Assembly: GCA_009692615.1 (NCBI GenBank)
Contig: SHYW01000038.1
Location: 1-42,109, forward strand
Length of the DNA: 42,109 nucleotides
Origin: Deltaproteobacteria bacterium
GTDB lineage: Bacteria; Desulfobacterota; Binatia; UBA9968
Direction: 5' to 3'
Each line of letters begins with the position of its first letter. Position 1 is the stretch's first letter. This document shows positions 1 to 42,109 of the stretch, one piece after another. The notes beneath the pieces are model-generated. The model was not told the DNA's origin. It searched no databases and saw nothing but the letters and a program-made list of their open reading frames with translations. A program made the translations under genes and the position numbers.

Positions 1-99
1 TTGCCGTTCGCTCACTCCCATCACCCGTGCGGCCTCAACCACGGTGATCTCGCTGCGATATACTCGTTGAATTACGTCTAGTCGTTTCTCGTCTTTCAT
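1..99 (-). CDS. IS transposase, N-terminal 33 codons (partial)
   Basis: Read on the minus strand from the ATG at 99, this gives 33 uninterrupted codons that run off the left edge. The peptide starts MKDEKRLDVIQRVYRS and continues into a helix-turn-helix pattern (VEAARVMGVSERQ). This is the usual N-terminal DNA-binding domain of ISNCY/IS481-type transposases; the family assignment is tentative because the DDE domain is not in view. The same codons occur at the right edge on the plus strand, so both window ends lie inside copies of one insertion sequence. Confidence 0.8.
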   Translation of the reverse strand, partial: MKDEKRLDVIQRVYRSEITVVEAARVMGVSERQ

Positions 100-176
100 T
101 GTCAGGGTTGTCATCCTTCCACCCTGACATAATTACGTTGCCGTTAACCTCTGACATAATCACTTTGCTACAACAC
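33..176. repeat. IS terminus, left copy (inverted relative to right end)
   Basis: Bases 33-176 are the reverse complement of 41966-42109 with one difference (T at 150). Identity stops abruptly at CTACAACAC (176), which I take as the outer tip of the element, so the tip reads TGTTGTAGC. Within the tip an 18-base motif of the form AAnGTnATTATGTCAGGG occurs twice with a 27-base period. Repeated sub-terminal motifs like this are typical transposase binding sites. Only this one end of the element is in the window. Confidence 0.85.
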
Positions 177-313
177 GGCGGCCTAATCTGCTTGACAATT
201 TATCGGTGGATTGATTACGTCTATAAAAGTCGAGCGCGAGCCGGATATTCGAATCGTTTGCATGGATGGCGCTTCGTCATGCAGGCAGTGACATATAGAA
301 GGAAGGAATTTTT
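177..313 (+). promoter_or_regulatory. Leader of the first operon, possible promoter
   Basis: The space between the IS tip and the first operon holds a perfect -35 hexamer TTGACA at 192-197. The -10 candidates are poor: GATTAC at 213 has a 15-base spacer and TATAAA at 222 has a 24-base spacer. A strong purine-rich ribosome site (AGAAGGAAGGA, about 297-307) precedes the ATG at 314. The -35 lies only 16 bases from the IS tip, so the insertion may have replaced or shaped the native promoter. The promoter call is weak; the ribosome site is clear. Confidence 0.3.
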
Positions 314-1021
314 ATGAAACCACAAGAATGGCGGCAACAGTTAGGCGAGTGCGTGCGTGACCTGTTTCGTTCGCCGGAGATGACGCAGTTTTATTCGGTC
401 AAGCTGACCCAGAAGCGGGCGCAGATTTATCTTTTGCAGTTGAGTCTCTATGTCCGCAAGCGGCGCGACTTTTGGCCGCAAGTGGCCGCCAATTGTCCGG
501 AGTTCGACGTCAAGCAGCGTATCATGTCCCATGAATATGAAGAGCTGATCGAGGATGAGCACTCGAAGCATGGCCACTTGGATCTGATCTTTCGCCAGGG
601 CAAAGAGGTCGGCTTGAGCGTCGACGATATCCTCGGCGCCGAACCGCTGCCGACGACCACAGCGGCGGTCTACGCTTGGTGGTGGATCGCGCGCACGCGC
701 AGTTGGCAAGAAGCCGTAGCGGCGTCGACCATCGCCGAATGGACCAATGACGACCGTTTGCTCGGCGATCTGGGCGGCGGCAATTGCACACGGCTGTACA
801 AAAATTGGAAGGGCGATTTGAATTTCACCGACGCTCAGATGCCGAACTTCACCGCGCACGCCAAGGCCGACGTGAAGCATTCAGACATGTTCATCGATGT
901 CTTGGAAAAGTATGTCGTGCCGGGACGCGAACAAGACGTGCTCACCACCGCGAAAGAATCCATGGACATTCACCGCGCCTATTTCGGCGGCATGGCCCAG
1001 GCGATGGAAAAAGTTAACTAG
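314..1021 (+). CDS. Haem-oxygenase-fold (TenA/PqqC-like) putative di-iron enzyme
   Basis: The 235-residue soluble protein has the length and all-helical composition of the TenA/PqqC/haem-oxygenase-like superfamily. Acidic and histidine residues cluster at 74-88 (HEYEELIEDEHSKHGH), Glu142 lies mid-protein, and H182-x3-D186-x2-H189 follows. These are arranged like the metal ligands of haem-oxygenase-like di-iron oxidases such as CADD. Known members oxidise small substrates with O2 (UndA, CADD, BesC), or are cofactorless like PqqC. There is no signal peptide. It heads a four-gene operon with an aromatic-ring dioxygenase and two decarboxylases, so an oxidative step on an aromatic or carboxylic acid is likely (inference). 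The substrate is unknown. The start is fixed by the AAGGAAGGA ribosome site. Confidence 0.7.
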   Translation: MKPQEWRQQLGECVRDLFRSPEMTQFYSVKLTQKRAQIYLLQLSLYVRKRRDFWPQVAANCPEFDVKQRIMSHEYEELIEDEHSKHGHLDLIFRQGKEVGLSVDDILGAEPLPTTTAAVYAWWWIARTRSWQEAVAASTIAEWTNDDRLLGDLGGGNCTRLYKNWKGDLNFTDAQMPNFTAHAKADVKHSDMFIDVLEKYVVPGREQDVLTTAKESMDIHRAYFGGMAQAMEKVN

Positions 1022-1055
1022 ATCTTTCGCATTAGCATTGCCAAGGGAGCGCCGG

Positions 1056-2054
1056 ATGAAACTCGAAGAGCTCGATAGCCAACTGGAAAAAAACCAACTC
1101 TCCGGTTTCTGGCGCACCCGCGTGCCGTCGCATTCGTCGGAAGCGCCGTATCTGTGGAAATGGGAAGCGCTGCTCGATGGCTTGCTCAAGGCGAGCGAGA
1201 CCATCGGCATGGAGCAGGCGGAGCGCCGGGCGATTCGCTTGGTCAGTCCGCACCTGGAGATTAAATCCACGTCGCACACGCTGCAGATTACTTTCTCGAT
1301 CGTCAATCCTGGCGAGGTCGCCAAGGCGCATCGCCACAACATGGCGGCGATCCGCTTTGTCGTGCAGGGCAAAGGCGCCTACACGGCGGTGGACGGCGAA
1401 AAATTCTACATGGAAGAGGGCGATCTGATTCTAACGCCCAATTGGAGTTGGCACGATCATCACAACGAGTCGGAGGATCCGATCATCTGGCTCGACGGCT
1501 TGGACGGGCCGCTGATTCAATCCCTCAACGTGTTGTTCTTCGAAGACTTAGAAAAGCCAGAGCAGGAGATTACCCGGCAGACCGGCGAATCGCTCAGCCG
1601 TCTCGGTTTCGCGCGCACGCCGAAACCGACCGAGAATTTTCGCCGCGGCGTGCCATTTCGGTATTCTTTCAAGGACACCTATAAGGCGCTCAAGGCGATG
1701 GGCCCGGCCGATCGCGATCCGTACGACGGGACGTTGCTGCGTTACATCAATCCCGCCACCGGCGGTTATACCTATCCAACCATGTCCTGCGAGATCCAGC
1801 TGTTCAACGCCAAAGAGACGACGCAAACGCACCGCCACACCAGCTCGGCACTCTATCACGTCGTTAAAGGCCAGGGGCGCAGCAAAGTCGGCGACAGCTA
1901 TTTGGAATGGAAGAAGGGCGACAGTTTCGTGATCCCGCTCTGGCAATGGCATTCACACGAAAACCTCGGCAACGACGAAGCGATGCTTTTTTCCATGAGC
2001 GATCGGCCGGTGATGGAAGCGTTGCAACTATATCGCGAAGAGGCCGGCGGTTAG
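1056..2054 (+). CDS. Gentisate 1,2-dioxygenase-like bicupin
   Basis: The 332-residue protein has two cupin barrels and resembles gentisate / 1-hydroxy-2-naphthoate dioxygenases (about 350 residues), which open aromatic rings with Fe(II) and O2. The first barrel has H92-x-H94 (AHRHNMAAIRFVVQG) with His133; the second has H259-x-H261 with His299. Both barrels therefore keep a 3-His site, whereas many gentisate dioxygenases keep a full set only in the N-terminal barrel. The ATG at 1056 is chosen over longer upstream starts because AAGGGAG lies just before it (about 1042-1048) and it clears the preceding gene by 34 bases. Second gene of the left operon. Ring cleavage is probable from the family; the substrate is unproven. 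Confidence 0.75.
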   Translation: MKLEELDSQLEKNQLSGFWRTRVPSHSSEAPYLWKWEALLDGLLKASETIGMEQAERRAIRLVSPHLEIKSTSHTLQITFSIVNPGEVAKAHRHNMAAIRFVVQGKGAYTAVDGEKFYMEEGDLILTPNWSWHDHHNESEDPIIWLDGLDGPLIQSLNVLFFEDLEKPEQEITRQTGESLSRLGFARTPKPTENFRRGVPFRYSFKDTYKALKAMGPADRDPYDGTLLRYINPATGGYTYPTMSCEIQLFNAKETTQTHRHTSSALYHVVKGQGRSKVGDSYLEWKKGDSFVIPLWQWHSHENLGNDEAMLFSMSDRPVMEALQLYREEAGG

Positions 2055-2099
2055 CTTCTCGCAGAATTCTCGTGCTTAAATTTCTTTTCTGAGATACTT

Positions 2100-3104
2100 A
2101 TGGCCGCAAACGAAAAAATTCGCCTTGCCAGCCGCGCCTATGACGGTACGCTGCCGATCCTGCGCGGGCAGATGGCGATTCCCGGATTCGACTTCGAAAT
2201 TACCGAGACCGAAGATGTGCCGGGCATGTTCGCCGGTATGTACAAAGGACAGTACGATGTTTCCGAGATGTCGCTGGGCGAATTGATCTCTTATACTTCA
2301 CGCGGCAAAGCTGACTTTATCGCCATTCCGGTTTTTCCTTCGCGGATGTTTCGTCATGGTTTTATTTTTTGCCGCAAGGATTCGGGCATCGACCAGCCGG
2401 CTGATTTGAACGGCCGCAAGATCGGTTTTCTCCGCTGGGTGCAAACCGCGGCGATCTGGATGCGCGGCATGCTGGTCGATTCCTACGGCGTGTCGGCCAA
2501 AGATTCCGAGTGGCATGTGGCGTCGATGCACCACTGGGACGATCACGATCCCGGCGCCACGGTGGTGTCGCGCGACGGTTCGGCGATCCGCATGATCGAA
2601 AACCGCGGCAAGAACACTTCCGAGCGCGCTTGCTTTGCCTTGTTCGACGGCCAAGTGGACGCTCTCGGCGTCACTGAATCGCAGCTGCCGACGCTCCTCG
2701 CCAATAAAAGTGTTCGACGGCTGTTCGAAAATCCTCAGCAAGTGGAAGCGCGTTATTTTCGCGACACGAAAATTTTGCCGATCATGCATGTGTTGGCGAT
2801 ACAGAAAAATCTCATTGAGCGCCATCCCGAGCTGCCGACGCAGCTGTTTCAACTTTATGTCGAAGCCAAGCGCTGGGCCCAACGCTGGCGCCGGGCGATT
2901 CCGAGTTTGGTCGAGGCTTGGCCCAATCAGTATCTCGACGACGAACGGGAAGTTTTTCAAAGCGATCCTTGGGCCTATGGCTTAGCGGCGAACCGCCATG
3001 TGCTCGATAAGTTTTTTGCCTATTGTCACGGGCAGGGAATTTCCGGCCGAGAGATCGCACCGGAAGAAATTTTCCATCCCAGCACCCACAATTTAACTGA
3101 GTAA
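2100..3104 (+). CDS. 4,5-dihydroxyphthalate decarboxylase-like protein (periplasmic-binding-protein fold, cytosolic)
   Basis: The 334-residue protein has the type 2 periplasmic-binding fold seen in 4,5-dihydroxyphthalate decarboxylase (Pht5) and NMT1-like proteins. It opens directly with a beta-strand (EKIRLASRAYDGTLPILRG) and has no signal peptide. Typical stretches are YDVSEMSLGELI near 50 and GIDQPADLNGRKIGFLRW at about 95-115, then a Trp/His-rich segment (SEWHVASMHHWDDHDPG). The missing leader and its place between a ring-cleavage-type bicupin and a UbiD decarboxylase favour an enzymatic role, non-oxidative decarboxylation of an aromatic acid, over transport. Automated tools would probably call it an ABC substrate-binding protein. 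The exact reaction is an inference. Confidence 0.7.
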   Translation: MAANEKIRLASRAYDGTLPILRGQMAIPGFDFEITETEDVPGMFAGMYKGQYDVSEMSLGELISYTSRGKADFIAIPVFPSRMFRHGFIFCRKDSGIDQPADLNGRKIGFLRWVQTAAIWMRGMLVDSYGVSAKDSEWHVASMHHWDDHDPGATVVSRDGSAIRMIENRGKNTSERACFALFDGQVDALGVTESQLPTLLANKSVRRLFENPQQVEARYFRDTKILPIMHVLAIQKNLIERHPELPTQLFQLYVEAKRWAQRWRRAIPSLVEAWPNQYLDDEREVFQSDPWAYGLAANRHVLDKFFAYCHGQGISGREIAPEEIFHPSTHNLTE

Positions 3105-3131
3105 CTTGCCGCGATTTCGAAGGGAGTTTCC

Positions 3132-4616
3132 ATGGCGACCGCAACCCAAACGAATGTGACCCAAAGCGTCGATCTGCGCGACTGGCTCAAAGAGGTCAAA
3201 CGGCTGGAGCAATTCGAACAGATTTCCGGCGCCCACTGGGATTTGGAGCTCGGCGCGTTGACCGAAATCATTCTCGAAAGAAATCCCACGCCGCCGGCGG
3301 TGATGTTCGACAACGTGCCGGGCTTCGATCCCAACCGCCGAGTGCTGGTCAACATGCTGGAAACCTTGGAGCGCACGGCGCTGACGCTCAACCTGCCGTT
3401 GGATTTGAAAACTATTCCGTTAATCGACGCGCTGCGCGCCAAGCTGCGCGCCATGCAGCCGATTCCCGCCAACGTGGTTAAGACCGGTCCGGTGTTCGAG
3501 AACGTCGCGCACGGAGATGAGATCGACTTGACGAAGTTTCCCGTGCCCCGCTGGCACGCCGGCGACGGCGGTCGCTATCTCGGTACGGCGCACTTGGTGG
3601 TGACCCGCGATCCGGAAACCGCGGTGGAAAATATCGGCTGCTACCGGGTCATGCTGCAGGACAAGGACAAAGTCGGTTTGTACATCTCGCCGGGAAAACA
3701 CGGCAAGATTCATTACGAGAAGGCGATGAAGGAGGGCAAGCCGTTTCCGGTGGCGATGGCCTTTGGCCAGCATCCGCTGCTTTACATCGCCGCGTCTCAA
3801 GCCGTGCCGTTCGGCGTCAATGAATACGATTGGGCTGGTGGACTCATTGGCCAAGCGATCGATGTCATCGAAGGTCCGGTGACTGGCTTACACTTTCCGG
3901 CCAACTCGGAGATCGTCATCGAAGGCGAAATCATTCCCGGCGAATCGATGCAGGAAGGGCCCTTCGGCGAGTGGCCGGGTTATTACGCCAGCGCGCGCCG
4001 CGCCGAGCCGTTCGTGCGCGTTAAGGCTCTCTATTATCGCAACGATCCGATCATCACCGGCGCGGCGCCGTTCAAACCGACGATTCACGGCATGTATCGT
4101 TCTTGTTTGCGCGCGGCGACGGTTTGGAACGGCATGGAGCAAGCCGGTGTCCCCGATATTAAAGGCGTCTATTTACCGCCGCCGGCGCAGCGCTTTATGA
4201 TCGCCGTGGCGATCAAGCAGCGCTATCCCGGCCACGCCAAGCAAGCGGCGTTGGTGGCCTGTCAATGCCACGCCGGCGCTTATCTCGGCCGCTACGTGGT
4301 CGTCGTCGACGACGACATCGACATCACCGACACCAACGAGATCCTCTGGGCGATCTGCACTCGTTCCGATCCGGAAACCTCGGTCGATATTTTGCGCCGT
4401 TGTTGGAGCGGGCCGTTGGATCCGATCATTCAGCCTGGGCAAAAGGGTTTTAACTCGCGCATGATCATCGAAGCGGTGCGGCCTTGGGAATGGCGCGATA
4501 AATTTCCCGCCACCAGCGCGATCACCGATGAGACGCGCAACCAGTACGCGACCAAATGGCGTCGCCAACTGGAGCAAGTCCAGGCGCGCCATAGCGTCAC
4601 GCGCGGGCGCGAATAG
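3132..4616 (+). CDS. UbiD-family prFMN-dependent decarboxylase
   Basis: The 494-residue protein matches the UbiD/ferulate decarboxylase family in length and motifs. The catalytic Glu-Arg-Glu set is visible as R172 (GCYRVML), E275 and E280 (EGPFGEW), at nearly the same positions as in fungal Fdc1. The N-terminal PAVMFDNVPGF and C-terminal VVVDDDIDITDTNEILWA stretches are also typical. These enzymes add or remove CO2 on aromatic or alpha,beta-unsaturated acids using prenylated FMN made by UbiX; no ubiX gene is visible in this window. The ATG at 3132 follows AAGGGAG. It is the last gene of the left operon, with 27 bases separating it from the previous gene. Confidence 0.9.
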   Translation: MATATQTNVTQSVDLRDWLKEVKRLEQFEQISGAHWDLELGALTEIILERNPTPPAVMFDNVPGFDPNRRVLVNMLETLERTALTLNLPLDLKTIPLIDALRAKLRAMQPIPANVVKTGPVFENVAHGDEIDLTKFPVPRWHAGDGGRYLGTAHLVVTRDPETAVENIGCYRVMLQDKDKVGLYISPGKHGKIHYEKAMKEGKPFPVAMAFGQHPLLYIAASQAVPFGVNEYDWAGGLIGQAIDVIEGPVTGLHFPANSEIVIEGEIIPGESMQEGPFGEWPGYYASARRAEPFVRVKALYYRNDPIITGAAPFKPTIHGMYRSCLRAATVWNGMEQAGVPDIKGVYLPPPAQRFMIAVAIKQRYPGHAKQAALVACQCHAGAYLGRYVVVVDDDIDITDTNEILWAICTRSDPETSVDILRRCWSGPLDPIIQPGQKGFNSRMIIEAVRPWEWRDKFPATSAITDETRNQYATKWRRQLEQVQARHSVTRGRE

Positions 4617-4983
4617 TTTTTTCCGCCAGTAATCTGTCAAAGGTTTGACAGTGTCTTCGCCATGGATATTGTCTTTGGCGAAGCTCGTAAGGTAGTTTTC
4701 TTATCGATTAATTCAACCTGGCGATTGTGCCAGTATTTTTTGTTGGCGACACACATGGTTGGCCGTAAACCGTATTAATTGGCCAATTTTGTCCGCGCAC
4801 AGTATAGGCTCGCGCTTCTGTGTCGTTGCTTACATTTCTTCGCGTCACGAGGGATATCTTTGGAAAATTGGGGTCTTAACCAGTGTCGTTAGGCGGTAGA
4901 GCCAGTTGGCACGAGACGTGCTCATTCTTAGCCACTGGTGAGTTGTCACAGGCGATTTAAATCATAGTAAGGAGAACCGTCGA
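4617..4983. other. 367-base intergenic region with three inverted repeats
   Basis: No coding sequence is evident. An 18-base perfect palindrome (CTGTCAAAGGTTTGACAG, 4634-4651) lies 18 bases after the UbiD stop. It is followed by a 7-base-pair hairpin CTTCGCC...GGCGAAG (4655-4683). Neither is followed by a T run, so termination is possible but not classical; the first could be an operator. A 12-base palindrome AATTGGCCAATT is at 4777-4788. A good ribosome site (TAAGGAG, 4968-4974) serves the next gene. The region separates the left operon from the small HTH gene and should contain that gene's promoter, which I could not pinpoint. Confidence 0.5.
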
Positions 4984-5205
4984 ATGGAAGAGATCATGAC
5001 CCCCTCAGAAGTTGCATCGTTGCTGAAGATTCATTTGAAGACCGTGTATAAGCTCGCTGAGAAAGGCGTTATCCCCGGTAATCGGATTGGACGCAGCTGG
5101 CGTTTTAGCCGCGGCGATGTCTTGGAGTTGGTTTCGAGCAAAGCAATGAGCTTATCGGACAACGGCGAGAACGATCTGCGTGCCGTGGCGAATGGGGGCA
5201 AATAG
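4984..5205 (+). CDS. Excisionase-family small HTH DNA-binding protein
   Basis: The 73-residue protein carries the helix-turn-helix of the excisionase/MerR-like 'HTH_17' group: TPSEVASLLKIHLKTVYKLA, then GVIPGNRIGRSWRFSRGDVLEL. This fills residues 6-50 and leaves a short polar tail. Family members are phage or transposon excisionases, or small regulators. No integrase lies nearby, so a regulatory role is as likely as excision. It is followed after 32 bases by a coiled-coil protein, probably co-transcribed. The start is set by TAAGGAG nine bases upstream of the ATG. Confidence 0.85.
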   Translation: MEEIMTPSEVASLLKIHLKTVYKLAEKGVIPGNRIGRSWRFSRGDVLELVSSKAMSLSDNGENDLRAVANGGK

Positions 5206-5237
5206 GCCTGGTTCACGAGAAGGCTGGTAGGTTGACG

Positions 5238-5756
5238 ATGGATTTCGACCCCATCAAGCAACTACAGAGCCTCTTGGAGGATCGCGGTAAAGTGCTGGAA
5301 AAAATTTCCAGCATCCATTCCGCGTTGGGTTCAGTGACCGCGCCGCCCGCGGCCGTGCCGGAGCCACCGCCCGACGAAGCGACGCCGCCCAATCAAGATC
5401 TCGTCTATGGCCGGTTGCTGCAGGCCTTGGGCGATATGCAAGTGCAGATCGAACAGCGCGTGCGGCCGATGGCGCAACAAGTCGTCGATGCTCAGGTAGC
5501 GCAGTTACGCGAACAGTCCGGTTACGATCATGGCGCGTTGCAGCAATGCTTAGCAAAGATCGATCAGTGCATTTTAACTTGTCTGGATCGTGTCGACGAA
5601 TACCAGACCAAGCGTTCGTCGTTGATCGCCGTCAATACGCGCCTGAGCGCGCTCGGCGCTCTACCCGAGGCGCTGCCTGAAGAATTGAAAACTCTGGATC
5701 TTAACGAGGCCATTCGCTCCCGTATCGAATCGTTGGCGCAACGTCGTCGGCTTTAG
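5238..5756 (+). CDS. Coiled-coil protein of unknown function
   Basis: The 172-residue protein matches no family I recognise. It has a short N-terminal helix (FDPIKQLQSLLEDRGKVLEK), a proline-rich linker at about 37-53 (APPAAVPEPPPDEATPPN), then long heptad-like helices rich in Gln, Leu and Arg to the C-terminus. It has no signal peptide or membrane segment. The ATG at 5238 is preferred over a TTG two codons earlier. Its close spacing to the HTH gene suggests a two-gene unit; such a protein could be a partner or scaffold, but that is a guess. Confidence 0.7.
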   Translation: MDFDPIKQLQSLLEDRGKVLEKISSIHSALGSVTAPPAAVPEPPPDEATPPNQDLVYGRLLQALGDMQVQIEQRVRPMAQQVVDAQVAQLREQSGYDHGALQQCLAKIDQCILTCLDRVDEYQTKRSSLIAVNTRLSALGALPEALPEELKTLDLNEAIRSRIESLAQRRRL

Positions 5757-5843
5757 CCATTTAATCCCGTCAATCAACGGAAATCATTCTTGCACTTTTC
5801 GTACGACCGCCAGCCGGTGAGGCACTGGCGCGCTCGCTCACGA

Positions 5844-6604
5844 TTATTTTTTCCCGAGCAATTTTTTGAAGTAGCGCCAGTCCGGGTGCTCGGTCTTGGT
5901 GGAGACTTGGCTGCGTCCAGGATTGGCTTTCCATCGTTGGCGGTATTCTTCGATGTCGATCGCCGGAATCGGTTTGGGCTGGCCGATGGCGTAGGCCAGG
6001 TAGTTCAAGCGCGCCAGCTCAAAAAGATTGAGCGTGGTGAGCGTCACCTCTTCGACGCTCCGGCCCGCGGTGGTGACGCCGTGGCCGATCAACAGGCAAG
6101 CGTTTTTGTCGCCCATGACCTTGATAAAATCATTACCCAAGGCGTCGTCGACGATTGTGATACTGCGCGGGTAGAGCGGAATACCTTCGAGCAACAACTT
6201 TAATCCTGGCGGATTGTAGGCGGCGTAGATCGGTAGCAGCGGTTTTTCGCTGGCGGTCAAGGCGACCACCCAGTCGGGATGGGCGTGGATGACGCTCATG
6301 ACTTCGGGCCGGGCGCGATAAACCGCCAGATGCATGGCGGTTTCATGGGGCGCGTCGAGACCGTTCGAGGCCTGCAAGACATTGCCGCAGATGTCGATGG
6401 TGATAATGTCCTTCTCGCGGGTAAACTCCAGCGCTTCTTCGTTGACGCCTTTCGATTTGATGAGAATCTTGTCCGTGCCCGGGATGCGCGCGCTGACGTG
6501 GCCGAAGGAGCCGCGGGTCACGCCGCGATCGCCCAGGATACGGCAGAGTACATTACTTTTTTCCGCAGTTGCCGCACGGTTTCGCGTTGGTTTGATTTTG
6601 CCAT
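5844..6604 (-). pseudogene. Class II aldolase/adducin-family gene with N-terminal frameshift
   Basis: The main reading frame (codons down from 6521, 225 residues) has class II aldolase features: GSFGHVSARIPG, a catalytic-type Glu (ETAMHLAVYRARPEV), the zinc pair HAHP, and IGHGVTTAG with the third His. Family members cleave or decarboxylate hydroxy-acid or sugar-phosphate substrates. The natural start appears to be the ATG at 6604, preceded by AAGGGGCGAG, giving MAKSNQRETVRQLRKK. That frame ends early because the A6 run (T6 at 6557-6562 on the plus strand) is one base short; adding one A restores VLCRILGDRGVTRGS, matching the N-terminus of the intact paralogue at 29994. It could be a real mutation or a homopolymer error; a GTG at 6521 could still give a shortened protein. 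Confidence 0.75.
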
Positions 6605-6864
6605 TTTCTCGCCCCTTAGTTTTTTATTACTATTTCAAGCCGCGAACCGCCGCGTCGAGAATTTGGCTCCATCCTGGTTCAGTGAAGGATAACCAGAGCA
6701 ACGCTGCGAGGCTTGCGCAGATTCGCGTCCTATCGGTAGGCCGTGAAAAAAATCATCGGACAAAAGAATGATTTGATAATTTATAAATTCTTTACTATGT
6801 AACGCAGTACGGTTGTGCGAGGCAAGTTGATTTTGTTCAACGCGCCGCTGGGAAAGGCATCATT
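6605..6864. promoter_or_regulatory. Divergent promoter region between aldolase and GntR regulator
   Basis: The 260-base region separates the minus-strand aldolase from the plus-strand GntR gene. The AT-rich core around 6765-6800 holds a 12-base perfect palindrome AATTTATAAATT (6778-6789), a plausible operator for the adjacent regulator. GGGAAAGG (about 6850-6857) is the ribosome site for the GTG start at 6865. Divergent arrangement next to the controlled gene is common for FCD-type GntR proteins; the operator assignment is inference. Confidence 0.4.
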
Positions 6865-7530
6865 GTGGAGTATCTGAGTTTGGCGGACATCGCCTACAAA
6901 AAAATTAAAGCGGCGATCCGCAAACGTGAAATCGTCCCAGGCGAACGTTTGTCGCACGACGAGTTGGTGCTGCGGTTAAAAATCAACCAGACGCTAATCC
7001 GCGAGGCGCTGTCGCGTTTGGTCCAAGAAGGATTCGTGATCCGGCTCAACGAGAGCCACTATCGGGTTAGCGAGGTGACCGCGGAGGAAGTGGTCGAGCT
7101 TTTCGAATTGCGCGAAACCCTCGAAGCGCGCTGTGTCGAGGGTGCGATTCAGCGCATGACGCCGGACGGCATCGCCGAATTGGAGCGCAGCGTGAAAAGC
7201 TCGCGCCAGTCGATTACCAAAAACCGGGCGTTGGTCGATCGCTACATCATCAACAAAGACTTTCATCTTGCTTTGGCGCAACTCGCCGGCAACCGCGCGG
7301 TGTGGCGGGTGTTGGACGACGTTTGCGAGAAACTGGTGCTCAAGCGGCGCATCGAGGGCGTCACCCACGGCGGTTTTTCGGTGTTGCGCCATCACCGGGA
7401 TATTCTTCGGGCGATCAAAGTGCAAGATACGCTCAAAGCGCAGGAACTCATGAAAGCGCATTTGGACGAGATCAAGTTCACCTTGCTCAAGCAGATCGCC
7501 GTGCGCAAACGCGCGGCCCAAGCGAGCTGA
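6865..7530 (+). CDS. GntR-family transcriptional regulator, FCD subfamily
   Basis: The 221-residue protein has an N-terminal winged helix (residues 5-70: ADIAYKKIKAAIRKREIVPGERL, then INQTLIREALSRLVQEGFV) followed by an all-helical FCD effector domain (about 75-210). FCD metal-type histidines are visible at H134 (NKDFHLAL), H176-H177 (HHRDIL) and H199. Such regulators bind organic acids and usually repress adjacent catabolic genes. It uses a GTG start with a good upstream ribosome site. It is divergent from the broken aldolase and upstream of the OsmC-UbiD pair, so these are its likely targets (inference). Confidence 0.9.
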   Translation: MEYLSLADIAYKKIKAAIRKREIVPGERLSHDELVLRLKINQTLIREALSRLVQEGFVIRLNESHYRVSEVTAEEVVELFELRETLEARCVEGAIQRMTPDGIAELERSVKSSRQSITKNRALVDRYIINKDFHLALAQLAGNRAVWRVLDDVCEKLVLKRRIEGVTHGGFSVLRHHRDILRAIKVQDTLKAQELMKAHLDEIKFTLLKQIAVRKRAAQAS

Positions 7531-7904
7531 TTGCTAACGTGGCCCGCTGACGATCGGAATTCTGCTTCGGCGAATTCACCGCAAAGAGCAAAAAACACCT
7601 CAGACGATTTCTGCAACTAGAAATTGGCGTGCTACGCCCGATGGTGCCGAGCGGTGGACTTTGCCCGACGAGTTCGAAAACTCCATCAAAAAATCTTTTG
7701 TATCGCCGACCGCAAAGTGGCGCGGGACGTCTACGAAACCGAGCTTTGCCGCGATAATCCCAGCGGTATTTTCGAAATCAGAAACACACGTAAGGTGATC
7801 GAGCCGGTGCGCGAAACGCGCAAAAAAGTGGTTTGAGTTTTTCTCCGTGTGAAGATAGGTATGAGGCAAAATTAAATTTCTTGCCGTGAAAGTTGGAGGA
7901 CGCG
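7531..7904. other. 374-base region without a confident gene
   Basis: Three overlapping short reading frames exist (plus-strand 7624-7836, minus-strand 7869-7600, and a third plus frame without a start), and none has a family signature or a good start. Two plus frames look protein-like over adjacent stretches (TPDGAERWTLPDEFENSIKK in one, KVARDVYETELCRDNPSGIF in another). This could mean a frameshifted gene remnant or could be chance. A fragment of the CGCAAAG-type intergenic repeat (TTCACCGCAAAGAGC) begins near 7575. The OsmC ribosome site TTGGAGG is at the right edge. Confidence 0.35.
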
Positions 7905-8459
7905 ATGTTCAAAGTCGAAGCCAATCTCAAAGAGATCGCTGCCAAACAGTTGACGCAACGTGCGGCGCGCAAAGAGGGTGCGGCGCGCCGGCCGGTGACT
8001 ACGGTGAATTGCCAGGCGCTGCATGGTTTGCAGTTTCGCGCCAAGGTGGAAGGACACAGTTTCATCTCCGATGAAGGGGATGAAGCTGGCGGTCACGATG
8101 CCGGGCCGGCGCCGCTGCGCTATTTTCTCGCCGGTATGATGATGTGTCATCAAGTATGGTGCGTGAAGAGTTCGGCGGTGGCCGATGTGCAGTTGGATAA
8201 GCTCGAAGGTGAGATCTCTGGCTTTGTCGAAGCGGGCGGCAACGAAGGTGGGGTCGAGAAGGAACGGGGCTTCGACTTGATCAAGTATACGGTCACGATT
8301 CTCAGCCCGAATCCCGCCGCGGCGGTTCAATCCATCGTCGAAGCGGCCACCAAGCGCTGTCCGGCGTTCGTCTCGGCGTCACGGGCGATTCCCATCGAGG
8401 TGACGATCCTGCATAACGAGAAGAATCTCGGCGCGAAAACCTACGACAGGAGAAAGTAA
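7905..8459 (+). CDS. OsmC-family protein
   Basis: The 184-residue protein has the OsmC/Ohr-like layout: N-terminal strands, a central helix with Cys (YFLAGMMMCHQVWCVKSS) and a second Cys motif (TKRCPAFVSAS) ahead of the last strand. Classical members reduce organic peroxides with the two cysteines; others are of unknown role. The ATG at 7905 is preferred over a TTG at 7893 because TTGGAGG precedes it at the right distance. Its stop touches the GTG start of the UbiD gene, so the two are translationally coupled. Peroxide protection alongside a redox-sensitive prFMN enzyme is possible but speculative. Confidence 0.75.
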   Translation: MFKVEANLKEIAAKQLTQRAARKEGAARRPVTTVNCQALHGLQFRAKVEGHSFISDEGDEAGGHDAGPAPLRYFLAGMMMCHQVWCVKSSAVADVQLDKLEGEISGFVEAGGNEGGVEKERGFDLIKYTVTILSPNPAAAVQSIVEAATKRCPAFVSASRAIPIEVTILHNEKNLGAKTYDRRK

Positions 8460-9869
8460 GTGATCTTCACCGACCTCAGACATTACGTTTCGACGCTGGA
8501 AAAACTCGGCCAGCTGCAGGTGATCGAGGGCGCCAGCTGCGAGCTGGAGATCGGCGCGATCACCGAGATGGCGACGGCGCGAGCCAATTCGCCGGCGGTG
8601 CTGTTCGACTCGATTCAAGGTCATCAAAAAGGTTTTCGTGTGCTGACCAATTTTCTCGCCCACAAAACCCGCGAGCGGATGGTTTACGGCGTCGATGAGA
8701 ATTTATCCGACTCGGAAGCGGTCAAGTTCTGGAAGAACAAATTAAAGACGGTGGCGCCCATCGAGCCCAAAGAAGTCGCCAGCGGGCCAGTCAAAGAAAA
8801 TGTCATGCAGGGCGACAGTGTCGATCTGACGAAATTTCCCTGGCCGCGTTGGCACCAACGCGATGGCGGACCCTATATTTGCGCTACCGCGACCGTCACG
8901 CGCGATCCCGATTCCGGTTACATCAACGTCGGTTCGTACCGTTACATGTTGCTCGGCAAGAACAAAATTGTCGCGCATATCGGCTCCGGCCATCACGGCG
9001 ATGTGATCCGAAAAAAATACTGGGCCAAGGGCAAAGCTTGTCCGGTCGCGATCTCTCTCGGCCAGGAGCCGGCGCTGTTTGAAACCGCGGGGACCAATTT
9101 AAGCTGGGGCGTTTCCGAATACGGCTTTGCCGGTTGGATGCGCGGCGCGCCGGTGGAAGTGACCAACGGTGTTAGCACCGACTTGCCGATTCCCGCTCAT
9201 TCCGAAGTCGTGCTCGAAGGCGAGATGTTGCCGCCCGAGGACGGCACGCAGATCGAAGGACCGTTCGGCGAGATGTCGGGCTACTACGGCGGCGGCGCGC
9301 GGCCGGCGCCGATCACGGTCATTTAAAGCGTGCTCTATCGCAACGAGCCGATCATTCTCGGCGCGCCGCCGTTTTTGGGCGCCAGCCGCGGCATTCTCTC
9401 ATCGCGCGGCATTCTCATCTGGAACGAACTCGAAGCACTCGGTATTCCCAACATCATCGGTGTCAATTATTCCTGGGGGATGACGATCATCTCTCTCAAG
9501 CAAGCCTATCCCGGACATGCCATGCGCGCGGCCCACGGCGCGTTGGGCGGCACGGCGGGTTATCACGGCCGCTTCGTGATCGTCGTCGACGACGACATCG
9601 ATCCGTTCGATTTGCACGATATCATGTGGGCGTTGGCGACGCGCTGCGATCCGGAAAGTTCGCTCGATGTCTGCCGGAGAATCTGGAGCTACAAGATCGA
9701 TCCGCGTTTGTCCAAACAAAAAAAAGAAGCCGGCGATTACACCGGCGCGGTGGCGATCATCGACGCGTGCCGGCCCTATCATTGGATCGACGAATTTCCG
9801 CGCACCACCAAGATCGACGAAGAGTTGTTGAAAGCAACCGAAGAGAAGTGGGGCAAGTTTTTTAAGTAG
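8460..9869 (+). pseudogene. UbiD-family decarboxylase interrupted by an in-frame TAA
   Basis: Two stretches in the same frame, 8460-9326 and 9330-9869, together make a 469-codon UbiD homologue with one stop (TAA at 9324-9326, codon 289). The N-terminal part has the catalytic set R161 (SYRYML), E266 and E271 (EGPFGEM); the C-terminal part has VIVVDDDIDPFDLHDIMWA. Aligned with the intact UbiD at 3132 (VRVKALYYRN against TVI*SVLYRN), the stop falls exactly on a lysine, so a single AAA-to-TAA change explains it. The truncated product would lose the C-terminal domain used in oligomerisation. A GTG start follows directly on the OsmC stop. Sequencing error or recent inactivation are both possible. 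Confidence 0.85.
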
Positions 9870-9872
9870 GAG

Positions 9873-9888
9873 CCGGTCGCGACCGGCC
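9873..9888. repeat. 16-base perfect palindrome after UbiD
   Basis: GCCGGTCGCGACCGGC is self-complementary and lies right after the UbiD stop. It resembles the other GC-rich palindromes in the window and may form a hairpin that ends the transcript, though no T run follows. Confidence 0.5.
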
Positions 9889-9906
9889 CTGACCGGATTC
9901 GGAGAA

Positions 9907-9966
9907 TTAACCGCAAAAAGCGCAAAGGGCGCAAAAAAAATTCAGCTCGCACTTCGTGGTGAATTT
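9907..9966. repeat. Degenerate CGCAAAG-type dispersed repeat
   Basis: The left arm has three 9-10-base units (TTAACCGCAAAAAGCGC, then AAAGGGCGCAAA). A partial right arm of the related CACGAAG type (ACTTCGTGGTGAATTT) ends the element. It looks like a hybrid or worn copy of the intergenic hairpin family seen elsewhere in this window. Confidence 0.6.
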
Positions 9967-10031
9967 GGATTTCGTTTTCAAAGAATGTTGATGGCCCGAG
10001 CGGGCCAGATAATTTCCCGGAGGGGCGATTT

Positions 10032-11090
10032 ATGGTGATGGCAGAAAGATACGGCATTCCGTCGACTACAATAATTAGCTTGATGGCCAATTGGCAGGTG
10101 CCGTTTCGCAACGTGCAAAAGGGCGATCGCTTGTTGATCATGACCGACGATGCCATGGACCCGATGGTTTGGCAGTCGGCGATGGCGGCGTTGAATGCCC
10201 GCGGCGCGGAGGTGACGCTGGCGTTGTACCCGCGCCGTACTTATCACTGCGGCGATCCGTCAGCGATGGCGGTTTCGGCGGCCAAAGAGGCTGATGTCGT
10301 CGTCGCGTTGACGACCACGGCGCTCAACAGCGGTACGCCGGGGCTGCGCGCGATTCGCGCCGAAGGCGGCGGCAGCGGACGCACGCCGATCTGGCTGATG
10401 GAAGAACTCACCGCGGAAATTATCACCGAAGGCGGCGGCCGCGCGACGGTCGAAGACCTGGAACAGATTTGCGACTTGCAGCGGCGCATCGGCGAGGTCT
10501 ACGATCATGGCAAGAAAATTCATGTCACTTCGCCGGCCGGCAGCGATTTAGTCGCGGATATTTCCGGCATGCCGCCAGGCTATTTTGCCGAACGATGGCG
10601 CAAACTGCCGTTCGAGAGAAACGCTAAAACTGGCAAGCTGGGTGGCGGCACTTGGCCCTTCGGCGAAATTCATATCGAACCGGTGCCGGGAACCGCCAAC
10701 GGCAAAATCGTCTGGGATACGACATCGCATTATCCCTCGGGGCTGTGGCGCGATCCGGTGACCTTGACGATCAAGAACGGTAAGGTGACGGCCATCGATG
10801 GCGGCTCGGAGGCGGATCAGGTGCGCTGGTATCTTGAGACTTACAGCGACGAAGTTTCCTGGTTGGTCGGCGGCGAAATCGCCGTCGGCACCAATCATCG
10901 CTGCTGGGCGCCCATGGGCTTGATGCGCAATGACAAGAAAGCCTATGGCGCCATGCATTTCGGCATCGGCCACGGCGCCGACCGCGGCCAGGTGAATAGT
11001 AAAATGCGCTTAGAGGGAATCGCCCGGCGGGTGACGTTTGTCGTCGACGACAACAAAGTGATCTGCGAGAACGGGCAGTTCAAAGTGTGA
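10032..11090 (+). CDS. M29/NicX-like metalloenzyme (2,5-dihydroxypyridine dioxygenase-like)
   Basis: The 352-residue protein resembles the group containing thermophilic aminopeptidase M29 and 2,5-dihydroxypyridine 5,6-dioxygenase (NicX). The N-terminal part has GDRLLIMTDDAMDPMVWQSA and an Ala-rich nucleotide-like domain. The C-terminal part has PFGEIHIEPVPGTANG and a metal-type region with GTNHRCW and AMHFGIGHGADRG. NicX opens a pyridine ring with Fe(II); M29 members are peptidases. Neighbouring aromatic catabolic genes favour ring cleavage, but the two cannot be separated by eye. It starts at ATG 10032 after CGGAGGGG. It has no signal peptide. Confidence 0.65.
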   Translation: MVMAERYGIPSTTIISLMANWQVPFRNVQKGDRLLIMTDDAMDPMVWQSAMAALNARGAEVTLALYPRRTYHCGDPSAMAVSAAKEADVVVALTTTALNSGTPGLRAIRAEGGGSGRTPIWLMEELTAEIITEGGGRATVEDLEQICDLQRRIGEVYDHGKKIHVTSPAGSDLVADISGMPPGYFAERWRKLPFERNAKTGKLGGGTWPFGEIHIEPVPGTANGKIVWDTTSHYPSGLWRDPVTLTIKNGKVTAIDGGSEADQVRWYLETYSDEVSWLVGGEIAVGTNHRCWAPMGLMRNDKKAYGAMHFGIGHGADRGQVNSKMRLEGIARRVTFVVDDNKVICENGQFKV

Positions 11091-11115
11091 GTGTGGTGTC
11101 GAATTCGGATTCATT

Positions 11116-11197
11116 CATCACGAAGACGCGAAGGGCACGAAGTTCGGAAAGGAGAGAAAACTTTTCTTAACTTCGTGTCCTTCGTGCCTTCGTGGTA
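11116..11197. repeat. CACGAAG-type palindromic repeat
   Basis: The left arm (TCACGAAGACGCGAAGGGCA) and right arm (TTCGTGTCCTTCGTGCCTTC) are largely complementary and flank a short loop with its own AAAGGAGAGAAAACTTTTCTT-like symmetry. It lies in the 163-base gap between the NicX-like gene and the molybdenum hydroxylase gene, where it may stop transcription. Confidence 0.75.
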
Positions 11198-11253
11198 AAA
11201 AAGTCTTTCTCGCAAGGTAGCGATAATCGATTAACGAGCTTGATATAAAATTT

Positions 11254-13619
11254 ATGGAATTTCCGATCAATCCGCCGATTGGCTAACGAGTTAGAAGAAA
11301 AGAAACCGAGCGCTTCGTTTCCGGCACCGGCCGCTACGTCGACGATCTGCTGCCGGCGGGAACGCTGCACGTTTCGTTCGTGCGCAGCTCCTGCGCCCAT
11401 GCGCGGATTAAATTCATCGACGTCGAAGCGGCGCGGACCATGCCCGGCGTGCGCGCGGTTTACACCGGCGCGGACATTGCGCAGCATGTCAAACCGCTGC
11501 GCGTCGGCGGCAGTTCGGTGCTGCGGCCGGTGAAGCTCTATCCGCTGGCGGTGGATAAGGTGCGCTATTTTGGCGAGCCGCTTGCGGCGGTGGTCGCCGA
11601 CGACCGCTATCTCACCGAAGACGCCGTCGACATGGTTTCGGTGCAGTACGAAATGTTGCCGACGTTGGTGGATGTCGAAGCGGCGATGGAACCGGGCGCG
11701 GCGTTGGTCCATGAAGAGGCCGGCAGCAACGTCGTTTACAAATATCACTTCGCCACCGACGGTATCGACAATGTTTTTGCCGACGCCGATATTATCATCA
11801 AAGAAAAAATCCGCAGCCATCGGATCACCGCTTGTCCCATCGAGCCGCGCGCTTATCTGGCGTCGTTCAATAAAGAAGAAGACAGCTTGACCATGTGGTC
11901 GGCGACGGCCAATCCGCACTCGCTGCGCGGCCGCATCGCCGATATTCTTAGCTTCCCCGAAGGCAAGATCCGCGTCATCGCGCCGGATGTCGGCGGATCG
12001 TTCGGTGTGAAAATTCAAACCTACCAAGAAGAATTGCTGTTGCCCTATCTGTCGCGGGAATTCGGCCGGCCGGTCAAATGGTGCGAGACCCGGGTCGAAC
12101 ATATGCGCAACGGCCGCCATGGGCGCGATCAGATTCACTACATTGAAATGGCGCTCAAAAACGACGGCACCATGTTGGCGATTCGCGACAAGATCATCGC
12201 CGACATGGGCTCGACTTACACCGTCGATCATTCGATTCAAGCGGCGGCGCTGTACATGACCGGCGTTTACCAAATTCAAAACTACGAAGTGAACGCCGTC
12301 GGCGTCGCGACCAACAAGACCACCCACGGCTCGCTGCGCGGCATCGGCAAGGCCGACGCTTCTTACATTCTCGAGCGGCTGGTCGACATCGCGGCGCGGC
12401 AATTGAAGATCGATCCCATCGACATTCGGATGAAAAATTTTATTCCCAGCGAGGCGTTTCCTATCGCAACGTCACCGGCGCGCTCTACGACAGCGGCCAG
12501 TATCATCTGGCGATGAAGCGCACGGCGGAAATGGCGGACTACACTCAACTGCGTAAAGAACAGTTGGAACTGCGCAAGCAAGGAATTTTCCGCGGCATCG
12601 GCGTCGCCTTCGTGATGGAGCCGACGAGTTCCAGCCGGATTCATGCCACCGGCGGTTACGCGTCGTGCCGGCTGCGCATCGATCCCTCGGGAGCGGCGAC
12701 GGTATTTTCCAGCATGGGCGAGCAGGGCCAAGGCCACGAGACGACGCTGGCGCAGATCGTCGCCAGCCAAACCGGCATTCCCTTTGACAAGATCACCGTG
12801 ATTCACGGCGATACCTTGCCGACGCCCTACGGTTTCGGCACCGGTAGCAGCCGCTCTTCGGTCGTGCTCATGCCGTCGGCGTGGGTGGCGGGTAAACTGA
12901 TGCGCGACAAAATCCTCGGCATCGCCGCGCGGCAATTAAAAGTAGCGCCGGAGAATTTACAGATCGGCGATGGCAAAGTGTTCGCCAAAGAAAATAGCGA
13001 GCAGTCGATCGCGGTGATGGAAATCATTCGCACCGCCTACGGCGCGATTCATTTGCTGCCGGAAAACATGGAGCCGGGTTTGGAAGTGACCGGCTACTTC
13101 ATCAATCCCAATATCGATTACACGCCGGACGACAAAGGGCGCATGAACACTTTTTCCAGCTATCCCTACGCGGCGGTGATCGCGCTGGTCGATGTCGACA
13201 TCGAAACCGGCATGATCAAGATCGTCAAGTATTTCACCGTTCATGACTGCGGCAACATGATCAATCCGCAGATCGTCGACACTCAGCAGCAGGGTTCGAT
13301 CATGCAAGGCATCGGCGCGGCGCTCTACGAAGAGCTGCGCTACGACGAAGACGGTCAACTTTTGTCGTCGACCTTCATGGACTATCGCTTGCCGTCGGCG
13401 GAGGAAGTGCCGGAGCTGCACTTGGAACATATCATCACGCCCAATCCGTTCACGCCGCTGGGCGCCAAGGGCGCGGGCGAGACCGGCATGCTCGGACCGC
13501 CGCCGGCGTTGTGCAGTGCGGTGGAAGATGCCTTGAGTCCCTTCGGCGTGAAGGTGCGGGAGACGCCGCTGACGCCGGATCGAATTTTGAATCTCATCGA
13601 GAAAGCGCAGGCAACGTAA
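11254..13619 (+). pseudogene. Molybdenum hydroxylase (xanthine/CO dehydrogenase-type) large subunit with nonsense and frameshift
   Basis: The reconstructed product is about 789 residues, normal for CoxL/XdhA-type catalytic subunits. Motifs seen: SGTGRYVDDLLPAG, SCAHARI, PDVGGSFGVKIQ, SLRGIGKADASYILERLVD, GEQGQGHETTLAQ, GTGSSRSS and the catalytic-type Glu in GAKGAGETG. Two lesions are visible. The probable start ATG 11254 gives MEFPINPPIG and then TAA (11284-11286), where family members usually have Lys before RVRRKE. At 12460-12462 one base is missing: TTTCCTATC would need TTTCCCTATC to join AFP to YRNVTGALYDSGQYH. The intact parts are 11380-12516 and 12513-13619. Substrates of this family include CO, purines, aldehydes and aromatic heterocycles. 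Confidence 0.85.
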
Positions 13620-13623
13620 AGCA

Positions 13624-14100
13624 ATGGCCAAGGCAATTTCTTTAACTGTAAACGGCAAACCGTACTCGGGCGAGGTGGAGTCGCGGACACTGCTCGTGCA
13701 TTTTTTGCGCGACGGGTTGCGTTTGACCGGGACGCACGTCGGCTGCGTGGTCGGACGCTGCGGCGCCTGCACGGTGATGTGGAACGGCACGGCGGTGAAG
13801 TCGTGCATGGTTTTCGCCGTGCAAGCCGACGGCGATGAAGTTACCACCGTCGAAGGCTTGGTTCAGGATAAACGATTGCATCCGTTGCAAGAAGCGTTCT
13901 GGAAAAACGACGCGGTGGAGTGCGGCTACTGCACGCCGGGCATGTTGATGTCGGCCTACGGTTTATTGAGCAAAGAAAGCAACCCGACGGAGGAGCAAAT
14001 CAAAAAAGCGATCTCCGGCAATCTGTGCCGTTGCACGGGCTATGGCAATATCGTCGCCGCGATCAAAGAGGTGGCGAGCCACTTCGTGGATTCCAAATGA
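13624..14100 (+). CDS. Molybdenum hydroxylase small subunit, two [2Fe-2S] clusters
   Basis: The 158-residue protein carries the plant-ferredoxin-type motif GCVVGRCGAC (C41, C46, C49) with C61, and the helical-domain motif C100-x2-C103 (ECGYCTPGM) with C135-x-C137 (NLCRCTG). These bind the two clusters that pass electrons from the molybdenum centre to FAD. It sits 4 bases after the large subunit and is intact, as is the FAD subunit at 15916, so only the catalytic subunit is damaged. The length is typical of CoxS-like proteins. Confidence 0.95.
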   Translation: MAKAISLTVNGKPYSGEVESRTLLVHFLRDGLRLTGTHVGCVVGRCGACTVMWNGTAVKSCMVFAVQADGDEVTTVEGLVQDKRLHPLQEAFWKNDAVECGYCTPGMLMSAYGLLSKESNPTEEQIKKAISGNLCRCTGYGNIVAAIKEVASHFVDSK

Positions 14101-14104
14101 CAAA

Positions 14105-14149
14105 TCTCAAATTTCAAAATTTTGAATCTGGAATCTGAAATTTGTAATT
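14105..14149. repeat. AT-rich AAATTTCAGA-type dispersed repeat
   Basis: This is an AT-rich run of near-palindromic words (CTCAAATTTCAAAATTTTG, GGAATCTGAAATTTGTAATT). TCTGAAATTTGTAAT recurs in reverse complement at about 29848-29862, so this is a third dispersed family, separate from the CACGAAG and GTAGGGGCG types. Confidence 0.55.
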
Positions 14150-14164
14150 ATGAGCGGAGCGAAC

Positions 14165-14833
14165 ATGGTGAGCATTCTCAAAGATATTGCCATCGATGGC
14201 GTGAAAATTGTGCCCTGCCGCATCGCCATGGGCAATCGCGGCGTGGTTAAATCTTTTCTCGTCGCCGGCGACGATCATCGGGTGATCTTGGTCGACACTG
14301 GCGCGTCGGACGCCGACGCTGACATTATAATGGACGCCATCAAGGACATGGATCACAAACATGCGGATTTGAAACTCTGTGTGCTGACCCATCGCCACGG
14401 CGATCACACCGGCGGTTTGAAGAAACTCAAAAAGACGCTCAAATTCGAAGTCATGGCCCATGAGCTCGACATGCCGGCGATCCAGCAAGCGACCGGCTAC
14501 GACGTCGAACATATCGTCCAAGGCGGCGAAAGATTGCCCGACTGCGGCGGCATCAACGTGATTCATACGCCGGGCCATACCGCGGGCCATATCAGTCTGC
14601 ATCTCCCGCGCATCAAGACCATGATCGCGGGCGACGCGATCGTCAGCGCCGGCGAGCATTTGATGGTATCGCCGACCTATCTGTCCTCCGACCCGCAAGC
14701 GGCGCATGAAAGTGTTCGGCGCCTGATTGGTATGAATCTGGATCTGGAGCGGCTGCTGGTGGGGCATGGCGACGATGTTTACTTTGGCGCTAAAGAAAAT
14801 ATCGCGCGCATCTTCGCCGGTCCGCGGCCATAG
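14165..14833 (+). CDS. Metallo-beta-lactamase-fold hydrolase
   Basis: The 222-residue protein has the metal motif H76-x-H78-x-D80-H81 (THRHGDHTGG), then HTPGHTAGHISLHL, the GDAIVSAGEH aspartate region and a late GHGDDV. These ligate one or two zinc or iron ions in glyoxalase II / lactonase-like hydrolases. No substrate can be assigned. The ATG at 14165 is preferred over 14150 because GGAG lies six bases before it. It is placed between the hydroxylase small and FAD subunits, suggesting a shared operon, perhaps hydrolysing a lactone or thioester product (inference). Confidence 0.85.
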   Translation: MVSILKDIAIDGVKIVPCRIAMGNRGVVKSFLVAGDDHRVILVDTGASDADADIIMDAIKDMDHKHADLKLCVLTHRHGDHTGGLKKLKKTLKFEVMAHELDMPAIQQATGYDVEHIVQGGERLPDCGGINVIHTPGHTAGHISLHLPRIKTMIAGDAIVSAGEHLMVSPTYLSSDPQAAHESVRRLIGMNLDLERLLVGHGDDVYFGAKENIARIFAGPRP

Positions 14834-14884
14834 CTTGTGGAGCTATTTTAAGAGATAAACCGCGGACGCGATTCGGGAAATCTT

Positions 14885-15913
14885 ATGCAGCGAAAATTTA
14901 TTGCGATTGCTTTGTTTTTGCAGTTTATCAGCCCAGCGGCGTTCGGCGCCGAAGCGCTGAAAAAAATCCGCATCGCCTCCAAAGCGCCAGGCGAATCGCT
15001 GGTGCCCTATCTGATTTCTCAGCGTCTGGGTTTTTACCGTGAAGAAGGTTTAGACGTTGACGTGATCGTCACCCGCGGCACGGTGACCACGCAGGTGGTG
15101 CTGAGCGGCGCGGTGGACTATGGCAACGGCGGGTCGATTCCAGCGATTCTCGGCGGCGCGCGCTTGAAGATCAGTCAAGTGAGCACCGACAAGCCTTCGC
15201 AATACTTAGTCGTCTCGCCCAAGATCACCAACGTTAAACAATTAAACGGCAAGACCATCGCAATCTCCGATGCCTCGGGCAATTCGACATTGCTGTTTCG
15301 CGAACTGCTCGGCAAAAACGGCGTCGCCATCGAAACGGTACAGATGCGCGCCCTGGGCGAACCGTCGGTGCGCTTCGGCGCCATGCTTTCCGGCACGGTG
15401 GACGCGACGATGATCTCCATTGCCATGGCCAAACAGCTTCAGGCCAAGGGCTTTCGTATTCTCGCCTACAGCGGCGATTACGTTTCGTCCCTCAGCGCCA
15501 ATCTGGAAACCGCCGATGACAAACGTCAAAACGCGCCGGAGGAGGTTTATCGCGTCGTCAAATCGACCCTCAAAGGACATATGTATTTCCATCGCAACGT
15601 CAATGAGTCGGTGAAATTTTTAATGGAGGTTCTGCGGCTCAAAGATTTCAACGAGGCGAAAGAAATTTGGCGCGAGCGCGACAAGCAGGTTTCCGAGCTC
15701 GCCGCCATCGGCCGGGCGAGCGAAGAAGTGATGACTTCCAACATCGAGCGCGTGCAGGTGCAGATGAAAGCGGTGGGCGCGCCGAGCCGGATCAAGACTC
15801 CGGTGACCCTCGATCAGGTTTACGATTTTAGCTTCGTCAAAAAAGCTTACGAGGAACTGCGCGCCAGCAAGTGGGACCCGATGCGCTACGAGTACAGCAA
15901 GAAAGCGATGTGA
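14885..15913 (+). CDS. NMT1/TauA-type ABC substrate-binding protein (orphan)
   Basis: The 342-residue protein has a clear signal peptide (MQRKFIAIALFLQFISPAAF, cleavage near GA-EA). The NMT1-like binding fold follows: KKIRIASKAPGESLVPYLIS, GFYREEGLDVDVI, VDYGNGGSIPAILGG, then the second lobe INGKTIAISDASGNS-like segment. It binds a small organic ligand in the periplasm. No permease or ATPase of the matching class is adjacent, so it must use a transporter encoded elsewhere or act as a sensor. Its stop is 2 bases before the FAD-subunit ATG, so it is co-transcribed with the molybdenum hydroxylase and may bind that enzyme's substrate. Confidence 0.9.
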   Translation: MQRKFIAIALFLQFISPAAFGAEALKKIRIASKAPGESLVPYLISQRLGFYREEGLDVDVIVTRGTVTTQVVLSGAVDYGNGGSIPAILGGARLKISQVSTDKPSQYLVVSPKITNVKQLNGKTIAISDASGNSTLLFRELLGKNGVAIETVQMRALGEPSVRFGAMLSGTVDATMISIAMAKQLQAKGFRILAYSGDYVSSLSANLETADDKRQNAPEEVYRVVKSTLKGHMYFHRNVNESVKFLMEVLRLKDFNEAKEIWRERDKQVSELAAIGRASEEVMTSNIERVQVQMKAVGAPSRIKTPVTLDQVYDFSFVKKAYEELRASKWDPMRYEYSKKAM

Positions 15914-15915
15914 CC

Positions 15916-16797
15916 ATGTATCCAGCGAGTTTTGAATATTTACGGCCGAGGGGCGTGGCCGAAGCGCTGGCGCTGTTGCGCCAGCATGGCGACGACGCGA
16001 AAATTTTAGCCGGCGGCCAGAGTTTGGTGCCGATGATGAAACTGCGCGTGGCGCGGCCGAAATATTTGATCGACATTCATCGCATTAGCGATTTGAGCTA
16101 CATCCGCGAGGATGCGGGCGTGCTTCGTATCGGTGCGATGACGCGCCATATCGAAATCGAAGAGTCGGCGCTGGTAAAAAATACTTTGCCCATGCTCGCC
16201 GAGGCGGCGAGCGAGATCGGCGACGCGCAGGTGCGCAACCGCGGCACCATCGGCGGCGGCTTGGCCGAGGCCGATCCGTGCGGCGATTACGGCGCGGCGG
16301 CGTTGGCGCTCAATGGTCAGTTGAAATGCCTCAGCCCGCGCGGCGAGCGCATGATTCCCGCCGCGGAATTTTTCACTTTCGCGTACAGCACGGTATTGGC
16401 GTTTGATGAAATTCTCACCGAAGTGATTTTGCCGTTGCCGGACCAGTGCAGCGCGGGAGTTTACGTGAAGCTCGAACGGGTCGCCGGCGACTTCGCCATC
16501 GCCAGCGCCGCGGTGCAGTTGAGTCTGGATAAACGCGGCGCATGCAGCGCCATCGGCATTGGCGTCACCGGCGGCCATTCGGTGCCGACCAAAGGCGTTG
16601 CCGTCGAAGCGTTACTGCGCGGCAAAAAAATTACCCGAGAGCTGATCGAGCAGGCGGGCGCCTTGATTCAACAAGGCACCGAGCCCATCGAAGACATGCG
16701 CGGCTCGGCGGCCTACAAAACCAAAGCGCTCGGCGCGATCTTGCGCCGTTCGATCGCCGAAGCGCTGCGTCGGGCAGAGGCGAAGCGGTCGACGTAA
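15916..16797 (+). CDS. Molybdenum hydroxylase FAD-binding (medium) subunit
   Basis: The 293-residue protein has the CoxM-type FAD motifs AGGQSLVP (residues 32-39) and TIGGGLAEADP (111-121), plus the C-terminal CO_deh_flav domain (YVKLERVAGDFAIASAAV). It takes electrons from the two iron-sulphur clusters and hands them to an acceptor. The ATG at 15916 begins 2 bases after the preceding stop; a longer frame from 15871 would overlap the binding-protein gene and is rejected. It is separated from its partner subunits by the hydrolase and binding-protein genes, an unusual order. Confidence 0.93.
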   Translation: MYPASFEYLRPRGVAEALALLRQHGDDAKILAGGQSLVPMMKLRVARPKYLIDIHRISDLSYIREDAGVLRIGAMTRHIEIEESALVKNTLPMLAEAASEIGDAQVRNRGTIGGGLAEADPCGDYGAAALALNGQLKCLSPRGERMIPAAEFFTFAYSTVLAFDEILTEVILPLPDQCSAGVYVKLERVAGDFAIASAAVQLSLDKRGACSAIGIGVTGGHSVPTKGVAVEALLRGKKITRELIEQAGALIQQGTEPIEDMRGSAAYKTKALGAILRRSIAEALRRAEAKRST

Positions 16798-16834
16798 ACG
16801 GGCAGAAAGTTTTTTTGGCGGGTTGTCAGCTTAC

Positions 16835-17908
16835 ATGAGAGGAGTCTTCACCACGAAGGTCACGAAGGACACGAAGGTTTCGGATAATTGGAACTCCGAA
16901 CTTCGTGTCCTTCGTGCCTTCGTGGTGAATTCGACTTTGTTCATTCTTGCCTCGCTCGGCACTGCGTCATATGCCACGCAGACGGCGGCGCCGCTCGCCA
17001 ACGTTACCATCGCTTACACTTCGGTTTCGCCGCAGTACGCGCCGGTGTGGATCGCCAAGGAGGCGGGCTTGTTCAGAAAGAACGGTGTCAATGCCCAGCT
17101 GGTTTACATGCGCGGTGGGATCATCGCCACTCAGGCGTTGGTGAGCAATGACGTGCAGTTCATCAATGCCGGCGGCGGCGGAGTGGTCGATGCGATGCTC
17201 GGCGGCGCGGATATTTTCATCGTCGCCAGTCCGATCAATCAAGAGCCGCAGGTGTTGGTGGCGCGCCGCGAAATAAATGATATCGCCCAGCTCAAAGGCA
17301 AAAAGTTAGCGGTCAACAGTCTTGCCGGTCCGGCGATGTTGTCGCTGAAGATGATTCTCGCCGCCGCCGGCCTTGACCCCGAGCGCGATGTCAGCTACCT
17401 AGCCACCGGTCCGAGCGGCAGCCGTTTCGGCGCGCTGCAATTAGGCCAGGTGGACGCGACCCCGTTGGCACCGCCGTTTACTTTGGCGGCGCGCAAAGCC
17501 GGTTACACATTTTTCGAAAATATTCCGGCCATGAAAGATTCGGAATTACCCAACGGGGCGCTGATCACCAGCAGAAAATATTTCGACGCCGAGCCGACGG
17601 TGAGCGAGGCGGTGATCAAGTCGGTGATCGAAGGGATTCATTTCTACAAGAGCGAGCGCGTCAAAACCACGGCGATCATGAAAAAATATATGCAGCTGGA
17701 AAACGCCGAAGAGCTGCTGGAGACTTACAATTTCTACGTCAAACTGCTCGCCGAAAAACCCTATCCTTCGGCCAAGGGCATTCAGACGATTCTCGATTGG
17801 TCGAAACGGGCGGATGCCAAAAAGGCCAGCCCGGCGCAGTTCATTCAGACCAAGGTTATCGAAAAGTTGGACAAGCAAGGATTTATCGACGGACTGTATC
17901 GGCGTTAA
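16835..17908 (+). CDS. NMT1-type ABC substrate-binding protein (orphan), 5' end inside a dispersed repeat
   Basis: The mature part is a normal NMT1-like binding protein: ANVTIAYTSVSPQYAPVWIA, AGLFRKNGVNAQLVYMRGG, GGGVVDAMLGGADIF, QLKGKKLAVNSLAG. The export signal reads LRAFVVNSTLFILASLGTAS with cleavage near YA-TQ. The start is uncertain. ATG 16835 (with GGAG after it) gives an N-terminus encoded by the CACGAAG repeat (VFTTKVTKDTKV...). GTG 16925 would give a very short leader lacking positive charge. The repeat is open in this frame throughout. The native start was probably lost or replaced when the repeat arrived. No permease is nearby. Confidence 0.8.
   Translation: MRGVFTTKVTKDTKVSDNWNSELRVLRAFVVNSTLFILASLGTASYATQTAAPLANVTIAYTSVSPQYAPVWIAKEAGLFRKNGVNAQLVYMRGGIIATQALVSNDVQFINAGGGGVVDAMLGGADIFIVASPINQEPQVLVARREINDIAQLKGKKLAVNSLAGPAMLSLKMILAAAGLDPERDVSYLATGPSGSRFGALQLGQVDATPLAPPFTLAARKAGYTFFENIPAMKDSELPNGALITSRKYFDAEPTVSEAVIKSVIEGIHFYKSERVKTTAIMKKYMQLENAEELLETYNFYVKLLAEKPYPSAKGIQTILDWSKRADAKKASPAQFIQTKVIEKLDKQGFIDGLYRR
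16847..16929. repeat. CACGAAG-type palindromic repeat overlapping a gene start
   Basis: The left arm has three 9-base units (CCACGAAGGTCACGAAGGAC), with a matching right arm ending TTCGTGCCTTCGTGGTGAA. The loop (TTCGGATAATTGGAACTCCGAA) is the reverse complement, with small changes, of the loop in the copies at 39080 and 40302, so this copy sits in the opposite orientation. It lies across the 5' end of the binding-protein gene. Confidence 0.85.
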
Positions 17909-17930
17909 GGCCGAGTGAAATTGTCGCATC

Positions 17931-17954
17931 GGCAAGGGGCGTCTCGCCCTTGCC
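17931..17954. terminator. GC-rich hairpin after binding-protein gene
   Basis: GGCAAGGGGCG and CGCCCTTGCC pair with one bulge and a short loop. The hairpin lies between the binding-protein stop and the bicupin start. There is no T run, so it may be an RNA-stabilising hairpin rather than a true terminator. Confidence 0.4.
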
Positions 17955-17979
17955 CAGGTCGGCTGAAAAGGTAATTCAC

Positions 17980-19119
17980 ATGGAAGAGCGTTGGCCCTGG
18001 GAAGATGAAAAATCCGCAGCGATCGATCCGCACGCGCAGCAGTGCGCCGAAGAAGCGTTCAAAAATAAACTGCCCCACGTGATCAAGCCGTTGGCGGTGC
18101 AGGGCACGGTGATGGGCAAGAGCAGCCCGCACCAGACCGGCGATATCGTTTGCTACGATTATCTCAAGCGCGCGCCGCTCTACGATCTGACCGGCCATTT
18201 TTCCGATATCAAACCGAAAGCGCCGGTGCGCGGCGCCCATCGCCATATTAGCGCGCCGACTTTGTTCTGCGTCAGCGGGCGGGGCTGGGAAGGCAACGAC
18301 GGCAAGATTTACTGGTTCAATACTTACGACATGCTGGTGGTGCCGCCGTTCACGATTCATCAACATGGCGGCGATGAGCAGATCGGCGCGGAGATTTTCG
18401 TGCCCCAGAGCCGGATGTTCAGTCTGCTCGGTTTGACCAAGCGCGAGCAGATCAAGTTTGGCGAGAAGCCAACCTTTTCGCAAAATACCGAGCCGCTTTA
18501 CGATGACGAAAAGAAGCTGATTGGCTACCGGATTAAAAAAGGCGTGCTCGGCATCAAAGAAGATATCGACGTGATGCTCGGCGCCGATCAAGAGACCGAA
18601 GCGGTGTTTCAGGGCCGCAAGAACGCCGAACCGTGGCAGGGGCCGGTGGCTAACACCTACGACCGCTATTTGAAGATGTTCCAAGACGAAGGCTGTTTTT
18701 GCAATGACCTAACCCATGTGGTGGCATTTGAAGATCAACCCTGGGAATGGTCCCGCCAGGGCAAGCTCAAATGGTTCACTCATCCCGAGATGAACAGCGC
18801 GGCGCGCCGGTTGTGGCTTTACATGCAGGAAATTGCCGCCGGCACCCGGTCGGGAAAGCACCGCCACATGATGGAAGAACAGATTCTGGTGCTGCGCGGC
18901 CGCGGCCACGACGTTCACGACGGCCAGCGCTGGAACTGGGAGCGCGGCGATCTGATCAACATCCCGGCGATGACCGAGCACCAACATTTCAATGACGACG
19001 ATCGCGACCCGGCGCTATTTTTGGTGTCGATGCCGAGCGTCAGCGCCGATCTTGGGCTGGGCGGCATCGTGCAGATCGAAGATGCGCCGGATTACGCCGA
19101 TCATTCCGGCTCGGAGTGA
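17980..19119 (+). CDS. Bicupin protein, probable metal-dependent dioxygenase
   Basis: The 379-residue protein has two cupin barrels. The first has H87-x-H89 (GAHRHISAPTLFCVSGRGW) with H127/H129 (FTIHQH). The second has H294-x-H296 (GKHRHMMEEQILVLRGRG) with H334/H336 (MTEHQH). Both barrels keep a full metal site. The overall plan is like gentisate-type ring-cleavage enzymes but with a long inter-domain segment (about 150-280), so I do not assign a substrate. The ATG at 17980 follows AAAAGG; a longer frame from 17797 overlaps the previous gene and is rejected. It may pair functionally with the preceding binding protein. Confidence 0.75.
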   Translation: MEERWPWEDEKSAAIDPHAQQCAEEAFKNKLPHVIKPLAVQGTVMGKSSPHQTGDIVCYDYLKRAPLYDLTGHFSDIKPKAPVRGAHRHISAPTLFCVSGRGWEGNDGKIYWFNTYDMLVVPPFTIHQHGGDEQIGAEIFVPQSRMFSLLGLTKREQIKFGEKPTFSQNTEPLYDDEKKLIGYRIKKGVLGIKEDIDVMLGADQETEAVFQGRKNAEPWQGPVANTYDRYLKMFQDEGCFCNDLTHVVAFEDQPWEWSRQGKLKWFTHPEMNSAARRLWLYMQEIAAGTRSGKHRHMMEEQILVLRGRGHDVHDGQRWNWERGDLINIPAMTEHQHFNDDDRDPALFLVSMPSVSADLGLGGIVQIEDAPDYADHSGSE

Positions 19120-19177
19120 AAGGAATTCACTTCAGAGATCCTAGGACGGCAACGCCGCAACCGAATGGGAAAGAGTT

Positions 19178-19276
19178 ATTCACCATGAAGGCCATGGTTC
19201 GATTGTGCTCACCACATGTGACGAGTACGAAGTTCGAAAAATTATTTATCCGGACCCTTCGTGTCCTTCGTGGTGA
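19178..19276. repeat. Degenerate CACGAAG-type palindromic repeat
   Basis: Diverged left arm (TTCACCATGAAGGCCATGG ... GAGTACGAAGTTCG), loop with ATTATTTATCCGGA, and a better-kept right arm (CCCTTCGTGTCCTTCGTGGTGA). It has the same orientation as the copies at 39080 and 40302. Confidence 0.6.
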
Positions 19277-19329
19277 GAGGGTATTTTTCATTGAGCACCG
19301 CAACTTGGGAACAGTGGCGTAAAAAATTA

Positions 19330-19565
19330 GCGCAGGCTGCACAAATTGGCGACTATTCGAAGCAAACCGCCAACCAACGGGTCTCGGCCTGAACCCCGTC
19401 GGTTCCCGTAACATGAAACTAGCGGTCTTGAGATATCTTTTGATATCTCCAAAGGGATGCTCGGCCCGTATCTTCTTACGATCATAGATCTCCTTGGATG
19501 CTTCATCCTGTCTACGATTCGAATTTGAGCTTGTCGTGTTAATGGGCGAACCGAACGATCTTTTA
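19330..19565 (-). pseudogene. Transposase relic (IS5/IS1182-like DDE, C-terminal part)
   Basis: On the minus strand one frame reads DEASKEIYDRKKIRAEHPFG followed by DIKRYLKTASFML. This is the conserved C-terminal Y-x-R-K-K...E-x-x-F-G-x-I-K block of IS5/IS1182/IS4-type DDE transposases. It then shifts frame to TDGVQAETRWLAVCFE and meets a stop. At least one frameshift and several missing domains mark it as dead. It is a different family from the IS at the window ends. Confidence 0.7.
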
Positions 19566-19759
19566 CCGCAACTTGGCCGTGGTGCACACCCCGTAATGTG
19601 GCCAGCCCTGACAGCAGCTTCGCCCTTTTCTTAACCTCGTTTTTAGCATATCCATACGATAATTCGTTTGCCAAATTCTAATCTCGAATGAATTGTGAAC
19701 TCTCCACCTTCACCGTAAAGAGCTCGAAGTACGCCAATAGGGATTCGAGATTTGTCGGG

Positions 19760-19795
19760 GCAACCCCCTGTGGTAGTCCTTCCGAAGGGGGTTGC
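19760..19795. other. Perfect 9-base-pair hairpin upstream of ThDP genes
   Basis: GCAACCCCC (19760-19768) pairs with GGGGGTTGC (19787-19795) around an 18-base loop that contains a smaller AGTCCTTCCGAAGG symmetry. It ends 43 bases before the ThDP alpha-subunit ATG, so it may lie in the leader RNA. No T run follows. Confidence 0.4.
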
Positions 19796-19838
19796 AATTG
19801 CGTCAGGCGATTTTCCCTGCTAATTCACATTACCAACT

Positions 19839-20345
19839 ATGAAAGACGAACTCGCTCGACGACTGGTGCAAAGTCTCAAGGACGCTGGGATTAATTTCGT
19901 CACTTATCTTCCCGAGACGCGCTTGAGTCAGATCGTGCCGTTGATTCGTGACGATCCCGACATGGAACTGATCGCCGTGGCTAATGAGTCGGAGGCGATC
20001 ACCATCGCCGCCGGCGCGACGCTCGGCGGCAAGCAGGCGGCGGTGTACATGGAAAACACCGGCATCTATACTTCCTGTTATCCCTTGGTTACGGTGGGCA
20101 AGCAGTTGGGCGTGCCGCTCTTGCTGGTGATCGCCTATCTCGGCGGCGTGCCCGACTTGCGCAATAGTTTTCTCTACGCCACCATCGGCAAACATTCGAT
20201 TCCCGTGCTTGATGGCGTCGGTATCGACCATGCGCTGATCGAAGACGGCGCGAAACTCGAAATCAAAATCAAAGACGCGGTGCGGGCGGCCAATTCTTTG
20301 CGCGCGCCCTACGCACTCTTGTTCGCCGGGGAGTTTTCCGAATGA
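19839..20345 (+). CDS. ThDP-dependent decarboxylase alpha subunit (sulfopyruvate/phosphonopyruvate decarboxylase-like)
   Basis: The 168-residue protein is the pyrimidine-binding half of a ThDP enzyme. The activating glutamate is E50 in ANESEAITIAAGATLGGKQA, followed by VYMENTGIYTSCYPLVT, as in sulfopyruvate decarboxylase ComD. These enzymes decarboxylate 2-oxo acids to aldehydes. The beta half follows with a 4-base ATGA overlap, so the two subunits are translationally coupled. The 2-oxo substrate cannot be told from sequence; the downstream TctC-type protein suggests a carboxylate. Confidence 0.85.
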   Translation: MKDELARRLVQSLKDAGINFVTYLPETRLSQIVPLIRDDPDMELIAVANESEAITIAAGATLGGKQAAVYMENTGIYTSCYPLVTVGKQLGVPLLLVIAYLGGVPDLRNSFLYATIGKHSIPVLDGVGIDHALIEDGAKLEIKIKDAVRAANSLRAPYALLFAGEFSE

Positions 20346-20944
20346 TTCGCTACGAATGTTTACAATTGCTGGCGACTAAGATGACCGATCAATTAGTGGT
20401 GACATCGCAAAGCGGTCAGCGCATTGAGTGGTCGCATCTGTCGCGCCATGAAGGCAATTTGTTGGTCGGCATGATGGGCTGCGCCATCGGCGTCGCCACC
20501 GGCTTGGCGCTCGCGCTACCGCATCGCAAAGTCATCGCGCTCGATTCCGACGGCAGCGTGCTGTTGTCTTTGTTCAACTTGCCGACGCTGGGCAACTTGC
20601 AGCCGAAAAATTTGATCGTCTACGTGTTCGACAACGGCGTCTACAGCGGCAGCCGCATCAGTTATCCGACGGCGACTTCGGGCAACACCGATCTCGCCGC
20701 CATGGCACGCGGCGCGGGTATTAAAAACGCGCAGACGATCCGCGACTTCGATGAGTTTAAAAAATCCGGCGTCGACGCTTTGACTCGCAATGAGCTCGGC
20801 TTCTTCGTCTGCAAAGTCGACGAGAGCTTGATGCACCGCGAGATTCCCCGGCCCAATACCGATCTGGCTGAAAACAAGTACACCTTCGTGCGTTATCTCG
20901 AACGGACCGAAGAGCGGGCGATTCCGTTCGTCGGGCGCGGCTAA
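20342..20944 (+). CDS. ThDP-dependent decarboxylase beta subunit (ComE-like)
   Basis: The 200-residue protein is the diphosphate-binding half: GMMGCAIGVATGLALALPHR, then DSDGS (68-72) with N98 in VFDNGVYSG. This is the GDG-(x)n-N motif that binds ThDP through Mg2+. The motif starts DSDGS instead of the common GDGS, but Asp70-Gly71-Ser72 are kept. The C-terminal tail (about 150-200) is polar. It overlaps the alpha gene by four bases and is followed 23 bases later by the TctC-type gene. Confidence 0.85.
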   Translation: MIRYECLQLLATKMTDQLVVTSQSGQRIEWSHLSRHEGNLLVGMMGCAIGVATGLALALPHRKVIALDSDGSVLLSLFNLPTLGNLQPKNLIVYVFDNGVYSGSRISYPTATSGNTDLAAMARGAGIKNAQTIRDFDEFKKSGVDALTRNELGFFVCKVDESLMHREIPRPNTDLAENKYTFVRYLERTEERAIPFVGRG

Positions 20945-20967
20945 TTTTCATTCATTAGGAGAGTATC

Positions 20968-21993
20968 ATGGGAAAATATTTTCGCCGTTTGGCGTTGGCT
21001 CTGATTTTAGTTGTCATTAGTCAGTTGTCGGTTGACGCGCAGGAGTACAAGGACAAGACGCTGACTATCGTCGTCGGTTATTCGCCCGGCGGTTCCTTCG
21101 ATCTGTACGCGCGGGTGATCGCGCGCTACATCGGTCGCTATTTGCCGGGCAATCCCAACCGCATCGTAGAGAACATGACCGGCGCCGGCGGCATCATCGC
21201 CGCCAATCATCTCTACAATCGCGTCAAGCCCGACGGTTTGACTATCGGCGGGTGGGCCTCGCCGCTGGTGTTGCAACACATCATGGGCAACGACGCAGCG
21301 CAATTCGACGGCCGCAAGTTCGGCTATCTCGGCGTGCCGAGTCCCTACGACACGGTGTGCACGTTCAACCAGCAGAGCGGCATTACCAAAATGGACGATT
21401 GGATCAACGCCAAGCGGCCGCAAAAGATTTCCACCATCGGCCCCGGAACCAGCACCTCGGACATTCCCAAACTGCTCAAAGCCGCGCTCAATTTGCCGAT
21501 GGACGTGATCGACGGCTACAAAGGCGGCGCCGACGCGCGCTTGGCGGTGGAGTCGGGCGAGGTCGACGGCTACTGCGGCTCGTGGGGCACGGTGGAGACG
21601 GTATGGCGCAGCGCCTACGACAGCAAAAAAATCGTCCCGGTATTGCAAGCGTCGTTGAAGTCGTTGCCAAAGTATAAACAGATCCCGTCGGCGATCAGTT
21701 ACGCCAAGAGCGAAGAGGCGCGTGAACTTCTCACCATCGCCGACAACGTGCATGTGGTGCAGTTTCCATTCACCGTGCCGCCCGGCATGGCAAAGGAGCG
21801 GCTCGAATCGTTGCAGCGCGCGTTCATGCGGACATTGAAAGACCCCGATCTCATCGCCGAAGCGAAGCGCGCCCAGCTCGATGTCGACCCGTTGGACGGC
21901 CCGACCATCGCGAAAACCTTAAGCGGACTTTACGATCTGAAACCGGCGACGGTGGCGCGGTTGAAGGATATTTTGTTGCCGAAGAAAAAATAA
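20968..21993 (+). CDS. TctC/Bug-family tripartite tricarboxylate transporter binding protein (orphan)
   Basis: The 341-residue protein has a signal peptide (MGKYFRRLALALILVVISQL, cleavage near VDA-QE). Hallmarks of the Bug/TctC family follow: IVVGYSPGGSFDLYARVIAR, GAGGIIAANHLYN and PDGLTIG. Such proteins capture carboxylates for TctAB transporters. No tctA or tctB is in the window. It follows the ThDP decarboxylase genes with TAGGAGAG before its ATG, so it is likely in the same operon and may bring in a carboxylate substrate. Confidence 0.92.
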   Translation: MGKYFRRLALALILVVISQLSVDAQEYKDKTLTIVVGYSPGGSFDLYARVIARYIGRYLPGNPNRIVENMTGAGGIIAANHLYNRVKPDGLTIGGWASPLVLQHIMGNDAAQFDGRKFGYLGVPSPYDTVCTFNQQSGITKMDDWINAKRPQKISTIGPGTSTSDIPKLLKAALNLPMDVIDGYKGGADARLAVESGEVDGYCGSWGTVETVWRSAYDSKKIVPVLQASLKSLPKYKQIPSAISYAKSEEARELLTIADNVHVVQFPFTVPPGMAKERLESLQRAFMRTLKDPDLIAEAKRAQLDVDPLDGPTIAKTLSGLYDLKPATVARLKDILLPKKK

Positions 21994-22028
21994 AAACATG
22001 ATCGCGTCGGAGATGACGGAGAATGTCT

Positions 22029-22058
22029 TGTAGGGGCGCAGCATGCTGCGCCCCTACA
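22029..22058. repeat. 30-base perfect palindrome, GTAGGGGCG family
   Basis: The left half TGTAGGGGCGCAGCA is exactly complementary to the right half, with no loop. The same GTAGGGGCG head appears at 24497 and 25827. It lies between two binding-protein genes, just before the ribosome site (AGGAAG) of the second. This is a REP-like dispersed palindrome. Confidence 0.8.
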
Positions 22059-22067
22059 CAGGAAGTG

Positions 22068-23039
22068 ATGTCGATCCGGTACAATCTGCAAATTGCAATC
22101 GCCATCAAGTTTGCGGTGATTTTGTTTCTTTGCGCCGCGTTGCGCGAAAGCGACGCCGCCGAGCGTCCCCGCGAGCGCGTGCGCATCGGGGTGTCGTCGA
22201 AGTCCATCGGCTTCTTCGATATTTGGGTGGCGCATGAAAAAGGTTTTTTTCGCAAGTATGGATTCGATTCCGAAGTCATCACCATGCGGCCGAATCTTTC
22301 CGTGGTCGCGGTGCAGGCGGGGGAGATCGATTACACGATGATGACCAGCACGGCGATTCGCTCGGCGGTGAAAGGTTTGCCGCTCAAGCTGGTCACCATC
22401 GGCCTCAAGTCTTCATTCCACGCTTTGGTCGGCCGCGAGAGTTTCAAATCGGCGGCGGAGCTCAAAGGCAAGAAGATCGCGATCTCCAACGTCGGCGCGA
22501 CGGATGATTTAGTCGCCCGGGCGATCTTGCAGAAAGCCGGCCTCGATCCGCGCCGGGATGTCGCGATGATGTCGGTGGGCGCGTCGGAGACGCGCTTTCA
22601 ATCGTTGATCTCCGGTCAGATGGACGCGGCGACGTTATCGTTGCCGCATTCGGTGTTGGCCAAGCAGCAAGGTTTCCGCTTTCTCGGCACCGCCGGCGAC
22701 GTCCTGCACGTTCCCTTCACCGGTTTGTCGACCAGCACGGCAAAAATTCAGCGCGACCGTGAAGCGATCAAGCGGATGATTCAAGCGCAGATGGAATCGA
22801 TGCGCTGGATCAAAAATCAGAAGAGCGACGCGATTCAGTTCCTGCGCCAGTTCTTCGGCACCGACGAGTCCACCGCCGTCGAATCCTACAACGTCTACGC
22901 GCCGCTAATCATCGACGACGTACGCGTCACCGCGGAGGCGGTGCGGGCGATCCTAGATTCCGAAGGCGCGACGAATATTCTTTGGACGCAAGTGGCGGAT
23001 GCGTCGTTGGTGGAGGAAGTGTTGCAGAAGGGCCGGTAA
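22068..23039 (+). CDS. NMT1-type ABC substrate-binding protein (orphan)
   Basis: The 323-residue protein has a signal sequence (YNLQIAIAIKFAVILFLCAA) and then the NMT1 fold: RVRIGVSSKSIGFFDIWVAH, GFFRKYGFDSEVITM, AGEIDYTMMTSTAIRSAV, ELKGKKIAISNVGAT. The ATG at 22068 is chosen because AGGAAG lies just upstream; a longer frame from 22023 would translate the palindromic repeat. It is probably the end of the operon starting at 19839. There are no transport partners nearby. The gene converges with the alcohol dehydrogenase. Confidence 0.9.
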   Translation: MSIRYNLQIAIAIKFAVILFLCAALRESDAAERPRERVRIGVSSKSIGFFDIWVAHEKGFFRKYGFDSEVITMRPNLSVVAVQAGEIDYTMMTSTAIRSAVKGLPLKLVTIGLKSSFHALVGRESFKSAAELKGKKIAISNVGATDDLVARAILQKAGLDPRRDVAMMSVGASETRFQSLISGQMDAATLSLPHSVLAKQQGFRFLGTAGDVLHVPFTGLSTSTAKIQRDREAIKRMIQAQMESMRWIKNQKSDAIQFLRQFFGTDESTAVESYNVYAPLIIDDVRVTAEAVRAILDSEGATNILWTQVADASLVEEVLQKGR

Positions 23040-23112
23040 GTTTGTCGCTTCCTCAATGACTTTCAACTTAAAATTCTTTCGACCTATCCTATGGGCTTTG
23101 GACGAAGAAATC

Positions 23113-23196
23113 ATTAACCACGAAAAGCACGAAACACACGAAAATAAGATCCAGAAACTTCCGACCTTTCGTGTCGTTCGTGTGTTTTGTGGTTGA
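23113..23196. repeat. CACGAAA-type palindromic repeat between convergent genes
   Basis: The left arm (TTAACCACGAAAAGCACGAA ...) and right arm (... TTCGTGTGTTTTGTGGTTGA) form a long imperfect hairpin. It sits between the stops of two convergent genes, where it could end transcription in both directions. Confidence 0.7.
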
Positions 23197-23238
23197 TTTC
23201 CGATGGGTCCGAGCTGAGTCTTTGCTGATCCAAGCAAT

Positions 23239-24330
23239 TTACGGCTTGATCACCGCCTTCACCGGATACAGCCCGGGAATCTCGCCGCCGACGGCGCGGA
23301 TGCATTTTTCGGTTTCGTCTAAAGAAAACTGGTGGGTAACCATTTGTTGGACGGGAAACTTGCTCGCTTGGATGGCGTTCATGGCGATTTCCGTCGCGTC
23401 GTTGTCGGTGGTGAAGGCGCCTTGGAAACGGATTTGGCGGCGCACGATCAAATTTACATTTAACGGCACGTCGACGCCGTCGCGTGTAAGGCCGCCGACC
23501 ACCAATGTTCCCAACGTGCGCACGCATTCCACTGAAGTTTTGATCGCTTGGACGTTGCCGGAAACGTCGACGGCGACATCGACCAGTTCGCCGTCGGTTT
23601 CTGCTTTGATCACTTCCAAGACATTTTCCTTCTCGACATCGATCGTCCGTGTCGCGCCGAACTTTTTCGCGACTTCCAACCGTTCGGCGTCGCGGCTCAT
23701 GCCGGTGACGAATATTTTCGCGGCGCCGGCGGTTTTCGCCGCAAAGGTGCAGGCGAGTCCTTGTTGCCCAGGCCCTTGGATCAGCACGCTGTCGCCCATC
23801 TTGACGCCGCCCTGGCGGATCGCCCATTGAAAACCGTTGGCCATCACGGCGCCGATCAGCACTGCGGCTTCCGCTGGCAAGTCGTCGCTGACTTTGGTGA
23901 CGAGAATATCCGGCACGAGGTAAAGATAGTCGGCGAAGCCGCCGTACAGATGCGGTGGATTGGCGCAAGTCGTCTGGCCGCCGTAGCCGATGCGCGCTTT
24001 GCAGAAGCGCGCGGCGCCGCGCCGGCAGTGGGCGCAGCGGCCGCAGCCTTTGGCGCCTTTCATGATAATTCTGTCGCCTTCCTTGATGCCGTGGATTTGC
24101 GCGGCTTCTTTGCCGAGTTTTTCGACCCGGCCAAGGATTTCGTGGCCGAGAATTAGAGGATACGGCATGCCGCTTTTGCCGCCGTGGAGATATTTGAAAT
24201 CCGAACCGCAGACGCCGCCCATTTCCACTTTGACCAAGCCGCCGTCGGCGGGAATATCTGGGATCGGATATTCGCGGATTTCTAATTTGTCCGGACCGAG
24301 TAATGTCGCGCCGCGGCTGGTTGCTGCCAT
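23239..24330 (-). CDS. Zinc-dependent medium-chain alcohol dehydrogenase
   Basis: The 363-residue protein has the catalytic zinc ligands C41 (GGVCGSD) and H63-E64 (LGHEILG). The structural zinc cysteines are C96, C99, C102 and C110 (GCGRCAHCRRGAARFC). A nucleotide-binding GPGQQG loop is at 185-190. It oxidises alcohols or reduces aldehydes with NAD(P). It lies alone on the minus strand. Its ribosome site (complement of 24331-24341) is an unusually complete match to the 16S tail, GGAGGTGATCC, but stands immediately before the ATG, closer than usual. Confidence 0.93.
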   Translation of the reverse strand: MAATSRGATLLGPDKLEIREYPIPDIPADGGLVKVEMGGVCGSDFKYLHGGKSGMPYPLILGHEILGRVEKLGKEAAQIHGIKEGDRIIMKGAKGCGRCAHCRRGAARFCKARIGYGGQTTCANPPHLYGGFADYLYLVPDILVTKVSDDLPAEAAVLIGAVMANGFQWAIRQGGVKMGDSVLIQGPGQQGLACTFAAKTAGAAKIFVTGMSRDAERLEVAKKFGATRTIDVEKENVLEVIKAETDGELVDVAVDVSGNVQAIKTSVECVRTLGTLVVGGLTRDGVDVPLNVNLIVRRQIRFQGAFTTDNDATEIAMNAIQASKFPVQQMVTHQFSLDETEKCIRAVGGEIPGLYPVKAVIKP

Positions 24331-24816
24331 GGATCACCTCCGAAGTTTTGTGCGATTGTTACGGCAATCGACGTGCGGGCGTCAAGTCAAATTGGATCGG
24401 AGAATTCACCACAGAGGGCCTAGCGCGGCATAGCCGCAACCAAAGACTGGACTCGGATTATTTAACCGCAAAGAACGCAAAGTACGCAAAACGGATGTAG
24501 GGGCGACCGGCTGGTCGCCCTTCGGATCGGCTACAAGCAAAATTTGCGCAAGCCGCGGAAATTATCATGGATAGTAGTACAGAGTTCACAGAGTCGGATT
24601 CGGAATGTTTCTCGCGAAGGCGCAAAGACGCCAAGTTCGGAAATTTAGTTTTCTTCCCTTTGCGTACTTTGCGTTCTTTGCGGTGAAACATCCTTATCTC
24701 ATCCGTTACTGATTCACCGGGCAACAACCGCTTGCTTGACAGACACGGAACTTTGCTTTTAGATCATTTACATCAGAAAGCTTCCCGGCCCGATGGGGCG
24801 ATGGAGGAAAAAAGTT
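24331..24816. other. 486-base divergent intergenic region, repeat-rich
   Basis: This is the space between the minus-strand dehydrogenase and the plus-strand extradiol dioxygenase. It should hold both promoters, which I cannot place with confidence. Most of it is a nested repeat (24461-24688). GGAGG at 24803-24807 is the ribosome site for the ATG at 24817. No coding sequence is evident. Confidence 0.5.
24461..24688. repeat. CGCAAAG-type palindromic repeat, split by other repeats
   Basis: The left arm at 24461-24490 (AACCGCAAAGAACGCAAAG, then TACGCAAA) is exactly complementary to the right arm at 24656-24688 (TTTGCGTACTTTGCGTTCTT, then TGCGGT). Between them lie a GTAGGGGCG-family palindrome (24497-24520) and a fragment like CTCGCGAAGGCGCAAAGACG (24611-24640). 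Other copies of this family are short hairpins, so sequence has apparently been inserted into the loop here. Confidence 0.75.
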
Positions 24817-25776
24817 ATGGCAGAGATCGTCATCGGTGTTGGCACTTCGCATAGTCCGCAGTTGAGCATTCGTGCGAAGGACTGGACAAAACTGCTCGGA
24901 GACAAAGACAAAACCGATCCGCGGCTCAACTATCAGGCCTTGCTGCAGAAGGCCAAGCCGGGCTTGGAGAAGGAGTTGACCGAAGACAAGTTTCGCGAGA
25001 GGGACCAGGCTTGTCTCGCGGGAATCAAAGTCTTGGGTGATGCGCTTGCAGCTGCCAAGCCGGATATCGTTGTCGTCTTCGGCGACGATCAGCAGGAACA
25101 ATTTCACGACGATAATATGCCGATGTTCGCGATCTATCACGGCAAAGGTTTGCCAGTAGTGCGGCATAACAATTTGCGTCCGGCGGCATGGAAAGAAGCC
25201 GAGGAGAAAGGCTGGGCCGAGACCGCGCCGGAGTATGAAACCGCCGCGGATCTGGCCGATCACTTGATTTGCGCCCTCACCGACGCCGAGTTCGATATCA
25301 CGCGTTGCAACAAGCTGCGCGCCGAGATCGGTGTCGGCCACGCTTTCAGTTTTCTCTATCGCCGTGTGCTGCCCGGCAGCAGGGTGCCGATGGTGCCGAT
25401 GATGGTCAACACTTACTATCCACCCAATCAACCGACGCCCAAGCGCTGCTACAACTTCGGCCAAGCGGTGCGCAAGGCGATCGAATCTTGGGATACCAAC
25501 AAACGGGTCGCGCTGATGGCGTCGGGCGGCTTGAGTCACGTCGTCATCGACGAAGAGATCGACGCCATGGTGATCGACGGTTTGAAAAATAAAAAGCCCG
25601 AGGTGCTGTTTCAACTACCGCGGCAAAAACTCAAAGGCGGCACTTCGGAAATCTTGAACTGGGTGGCGCTGGCTGGCGCGATGGAACAGCGCGAGCTGAA
25701 ATATTTGGAATACGTCACTACCTATCGTTCGCCAGCGGCGACTGGCTGCGGGATGGGGTTCGCGTATTGGATTTAG
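24817..25776 (+). CDS. Class III extradiol ring-cleavage dioxygenase, LigB-like catalytic subunit
   Basis: The 319-residue protein is like the catalytic B subunit of protocatechuate 4,5-dioxygenase and its relatives. Visible features are GVGTSHSPQ with metal-type His12, KPDIVVVFGDDQQEQFHDDN, and a late GGLSHVVID segment. These enzymes use Fe(II) and O2 to open catechol-type rings next to the diol. No separate LigA-type small subunit is seen, so it may act alone or need one from elsewhere. The ATG at 24817 follows GGAGG. It leads a plus-strand block with RraA-like and Rieske genes, consistent with an aromatic pathway. Confidence 0.85.
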   Translation: MAEIVIGVGTSHSPQLSIRAKDWTKLLGDKDKTDPRLNYQALLQKAKPGLEKELTEDKFRERDQACLAGIKVLGDALAAAKPDIVVVFGDDQQEQFHDDNMPMFAIYHGKGLPVVRHNNLRPAAWKEAEEKGWAETAPEYETAADLADHLICALTDAEFDITRCNKLRAEIGVGHAFSFLYRRVLPGSRVPMVPMMVNTYYPPNQPTPKRCYNFGQAVRKAIESWDTNKRVALMASGGLSHVVIDEEIDAMVIDGLKNKKPEVLFQLPRQKLKGGTSEILNWVALAGAMEQRELKYLEYVTTYRSPAATGCGMGFAYWI

Positions 25777-25787
25777 GATCAGGAAAA

Positions 25788-25852
25788 ATTAACCGCAAAG
25801 AACGCAAAGTACGCAAAGAAAATCTGTAGGGGCGAAAAATCTTTCGCTCCTT
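25788..25852. repeat. CGCAAAG arm joined to a GTAGGGGCG palindrome
   Basis: ATTAACCGCAAAGAACGCAA plus AGTACGCAAAG is identical to the left arm at 24461, but no right arm follows. It is joined directly to TGTAGGGGCGAAAAATC and a diverged complement (TTTCGCTCCTT). The same order of arm then palindrome occurs at 24461-24520, so the two families travel together here. Confidence 0.7.
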
Positions 25853-25897
25853 CTGGTCATGGCAAAATCGTTTGGTGAACTGGAAAGAAACTAATCA

Positions 25898-26560
25898 ATG
25901 GCGCGTGAACCGATTATTGAAAGATTGATCAAGCTCGACAGCTGCGCGGTTTCGGATGCCTTGGACAGTTTGAGTTTGAAAGGCGCAACTTGGGGTGTGC
26001 GGCCGCAGTGGCCGTGCCCGAAGATCGCCGGTCGCGCGGTGACCATGAAGATCAAGCCGGCGGGATTGCAGCAGCCGACGCAGCATTTGGGCACGGCGCC
26101 CATTGAAGCGGCGCAGCCGGGCGACGTGATCGTCATCGACAACGGCGGCAAGTTGGAATTTTCCTGCTGGGGCGGACTGCTGGCGCTTTCCGCCAAGCTC
26201 AAAGGCGTGAGCGGCGTGGTGATCGACGGCGCGTCGCGCGATATCGACGAAGCGCGCGAGTTGGAATTTCCCGTCTACGCGCGCAGCGTGGTGCCGATGA
26301 CCGCGCGCAATCGCGTGGTGCAGGAATCTTACAATCAAGAAATTCAATTCGCCGGCGTGCAATGCTATCCCGGAGATTTGGTTTTAGCCGATGGCAGCGG
26401 CATTATTATTATTTCCAAGGAAAAAGAAAACGAAGTCGTCGCCGCGGCGGAAACGATTTACGCCAAGGAACAAGAGATGGCCGCGGGAATCCGCAAGGGT
26501 TATTCCGGCCGCGAAATGCTCGAGAAGCTCGGCTACGAGCAGATGTTGAATAAGAAATAG
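25898..26560 (+). CDS. RraA-like protein (HMG/oxaloacetate aldolase family), copy 1
   Basis: The 220-residue protein matches the RraA / 4-hydroxy-4-methyl-2-oxoglutarate aldolase fold. It has an N-terminal CAVSDALDSL segment, WGGLLALSAKLKGVSGVVID and R114-D115 in DGASRD, the pair that positions substrate and metal in the HMG/CHA aldolases. The enzyme form splits HMG or 4-carboxy-4-hydroxy-2-oxoadipate to pyruvate, the last step of protocatechuate 4,5-cleavage. Its place behind an extradiol dioxygenase supports that role over RNase E inhibition. It is followed 15 bases later by a second member. Confidence 0.8.
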   Translation: MAREPIIERLIKLDSCAVSDALDSLSLKGATWGVRPQWPCPKIAGRAVTMKIKPAGLQQPTQHLGTAPIEAAQPGDVIVIDNGGKLEFSCWGGLLALSAKLKGVSGVVIDGASRDIDEARELEFPVYARSVVPMTARNRVVQESYNQEIQFAGVQCYPGDLVLADGSGIIIISKEKENEVVAAAETIYAKEQEMAAGIRKGYSGREMLEKLGYEQMLNKK

Positions 26561-26575
26561 GAGATTTATTTTCAC

Positions 26576-27223
26576 ATGGACGCGGTGGTCGAAGGATTCA
26601 GAAAACTTTCGGTGGCGGCGGTGTCGGATGCCATGGACCGGCTCGGTGTGGTCGGCCAATGCTTGGGTATTCAGTCGATCAATCAAGGCAACAAGATGGC
26701 CGGGCGCGCGTTCACGATCAAGTATATTCCCTGCGGCGTCGTCAAGGGCACGGTGGGCGATTACATCGACGACATTCCGCCCGGCGATGTGGTTGTACTC
26801 GACAATGCCGGCCGCTTGGACTGCACGGTGTGGGGCGATATTCTCACCGCCGTCGCGCATAAGCGCGGTGTCGGCGGCACCGTGGTCCACGGTGTGTGCC
26901 GTGACGTGGCGCGCAGCTTCGAATTGAGATATCCGATTTTCAGCCGGGCGAAATACATGCGCACGGGCAAAGACCGAGTGGAAGTCGACGGAATGAACGT
27001 CCGGGTTTCCCTCGGCGAAGTTCAAATTCAGCCGGGCGACATCATGCTCGGCAGCGACGACGGCGTGCTGGCGGTGCCGAAGGAAAAAGAGCAAGAGATT
27101 TTGGCGCTGGCGGAGTCGATCTCGGTAGCCGAAGATAAAATCTTGCAGTCAGCGCTCACTGGCATGCGTTTGGATGAAGCGCGCAAGATTCACAAGTACC
27201 ATGAGCTGCAACGCAAAGCGTAG
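26576..27223 (+). CDS. RraA-like protein, copy 2
   Basis: The 215-residue protein has the same layout as copy 1 (VAAVSDAMDRL, WGDILTAVAHKRGVGGTVVHGVCRD with R109-D110) but is clearly diverged. VHGVCRD replaces the usual DGxxRD, so the residue before Gly is His. Two different RraA-like proteins in tandem could form a hetero-oligomer, or act on different pathway acids. It uses GGAG upstream of its ATG and is followed 8 bases later by a Rieske oxygenase. Confidence 0.8.
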   Translation: MDAVVEGFRKLSVAAVSDAMDRLGVVGQCLGIQSINQGNKMAGRAFTIKYIPCGVVKGTVGDYIDDIPPGDVVVLDNAGRLDCTVWGDILTAVAHKRGVGGTVVHGVCRDVARSFELRYPIFSRAKYMRTGKDRVEVDGMNVRVSLGEVQIQPGDIMLGSDDGVLAVPKEKEQEILALAESISVAEDKILQSALTGMRLDEARKIHKYHELQRKA

Positions 27224-27231
27224 AAGCGATC

Positions 27232-28410
27232 ATGCTGACAACTGAAGAAAACATTCTGTTGACGCAAGTGGGACGGGGCACGCCGTGCGGCGAGCTGTTG
27301 CGCCGCTATTGGCATCCGGTTGCCGCAGCCGCAGAGTTAACCGAAGAGAAACCCATTCGCGCCGTCAAAATTCTCGGCGAAGAGTTAGTCGTCTATCGCG
27401 ACAAGAAAGGTAATTACGGTTTAGTCGGCGAGCATTGCCCGCATCGTTTGGCTTCCCTCGCCTATGGCCGCGTCGATGAGCAGGGGATTCGCTGTCCCTA
27501 TCATGGTTGGAAGTTTGACGGCTCGGGTAAGTGCTTAGAACAACCCGCGGAACCGGCGGACGGTACATTCAAAGATCGCATCAAACATGTCGCCTATCCG
27601 GCGCAATATCTTGGCGGCTTGATTTACGCCTATCTCGGTCCCGCGCCGGCGCCGCTGCTGCCGCGCTGGGATGTTTTGGTTTGGGAACATGGCAAACGTT
27701 GGATAGTCAAAGAGTCGGTGATCGAATGCAACTGGCTTCAGCCGATGGAGAACTCCGTCGACCCGTCACATTTGTTTTGGCTGCACGGCGACACGGCGCA
27801 TTTGGCGCCGCGGGTGAAAACCTATGCCGAGAAGCATGAGTTTATTCGCTTCGAGTACGGCATTAAGAAACGGCGCACGACCCAGCCGCTAGCCACCGGC
27901 GGCAAACCCGAGGTCGACGAACATCCGCTATTATTTCCGTCAGTGCTACGCCACGTCGCGCCGTTCGATGAAGGGAAGTTGGTGCGCCATAATTTGCAGA
28001 TACGCGTACCTATCGACGATCATCATACTCAAGTGTTTCGCGCCAACTTTGTTCCATCGGAGACCGAGCGCTCGCCGGCCGACGCGCCGGTGCCGTTTCG
28101 CTTCACGCCGCTCAAAACTGCCCCGCGTGAGTACCGCATGGACATGGTTTCGGCCCAGGATTCCATGGCCTGGGAAACCCAAGGTCATCTTACCGACCGC
28201 GCTACCGAACATCTCGGCGTCGGCGATGAAGGCGTCATCGAATTACGCAAGCTTCTCAAAGAACAGATCGAACGCGTGCAGCAGGGACTCGAACCGATCG
28301 GTATCATCCGCGATGCCGCGAAAAACCAAGTCATCGATCTGGGCGTCATCAACGAACGTATCGGTCTGTTTGCCAAAGAAAATCATTGTCCGAACCACAC
28401 TGATTCCTAA
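27232..28410 (+). CDS. Rieske ring-hydroxylating oxygenase alpha subunit, copy 1 (phthalate 4,5-dioxygenase-like)
   Basis: The 392-residue protein has the Rieske ligands C69-x-H71 and C88-x2-H91 (EHCPHR, CPYHGW). The mononuclear-iron domain includes the bridging D177 with H180 and H185 (ENSVDPSHLFWLH). It begins MLTTEENILLTQVGRGTPCG, as in single-component-alpha oxygenases of the phthalate 4,5-dioxygenase / vanillate demethylase type. It would hydroxylate or demethylate an aromatic acid. No reductase gene lies beside it, so electrons must come from a partner elsewhere. It ends the RraA gene pair's operon. Confidence 0.9.
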   Translation: MLTTEENILLTQVGRGTPCGELLRRYWHPVAAAAELTEEKPIRAVKILGEELVVYRDKKGNYGLVGEHCPHRLASLAYGRVDEQGIRCPYHGWKFDGSGKCLEQPAEPADGTFKDRIKHVAYPAQYLGGLIYAYLGPAPAPLLPRWDVLVWEHGKRWIVKESVIECNWLQPMENSVDPSHLFWLHGDTAHLAPRVKTYAEKHEFIRFEYGIKKRRTTQPLATGGKPEVDEHPLLFPSVLRHVAPFDEGKLVRHNLQIRVPIDDHHTQVFRANFVPSETERSPADAPVPFRFTPLKTAPREYRMDMVSAQDSMAWETQGHLTDRATEHLGVGDEGVIELRKLLKEQIERVQQGLEPIGIIRDAAKNQVIDLGVINERIGLFAKENHCPNHTDS

Positions 28411-28642
28411 GCCTTCAAAATAATCGTCAAGGCGCATTTCGATCTCGGCACTCACGCCGAAGTCGTTAACGCTTAAACATTCCAGACCTAACATAAGTTC
28501 CTAATTTTATTGCAAATTTTGGCGCTTCTCGCTTGCGCGGACGGGACTTGTTCGATTATGATCGGGAACAACGCAGTGAGCGCAAAAGTTCGTGAAAGCT
28601 GCCGATACTAATTAGTATGGGTCATTTTCTAAGGAGAAAGTC
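28411..28642. promoter_or_regulatory. 232-base spacer with a 14-base palindrome before Rieske copy 2
   Basis: ATACTAATTAGTAT (28605-28618) is a perfect 14-base palindrome 24 bases before the ATG and just upstream of the AAGGAG ribosome site (28631-28636). Position and symmetry suit a repressor operator. The rest has no gene that I recognise. This spacer means Rieske copy 2 may have its own promoter and control. Confidence 0.4.
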
Positions 28643-29809
28643 ATGTTGACCAGAGAAGAAAATGAAACGCTTACCAGGGTCGGTCCAGGGACACCGGGCG
28701 GCGAATTGTTGCGCCGCTATTGGTTTCCAGTCGGCGTCGCCAGTGAATTGACGCCGGAGAGTCCGACCCAGATTGTAAAAATTCTCGGCGAAACTTTGGT
28801 GCTGTTTCGCGACAAAAGCGGCAACGTCGGTTTGCTTGAAGATCGCTGCTCCCATCGCGGCGTGTCGTTGAGCTATGGCCGGGTCGAAGCACGCGGCATC
28901 GCATGCGCGTATCATGGCTGGCTCTATGACACCAAAGGCAGTTGTCTGGAGACACCGGCGGAGCCCTGCGAGAGCAAGTTCCGTTTGACGGTGAAGCAGA
29001 GGGCTTATCCGGTGCAAAAACTGGTCGGCCTTTACTGGGCTTACCTCGGCCCGTTGCCGGCGCCGCTGATTACCAACTTCGATGTGTGGTTCCGCAAGGA
29101 CGGCCATCGGAAAATTTTTATTCAGCCGCAGCTCGATTGTAATTGGGTACAACCGATGGAAAATTCCATGGACCCGGCGCATTTGCAGATTCTCCATCAA
29201 GACACCGCCAATCGCGGCCGGCCCATCGAAGACAGCACCCGCGGTCTTACCGACGACGTGGCGGAATTCGATTTCTATGAGACTTCTTATGGGTTGATGA
29301 AGCGGCGTACTTATAAAAACGGCATGATCGACGAACATCCGGTGCTGTTCCCGAACATCTTGCGCCAGGGCAACGTCGGCCAAATTCGCGTGCCGATGGA
29401 CGATACCCACACGAAGGTTTACTTCGTGCGCTTTTTTCCGACCCAAAACGGCGAGATCGTCGAGAACGACGAGCCACCGGTGGAATACATCCCATCGTAT
29501 AAAAATCCGCCGGATCAAGTACATCCGTTCACGCGTTTCCGCATGGACATGGTGCAAGCTCAGGATCACATGGCGTGGGAGACCCAAGGGCCGATCTGCG
29601 ACCGCACCCAGGAACGGCTGACCTCCACCGATCGCGGCGTGATTCTGCTGCGCGAAGTGATGTTTCGCGAGATGAAAAAAGTTCAGCAGGGACTGGACCC
29701 GATGGGCGTGATTCGCGATCCGGCGAACAATCCGTTCATCGATACGCATTTGCTCGAATCCATCGAACAGGGCGGCTACGATCGCGCGCCGCGCGCGGTC
29801 AATCAATAA
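28643..29809 (+). CDS. Rieske ring-hydroxylating oxygenase alpha subunit, copy 2
   Basis: The 388-residue protein is collinear with copy 1 with all ligands at the same positions (C69, H71, C88, H91, D177, H180, H185), and both start MLTxEEN. One difference is CSHRGVSLSYGR in place of CPHRLASLAYGR. Substrate-pocket segments differ strongly, so it is a paralogue with its own substrate, not a recent duplicate. It has a good AAGGAG site. It is probably transcribed separately from copy 1 and ends at a hairpin. Confidence 0.9.
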   Translation: MLTREENETLTRVGPGTPGGELLRRYWFPVGVASELTPESPTQIVKILGETLVLFRDKSGNVGLLEDRCSHRGVSLSYGRVEARGIACAYHGWLYDTKGSCLETPAEPCESKFRLTVKQRAYPVQKLVGLYWAYLGPLPAPLITNFDVWFRKDGHRKIFIQPQLDCNWVQPMENSMDPAHLQILHQDTANRGRPIEDSTRGLTDDVAEFDFYETSYGLMKRRTYKNGMIDEHPVLFPNILRQGNVGQIRVPMDDTHTKVYFVRFFPTQNGEIVENDEPPVEYIPSYKNPPDQVHPFTRFRMDMVQAQDHMAWETQGPICDRTQERLTSTDRGVILLREVMFREMKKVQQGLDPMGVIRDPANNPFIDTHLLESIEQGGYDRAPRAVNQ

Positions 29810-29814
29810 TCTGT

Positions 29815-29844
29815 CCAGGTTGCGCGCCAGTTCGCGTAACCTGG
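29815..29844 (+). terminator. Hairpin just after Rieske copy 2
   Basis: CCAGGTTGCGCG pairs with CGCGTAACCTGG (one mismatch, 6-base loop) starting five bases after the stop codon. The position fits a terminator. The downstream run is only moderately T-rich. Confidence 0.5.
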
Positions 29845-29845
29845 A

Positions 29846-29880
29846 ATTTCAGATTACAAATTTCAGATCTCAGATCTCGG
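29846..29880. repeat. AT-rich AAATTTCAGA-type dispersed repeat
   Basis: A run of AATTTCAGATTACAAATTTC followed by AGATCTCAGATCTC. It shares ATTACAAATTTCAGA with the reverse complement of the sequence at about 14134-14148, defining the third repeat family. Confidence 0.5.
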
Positions 29881-29993
29881 AAGCGTTGCGCGACTCGGCC
29901 TTTCCGCTTGCGCTCTTGCCATCAACGGCGGGCGAGATTATGATCCACTCGCTTCGGCGTTTTTGAAATTCAATTTTACGCGAGGAACTACTT

Positions 29994-30725
29994 ATGGCCG
30001 ATCTTTCCAAACTTCGTGAGCTGGTGGCGCAGTCTTGTCGGATTCTCGGCAAACTCAATTTAACTAAAGAACCGAGCGGCCACGTGAGCGCGCGGGTGCC
30101 CGGCGAAGACAAGCTGCTGATCAAGGCGCGCGGACCGGAAGAATCGGGCCTGCGCTTTGTCTCAGCCAGGGATGTGATAACCGTCGATTTCAACGGCAAG
30201 AAAGTTGCCGGCGACGACGGCCTCGACGTGCCCCAGGAAGTTTTCATTCACACCTGGCTGTACAAGAGACGTCCCGATGTCGAATGCGTGGTCCATGTTC
30301 ATCCGCTGACCGTGGTGTTGTTTACGATTTGCAACAAGCCGATCGAGCCGCTGTTCGGGGCCTACGATCCGTCGAGCTTGCGCTTGATCGTCGAAGGTTT
30401 GGCGACCTATCCGCGCAGCATCACGGTGTCCAACGAAACGTTGGGTGAAGAATTCGCCAAAGCTATGGGCGACAAGCCAGCCTGTTTGATGCGCGGCCAC
30501 GGCATCACCAGCGCCGGGCCTAACGTACAAGACGCGACGCTGACGGCGATTAAGTTAAACGACGCGGCGGTGATCAACTATCAAGCCAATCTGCTCGGCA
30601 CGCCGCGCTCGATCGTGCAAGAAGACATCGATATTCTGGTCGGCAAATCGCGCGGCGCGGGCAATCAATCGGTGCACGCCGGCTCCAACTGGCGCTATTA
30701 CTGTAAGCTGCTCGATGAAGAATAA
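29994..30725 (+). CDS. Class II aldolase/adducin-family protein (intact)
   Basis: The 243-residue protein has GHVSARVPG, the catalytic-type E82 (VPQEVFIH), the zinc pair H101-x-H103 (HVHP) and H167 in RGHGITSAG. Family members are aldolases or decarboxylases acting on hydroxy acids. It is a paralogue of the broken minus-strand gene at 5844 and shows what that gene's N-terminus should look like. GAGGAA precedes the ATG. It may cleave a product of the dioxygenase pathway upstream. Confidence 0.87.
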   Translation: MADLSKLRELVAQSCRILGKLNLTKEPSGHVSARVPGEDKLLIKARGPEESGLRFVSARDVITVDFNGKKVAGDDGLDVPQEVFIHTWLYKRRPDVECVVHVHPLTVVLFTICNKPIEPLFGAYDPSSLRLIVEGLATYPRSITVSNETLGEEFAKAMGDKPACLMRGHGITSAGPNVQDATLTAIKLNDAAVINYQANLLGTPRSIVQEDIDILVGKSRGAGNQSVHAGSNWRYYCKLLDEE

Positions 30726-30791
30726 CCAACCCGTTCAAACCGTTCCAATCGTTTCGAATGCTGAACAGCAATTGCTTTTCCCTGCCGCGTT

Positions 30792-31883
30792 ATGAGTGAT
30801 CCCGTTCTTGAGTTTCGCGCCGTCACTAAAAGATTTGGCGCGCTCAACGCCGTCGATCAAGTCAGCTTTTCGATTCAATCCGGTGAAGTGTTCACCTTGC
30901 TCGGCCCTTCCGGTTGCGGCAAGACCACCACGCTGCGGCTGGTTGCCGGTTTGGAAGAGCCGGACGGCGGCGAAATTTTGATTCGAGGCCACTGCGTTGC
31001 CGCGCCGGCGCGGGGATTATTCTTGGCGCCGGAAAAGCGCCAGCTCGGTATGGTGTTTCAATCCTACGCGATCTGGCCGCACCTGTCGGTTTTCGAGAAC
31101 GTCGCGTTTCCGTTGCGCGTGCGTAAGGAATCCCACGAAAGTATTTGTACGCGCGTGCATCAGGCTCTCGATGTCGTCGGCCTCGACGGTCTGGCGGAGC
31201 GTGGCTCCACGCAGCTCTCCGGCGGCCAACAGCAACGCGTCGCCTTGGCGCGCGCGCTGGTTTACGAGCCGGCGATTTTACTGCTCGACGAGCCGCTGTC
31301 CAATCTTGATGCCAAGCTGCGCGAGCAAATGCGCGTGGAGATTCGCGCGTTGCAGAAAAAACTCGGGCTGACAGTACTTTACGTCACCCACGATCAAGCC
31401 GAAGCGATGACCCTGTCGGACCGCATCGCAGTGGTGAACCGAGGCCGCTTCGAACAGGTCGGCGCGCCGGAAGAGGTTTATGAAACGCCGTTGACGCCGT
31501 TTGTCGCCGAGTTCTTAGGACGTATGGTGAATTTCACCGGCAAGGTTATTAAAACTGCAGCCGGTAGTTGGATCGAGTTCGCCGAAGGCGCCGGTCGTTG
31601 CGCGTTGGACGGCGCGGCCAACGCGGCGTTAGGCGACGGTGCCGCGGTGCGAGTTTTTACCAGACCGGAAGACGTGGGAATTATTGCCGGCAGCGGCAGC
31701 GACGGCAATCGGCTCGCCGGCACCATCGAACAGACGGCCTATCTCGGCGATCGTTTCGAGTATCACGTCAGAGCGGCGGGCGTCTCTTTAGTTCTACTGG
31801 CGTCGAAGAAACAGCGGTTTCACGCCGGCGAAAAAGTCCAGCTCACGCTCGATCCGGCGCGGATAAACTTGCGACTGGCTTAG
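30792..31883 (+). CDS. ABC transporter ATP-binding protein (Fe3+/polyamine type)
   Basis: The 363-residue protein has Walker A GPSGCGKTTT (38-47), Q-loop Q90, signature LSGGQ (142-146), Walker B LLLDEP (163-168) and the switch His in YVTHDQAEAMTLSD. The C-terminal about 120 residues form a TOBE-type regulatory domain, as in PotA/FbpC. It energises the fused permease and the binding protein encoded next, forming the only complete ABC importer in the window. Confidence 0.95.
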   Translation: MSDPVLEFRAVTKRFGALNAVDQVSFSIQSGEVFTLLGPSGCGKTTTLRLVAGLEEPDGGEILIRGHCVAAPARGLFLAPEKRQLGMVFQSYAIWPHLSVFENVAFPLRVRKESHESICTRVHQALDVVGLDGLAERGSTQLSGGQQQRVALARALVYEPAILLLDEPLSNLDAKLREQMRVEIRALQKKLGLTVLYVTHDQAEAMTLSDRIAVVNRGRFEQVGAPEEVYETPLTPFVAEFLGRMVNFTGKVIKTAAGSWIEFAEGAGRCALDGAANAALGDGAAVRVFTRPEDVGIIAGSGSDGNRLAGTIEQTAYLGDRFEYHVRAAGVSLVLLASKKQRFHAGEKVQLTLDPARINLRLA

Positions 31884-31936
31884 AGCTGCGTCGGTTTGGC
31901 AGCGGATTGGTTTTCCGAGCGGGACGTGAAGAATTT

Positions 31937-32015
31937 TTCACCACGGAGGGCACAGAGATCACAGAGGGGTCAACAAAATTCTTTCTCTGTGTCCTCTGTG
32001 TCCTCTGTGGTGAAT
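31937..32015. repeat. CACAGAG variant of the palindromic repeat, inside the ABC operon
   Basis: Same architecture as the CACGAAG elements but with CACAGAG units: left arm TTCACCACGGAGGGCACAGA, right arm CTCTGTGTCCTCTGTGGTGA. It lies between the ATPase and permease genes of one transporter, so it may tune relative expression of the two. Confidence 0.75.
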
Positions 32016-32050
32016 ATTCTTTCCCATCGATTGTAGATTGAAGATCGTCC

Positions 32051-33781
32051 ATGAAAGCATCTACCGACATCATTACGCCCAGCGCCAGCCGCTTTCGCCT
32101 GGGGCCGATTCGTCTCGCCGAATTTTCTTTTCTGATTTTTCTCGCTGTCGCCATGGGCTTGCCGCTGCTGTTCTTGCTCACCGGCAGTTTTAATCTTGCC
32201 GCACCGGGCAAGCCGGCGGTTTATGGTTTTGACAACTGGGTACGAGCTTTTACCGACGCCGGCACGTTGAGTGCGCTTGGCATGAGCTTTCTGCTGTCGG
32301 TCGTGCGCCTGATTCCCGCGATCGTTCTTTCGGTGATTTTTTCCTGGCTGATCGCGCGCACGGATATGCCTGGCGGTAAGTTCATCGAGTCGCTGTGTTG
32401 GATCGCTTACTTCGTGCCAGATTTTCCATTGGTGCTGGCATGGATCTTACTGCTCGATCCTAATTTTGGTTTTCTCAATGGGCTGGCGAAAAACCTGCCG
32501 GGGGTCGAGCACGCGCTGTTCAATCCTTATAGCTTTTGGGGCATCGTCTGGGTGCATACTTCCACCGGCGGCATCTGGTTCAAAGTGATGTTGCTGGTGC
32601 CGGTGTTTCGCCGGCTCGGTGCGACCTTGGAAGAAGCGGCGCGGGTCGCCGGCGCCAATGCCGCCACCATGCTCTGGCGCATCACTTTGCCGGTGCTGGC
32701 GCCGATGATTCTCGCCGTGTCGGTATTGAGCTTCATCCGCGGCTTGCAGTCGTTCAATACCGAGCTGTTGCTCGGCACGCCCGCCGGCATCTACGTTTAC
32801 TCGACGAAGATTTACGATTTTCTCCAGCATGAGCCGCGCGCCTACGGCGAAGCCACGGCGCTGGGTTCGGTGTTCTTGGTCGTGCTCGGCGTGCTGTTGT
32901 TTTTCTATTGGAAATATTTGCGCGGCGATAAAAAATTTACCGTGGTCAGCGGCCAAGGTTACTCGACTTTGAAAGTGAAGCTCGGCCGTTGGCGTTACGC
33001 CGCCCTGGGCGGCTGTCTAGCTTACGTGGCGGTGATGATGCTGTTGCCGCTGACTTTTCTCGTCATCGGTTCGTTTATGCGGCGCTACGGCTTTTTTCAC
33101 ATCGCGACGCCGTTCACGCTCAACCATTGGCGCGCCATGCTCACGGATCCAATCTTTCTGGTCGCGCTAAAAAATAGCTTGATCATCGCCGGCATCGCCG
33201 CCGTCGGCGGCATTCTACTTTATTCCGCCTTGGCTTATTTGCTGGTCTCGCGCCGGACGATTTGCGCGCCGCTGCTCGAAAGCTTGAGTTGGATTCCCCA
33301 TGTGCTGCCGGGCATTCTCTTGAGCCTCGGCGTGCTCTGGCTGTTTTTAGCGACGCCGCTGCGCTTTATTTTTTACGGTTCGGTGTGGGGTATCGCCTGC
33401 GCGCTGATACTCGCCGATAGTCCGGTGACGACCCAAGCGTTCAAGGCCGGCCTGTTGCAGTTGGGCGCCGAATTGGAAGAGTCGGCGCGGGTCAGCGGCG
33501 CGTCTTGGACTTATACTTACCGGCGAATTCTTTTGCCTCTGTTGGCGCCGATCGCCGCAGCGGTGGGCTTGATGAATTTCGGCGCCGCCTTGACCAGCAT
33601 CAGCACTCCCGTGCTACTGTACAGCCATCAATCGCGGCCGCTGGCGATTTTATTAATGGAATATAGTTTCACCGGCGAGCTGGAGCGCGCCGCGGCGTTG
33701 GGGTTGTTGATGACATTGATTGTCGGCGCGATGATGCTGGTCGGTCGCAAGTTGGGACTGCAATTGGCGGGGAGTGAATGA
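32051..33781 (+). CDS. ABC transporter permease, fused double domain (FbpB/ThiP type)
   Basis: The 576-residue membrane protein has two tandem permease domains. Each carries an EAA loop that docks the ATPase: EEAARVAGANAATMLWRITL near 193 and EESARVSGASWTYTYRRILL near 475. Roughly twelve hydrophobic segments are visible, starting FSFLIFLAVAMGLPLLFLLT. Fused permeases like this occur in Fe3+, thiamine and 2-aminoethylphosphonate importers. The stop overlaps the binding-protein start in ATGATG, so translation is coupled. Confidence 0.93.
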   Translation: MKASTDIITPSASRFRLGPIRLAEFSFLIFLAVAMGLPLLFLLTGSFNLAAPGKPAVYGFDNWVRAFTDAGTLSALGMSFLLSVVRLIPAIVLSVIFSWLIARTDMPGGKFIESLCWIAYFVPDFPLVLAWILLLDPNFGFLNGLAKNLPGVEHALFNPYSFWGIVWVHTSTGGIWFKVMLLVPVFRRLGATLEEAARVAGANAATMLWRITLPVLAPMILAVSVLSFIRGLQSFNTELLLGTPAGIYVYSTKIYDFLQHEPRAYGEATALGSVFLVVLGVLLFFYWKYLRGDKKFTVVSGQGYSTLKVKLGRWRYAALGGCLAYVAVMMLLPLTFLVIGSFMRRYGFFHIATPFTLNHWRAMLTDPIFLVALKNSLIIAGIAAVGGILLYSALAYLLVSRRTICAPLLESLSWIPHVLPGILLSLGVLWLFLATPLRFIFYGSVWGIACALILADSPVTTQAFKAGLLQLGAELEESARVSGASWTYTYRRILLPLLAPIAAAVGLMNFGAALTSISTPVLLYSHQSRPLAILLMEYSFTGELERAAALGLLMTLIVGAMMLVGRKLGLQLAGSE

Positions 33782-34878
33782 TGCGCTTGGGATATTCGTG
33801 GCTCGTGATACTGATCGCCTTAGGCGATGCGACTGCATTTGCGCAGACCAAAGCTAGCGATAAGGAATGGGCGGCGATCGTCGACGGGGCCAAGAAAGAG
33901 GGCAAGGTCGTGGTCGCCGGTTCTCCCGATCCAGTGATGCGCAACGATGTGATTCCTAAATTCACCGCGCGCTACGGCATTCCGGTCGAGTTTATCGCCG
34001 GGCGGTCGAGTGAAATTACCGGCCGGGTTAAAACCGAGCGCGCGGCGGGAATTTATAGTGTCGACGTGTTTCTTGCCGGGCCCGACACCACGGCGACGGT
34101 GCTCTATGGTGAGAAGTTGATCGATCCTTTGAAGCCGGTCCTGGTCATGCCCGAAGTCGCCGACGGCGCCAAGTGGAAGCGCGGCAAGATTTGGTTCGCC
34201 GATCCCGAAGAGCGTTTCGTGGTGCGGGCGTTTAGCAGTGTGGCGACCATGCTGTTTATCAATACCGATAACGTCAAGCCCGAGGAGCTGCGCGCGGCGA
34301 AGGATTTATTGAATCCCAAATGGCGCAGCAAAATTTCCGCCGAAGATCCGACCGCTATCGGCTCCGGCTCCAACGCCGCGGCGCGTTTTTATCACGACCT
34401 TGGCGAAGACTTTGTCCGCAAGCTTTATGTCGAGCAAAAAACCGTGCGCACTCGCGAACGGCGCCAGATGACCGATTGGCTGGCGCGCGGCACCCAGCCG
34501 ATTTGTCTCAATTGCCGCGAAGACGACGTCCGGCCGCTGATCAAAGACGGCTTTAAACTTTTGGAGATCTTCGAACTCGTCGACATGCCGCCGTCGATCA
34601 ACGGCTCACCGTGGATGATGACATTGGCTAACAAGGCGCCCAATCCGAAAGCGGCGCAATTGTTCGCCAACTGGATGATCGCCAAGGAAGGCTTGGAGAC
34701 TTATGCGCGCGGCTACGGTTCGGCGACGCTGCGCACGGATATCGACGAGTCGTTTCTCAATCCGGCCAATTTGCCGAAAAAAAATATCAAATATTTCGAC
34801 GACACCGATTGGAAGTGGGTGATCAGCGGCCGCCAGGAGTATCGCGAAAAAGTTTGGCAAGTGCTCAAAGGCAAATAA
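33778..34878 (+). CDS. ABC transporter extracellular binding protein, family 1 (Fe3+-type)
   Basis: The 366-residue protein has a short leader (MMRLGYSWLVILIALGDATA, cleavage near FAQ) and the family 1 binding fold: AAIVDGAKKEGKVVVAGSPD, VKTERAAGIYSVDVFLAGPD, WRSKISAEDPTAIGSGSNAA. It belongs with the upstream ATPase and permease. Despite the iron-type name, relatives carry diverse anions and organics, and no Tyr-rich Fe3+ site is obvious, so the ligand is open. Confidence 0.9.
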   Translation: MMRLGYSWLVILIALGDATAFAQTKASDKEWAAIVDGAKKEGKVVVAGSPDPVMRNDVIPKFTARYGIPVEFIAGRSSEITGRVKTERAAGIYSVDVFLAGPDTTATVLYGEKLIDPLKPVLVMPEVADGAKWKRGKIWFADPEERFVVRAFSSVATMLFINTDNVKPEELRAAKDLLNPKWRSKISAEDPTAIGSGSNAAARFYHDLGEDFVRKLYVEQKTVRTRERRQMTDWLARGTQPICLNCREDDVRPLIKDGFKLLEIFELVDMPPSINGSPWMMTLANKAPNPKAAQLFANWMIAKEGLETYARGYGSATLRTDIDESFLNPANLPKKNIKYFDDTDWKWVISGRQEYREKVWQVLKGK

Positions 34879-34926
34879 GCTTGGAATAGTTTTGAATTAG
34901 CATCACATAAGAAAGGTAGAAACCTC

Positions 34927-35859
34927 ATGGCAAAGAAAATGAAAATCTATTATCGCGCACCGAGTCACGTGCCGTTGTGGAAGGTGATGGAAGAGTGCGG
35001 CTTTTTGAGCAAACATGGCATCGAGATGGAGATGGGCTCGCTAGAAGGCCAACGCCAGCGCGCCGCGGACGGCTTGAAGGCGGGCGATCTCGACGTGGTG
35101 TCGGGCAATCATCATAATCTCTACGCGCGCAAAGCGCTCCACGACGAGCCTTACGTGCATATTGCCCAGAGCAATAATTCTTGGCGAGAAAATTTTCTCG
35201 TCTGCGGCAAAGGCGTCAACGGCCTGCAGGATTTAAAGGGCAAGAAAGTTGTCATGGACGACTTCGACGGCCACACCGGGCTCAACGTTTGGCTGTATCT
35301 CAAGCAGCATGGTTTGGAAGAAGGCCGCGATGTCGAGTTGGTCGAGAACGGCAAGAAGGGCACCGAGCGCGCCCGCGACGTCATGGAAGGCAAATATGAC
35401 GCGAGCTTCATCCGCGCCGTCGATCGACTGCGGGCGCTCAAGTTCGGCGCGAAGATTATCGAGCTGCCGTCCATGGCGATGATCGAAGGCGTGACGCTCA
35501 CCACGACAACGACTTATGTAAATAGTCACGAAGAGGAATGCCGAGGGCTGATCAAGGCGCTGGTCGACGGCATTCATTTCTACAAAACCAACAAAGCCGA
35601 CACCCTGAAGATTTTGCACAAGCACTGCTCGGAGCTGCTCAAGATGAAGGGCGACGAAGAGTGGGATTGTTTCTACGAAAACCAAGCGGAGTCGCTGGAA
35701 AGCGCACCTTATCCTTCCATCGAAGCGATTCAAAACGTCTTTGCCCTGGGGGTCAAGCGCAGTCCCGAGATCAAAGAGTTCAATCCGCTGGCGCTGTGGG
35801 ATCTCCACTACGTCAAAGAGATCGACGATAGCGGCTACATTCGAAAACTTTATGCCTAG
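34927..35859 (+). CDS. Leaderless NMT1/Pht5-like binding-fold protein
   Basis: The 310-residue protein has the type 2 binding-protein fold (KKMKIYYRAPSHVPLWKVME, GFLSKHGIEMEMGS, LQDLKGKKVVMDDFDGHTGL) but starts without any signal peptide. An acidic/His-rich stretch (DFDGHTG) lies in the ligand cleft region. Like the gene at 2100 it is probably a cytosolic enzyme, of the decarboxylase or THI5-like kind, and not a transport protein. AGAAAGG precedes the ATG. It follows the ABC transporter, which could import its substrate (inference). Confidence 0.7.
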   Translation: MAKKMKIYYRAPSHVPLWKVMEECGFLSKHGIEMEMGSLEGQRQRAADGLKAGDLDVVSGNHHNLYARKALHDEPYVHIAQSNNSWRENFLVCGKGVNGLQDLKGKKVVMDDFDGHTGLNVWLYLKQHGLEEGRDVELVENGKKGTERARDVMEGKYDASFIRAVDRLRALKFGAKIIELPSMAMIEGVTLTTTTTYVNSHEEECRGLIKALVDGIHFYKTNKADTLKILHKHCSELLKMKGDEEWDCFYENQAESLESAPYPSIEAIQNVFALGVKRSPEIKEFNPLALWDLHYVKEIDDSGYIRKLYA

Positions 35860-35871
35860 GCAGCGCTGCGG

Positions 35872-36816
35872 TTGTTGATCCGTCATTTTTTTTCACCAGA
35901 GGGGACTTCGGAATCGTCACCGAAGTCCCCTCTGTCTTATCGCCGCCTGTCGTATGTCTTGGCGATTGCAGCGCTGCTCAGCTTTCCGCGATCACTGCCG
36001 GCGCAAAATGGCGCGCAGGTTTTAGCCGGCGCCGGCGATATCGCCAGTTGCGATACCGACAAAGCGCAGGCCACGGCAAAGTTGCTGGATAAAATTCCTG
36101 GCTCGATATTCACGGCTGGCGATAACGTTTATCCGAACGGAACCCATCAAGAGTTTATCGAATGTTACGGTCTCAGTTGGGGGCGCCATCGTGGGCGCAC
36201 TCGCCCGGCGCTGGGCAATCACGATTATGAAACTAAACAGGCGGCGCCTTATTTCAAATATTTCGGCGCCAACGCTGGGCCCGCCGGTCGCGGCCATTAC
36301 AGTTACGATCTTGGCGCGTGGCATATCCTATCGCTCAACAGCAACACCAATGCGCCCACCTGGGGCACGCAACAAGAAGAATGGCTGCGCAAAGATTTGG
36401 CGGCGAATCCCTCGGCGTGCAAGCTCGCCTATTGGCATCATCCCTTTGTCAGTTCGGGTAAGAACCACGGCAACAGTCCGCATATGCGAAATTTATTCGC
36501 GATTCTTTACCGCCATGGCGCCGACGTTGCGGTGAGCGGCCACGATCATATTTACGAGCGCTTCGGGCCGCAGGATGCCGATGGCAAGGCTGACGGGCGG
36601 GGCGTGCGCCAATTTATTGCCGGCACCGGCGGCGCGGCGCTCTACGAGATCGGCGTGGTCAAACCTAACAGCCAAGTGCGCAACAGCGCCACCCATGGCG
36701 TGATCAAATTCACGCTTCATGCCACCAGCTACGATTGGGAATTTATTCCCATCGCCGGGCAAAGTTTCCGCGACCGCGGCAGCGCGTCATGCCACGGTAC
36801 CAAAGCGACGAAGTGA
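35872..36816 (+). CDS. Exported metallophosphoesterase (purple acid phosphatase-like)
   Basis: The domain has all calcineurin-type metal motifs: GDIASCD (D56), GDNVYPNG (D84, N85), GNHD (115-118), YWHHP (187-191) and SGHDHIYER (222-230). A signal peptide (VLAIAALLSFPRSLPAQ) precedes it. It would hydrolyse phosphoesters in the periplasm or outside. The start is uncertain. TTG 35872 is the only upstream in-frame start seen, and it puts a 15-base-pair hairpin (35897-35934) inside the coding sequence; the true start may be a rare codon after the hairpin. Its functional link to the catabolic genes is unclear. Confidence 0.85.
   Translation: MLIRHFFSPEGTSESSPKSPLSYRRLSYVLAIAALLSFPRSLPAQNGAQVLAGAGDIASCDTDKAQATAKLLDKIPGSIFTAGDNVYPNGTHQEFIECYGLSWGRHRGRTRPALGNHDYETKQAAPYFKYFGANAGPAGRGHYSYDLGAWHILSLNSNTNAPTWGTQQEEWLRKDLAANPSACKLAYWHHPFVSSGKNHGNSPHMRNLFAILYRHGADVAVSGHDHIYERFGPQDADGKADGRGVRQFIAGTGGAALYEIGVVKPNSQVRNSATHGVIKFTLHATSYDWEFIPIAGQSFRDRGSASCHGTKATK
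35897..35934. repeat. 15-base-pair perfect hairpin at the phosphoesterase 5' end
   Basis: CAGAGGGGACTTCGG pairs perfectly with CCGAAGTCCCCTCTG around an 8-base loop. It lies between two genes and overlaps the N-terminal codons of the longest phosphoesterase frame. It could stop transcripts from the upstream gene or restrict translation of the downstream one. Confidence 0.7.
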
Positions 36817-36900
36817 TCGCACGCTCGTCCTTTGCCGCTCTAGACGGTAGCTTCGAGAAAAGATAAGTAAGTGCCAGGTGTGCGAGTCATGGAGGACGGC

Positions 36901-37971
36901 ATGGACAGCGATGTGGAACCGATCAATCTTTTTGACTTCGAAGCGGTCGCCAAAGAACGCTTGCCCAAAGAGGAATACGACTATATCGCCGGTGGCGCGA
37001 CCGATGAGCTCAGTGTCGACCGCAATCGCCGCGCCTACGCATCCTGGGCGTTTCGGCCGCGGGTGTTGCGCGATGTCAGCGCGCTCGATCTGTCGACCAC
37101 CGTGCTCGGCACGAAAGTAAACTTACCGGTTCTTATCGCGCCCTGCGGCGGTCACAAGCGCGCCCATCCCGACGGCGAGATCGCGACCTATCGCGCCGCC
37201 ACGGCGTGCGGCACGATCCTCGCGGTGAGCGCCAACTCGAACACGTCGTTCGAAGCGTTGGCCAACGCCGCACCGGGGAATCTCTGGGTGCAGATGTATC
37301 CGTTCCGCGATAAATCTCTGACCCAGGATTGGCTCAAGCGTGTTAAGGATAACGGTTACAAAGCGGTGGTCGTCACGCTCGACTCGCAGTGGCCGCCGAA
37401 ACGGGAACGCAATATTCGCAATCGCTATCGGCGCACCCGCGGGGTAAATTATTCCGAAAGCAGCGAACATCCCAATGCGCCGCGGCCCGCCGGCAGCGGC
37501 GCCGGTTCCGATCCGGCGGCGACTTGGAAAGATTTGGAATGGATTCGCGCCGCCGCCGATTTGCCGGTGGTCGCTAAGGGGGTCATGACTGGCGAAGATG
37601 TCGAGCTCTGCGCCGAAGTCGGTGCCGCCGGTGTGATCGTCTCCAACCACGGCGGACGCCATTTAGACAACACGTTGGCCACCGTCGAAGTTTTATCTGA
37701 AGCCGTCGCCGCGGCCAAAGGCAAAATGGAAATCTATCTCGACGGCGGCATTCGCCGCGGCGCCGACGTGGTCAAAGCGCTCGCCATGGGCGCCAAAGCG
37801 GTGTTCATCGGCCGACCGCTATTCTGGGGCTTGGCGGTCGACGGTGAAAAAGGCGTGATTCGCGTGTTGAATATTTTGCGTGAAGAAATGGAAATCACCA
37901 TGGCGAAGTGCGGCCGGCCGACGATTGCGAGTATCGATGCGACGACGATTGTGAAGGCGCCGCCGTTGTGA
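36901..37971 (+). CDS. FMN-dependent alpha-hydroxy-acid dehydrogenase/oxidase
   Basis: The 356-residue TIM-barrel protein is of the glycolate oxidase / lactate dehydrogenase / mandelate dehydrogenase group. Seen are YDYIAGGATDELSVDRNR, FRPRVLRDVS, LPVLIAPCGG, K226 (VVAKGVM), the catalytic pair H250 and R253 (SNHGGRHLD), and the phosphate-binding YLDGGIRRG. It oxidises 2-hydroxy acids to 2-oxo acids. ATG 36901 is chosen because GGAGG (36891-36895) precedes it; GTG 36871 and ATG 36889 are alternatives. Residues just before DPAATWKDLEW form a Gly/Ala/Pro-rich linker shorter than loop 4 of many relatives. Confidence 0.9.
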   Translation: MDSDVEPINLFDFEAVAKERLPKEEYDYIAGGATDELSVDRNRRAYASWAFRPRVLRDVSALDLSTTVLGTKVNLPVLIAPCGGHKRAHPDGEIATYRAATACGTILAVSANSNTSFEALANAAPGNLWVQMYPFRDKSLTQDWLKRVKDNGYKAVVVTLDSQWPPKRERNIRNRYRRTRGVNYSESSEHPNAPRPAGSGAGSDPAATWKDLEWIRAAADLPVVAKGVMTGEDVELCAEVGAAGVIVSNHGGRHLDNTLATVEVLSEAVAAAKGKMEIYLDGGIRRGADVVKALAMGAKAVFIGRPLFWGLAVDGEKGVIRVLNILREEMEITMAKCGRPTIASIDATTIVKAPPL

Positions 37972-38025
37972 ATCGTGATCGTGGGTCGTGGTCGAGTTCG
38001 TTCGGAATTGACGGAGGATTGATGC

Positions 38026-39069
38026 ATGCGGTTTGGGACGTTTAGTTACAATCAGGCGCGGCCTTGGGCAACGGAGCGCCAGGCCTTTGACGAATTGCTG
38101 ACGCAGATCGAGTTCACGGAAAAGCTCGGCTTCGACGATGCTTGGTTAGCCGAGCATCATCATTCGGACTACGGCATGTTGGCCTCGCCCAATTTGATCA
38201 TCGCGGCTCTGTCGCGCCGCACCGAACGGCTGCGCTTCGGCAACCTGGTCAGCGTGCTGCCGCTTTACGATCCCATGCGCCTGGCCGAAGAGTGTGCCAT
38301 GTTGGATATTCTCACCGGCGGCCGGCTCAATGTTGGCTTGGGGCGCGGCGTGCCGAAAGATGACATGAAGCATCGTCTCGACCGCGAGACCGCGCAGGCG
38401 CGTTTCGACGAAGGCATCGAGATTCTCATGCGCGCGTGGAGCGGCGAGACCTTCAGTTTTTCCGGCAAAGCTTGGGGCTACGAAGAGATCTCGTGCCGGC
38501 CCCAGCCGCTGCAGAAACCCCATCCGCCGATTTACTACGGCGCCACGGCGCCGGAGAGCGCGGCGATGGTGGCGCGTCGCGGTTGGAATTTAGCACTATC
38601 GCGCCAGCCGCTGAGCAATTGCGCTCAGGCGATTTCACGTTATCGCGCCGAGCGCGCCAAACATTCGCACTTAACCGGCAGCGGCGACGCGATCATGGTG
38701 CGCGATATTTATGTCGCCGACAGCGACGAGCAAGCGCAGCGCGAAGCTGTGCCGGAGCTGATGCGCTTCTGGCAGTTGGCGACGGACAACGTCTGGCGCG
38801 GCGATGGGCTCACGGCCGATGATTTGAAAAAATACACCGAGCGCTACGTTTATTATCCCGGCGGTTTGACCGTCGAGCGCCTGGATGAATGGGGCACGTC
38901 GCTGATCGGTAGCCCGGAGACCGTGATCAAGAAAGCGCGGGCGATGATCGAGACCGCGAAACCGGACAGCTTGGTCGGCATGTTTCAATTCGGCGGCTTG
39001 AAGCATGAGCAGGTGATGCACTCGATTGAACTATTCGGGAGCAAGGTGATGCCGGCGCTGCGCGTGTGA
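38026..39069 (+). CDS. Luciferase-like (LLM) flavin-dependent monooxygenase
   Basis: The 347-residue TIM-barrel protein is of the bacterial luciferase / alkanal monooxygenase-like class: FGTFSYNQARPWATER, AWLAEHHHSDYGMLASPNL, LRFGNLVSVLPLYDPMRLAE, GGRLNVGLGRGVP. It oxidises organic substrates with reduced FMN or F420. GGAGG eight bases before the ATG sets the start. Substrate unknown; the EHH segment near 46 is a usual active-site marker. It follows the hydroxy-acid dehydrogenase by 54 bases, so the two are probably co-transcribed. Confidence 0.92.
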   Translation: MRFGTFSYNQARPWATERQAFDELLTQIEFTEKLGFDDAWLAEHHHSDYGMLASPNLIIAALSRRTERLRFGNLVSVLPLYDPMRLAEECAMLDILTGGRLNVGLGRGVPKDDMKHRLDRETAQARFDEGIEILMRAWSGETFSFSGKAWGYEEISCRPQPLQKPHPPIYYGATAPESAAMVARRGWNLALSRQPLSNCAQAISRYRAERAKHSHLTGSGDAIMVRDIYVADSDEQAQREAVPELMRFWQLATDNVWRGDGLTADDLKKYTERYVYYPGGLTVERLDEWGTSLIGSPETVIKKARAMIETAKPDSLVGMFQFGGLKHEQVMHSIELFGSKVMPALRV

Positions 39070-39079
39070 GAAGAAAAAC

Positions 39080-39163
39080 TTCACCACGAAGGACACGAAG
39101 AGCACGAAGGTCGGAGTTTAAATTATCCGAACCCTTCGTGTCCTTCGTGCTCTTCGTGGTGAA
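39080..39163. repeat. CACGAAG-type palindromic repeat, copy before amidohydrolase
   Basis: Near-perfect hairpin: left arm TTCACCACGAAGGACACGAA with AGAGCACGAAGG, right arm CCTTCGTGTCCTTCGTGCTC with TTCGTGGTGAA, loop GGAGTTTAAATTATCC. It differs from the copy at 40302 at only three of 84 positions and has the same orientation. Confidence 0.9.
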
Positions 39164-39196
39164 CAAGGATTTCGTCGATATTCCCAGGAGGTAAAT

Positions 39197-40270
39197 ATGC
39201 CAACCATCGATTCTGATGCTCATGTGGTCGAGTCGGAACATACTTGGGACTTCATGGAAGCGGGCGATCGCAAGTTTCGTCCGGTGATCGTCAAGCCGCG
39301 CGGCGACAGCGGTTCTGAGTATTGGTTCATCGACGGCAAGATTCGCGGTTTGGTTCGAGCGGTGATGACGGCGCAGGATATGGACGACGTCGCCAATCGT
39401 ACCGGCCGAGTGATGAACACGCCGCGTGAGACCCGCGAGATGGAAAACGTCGGCGCGCGGCTGCGCCACATGGACGAACTCGGCATCGACGTTCAAGTTC
39501 TCTACCCGACCATGTTCATCGAGCAGATCAGCGACAAGCCGGCGTGGGAGATCGCCATCTGCAAAGGCTACAACCGCTGGCTCGCCGATATTCATGGTCA
39601 AGCCGCTGGCCGGCTGCGTTGGATTTGCGTCTTGCCGTTGCTCGATATCAGCGCTTCGTTAGAGGAGCTGCGATTCTGCAAGCAGCATGGCGCCTGCGGT
39701 GTTTTCATGCGCGGCATCGAAGGGCAGCGCATGATCACCGATCCCTATTTCTATCCGCTCTATGAAGAGATGAGCCGGCTCGACTTGGCGGTCGGCGTGC
39801 ATGTCGGCAACGGCAGCCCGCAGAATGCCGATCTGGTTTCGCAGTACAACGGCGGCGGCAGCTTCTGGAAGTTCCGTCTGCCGGTGATCGGCGCGTTTCA
39901 TTCGGTGATCATGAGCGACGTGCCGCGACTGTTTCCCGCGCTGCGCTTCCACTGGGCCGAAGCGGCGGCGCAGTGGGTTCCCTATGTCGTCAAAGATTTG
40001 CAGCGGCGCTGGGCGACGCAGAAAAAAGATTTGCCGGACAACCCGCTCAAAGCTTACCGGCAATATGTTTCCTGCCAAACTGACGACGATGTCGACTACG
40101 TGATGCGTTACGCCGGCGAAGAAAATATCACCATCGGCACCGACTACGGTCACAACGACCAGTCCACCGAAGTCGAAGCGCTGCGCAATCTAAAACAGAC
40201 CGGCATGATTACCGATGCGCAGTACGGCAAGATCACTTACGATAATCCGAAAGCGCTGTTCGCGCTCTAG
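39197..40270 (+). CDS. Amidohydrolase-2 family protein (ACMSD/LigJ-like)
   Basis: The 357-residue protein starts with the metal motif D7-A-H9 (IDSDAHVVES) and continues with MDELGIDVQVLYPTMF, GVHVGNGSPQ (metal-type His), FHWAEAAAQWVPY and GTDYGHND with the catalytic-type Asp. The family includes non-oxidative decarboxylases (ACMSD, LigW) and the hydratase LigJ of the protocatechuate 4,5-cleavage route, so it could supply a missing step here (inference). AGGAGG precedes the ATG. Near-identical palindromic repeats flank the gene on both sides. Confidence 0.88.
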   Translation: MPTIDSDAHVVESEHTWDFMEAGDRKFRPVIVKPRGDSGSEYWFIDGKIRGLVRAVMTAQDMDDVANRTGRVMNTPRETREMENVGARLRHMDELGIDVQVLYPTMFIEQISDKPAWEIAICKGYNRWLADIHGQAAGRLRWICVLPLLDISASLEELRFCKQHGACGVFMRGIEGQRMITDPYFYPLYEEMSRLDLAVGVHVGNGSPQNADLVSQYNGGGSFWKFRLPVIGAFHSVIMSDVPRLFPALRFHWAEAAAQWVPYVVKDLQRRWATQKKDLPDNPLKAYRQYVSCQTDDDVDYVMRYAGEENITIGTDYGHNDQSTEVEALRNLKQTGMITDAQYGKITYDNPKALFAL

Positions 40271-40301
40271 TTTCAGTTCCACCGTACGAATTAAAATACG
40301 T

Positions 40302-40386
40302 TTCACCACGAAGGACACGAAGAGCACGAAGTTCGGAGTTTAAATTATCCGAACCATTCGTGTCTTTCGTGCTCTTCGTGGTGAAA
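40302..40386. repeat. CACGAAG-type palindromic repeat, copy after amidohydrolase
   Basis: Same element and orientation as 39080-39163 with three base differences, two of which slightly weaken the right arm. It lies between the convergent stops of the amidohydrolase and the amidase. Confidence 0.9.
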
Positions 40387-40406
40387 ATATTTACCACCCG
40401 TCAGCG

Positions 40407-41897
40407 CTACAGCGCAGTCGTGCTGGCCGGCGGTTTTCTATGCTGGGTTGCTTGCTCGTAGGCGTAGGCGAACTTAATTAAGTTCCCGTCGTCATAAGGG
40501 CGGCCGATGAAGCAGAGGCCGGCCGGTAAATTATCCCGCGTGAAGCCCGCCGGCACGACGATGGTTGGCACGTAAACCAAAAATGTATTCAAGTGCGGCG
40601 CGCCTTTTTGATCGACGAAGGGCTCGGCGATGCCGTCCTTGATCAGCGTCGGTTGGTGCTCAACGGATTTGTGGACGATGGCGTCGAGTTTGTGGTCGGC
40701 CATCACTTTTAGAAAATTCGTCATTAACTGGTCTTGGGCGCGCAGGCTTTCGTAATGCTGCGTTGTCGTCGGATTGCGCTTGAAGCGCTGTTGGGAACGG
40801 CGCACGACTTTGGCGAAGTCGGGATGGGCGATCACTTCCTGCGGCGTATTGAACGGCGCTTTGGCGCTGCGGCCGTAGTAGTTCTTGAACGATAGATCGG
40901 TGTCGCCCGGTCCGCCCGATCTTTTAGCGAGCAATTCTTTGATATCGGGAATCGCCACGGGATCGACGATCACCGCGCCGGCGGCTTTGAGTTCGTTGAT
41001 TGCTTTGTCGAAGACTTCAGAAATTTTATTATAGTCGTCGGAGTCCGGTTCAGAATTCAAGCCAATCGATTCGCGCAGGATGCCGAGCCGCTTGCCCTTG
41101 AGACCGTCCTTGTCGAGAAATTTCGTAAACGTGTCGGGCGTGCGGCCGACGCCGCGGGCGGTGAGCGGATCTTCTTTGTCGTAGCCGACCATGACATCGA
41201 GCAACGTCGACAAGTCTTTCACTGTGCGCGCCATCGGTCCCAGCGAGCCAAAGACTTCCGGCCAGCAACCGAAAACGCCGCCGCGGCTGACGAGACCTGC
41301 CGAGGGGCGCATGCCGGCGATGCAGTTCCAGGTCGACGGCCGGCGGATCGAAGCCAATCCTTCTTGGCCGACGGCGACGGTGGAGAAATTTGCTGAGACA
41401 GACGCCGCTGAGCCGCCGGACGAGCCGCCGACGGTGCGCGCCGTGTCGTAGGGATTGCGCGTTGAGCCGAAGAGCGAGCCGTGGGTATCGCCGCCGCCAA
41501 GTTCGCCGAGGGTGGCTTTGCCCAAGATCACCGCGCCGGCTTGGCGCAGTTTTTCCGCGACGAAGCTGTCGCGGTCGGGAAAATAATCTTTGAACAACAG
41601 CGAGCCGAGGGTGGTCGGCATGCCTTTGACATCGGCCTGATCTTTGACGATCACCGGAATGCCGTGCAGCGGACCGACGGCGCCGGAAGTCTTATATGCC
41701 GCGTCGAGCCGGTCGGCTTCTTTGAGCGCGTCGGCATTGACCGTGACGAGCGCATTGATGTTCGGGCCTTTCTTGTCGAAGCTTTCGATTCGCGCCAAAT
41801 ACATCTGCACGACTTGGCGGCAGGTGAGGGCGCCAGAGTTGTAGCCGGCGTGGATGTCTTCGATGGTCGCTTCGACGATATTGAATGATTGAGCCAT
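40407..41897 (-). CDS. Amidase-signature family amidase
   Basis: The 496-residue protein has the Ser-cisSer-Lys triad of the family: K85 (VIVKDQADVKG), cis-Ser S160 in GGSSGGSAA, and nucleophile S183. The segment around the nucleophile reads GQEGLASIRRPS where most relatives have TDTGGSIRxPA, so Leu-Ala replaces Gly-Gly before the Ser; an unusual pocket or altered specificity is likely. It would hydrolyse an amide to acid and ammonia. There is no clear signal peptide. The start is supported by AGGAG on the minus strand at 41909-41913. Confidence 0.9.
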   Translation of the reverse strand: MAQSFNIVEATIEDIHAGYNSGALTCRQVVQMYLARIESFDKKGPNINALVTVNADALKEADRLDAAYKTSGAVGPLHGIPVIVKDQADVKGMPTTLGSLLFKDYFPDRDSFVAEKLRQAGAVILGKATLGELGGGDTHGSLFGSTRNPYDTARTVGGSSGGSAASVSANFSTVAVGQEGLASIRRPSTWNCIAGMRPSAGLVSRGGVFGCWPEVFGSLGPMARTVKDLSTLLDVMVGYDKEDPLTARGVGRTPDTFTKFLDKDGLKGKRLGILRESIGLNSEPDSDDYNKISEVFDKAINELKAAGAVIVDPVAIPDIKELLAKRSGGPGDTDLSFKNYYGRSAKAPFNTPQEVIAHPDFAKVVRRSQQRFKRNPTTTQHYESLRAQDQLMTNFLKVMADHKLDAIVHKSVEHQPTLIKDGIAEPFVDQKGAPHLNTFLVYVPTIVVPAGFTRDNLPAGLCFIGRPYDDGNLIKFAYAYEQATQHRKPPASTTAL

Positions 41898-41935
41898 AGC
41901 GGATCTCCTTGTAACTGTCTATGATATTTAACTGC

Positions 41936-41951
41936 ACTGGAAATGTCCAGT
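41936..41951. promoter_or_regulatory. Inverted repeat upstream of amidase
   Basis: ACTGGA-4-TCCAGT lies 38 bases upstream of the amidase start and 15 bases from the IS tip. The AT-rich stretch between it and the gene (minus strand TTAAATATCAT) could supply a -10 element. It is a possible operator or promoter site; evidence is positional only. Confidence 0.3.
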
Positions 41952-41965
41952 CTCGAATTCGGTAA

Positions 41966-42109
41966 GTGTTGTAGCAAAGTGATTATGTCAGGGGTTAACG
42001 GCAACGTAATTATGTCAGGGTGGAAGGATGACAACCCTGACAATGAAAGACGAGAAACGACTAGACGTAATTCAACGAGTATATCGCAGCGAGATCACCG
42101 TGGTTGAGG
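41966..42109. repeat. IS terminus, right copy
   Basis: This copy is the reverse complement of 33-176 with one difference. The tip is at 41966 (GTGTTGTAGC). The two internal 18-base motifs are AAAGTGATTATGTCAGGG (41976-41993) and AACGTAATTATGTCAGGG (42003-42020). The transposase start follows at 42043. Confidence 0.85.
42043..42109 (+). CDS. IS transposase, N-terminal 22 codons (partial)
   Basis: The frame from ATG 42043 reads MKDEKRLDVIQRVYRSEITV and runs off the right edge. It is identical to the first 22 codons of the minus-strand copy at the left edge. The two transposases point outward, away from the catabolic genes. Confidence 0.8.
   Translation, partial: MKDEKRLDVIQRVYRSEITVVE

Follow-up and report, generated by a model that had tools for sequence, protein, structure and literature searches.

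We analyzed a stretch of 42,109 nucleotides (the window) from the genome of an uncultured Candidatus Binatia. Close to one edge of the contig lie four co-directional genes with intergenic gaps of 34, 45, and 27 nt, which confirms the operon with genes 27-45 bases apart described in the original prediction. The features of this region are as follows:

1..170, no strand assigned: contig-edge segment with short direct repeats, seen in the sequence (repeat D8 at 124-168)
314..1021, + strand: HDO gene (open reading frame with PF14518/PF03070)
1056..2054, + strand: bicupin gene, 332 aa, ring-cleavage dioxygenase-like (PDB, NCBIfam, motifs)
2100..3104, + strand: PBP-fold gene, 334 aa, relative of 4,5-dihydroxyphthalate decarboxylase (PDB 9jp7)
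3132..4616, + strand: UbiD-family (prFMN-type) decarboxylase gene, 494 aa (TIGR00148, PDB 7pda)
4718..4733, + strand: terminator-like hairpin with a T run, from a scan, about 100 nt past UbiD, a possible end of the operon

The four families had been assigned beforehand from the letters of the sequence, and the Pfam, NCBIfam, and PDB matches bear them out. The mechanical open reading frame of the bicupin starts at 897; we took as its start the ATG at 1056, which has a ribosome site. The claim that each gene has its own ribosome site holds for the HDO, bicupin, and UbiD genes, where a Shine-Dalgarno-like stretch is clear by eye, but none was seen in the region upstream of the PBP gene. The hairpin comes from a terminator scan of the region that returned 5 candidates for 6.7 expected in shuffled sequences, which is not significant, and the promoter scan was likewise not above shuffles. 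The DNA upstream of the operon is hidden by the contig edge, where the segment 1..170 may be what is left of an insertion-sequence end. None of the operon genes codes for an electron donor. Further along, the window contains many genes for aromatic degradation, including LigB, two Rieske oxygenases, RraA/LigK-like aldolases, and two PhtC-like class II aldolases, both below the curated cut-off.

The HDO protein and its predicted metal site

The HDO superfamily comprises heme-oxygenase-like dimetal oxidases. The HDO protein of the operon is above the cut-offs of both PF14518 and PF03070 (HDO/TENA-like). Its AlphaFold2 model (pLDDT 89.5) has a heme-oxygenase-like seven-helix fold, for which VIA-align gives CADD as the best match (Z 24.2, rmsd 2.1 over 208 residues), with HrmI (Z 21.2), BesC (20.9), and UndA (20.1) among the other structural matches. 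The predicted dimetal ligands are E77 (542-544), H88 (575-577), E142 (737-739), H182 (857-859), D186 (869-871), and H189 (878-880). All six are invariant in 99/99 HDO homologues and align with the dimetal site of CADD/4-aminobenzoate synthase, made of three His and three carboxylates (3H/3C), in a comparison for which we assumed the CADD ligand numbering. The model supports the protein as a predicted metal-competent member of the HDO superfamily, as had been anticipated, and the three residues named at that time (H182, D186, and H189) do belong to the site. They are, however, only half of it, and E77, H88, and E142 complete it.

The resemblance to CADD, in the fold and in all six aligned ligands, goes together with clear differences. 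The two proteins share 17% identity, the TIGR04305 (CADD) score is far below the cut-off (30.5 bits for 200), and the sacrificial Tyr27 of CADD falls in an insert relative to the family of the window HDO. Unlike CADD, this family occurs in multiple copies, frequently next to catabolic genes. The score for PqqC (TIGR02111) is 19.5 bits for a cut-off of 240.

The bicupin, PBP-fold, and UbiD proteins

The bicupin is related to gentisate 1,2-dioxygenase (PDB 2d40, E 3.4e-72). Like this enzyme, the 5-aminosalicylate dioxygenase MabB, and salicylate dioxygenase, it is a bicupin with HxH + His motifs, and it has a His triad in both cupin domains (H92/H94/H133 and H259/H261/H299). The N-terminal HxH…H site aligns with 2d40, at residues that are presumably the metal ligands of the latter; some classical N-terminal His positions are lost across the wider family. 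The C-terminal triad is invariant in 52/52 relatives and is not kept in 2d40 and 3nst, whereas the alignment reveals such a motif in the gentisate dioxygenase 3bu7. Gentisate was considered as the substrate, and we did not make this assignment because the NCBIfam scores (302-304 bits) are under the equivalog cut-offs for gentisate and 5-aminosalicylate dioxygenases; for TIGR02272 (gentisate 1,2-dioxygenase), 301.8 bits compare with a cut-off of 442.1. The best NCBIfam score is that of 5-aminosalicylate dioxygenase.

An HDO followed by a cupin metalloenzyme recalls SznF, which unites both domains in one protein according to a 2026 review (PMC13108848). The pair could thus be a split SznF, in which the HDO would N-oxygenate an amine and the cupin perform a rearrangement, in a biosynthetic or N-compound pathway instead of ring cleavage, and the amino-aromatic substrate of the top-scoring NCBIfam family would suit such chemistry. 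Yet the window has two separate genes with decarboxylase partners, and its cupin is a two-domain, gentisate-dioxygenase-like protein (E 3e-72) whose 16 PDB matches at E 0.1 include no SznF chain. Moreover, aromatic-acid decarboxylase families are frequent neighbours of the pair, and SznF is described as 3H/4C, whereas the window HDO ligands align to the 3H/3C of CADD. We thus regard a split SznF as highly improbable. The 50 structural matches listed for the HDO model include no SznF chain, which is no evidence against a relation.

The PBP protein has a sole PDB match below E 0.7, 9jp7 (E 9.8e-44, residues 7-331), which its depositors named 4,5-dihydroxyphthalate decarboxylase. The similarity is full-length, and the conserved Arg and His positions (R-x-F-R and P-x-x-H) are kept in 22/22 homologues and in 9jp7. 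Still, the two proteins are distant and the operon is devoid of other phthalate-pathway genes. The protein is also above the cut-offs of PF12974 and PF09084, and no signal-peptide-like N-terminus was seen by eye. By homology only, it is a putative decarboxylase, which Pfam names a solute-binding domain.

The UbiD protein scores 293.6 bits for TIGR00148 (cut-off 244.85) and matches PDB 7pda (E 3.4e-110). Its R172, E275, and E280 fit the R and E-x4-E motifs of the family, which we take to be the catalytic residues and which are both present in 37 of the 39 UbiD matches >1200 nt from the examined loci. Hence, the predicted active site is intact in this protein, as it is in the HDO and the bicupin. 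The vanillate/phenolic acid and phenylphosphate-type enzymes and 7pda are full UbiD domains with the same motifs, but the window UbiD is under the cut-offs of those subfamilies (VdcC, 285 bits; phenyl_P_beta, 281 bits).

Conservation of the gene order

The four genes had been put forward as a system, and their order is indeed conserved beyond this contig. The arrangement HDO-bicupin-PBP-UbiD, with gaps <200 nt, is present in 7 genomes of one family (those of the window, G001, G004, G005, G014, G015, and G020), and 6 loci of a related family have HDO-bicupin-UbiD-PBP-UbiD-GST, i.e., the same genes with one extra UbiD; two of these loci have an HDO truncated at the contig edge. Each of the four genes is under purifying selection when compared with two relatives (dN/dS 0.04-0.11), and the order is maintained despite high dS (0.93-2.53). 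The arrangement is therefore not due to chance.

At a larger scale, we studied 67 loci with any member of the HDO family. These loci were selected by hand, solely on the position of the HDO; the selection leaves out HDO clusters in G023, G031, and parts of about 10 other genomes, and two loci with an HDO <500 nt (L059 and L060) were removed from it. A gentisate-dioxygenase-like bicupin is found within 4 kb in 41/67 loci, and 33 HDO genes immediately precede a co-directional bicupin gene. When window-type loci have a visible downstream side, the bicupin directly follows the HDO in 17/18. This linkage repeats in three HDO subfamilies; in subfamily 2, one member of which is 31% identical to the window HDO, a bicupin is present in 8/8 loci and UbiD in 7/8, and the remaining locus is truncated by the contig end. 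The distances between HDOs correlate with those between bicupins (r 0.81 over 30 direct pairs, three of the 33 having been dropped as not full length), a value inflated by kinship and attained in 0/5000 permutations of a Mantel test.

The other neighbours vary. Within 4 kb of the HDO, we found UbiD in 30/67 loci, a PBP-type decarboxylase in 21/67, one or the other in 39/67, and NMT1-type solute-binding proteins in 33/67. The count of decarboxylases would be 46 with the PF04909 neighbours, which we rejected as decarboxylases since PtmU3 is a dinuclear oxygenase of PF04909 (PMC10811679); for the single neighbour tested, the best PDB matches are DitZ and PtmU3. In 17/67 loci, some on short contigs, the 4 kb around the HDO contain no bicupin, UbiD, PBP decarboxylase, or PF04909 protein, so that a link of the HDO to ring cleavage is not obligatory, and in G019 (L056) a window-type HDO stands alone. 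In record L051, a bicupin (83%) and a PBP gene (77%) immediately follow what is left of an HDO gene, about 20 codons; unless this is an assembly fault, these two genes can outlive the HDO. In the genome of the window, 11 further bicupin loci have no HDO except for one weak match. We read the recurrent element as narrower than the four-gene set: an HDO–bicupin pair with varying, interchangeable decarboxylases, in aromatic-acid catabolism.

One may argue that the four genes are adjacent only because the genome is dense in catabolic genes, and that the HDO has an unrelated role (thiaminase/PQQ-like or folate-related). With about 47 UbiD genes and 13 strong bicupin genes in the genome of the window, such neighbours are easy to meet, UbiD near the HDO is not above chance there (2/8, P 0.15), and the locus L051 kept its bicupin and PBP genes upon losing the HDO. 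However, a bicupin lies within 5 kb of 4/8 HDO clusters of this genome, where gene density predicts about 5% (P 3e-4), in a control that leaves the clustering of catabolic genes out of account; adding five weak HDO matches gives 4/13 (P 3e-3). The order held at high dS, the CADD and PqqC scores far under the cut-offs, and the distant HDO of G332, a genome of another family, which lacks catabolic neighbours, also speak against coincidence, which we find hardly credible.

A candidate pathway for aromatic acids

We propose, with a probability of about 0.6, that the four genes act together as a unit in the catabolism of an aromatic (poly)carboxylic acid, in which the HDO oxidises, the decarboxylases trim, and the bicupin opens the ring. 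The HDO would oxidise the aromatic compound with O2 at a dinuclear Fe/Fe or Mn/Fe site, most likely adding a hydroxyl to give a salicylate- or gentisate-type acid. Carboxyl groups would be trimmed by UbiD, via prenylated-FMN chemistry, and by the PBP protein, as a 4,5-dihydroxyphthalate decarboxylase, while the bicupin would open the ring with O2 after the HDO step. In this scheme we infer the metals, the order of the steps, the substrate class, and the ring cleavage. Against the proposal count the lack of an electron-donor gene in the operon, the bicupin scores under the equivalog cut-offs and the variable N-terminal His positions of its wider family, the solute-binding Pfam matches of the PBP protein, and the loci in which HDO or bicupin genes occur without their partners. 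The exact reaction of the HDO can only be guessed at: hydroxylation, oxidation of a methyl on the ring to carboxyl, or oxidative C-C cleavage. Among all HDO reactions, hydroxylation is a tentative choice that falls well short of even odds.

In an alternative scheme, the HDO would oxidise a ring methyl, at the benzylic carbon, to give a carboxyl group. UbiD and the PBP protein would remove this group before ring cleavage, and the operon would thereby perform an oxidative demethylation. This would explain why decarboxylases so often accompany the HDO. It is also suggested by CADD, the best solved fold match, since the carboxylate of its pABA derives from a tyrosine side chain and takes its oxygens from O2 (PMC13108848; PMC11965152). 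CADD, however, acts on its own side chains, and other needs for decarboxylation explain the neighbours equally. We know of no free methylaromatic substrate for any HDO, and consider methyl oxidation unlikely.

The HDO might also act after ring opening, by fragmenting or oxidatively decarboxylating an aliphatic product in the manner of UndA and BesC, which cleave C-C bonds (PMC13108848). Family f3 has a DHDPS-type aldolase gene upstream of the HDO and a GST gene following the second UbiD, and these two would then finish the process. Yet some HDO arrays (L062, L094, and L105) are accompanied by solute-binding proteins but by no bicupin within the stretch examined, which fits an early step better, and a role after ring cleavage seems to us less probable still than methyl oxidation.

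Until now, oxygen-activating enzymes of the HDO type have been known chiefly in biosynthetic pathways. At the time of the 2026 review, a function had been validated for about a dozen HDOs, predominantly with fatty- or amino-acid substrates (PMC13108848), a bias that counts against the aromatic-acid reading. In line with the claim that no described pathway has this exact set, we found no description of the four-gene combination, or of a pathway with such a set, in the open-access literature. If our proposal of an aromatic-acid catabolic unit is true, the link between a multi-copy HDO family and ring-cleavage-type dioxygenases would reveal a catabolic side of the superfamily. The four genes would be a defined, expressible set for testing an O2-dependent aromatic reaction by an HDO. 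The operon would also hint at the diet of a lineage named yet-uncultured in the title of a 2021 paper (PMC8262859).

Distribution of the HDO family

Outside the order, 2/297 genomes of the phylum match the HDO at E 1e-20 (with at most 9 candidates scored per genome), namely the genome of the window and G332. A scan of genome collections gave 14 records, 13 of them titled Binatia or Deltaproteobacteria and one Syntrophobacter sp., and a plasmid search with four different members of the HDO family gave no match. We give about even chances to a broader reading, in which the HDO fold would have been recruited by Binatia of this order for a large family of catabolic oxygenases. They would act in the HDO–bicupin cassette, i.e., two unrelated iron-type oxygenases acting in sequence, with interchangeable decarboxylases (UbiD and PBP-fold), and elsewhere beside paired amidohydrolase-type dinuclear oxygenases. 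This would be, to our knowledge, the first HDO route for aromatic-acid breakdown.

Finally, an internal stop seemed common to three UbiD genes of this genome, an idea that we rejected: two of the stops are the natural end of the gene, and only the window copy at 8460-9869 carries an internal one.

A four-gene operon with a probable role in aromatic-acid catabolism

The operon begins after 313 bases of the window and consists of four co-directional genes separated by gaps of 34, 45, and 27 nt, in agreement with the original prediction of a closely spaced set:

314-1021, + strand, HDO-like gene (haem-oxygenase-fold dimetal oxidase), gene 1 of the operon
1056-2054, + strand, bicupin gene (gentisate-dioxygenase-like), gene 2
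2100-3104, + strand, PBP-fold gene (putative decarboxylase), gene 3
3132-4616, + strand, UbiD gene (prFMN-type decarboxylase), gene 4

The accompanying claim of a ribosome site for each gene stood for HDO, bicupin, and UbiD, which by eye are preceded by plain ribosome-site-like stretches, and failed for PBP, before which none was plain. Upstream, the operon is cut at the contig edge by what we take to be the end of an insertion sequence. The window's genome (G000) is 98.7% complete and 5.05 Mb long, and in a scan of the genome collection it grouped with records named Candidatus Binatia or Deltaproteobacteria, plus one Syntrophobacter sp. All four genes are under purifying selection (dN/dS of 0.04-0.11 against G004 and G014, two genomes sharing the gene order).

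Every enzyme family in the operon is already known. By 2026, about a dozen HDOs had a validated function, mostly on fatty or amino acid substrates, according to a review of that year (PMC13108848). In the open-access literature, subscription journals lying mostly outside the search, we found no description of HDO/PqqC-type or UbiD proteins with gentisate-type or decarboxylase partners, nor any pathway with this exact set, as had been supposed; a paper on mangotoxin came up but was not relevant, and six terms looked up were absent from a Binatota genome paper (PMC8262859). The operon is probably an aromatic catabolic cluster of a variant previously undescribed in that literature, and its HDO might represent a new catabolic class.

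Conservation of the gene order

We searched 58 relatives, the window's own genome included, and found an HDO close to that of the window in 20 of them (its own, and others 67-92% identical, some partial). A bicupin directly follows it in 17 of the 18 genomes whose downstream side is visible, the exception being G019 (locus L056); in G003 and G025 this side is cut by contig ends. The four-gene order does extend beyond this contig: HDO-bicupin-PBP-UbiD, with gaps <200 nt, occurs in 7 genomes, all of one family. In another family, six loci carry HDO, bicupin, a divergent UbiD, PBP, UbiD, and GST; four of these have a DHDPS-type aldolase upstream and two have HDO cut by the contig edge, while two further loci of this arrangement, with the aldolase, are cut downstream. 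A solute-binding-like gene stands in place of the PBP decarboxylase in G013, and the G002 locus breaks off past the bicupin.

HDO is incomplete in two genome-collection records unmatched to the surveyed genomes. L050 is cut inside the gene. In L051 (8001-10244), where no run of N was seen, a remnant of ~20 HDO codons directly precedes an intact-looking bicupin (83%) and PBP (77%), and the retention of both argues against their strictly depending on HDO. Separately, L055 encodes at 4596-5447 a CmcJ/NvfI-family oxidoreductase (NCBIfam, 317.8 bits for a cut-off of 80), located between two divergent bicupin/PBP clusters of the GST-containing family f3.

The HDO–bicupin pair is the recurrent unit

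We gathered 60 regions chosen by HDO position alone and nine other loci, a sample outside which many HDO clusters lie, and counted the 67 loci with an HDO match >500 nt. Within 4 kb of HDO, a bicupin occurs in 41 loci, UbiD in 30, a PBP-type decarboxylase in 21, either decarboxylase in 39, a bicupin together with a decarboxylase in 34, and a PF04909 protein in 11; bicupin, decarboxylase, and PF04909 are all absent in 17. The 33 direct same-strand HDO-to-bicupin pairs span three HDO subfamilies (linkage at 40% identity), and their bicupins form two deep clades in a tree read by eye, branch support aside. Across 30 pairs, HDO and bicupin distances correlate with an r of 0.81, inflated by shared ancestry and reached in none of 5000 permutations.

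In the window's own genome, a bicupin lies no more than 5 kb from 4 of 8 HDO clusters (5% expected, P 3e-4), or from 4 of 13 when five weak HDO matches are added (P 3e-3). UbiD is near HDO in 2 of 8, not above chance (9% expected, P 0.15). Only one of the 11 fetched loci of this genome's other strong bicupins has an HDO-like match, a weak one. The HDO family is thus more commonly accompanied by bicupin than the bicupin family by HDO. The recurrent unit is the HDO–bicupin pair.

Adjacent pairs of PF04909 amidohydrolase-type genes also occur near HDO (L067, L068, L075, L078, L083, L103, and L105). Five of the seven loci also have a bicupin, and two have UbiD. The protein pairs resemble the AibH1H2 pairing. 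The best PDB matches of one member were DitZ and PtmU3, followed by the dinuclear oxygenases 8sm7 and 8sm6 and by decarboxylases.

Predicted metal site of HDO

The HDO protein scores above cut-off for the Pfam models PF14518 and PF03070 and far below it for the curated CADD and PqqC families. Among 99 homologues of 600 nt or more from the fetched loci, E77, H88, E142, H182, D186, and H189 are constant, as is W131. In a profile of 21 homologues, the first six align with CADD positions that we take to be its dimetal ligands. The AlphaFold2 model (pLDDT 89.5; the single stretch below 50, residues 80-84, lies between E77 and H88) matches CADD with a Z of 24.2, and HrmI, BesC, FlcD, and UndA with a Z of 20-21. 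The metal-competent site first proposed from H182, D186, and H189 appears probable from residue invariance, alignment, and modelled fold. HDOs are described as having 3H/3C ligands (PMC13108848).

Families of the partner enzymes

Matches to Pfam, NCBIfam, and PDB support the four family assignments originally proposed from sequence. The models nearest to the bicupin are 5-aminosalicylate and gentisate dioxygenases, both scoring below cut-off, and it matches PDB 2d40 at 3.4e-72. The His triad of its C-terminal cupin (H259, H261, and H299 in the window protein) is unchanged in all 52 bicupins from fetched loci, whereas some N-terminal His positions vary. The triad is not kept in 2d40 or 3nst, but 3bu7 carries a similar C-terminal motif. 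In many members the active site may lie in the other, C-terminal, domain. Among solved structures, the PBP protein has a single relevant match: 9jp7, deposited as 4,5-dihydroxyphthalate decarboxylase. It is also above cut-off for two Pfam solute-binding models. UbiD is above the TIGR00148 cut-off and matches PDB 7pda at 3.4e-110.

Proposed pathway and window context

Relatives of the bicupin open rings with a hydroxyl beside the carboxyl. In the proposed pathway, UbiD and the PBP enzyme would strip carboxyl groups, the bicupin would cleave a ring whose hydroxyl adjoins a carboxyl, and HDO would perform an O2-dependent oxidation before, or in between, these steps. Hydroxylation would be the simplest such reaction. 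By analogy, CADD chemistry suggests that HDO might instead convert a ring methyl into a carboxyl by oxidation. N-oxygenation and a reaction with the already opened chain are less likely. In L062, L094, and L105, HDO genes are interleaved with solute-binding protein genes (one such protein has a signal-peptide-like start, by eye), which suggests that HDO could act early in the pathway, once the substrate has been taken up.

L062, L076, L084, L094, L105, and related loci have four or five HDO genes in tandem, interleaved with NMT1-type solute-binding protein genes, and some of these arrays are cut; L062 and L094 also carry split TPP-enzyme (ComD/ComE-like) and TctC-like genes.

Elsewhere the window encodes LigB, two Rieske oxygenases, RraA/LigK-like aldolases, and two PhtC-like aldolases, and an aromatic polycarboxylate diet of the host would fit this gene content. 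A second UbiD gene (8460-9869) has one in-frame stop and is either a pseudogene or an assembly error. A second catabolic cluster (11380-19119) combines genes for the large, small, and FAD subunits of molybdenum hydroxylase with solute-binding proteins, a bicupin fragment, and a gene of the metallo-beta-lactamase fold.

Distribution

At the order level, the HDO family occurs in 25 of 35 genomes at E 1e-20, with up to 11 copies each. In the phylum sample, considering the best 9 candidates per genome, it was found in 2 of 297 genomes, one being the window's own and the other having an HDO without such catabolic genes linked to it. Plasmid records gave no match to the family.

The window's genome also has 13 strong bicupins in 5 Mb and, with the window UbiD as query against all contigs, about 47 UbiD-family genes (50 matches, 47 at E <1e-29). 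In a phylum sample of 148 genomes, UbiD was found at E 1e-30 in 84. G000, G091, and G185 have at least 10 matches each (52, 64, and 27 first-look candidates), and the other genomes among the matches listed have 1-5 each.
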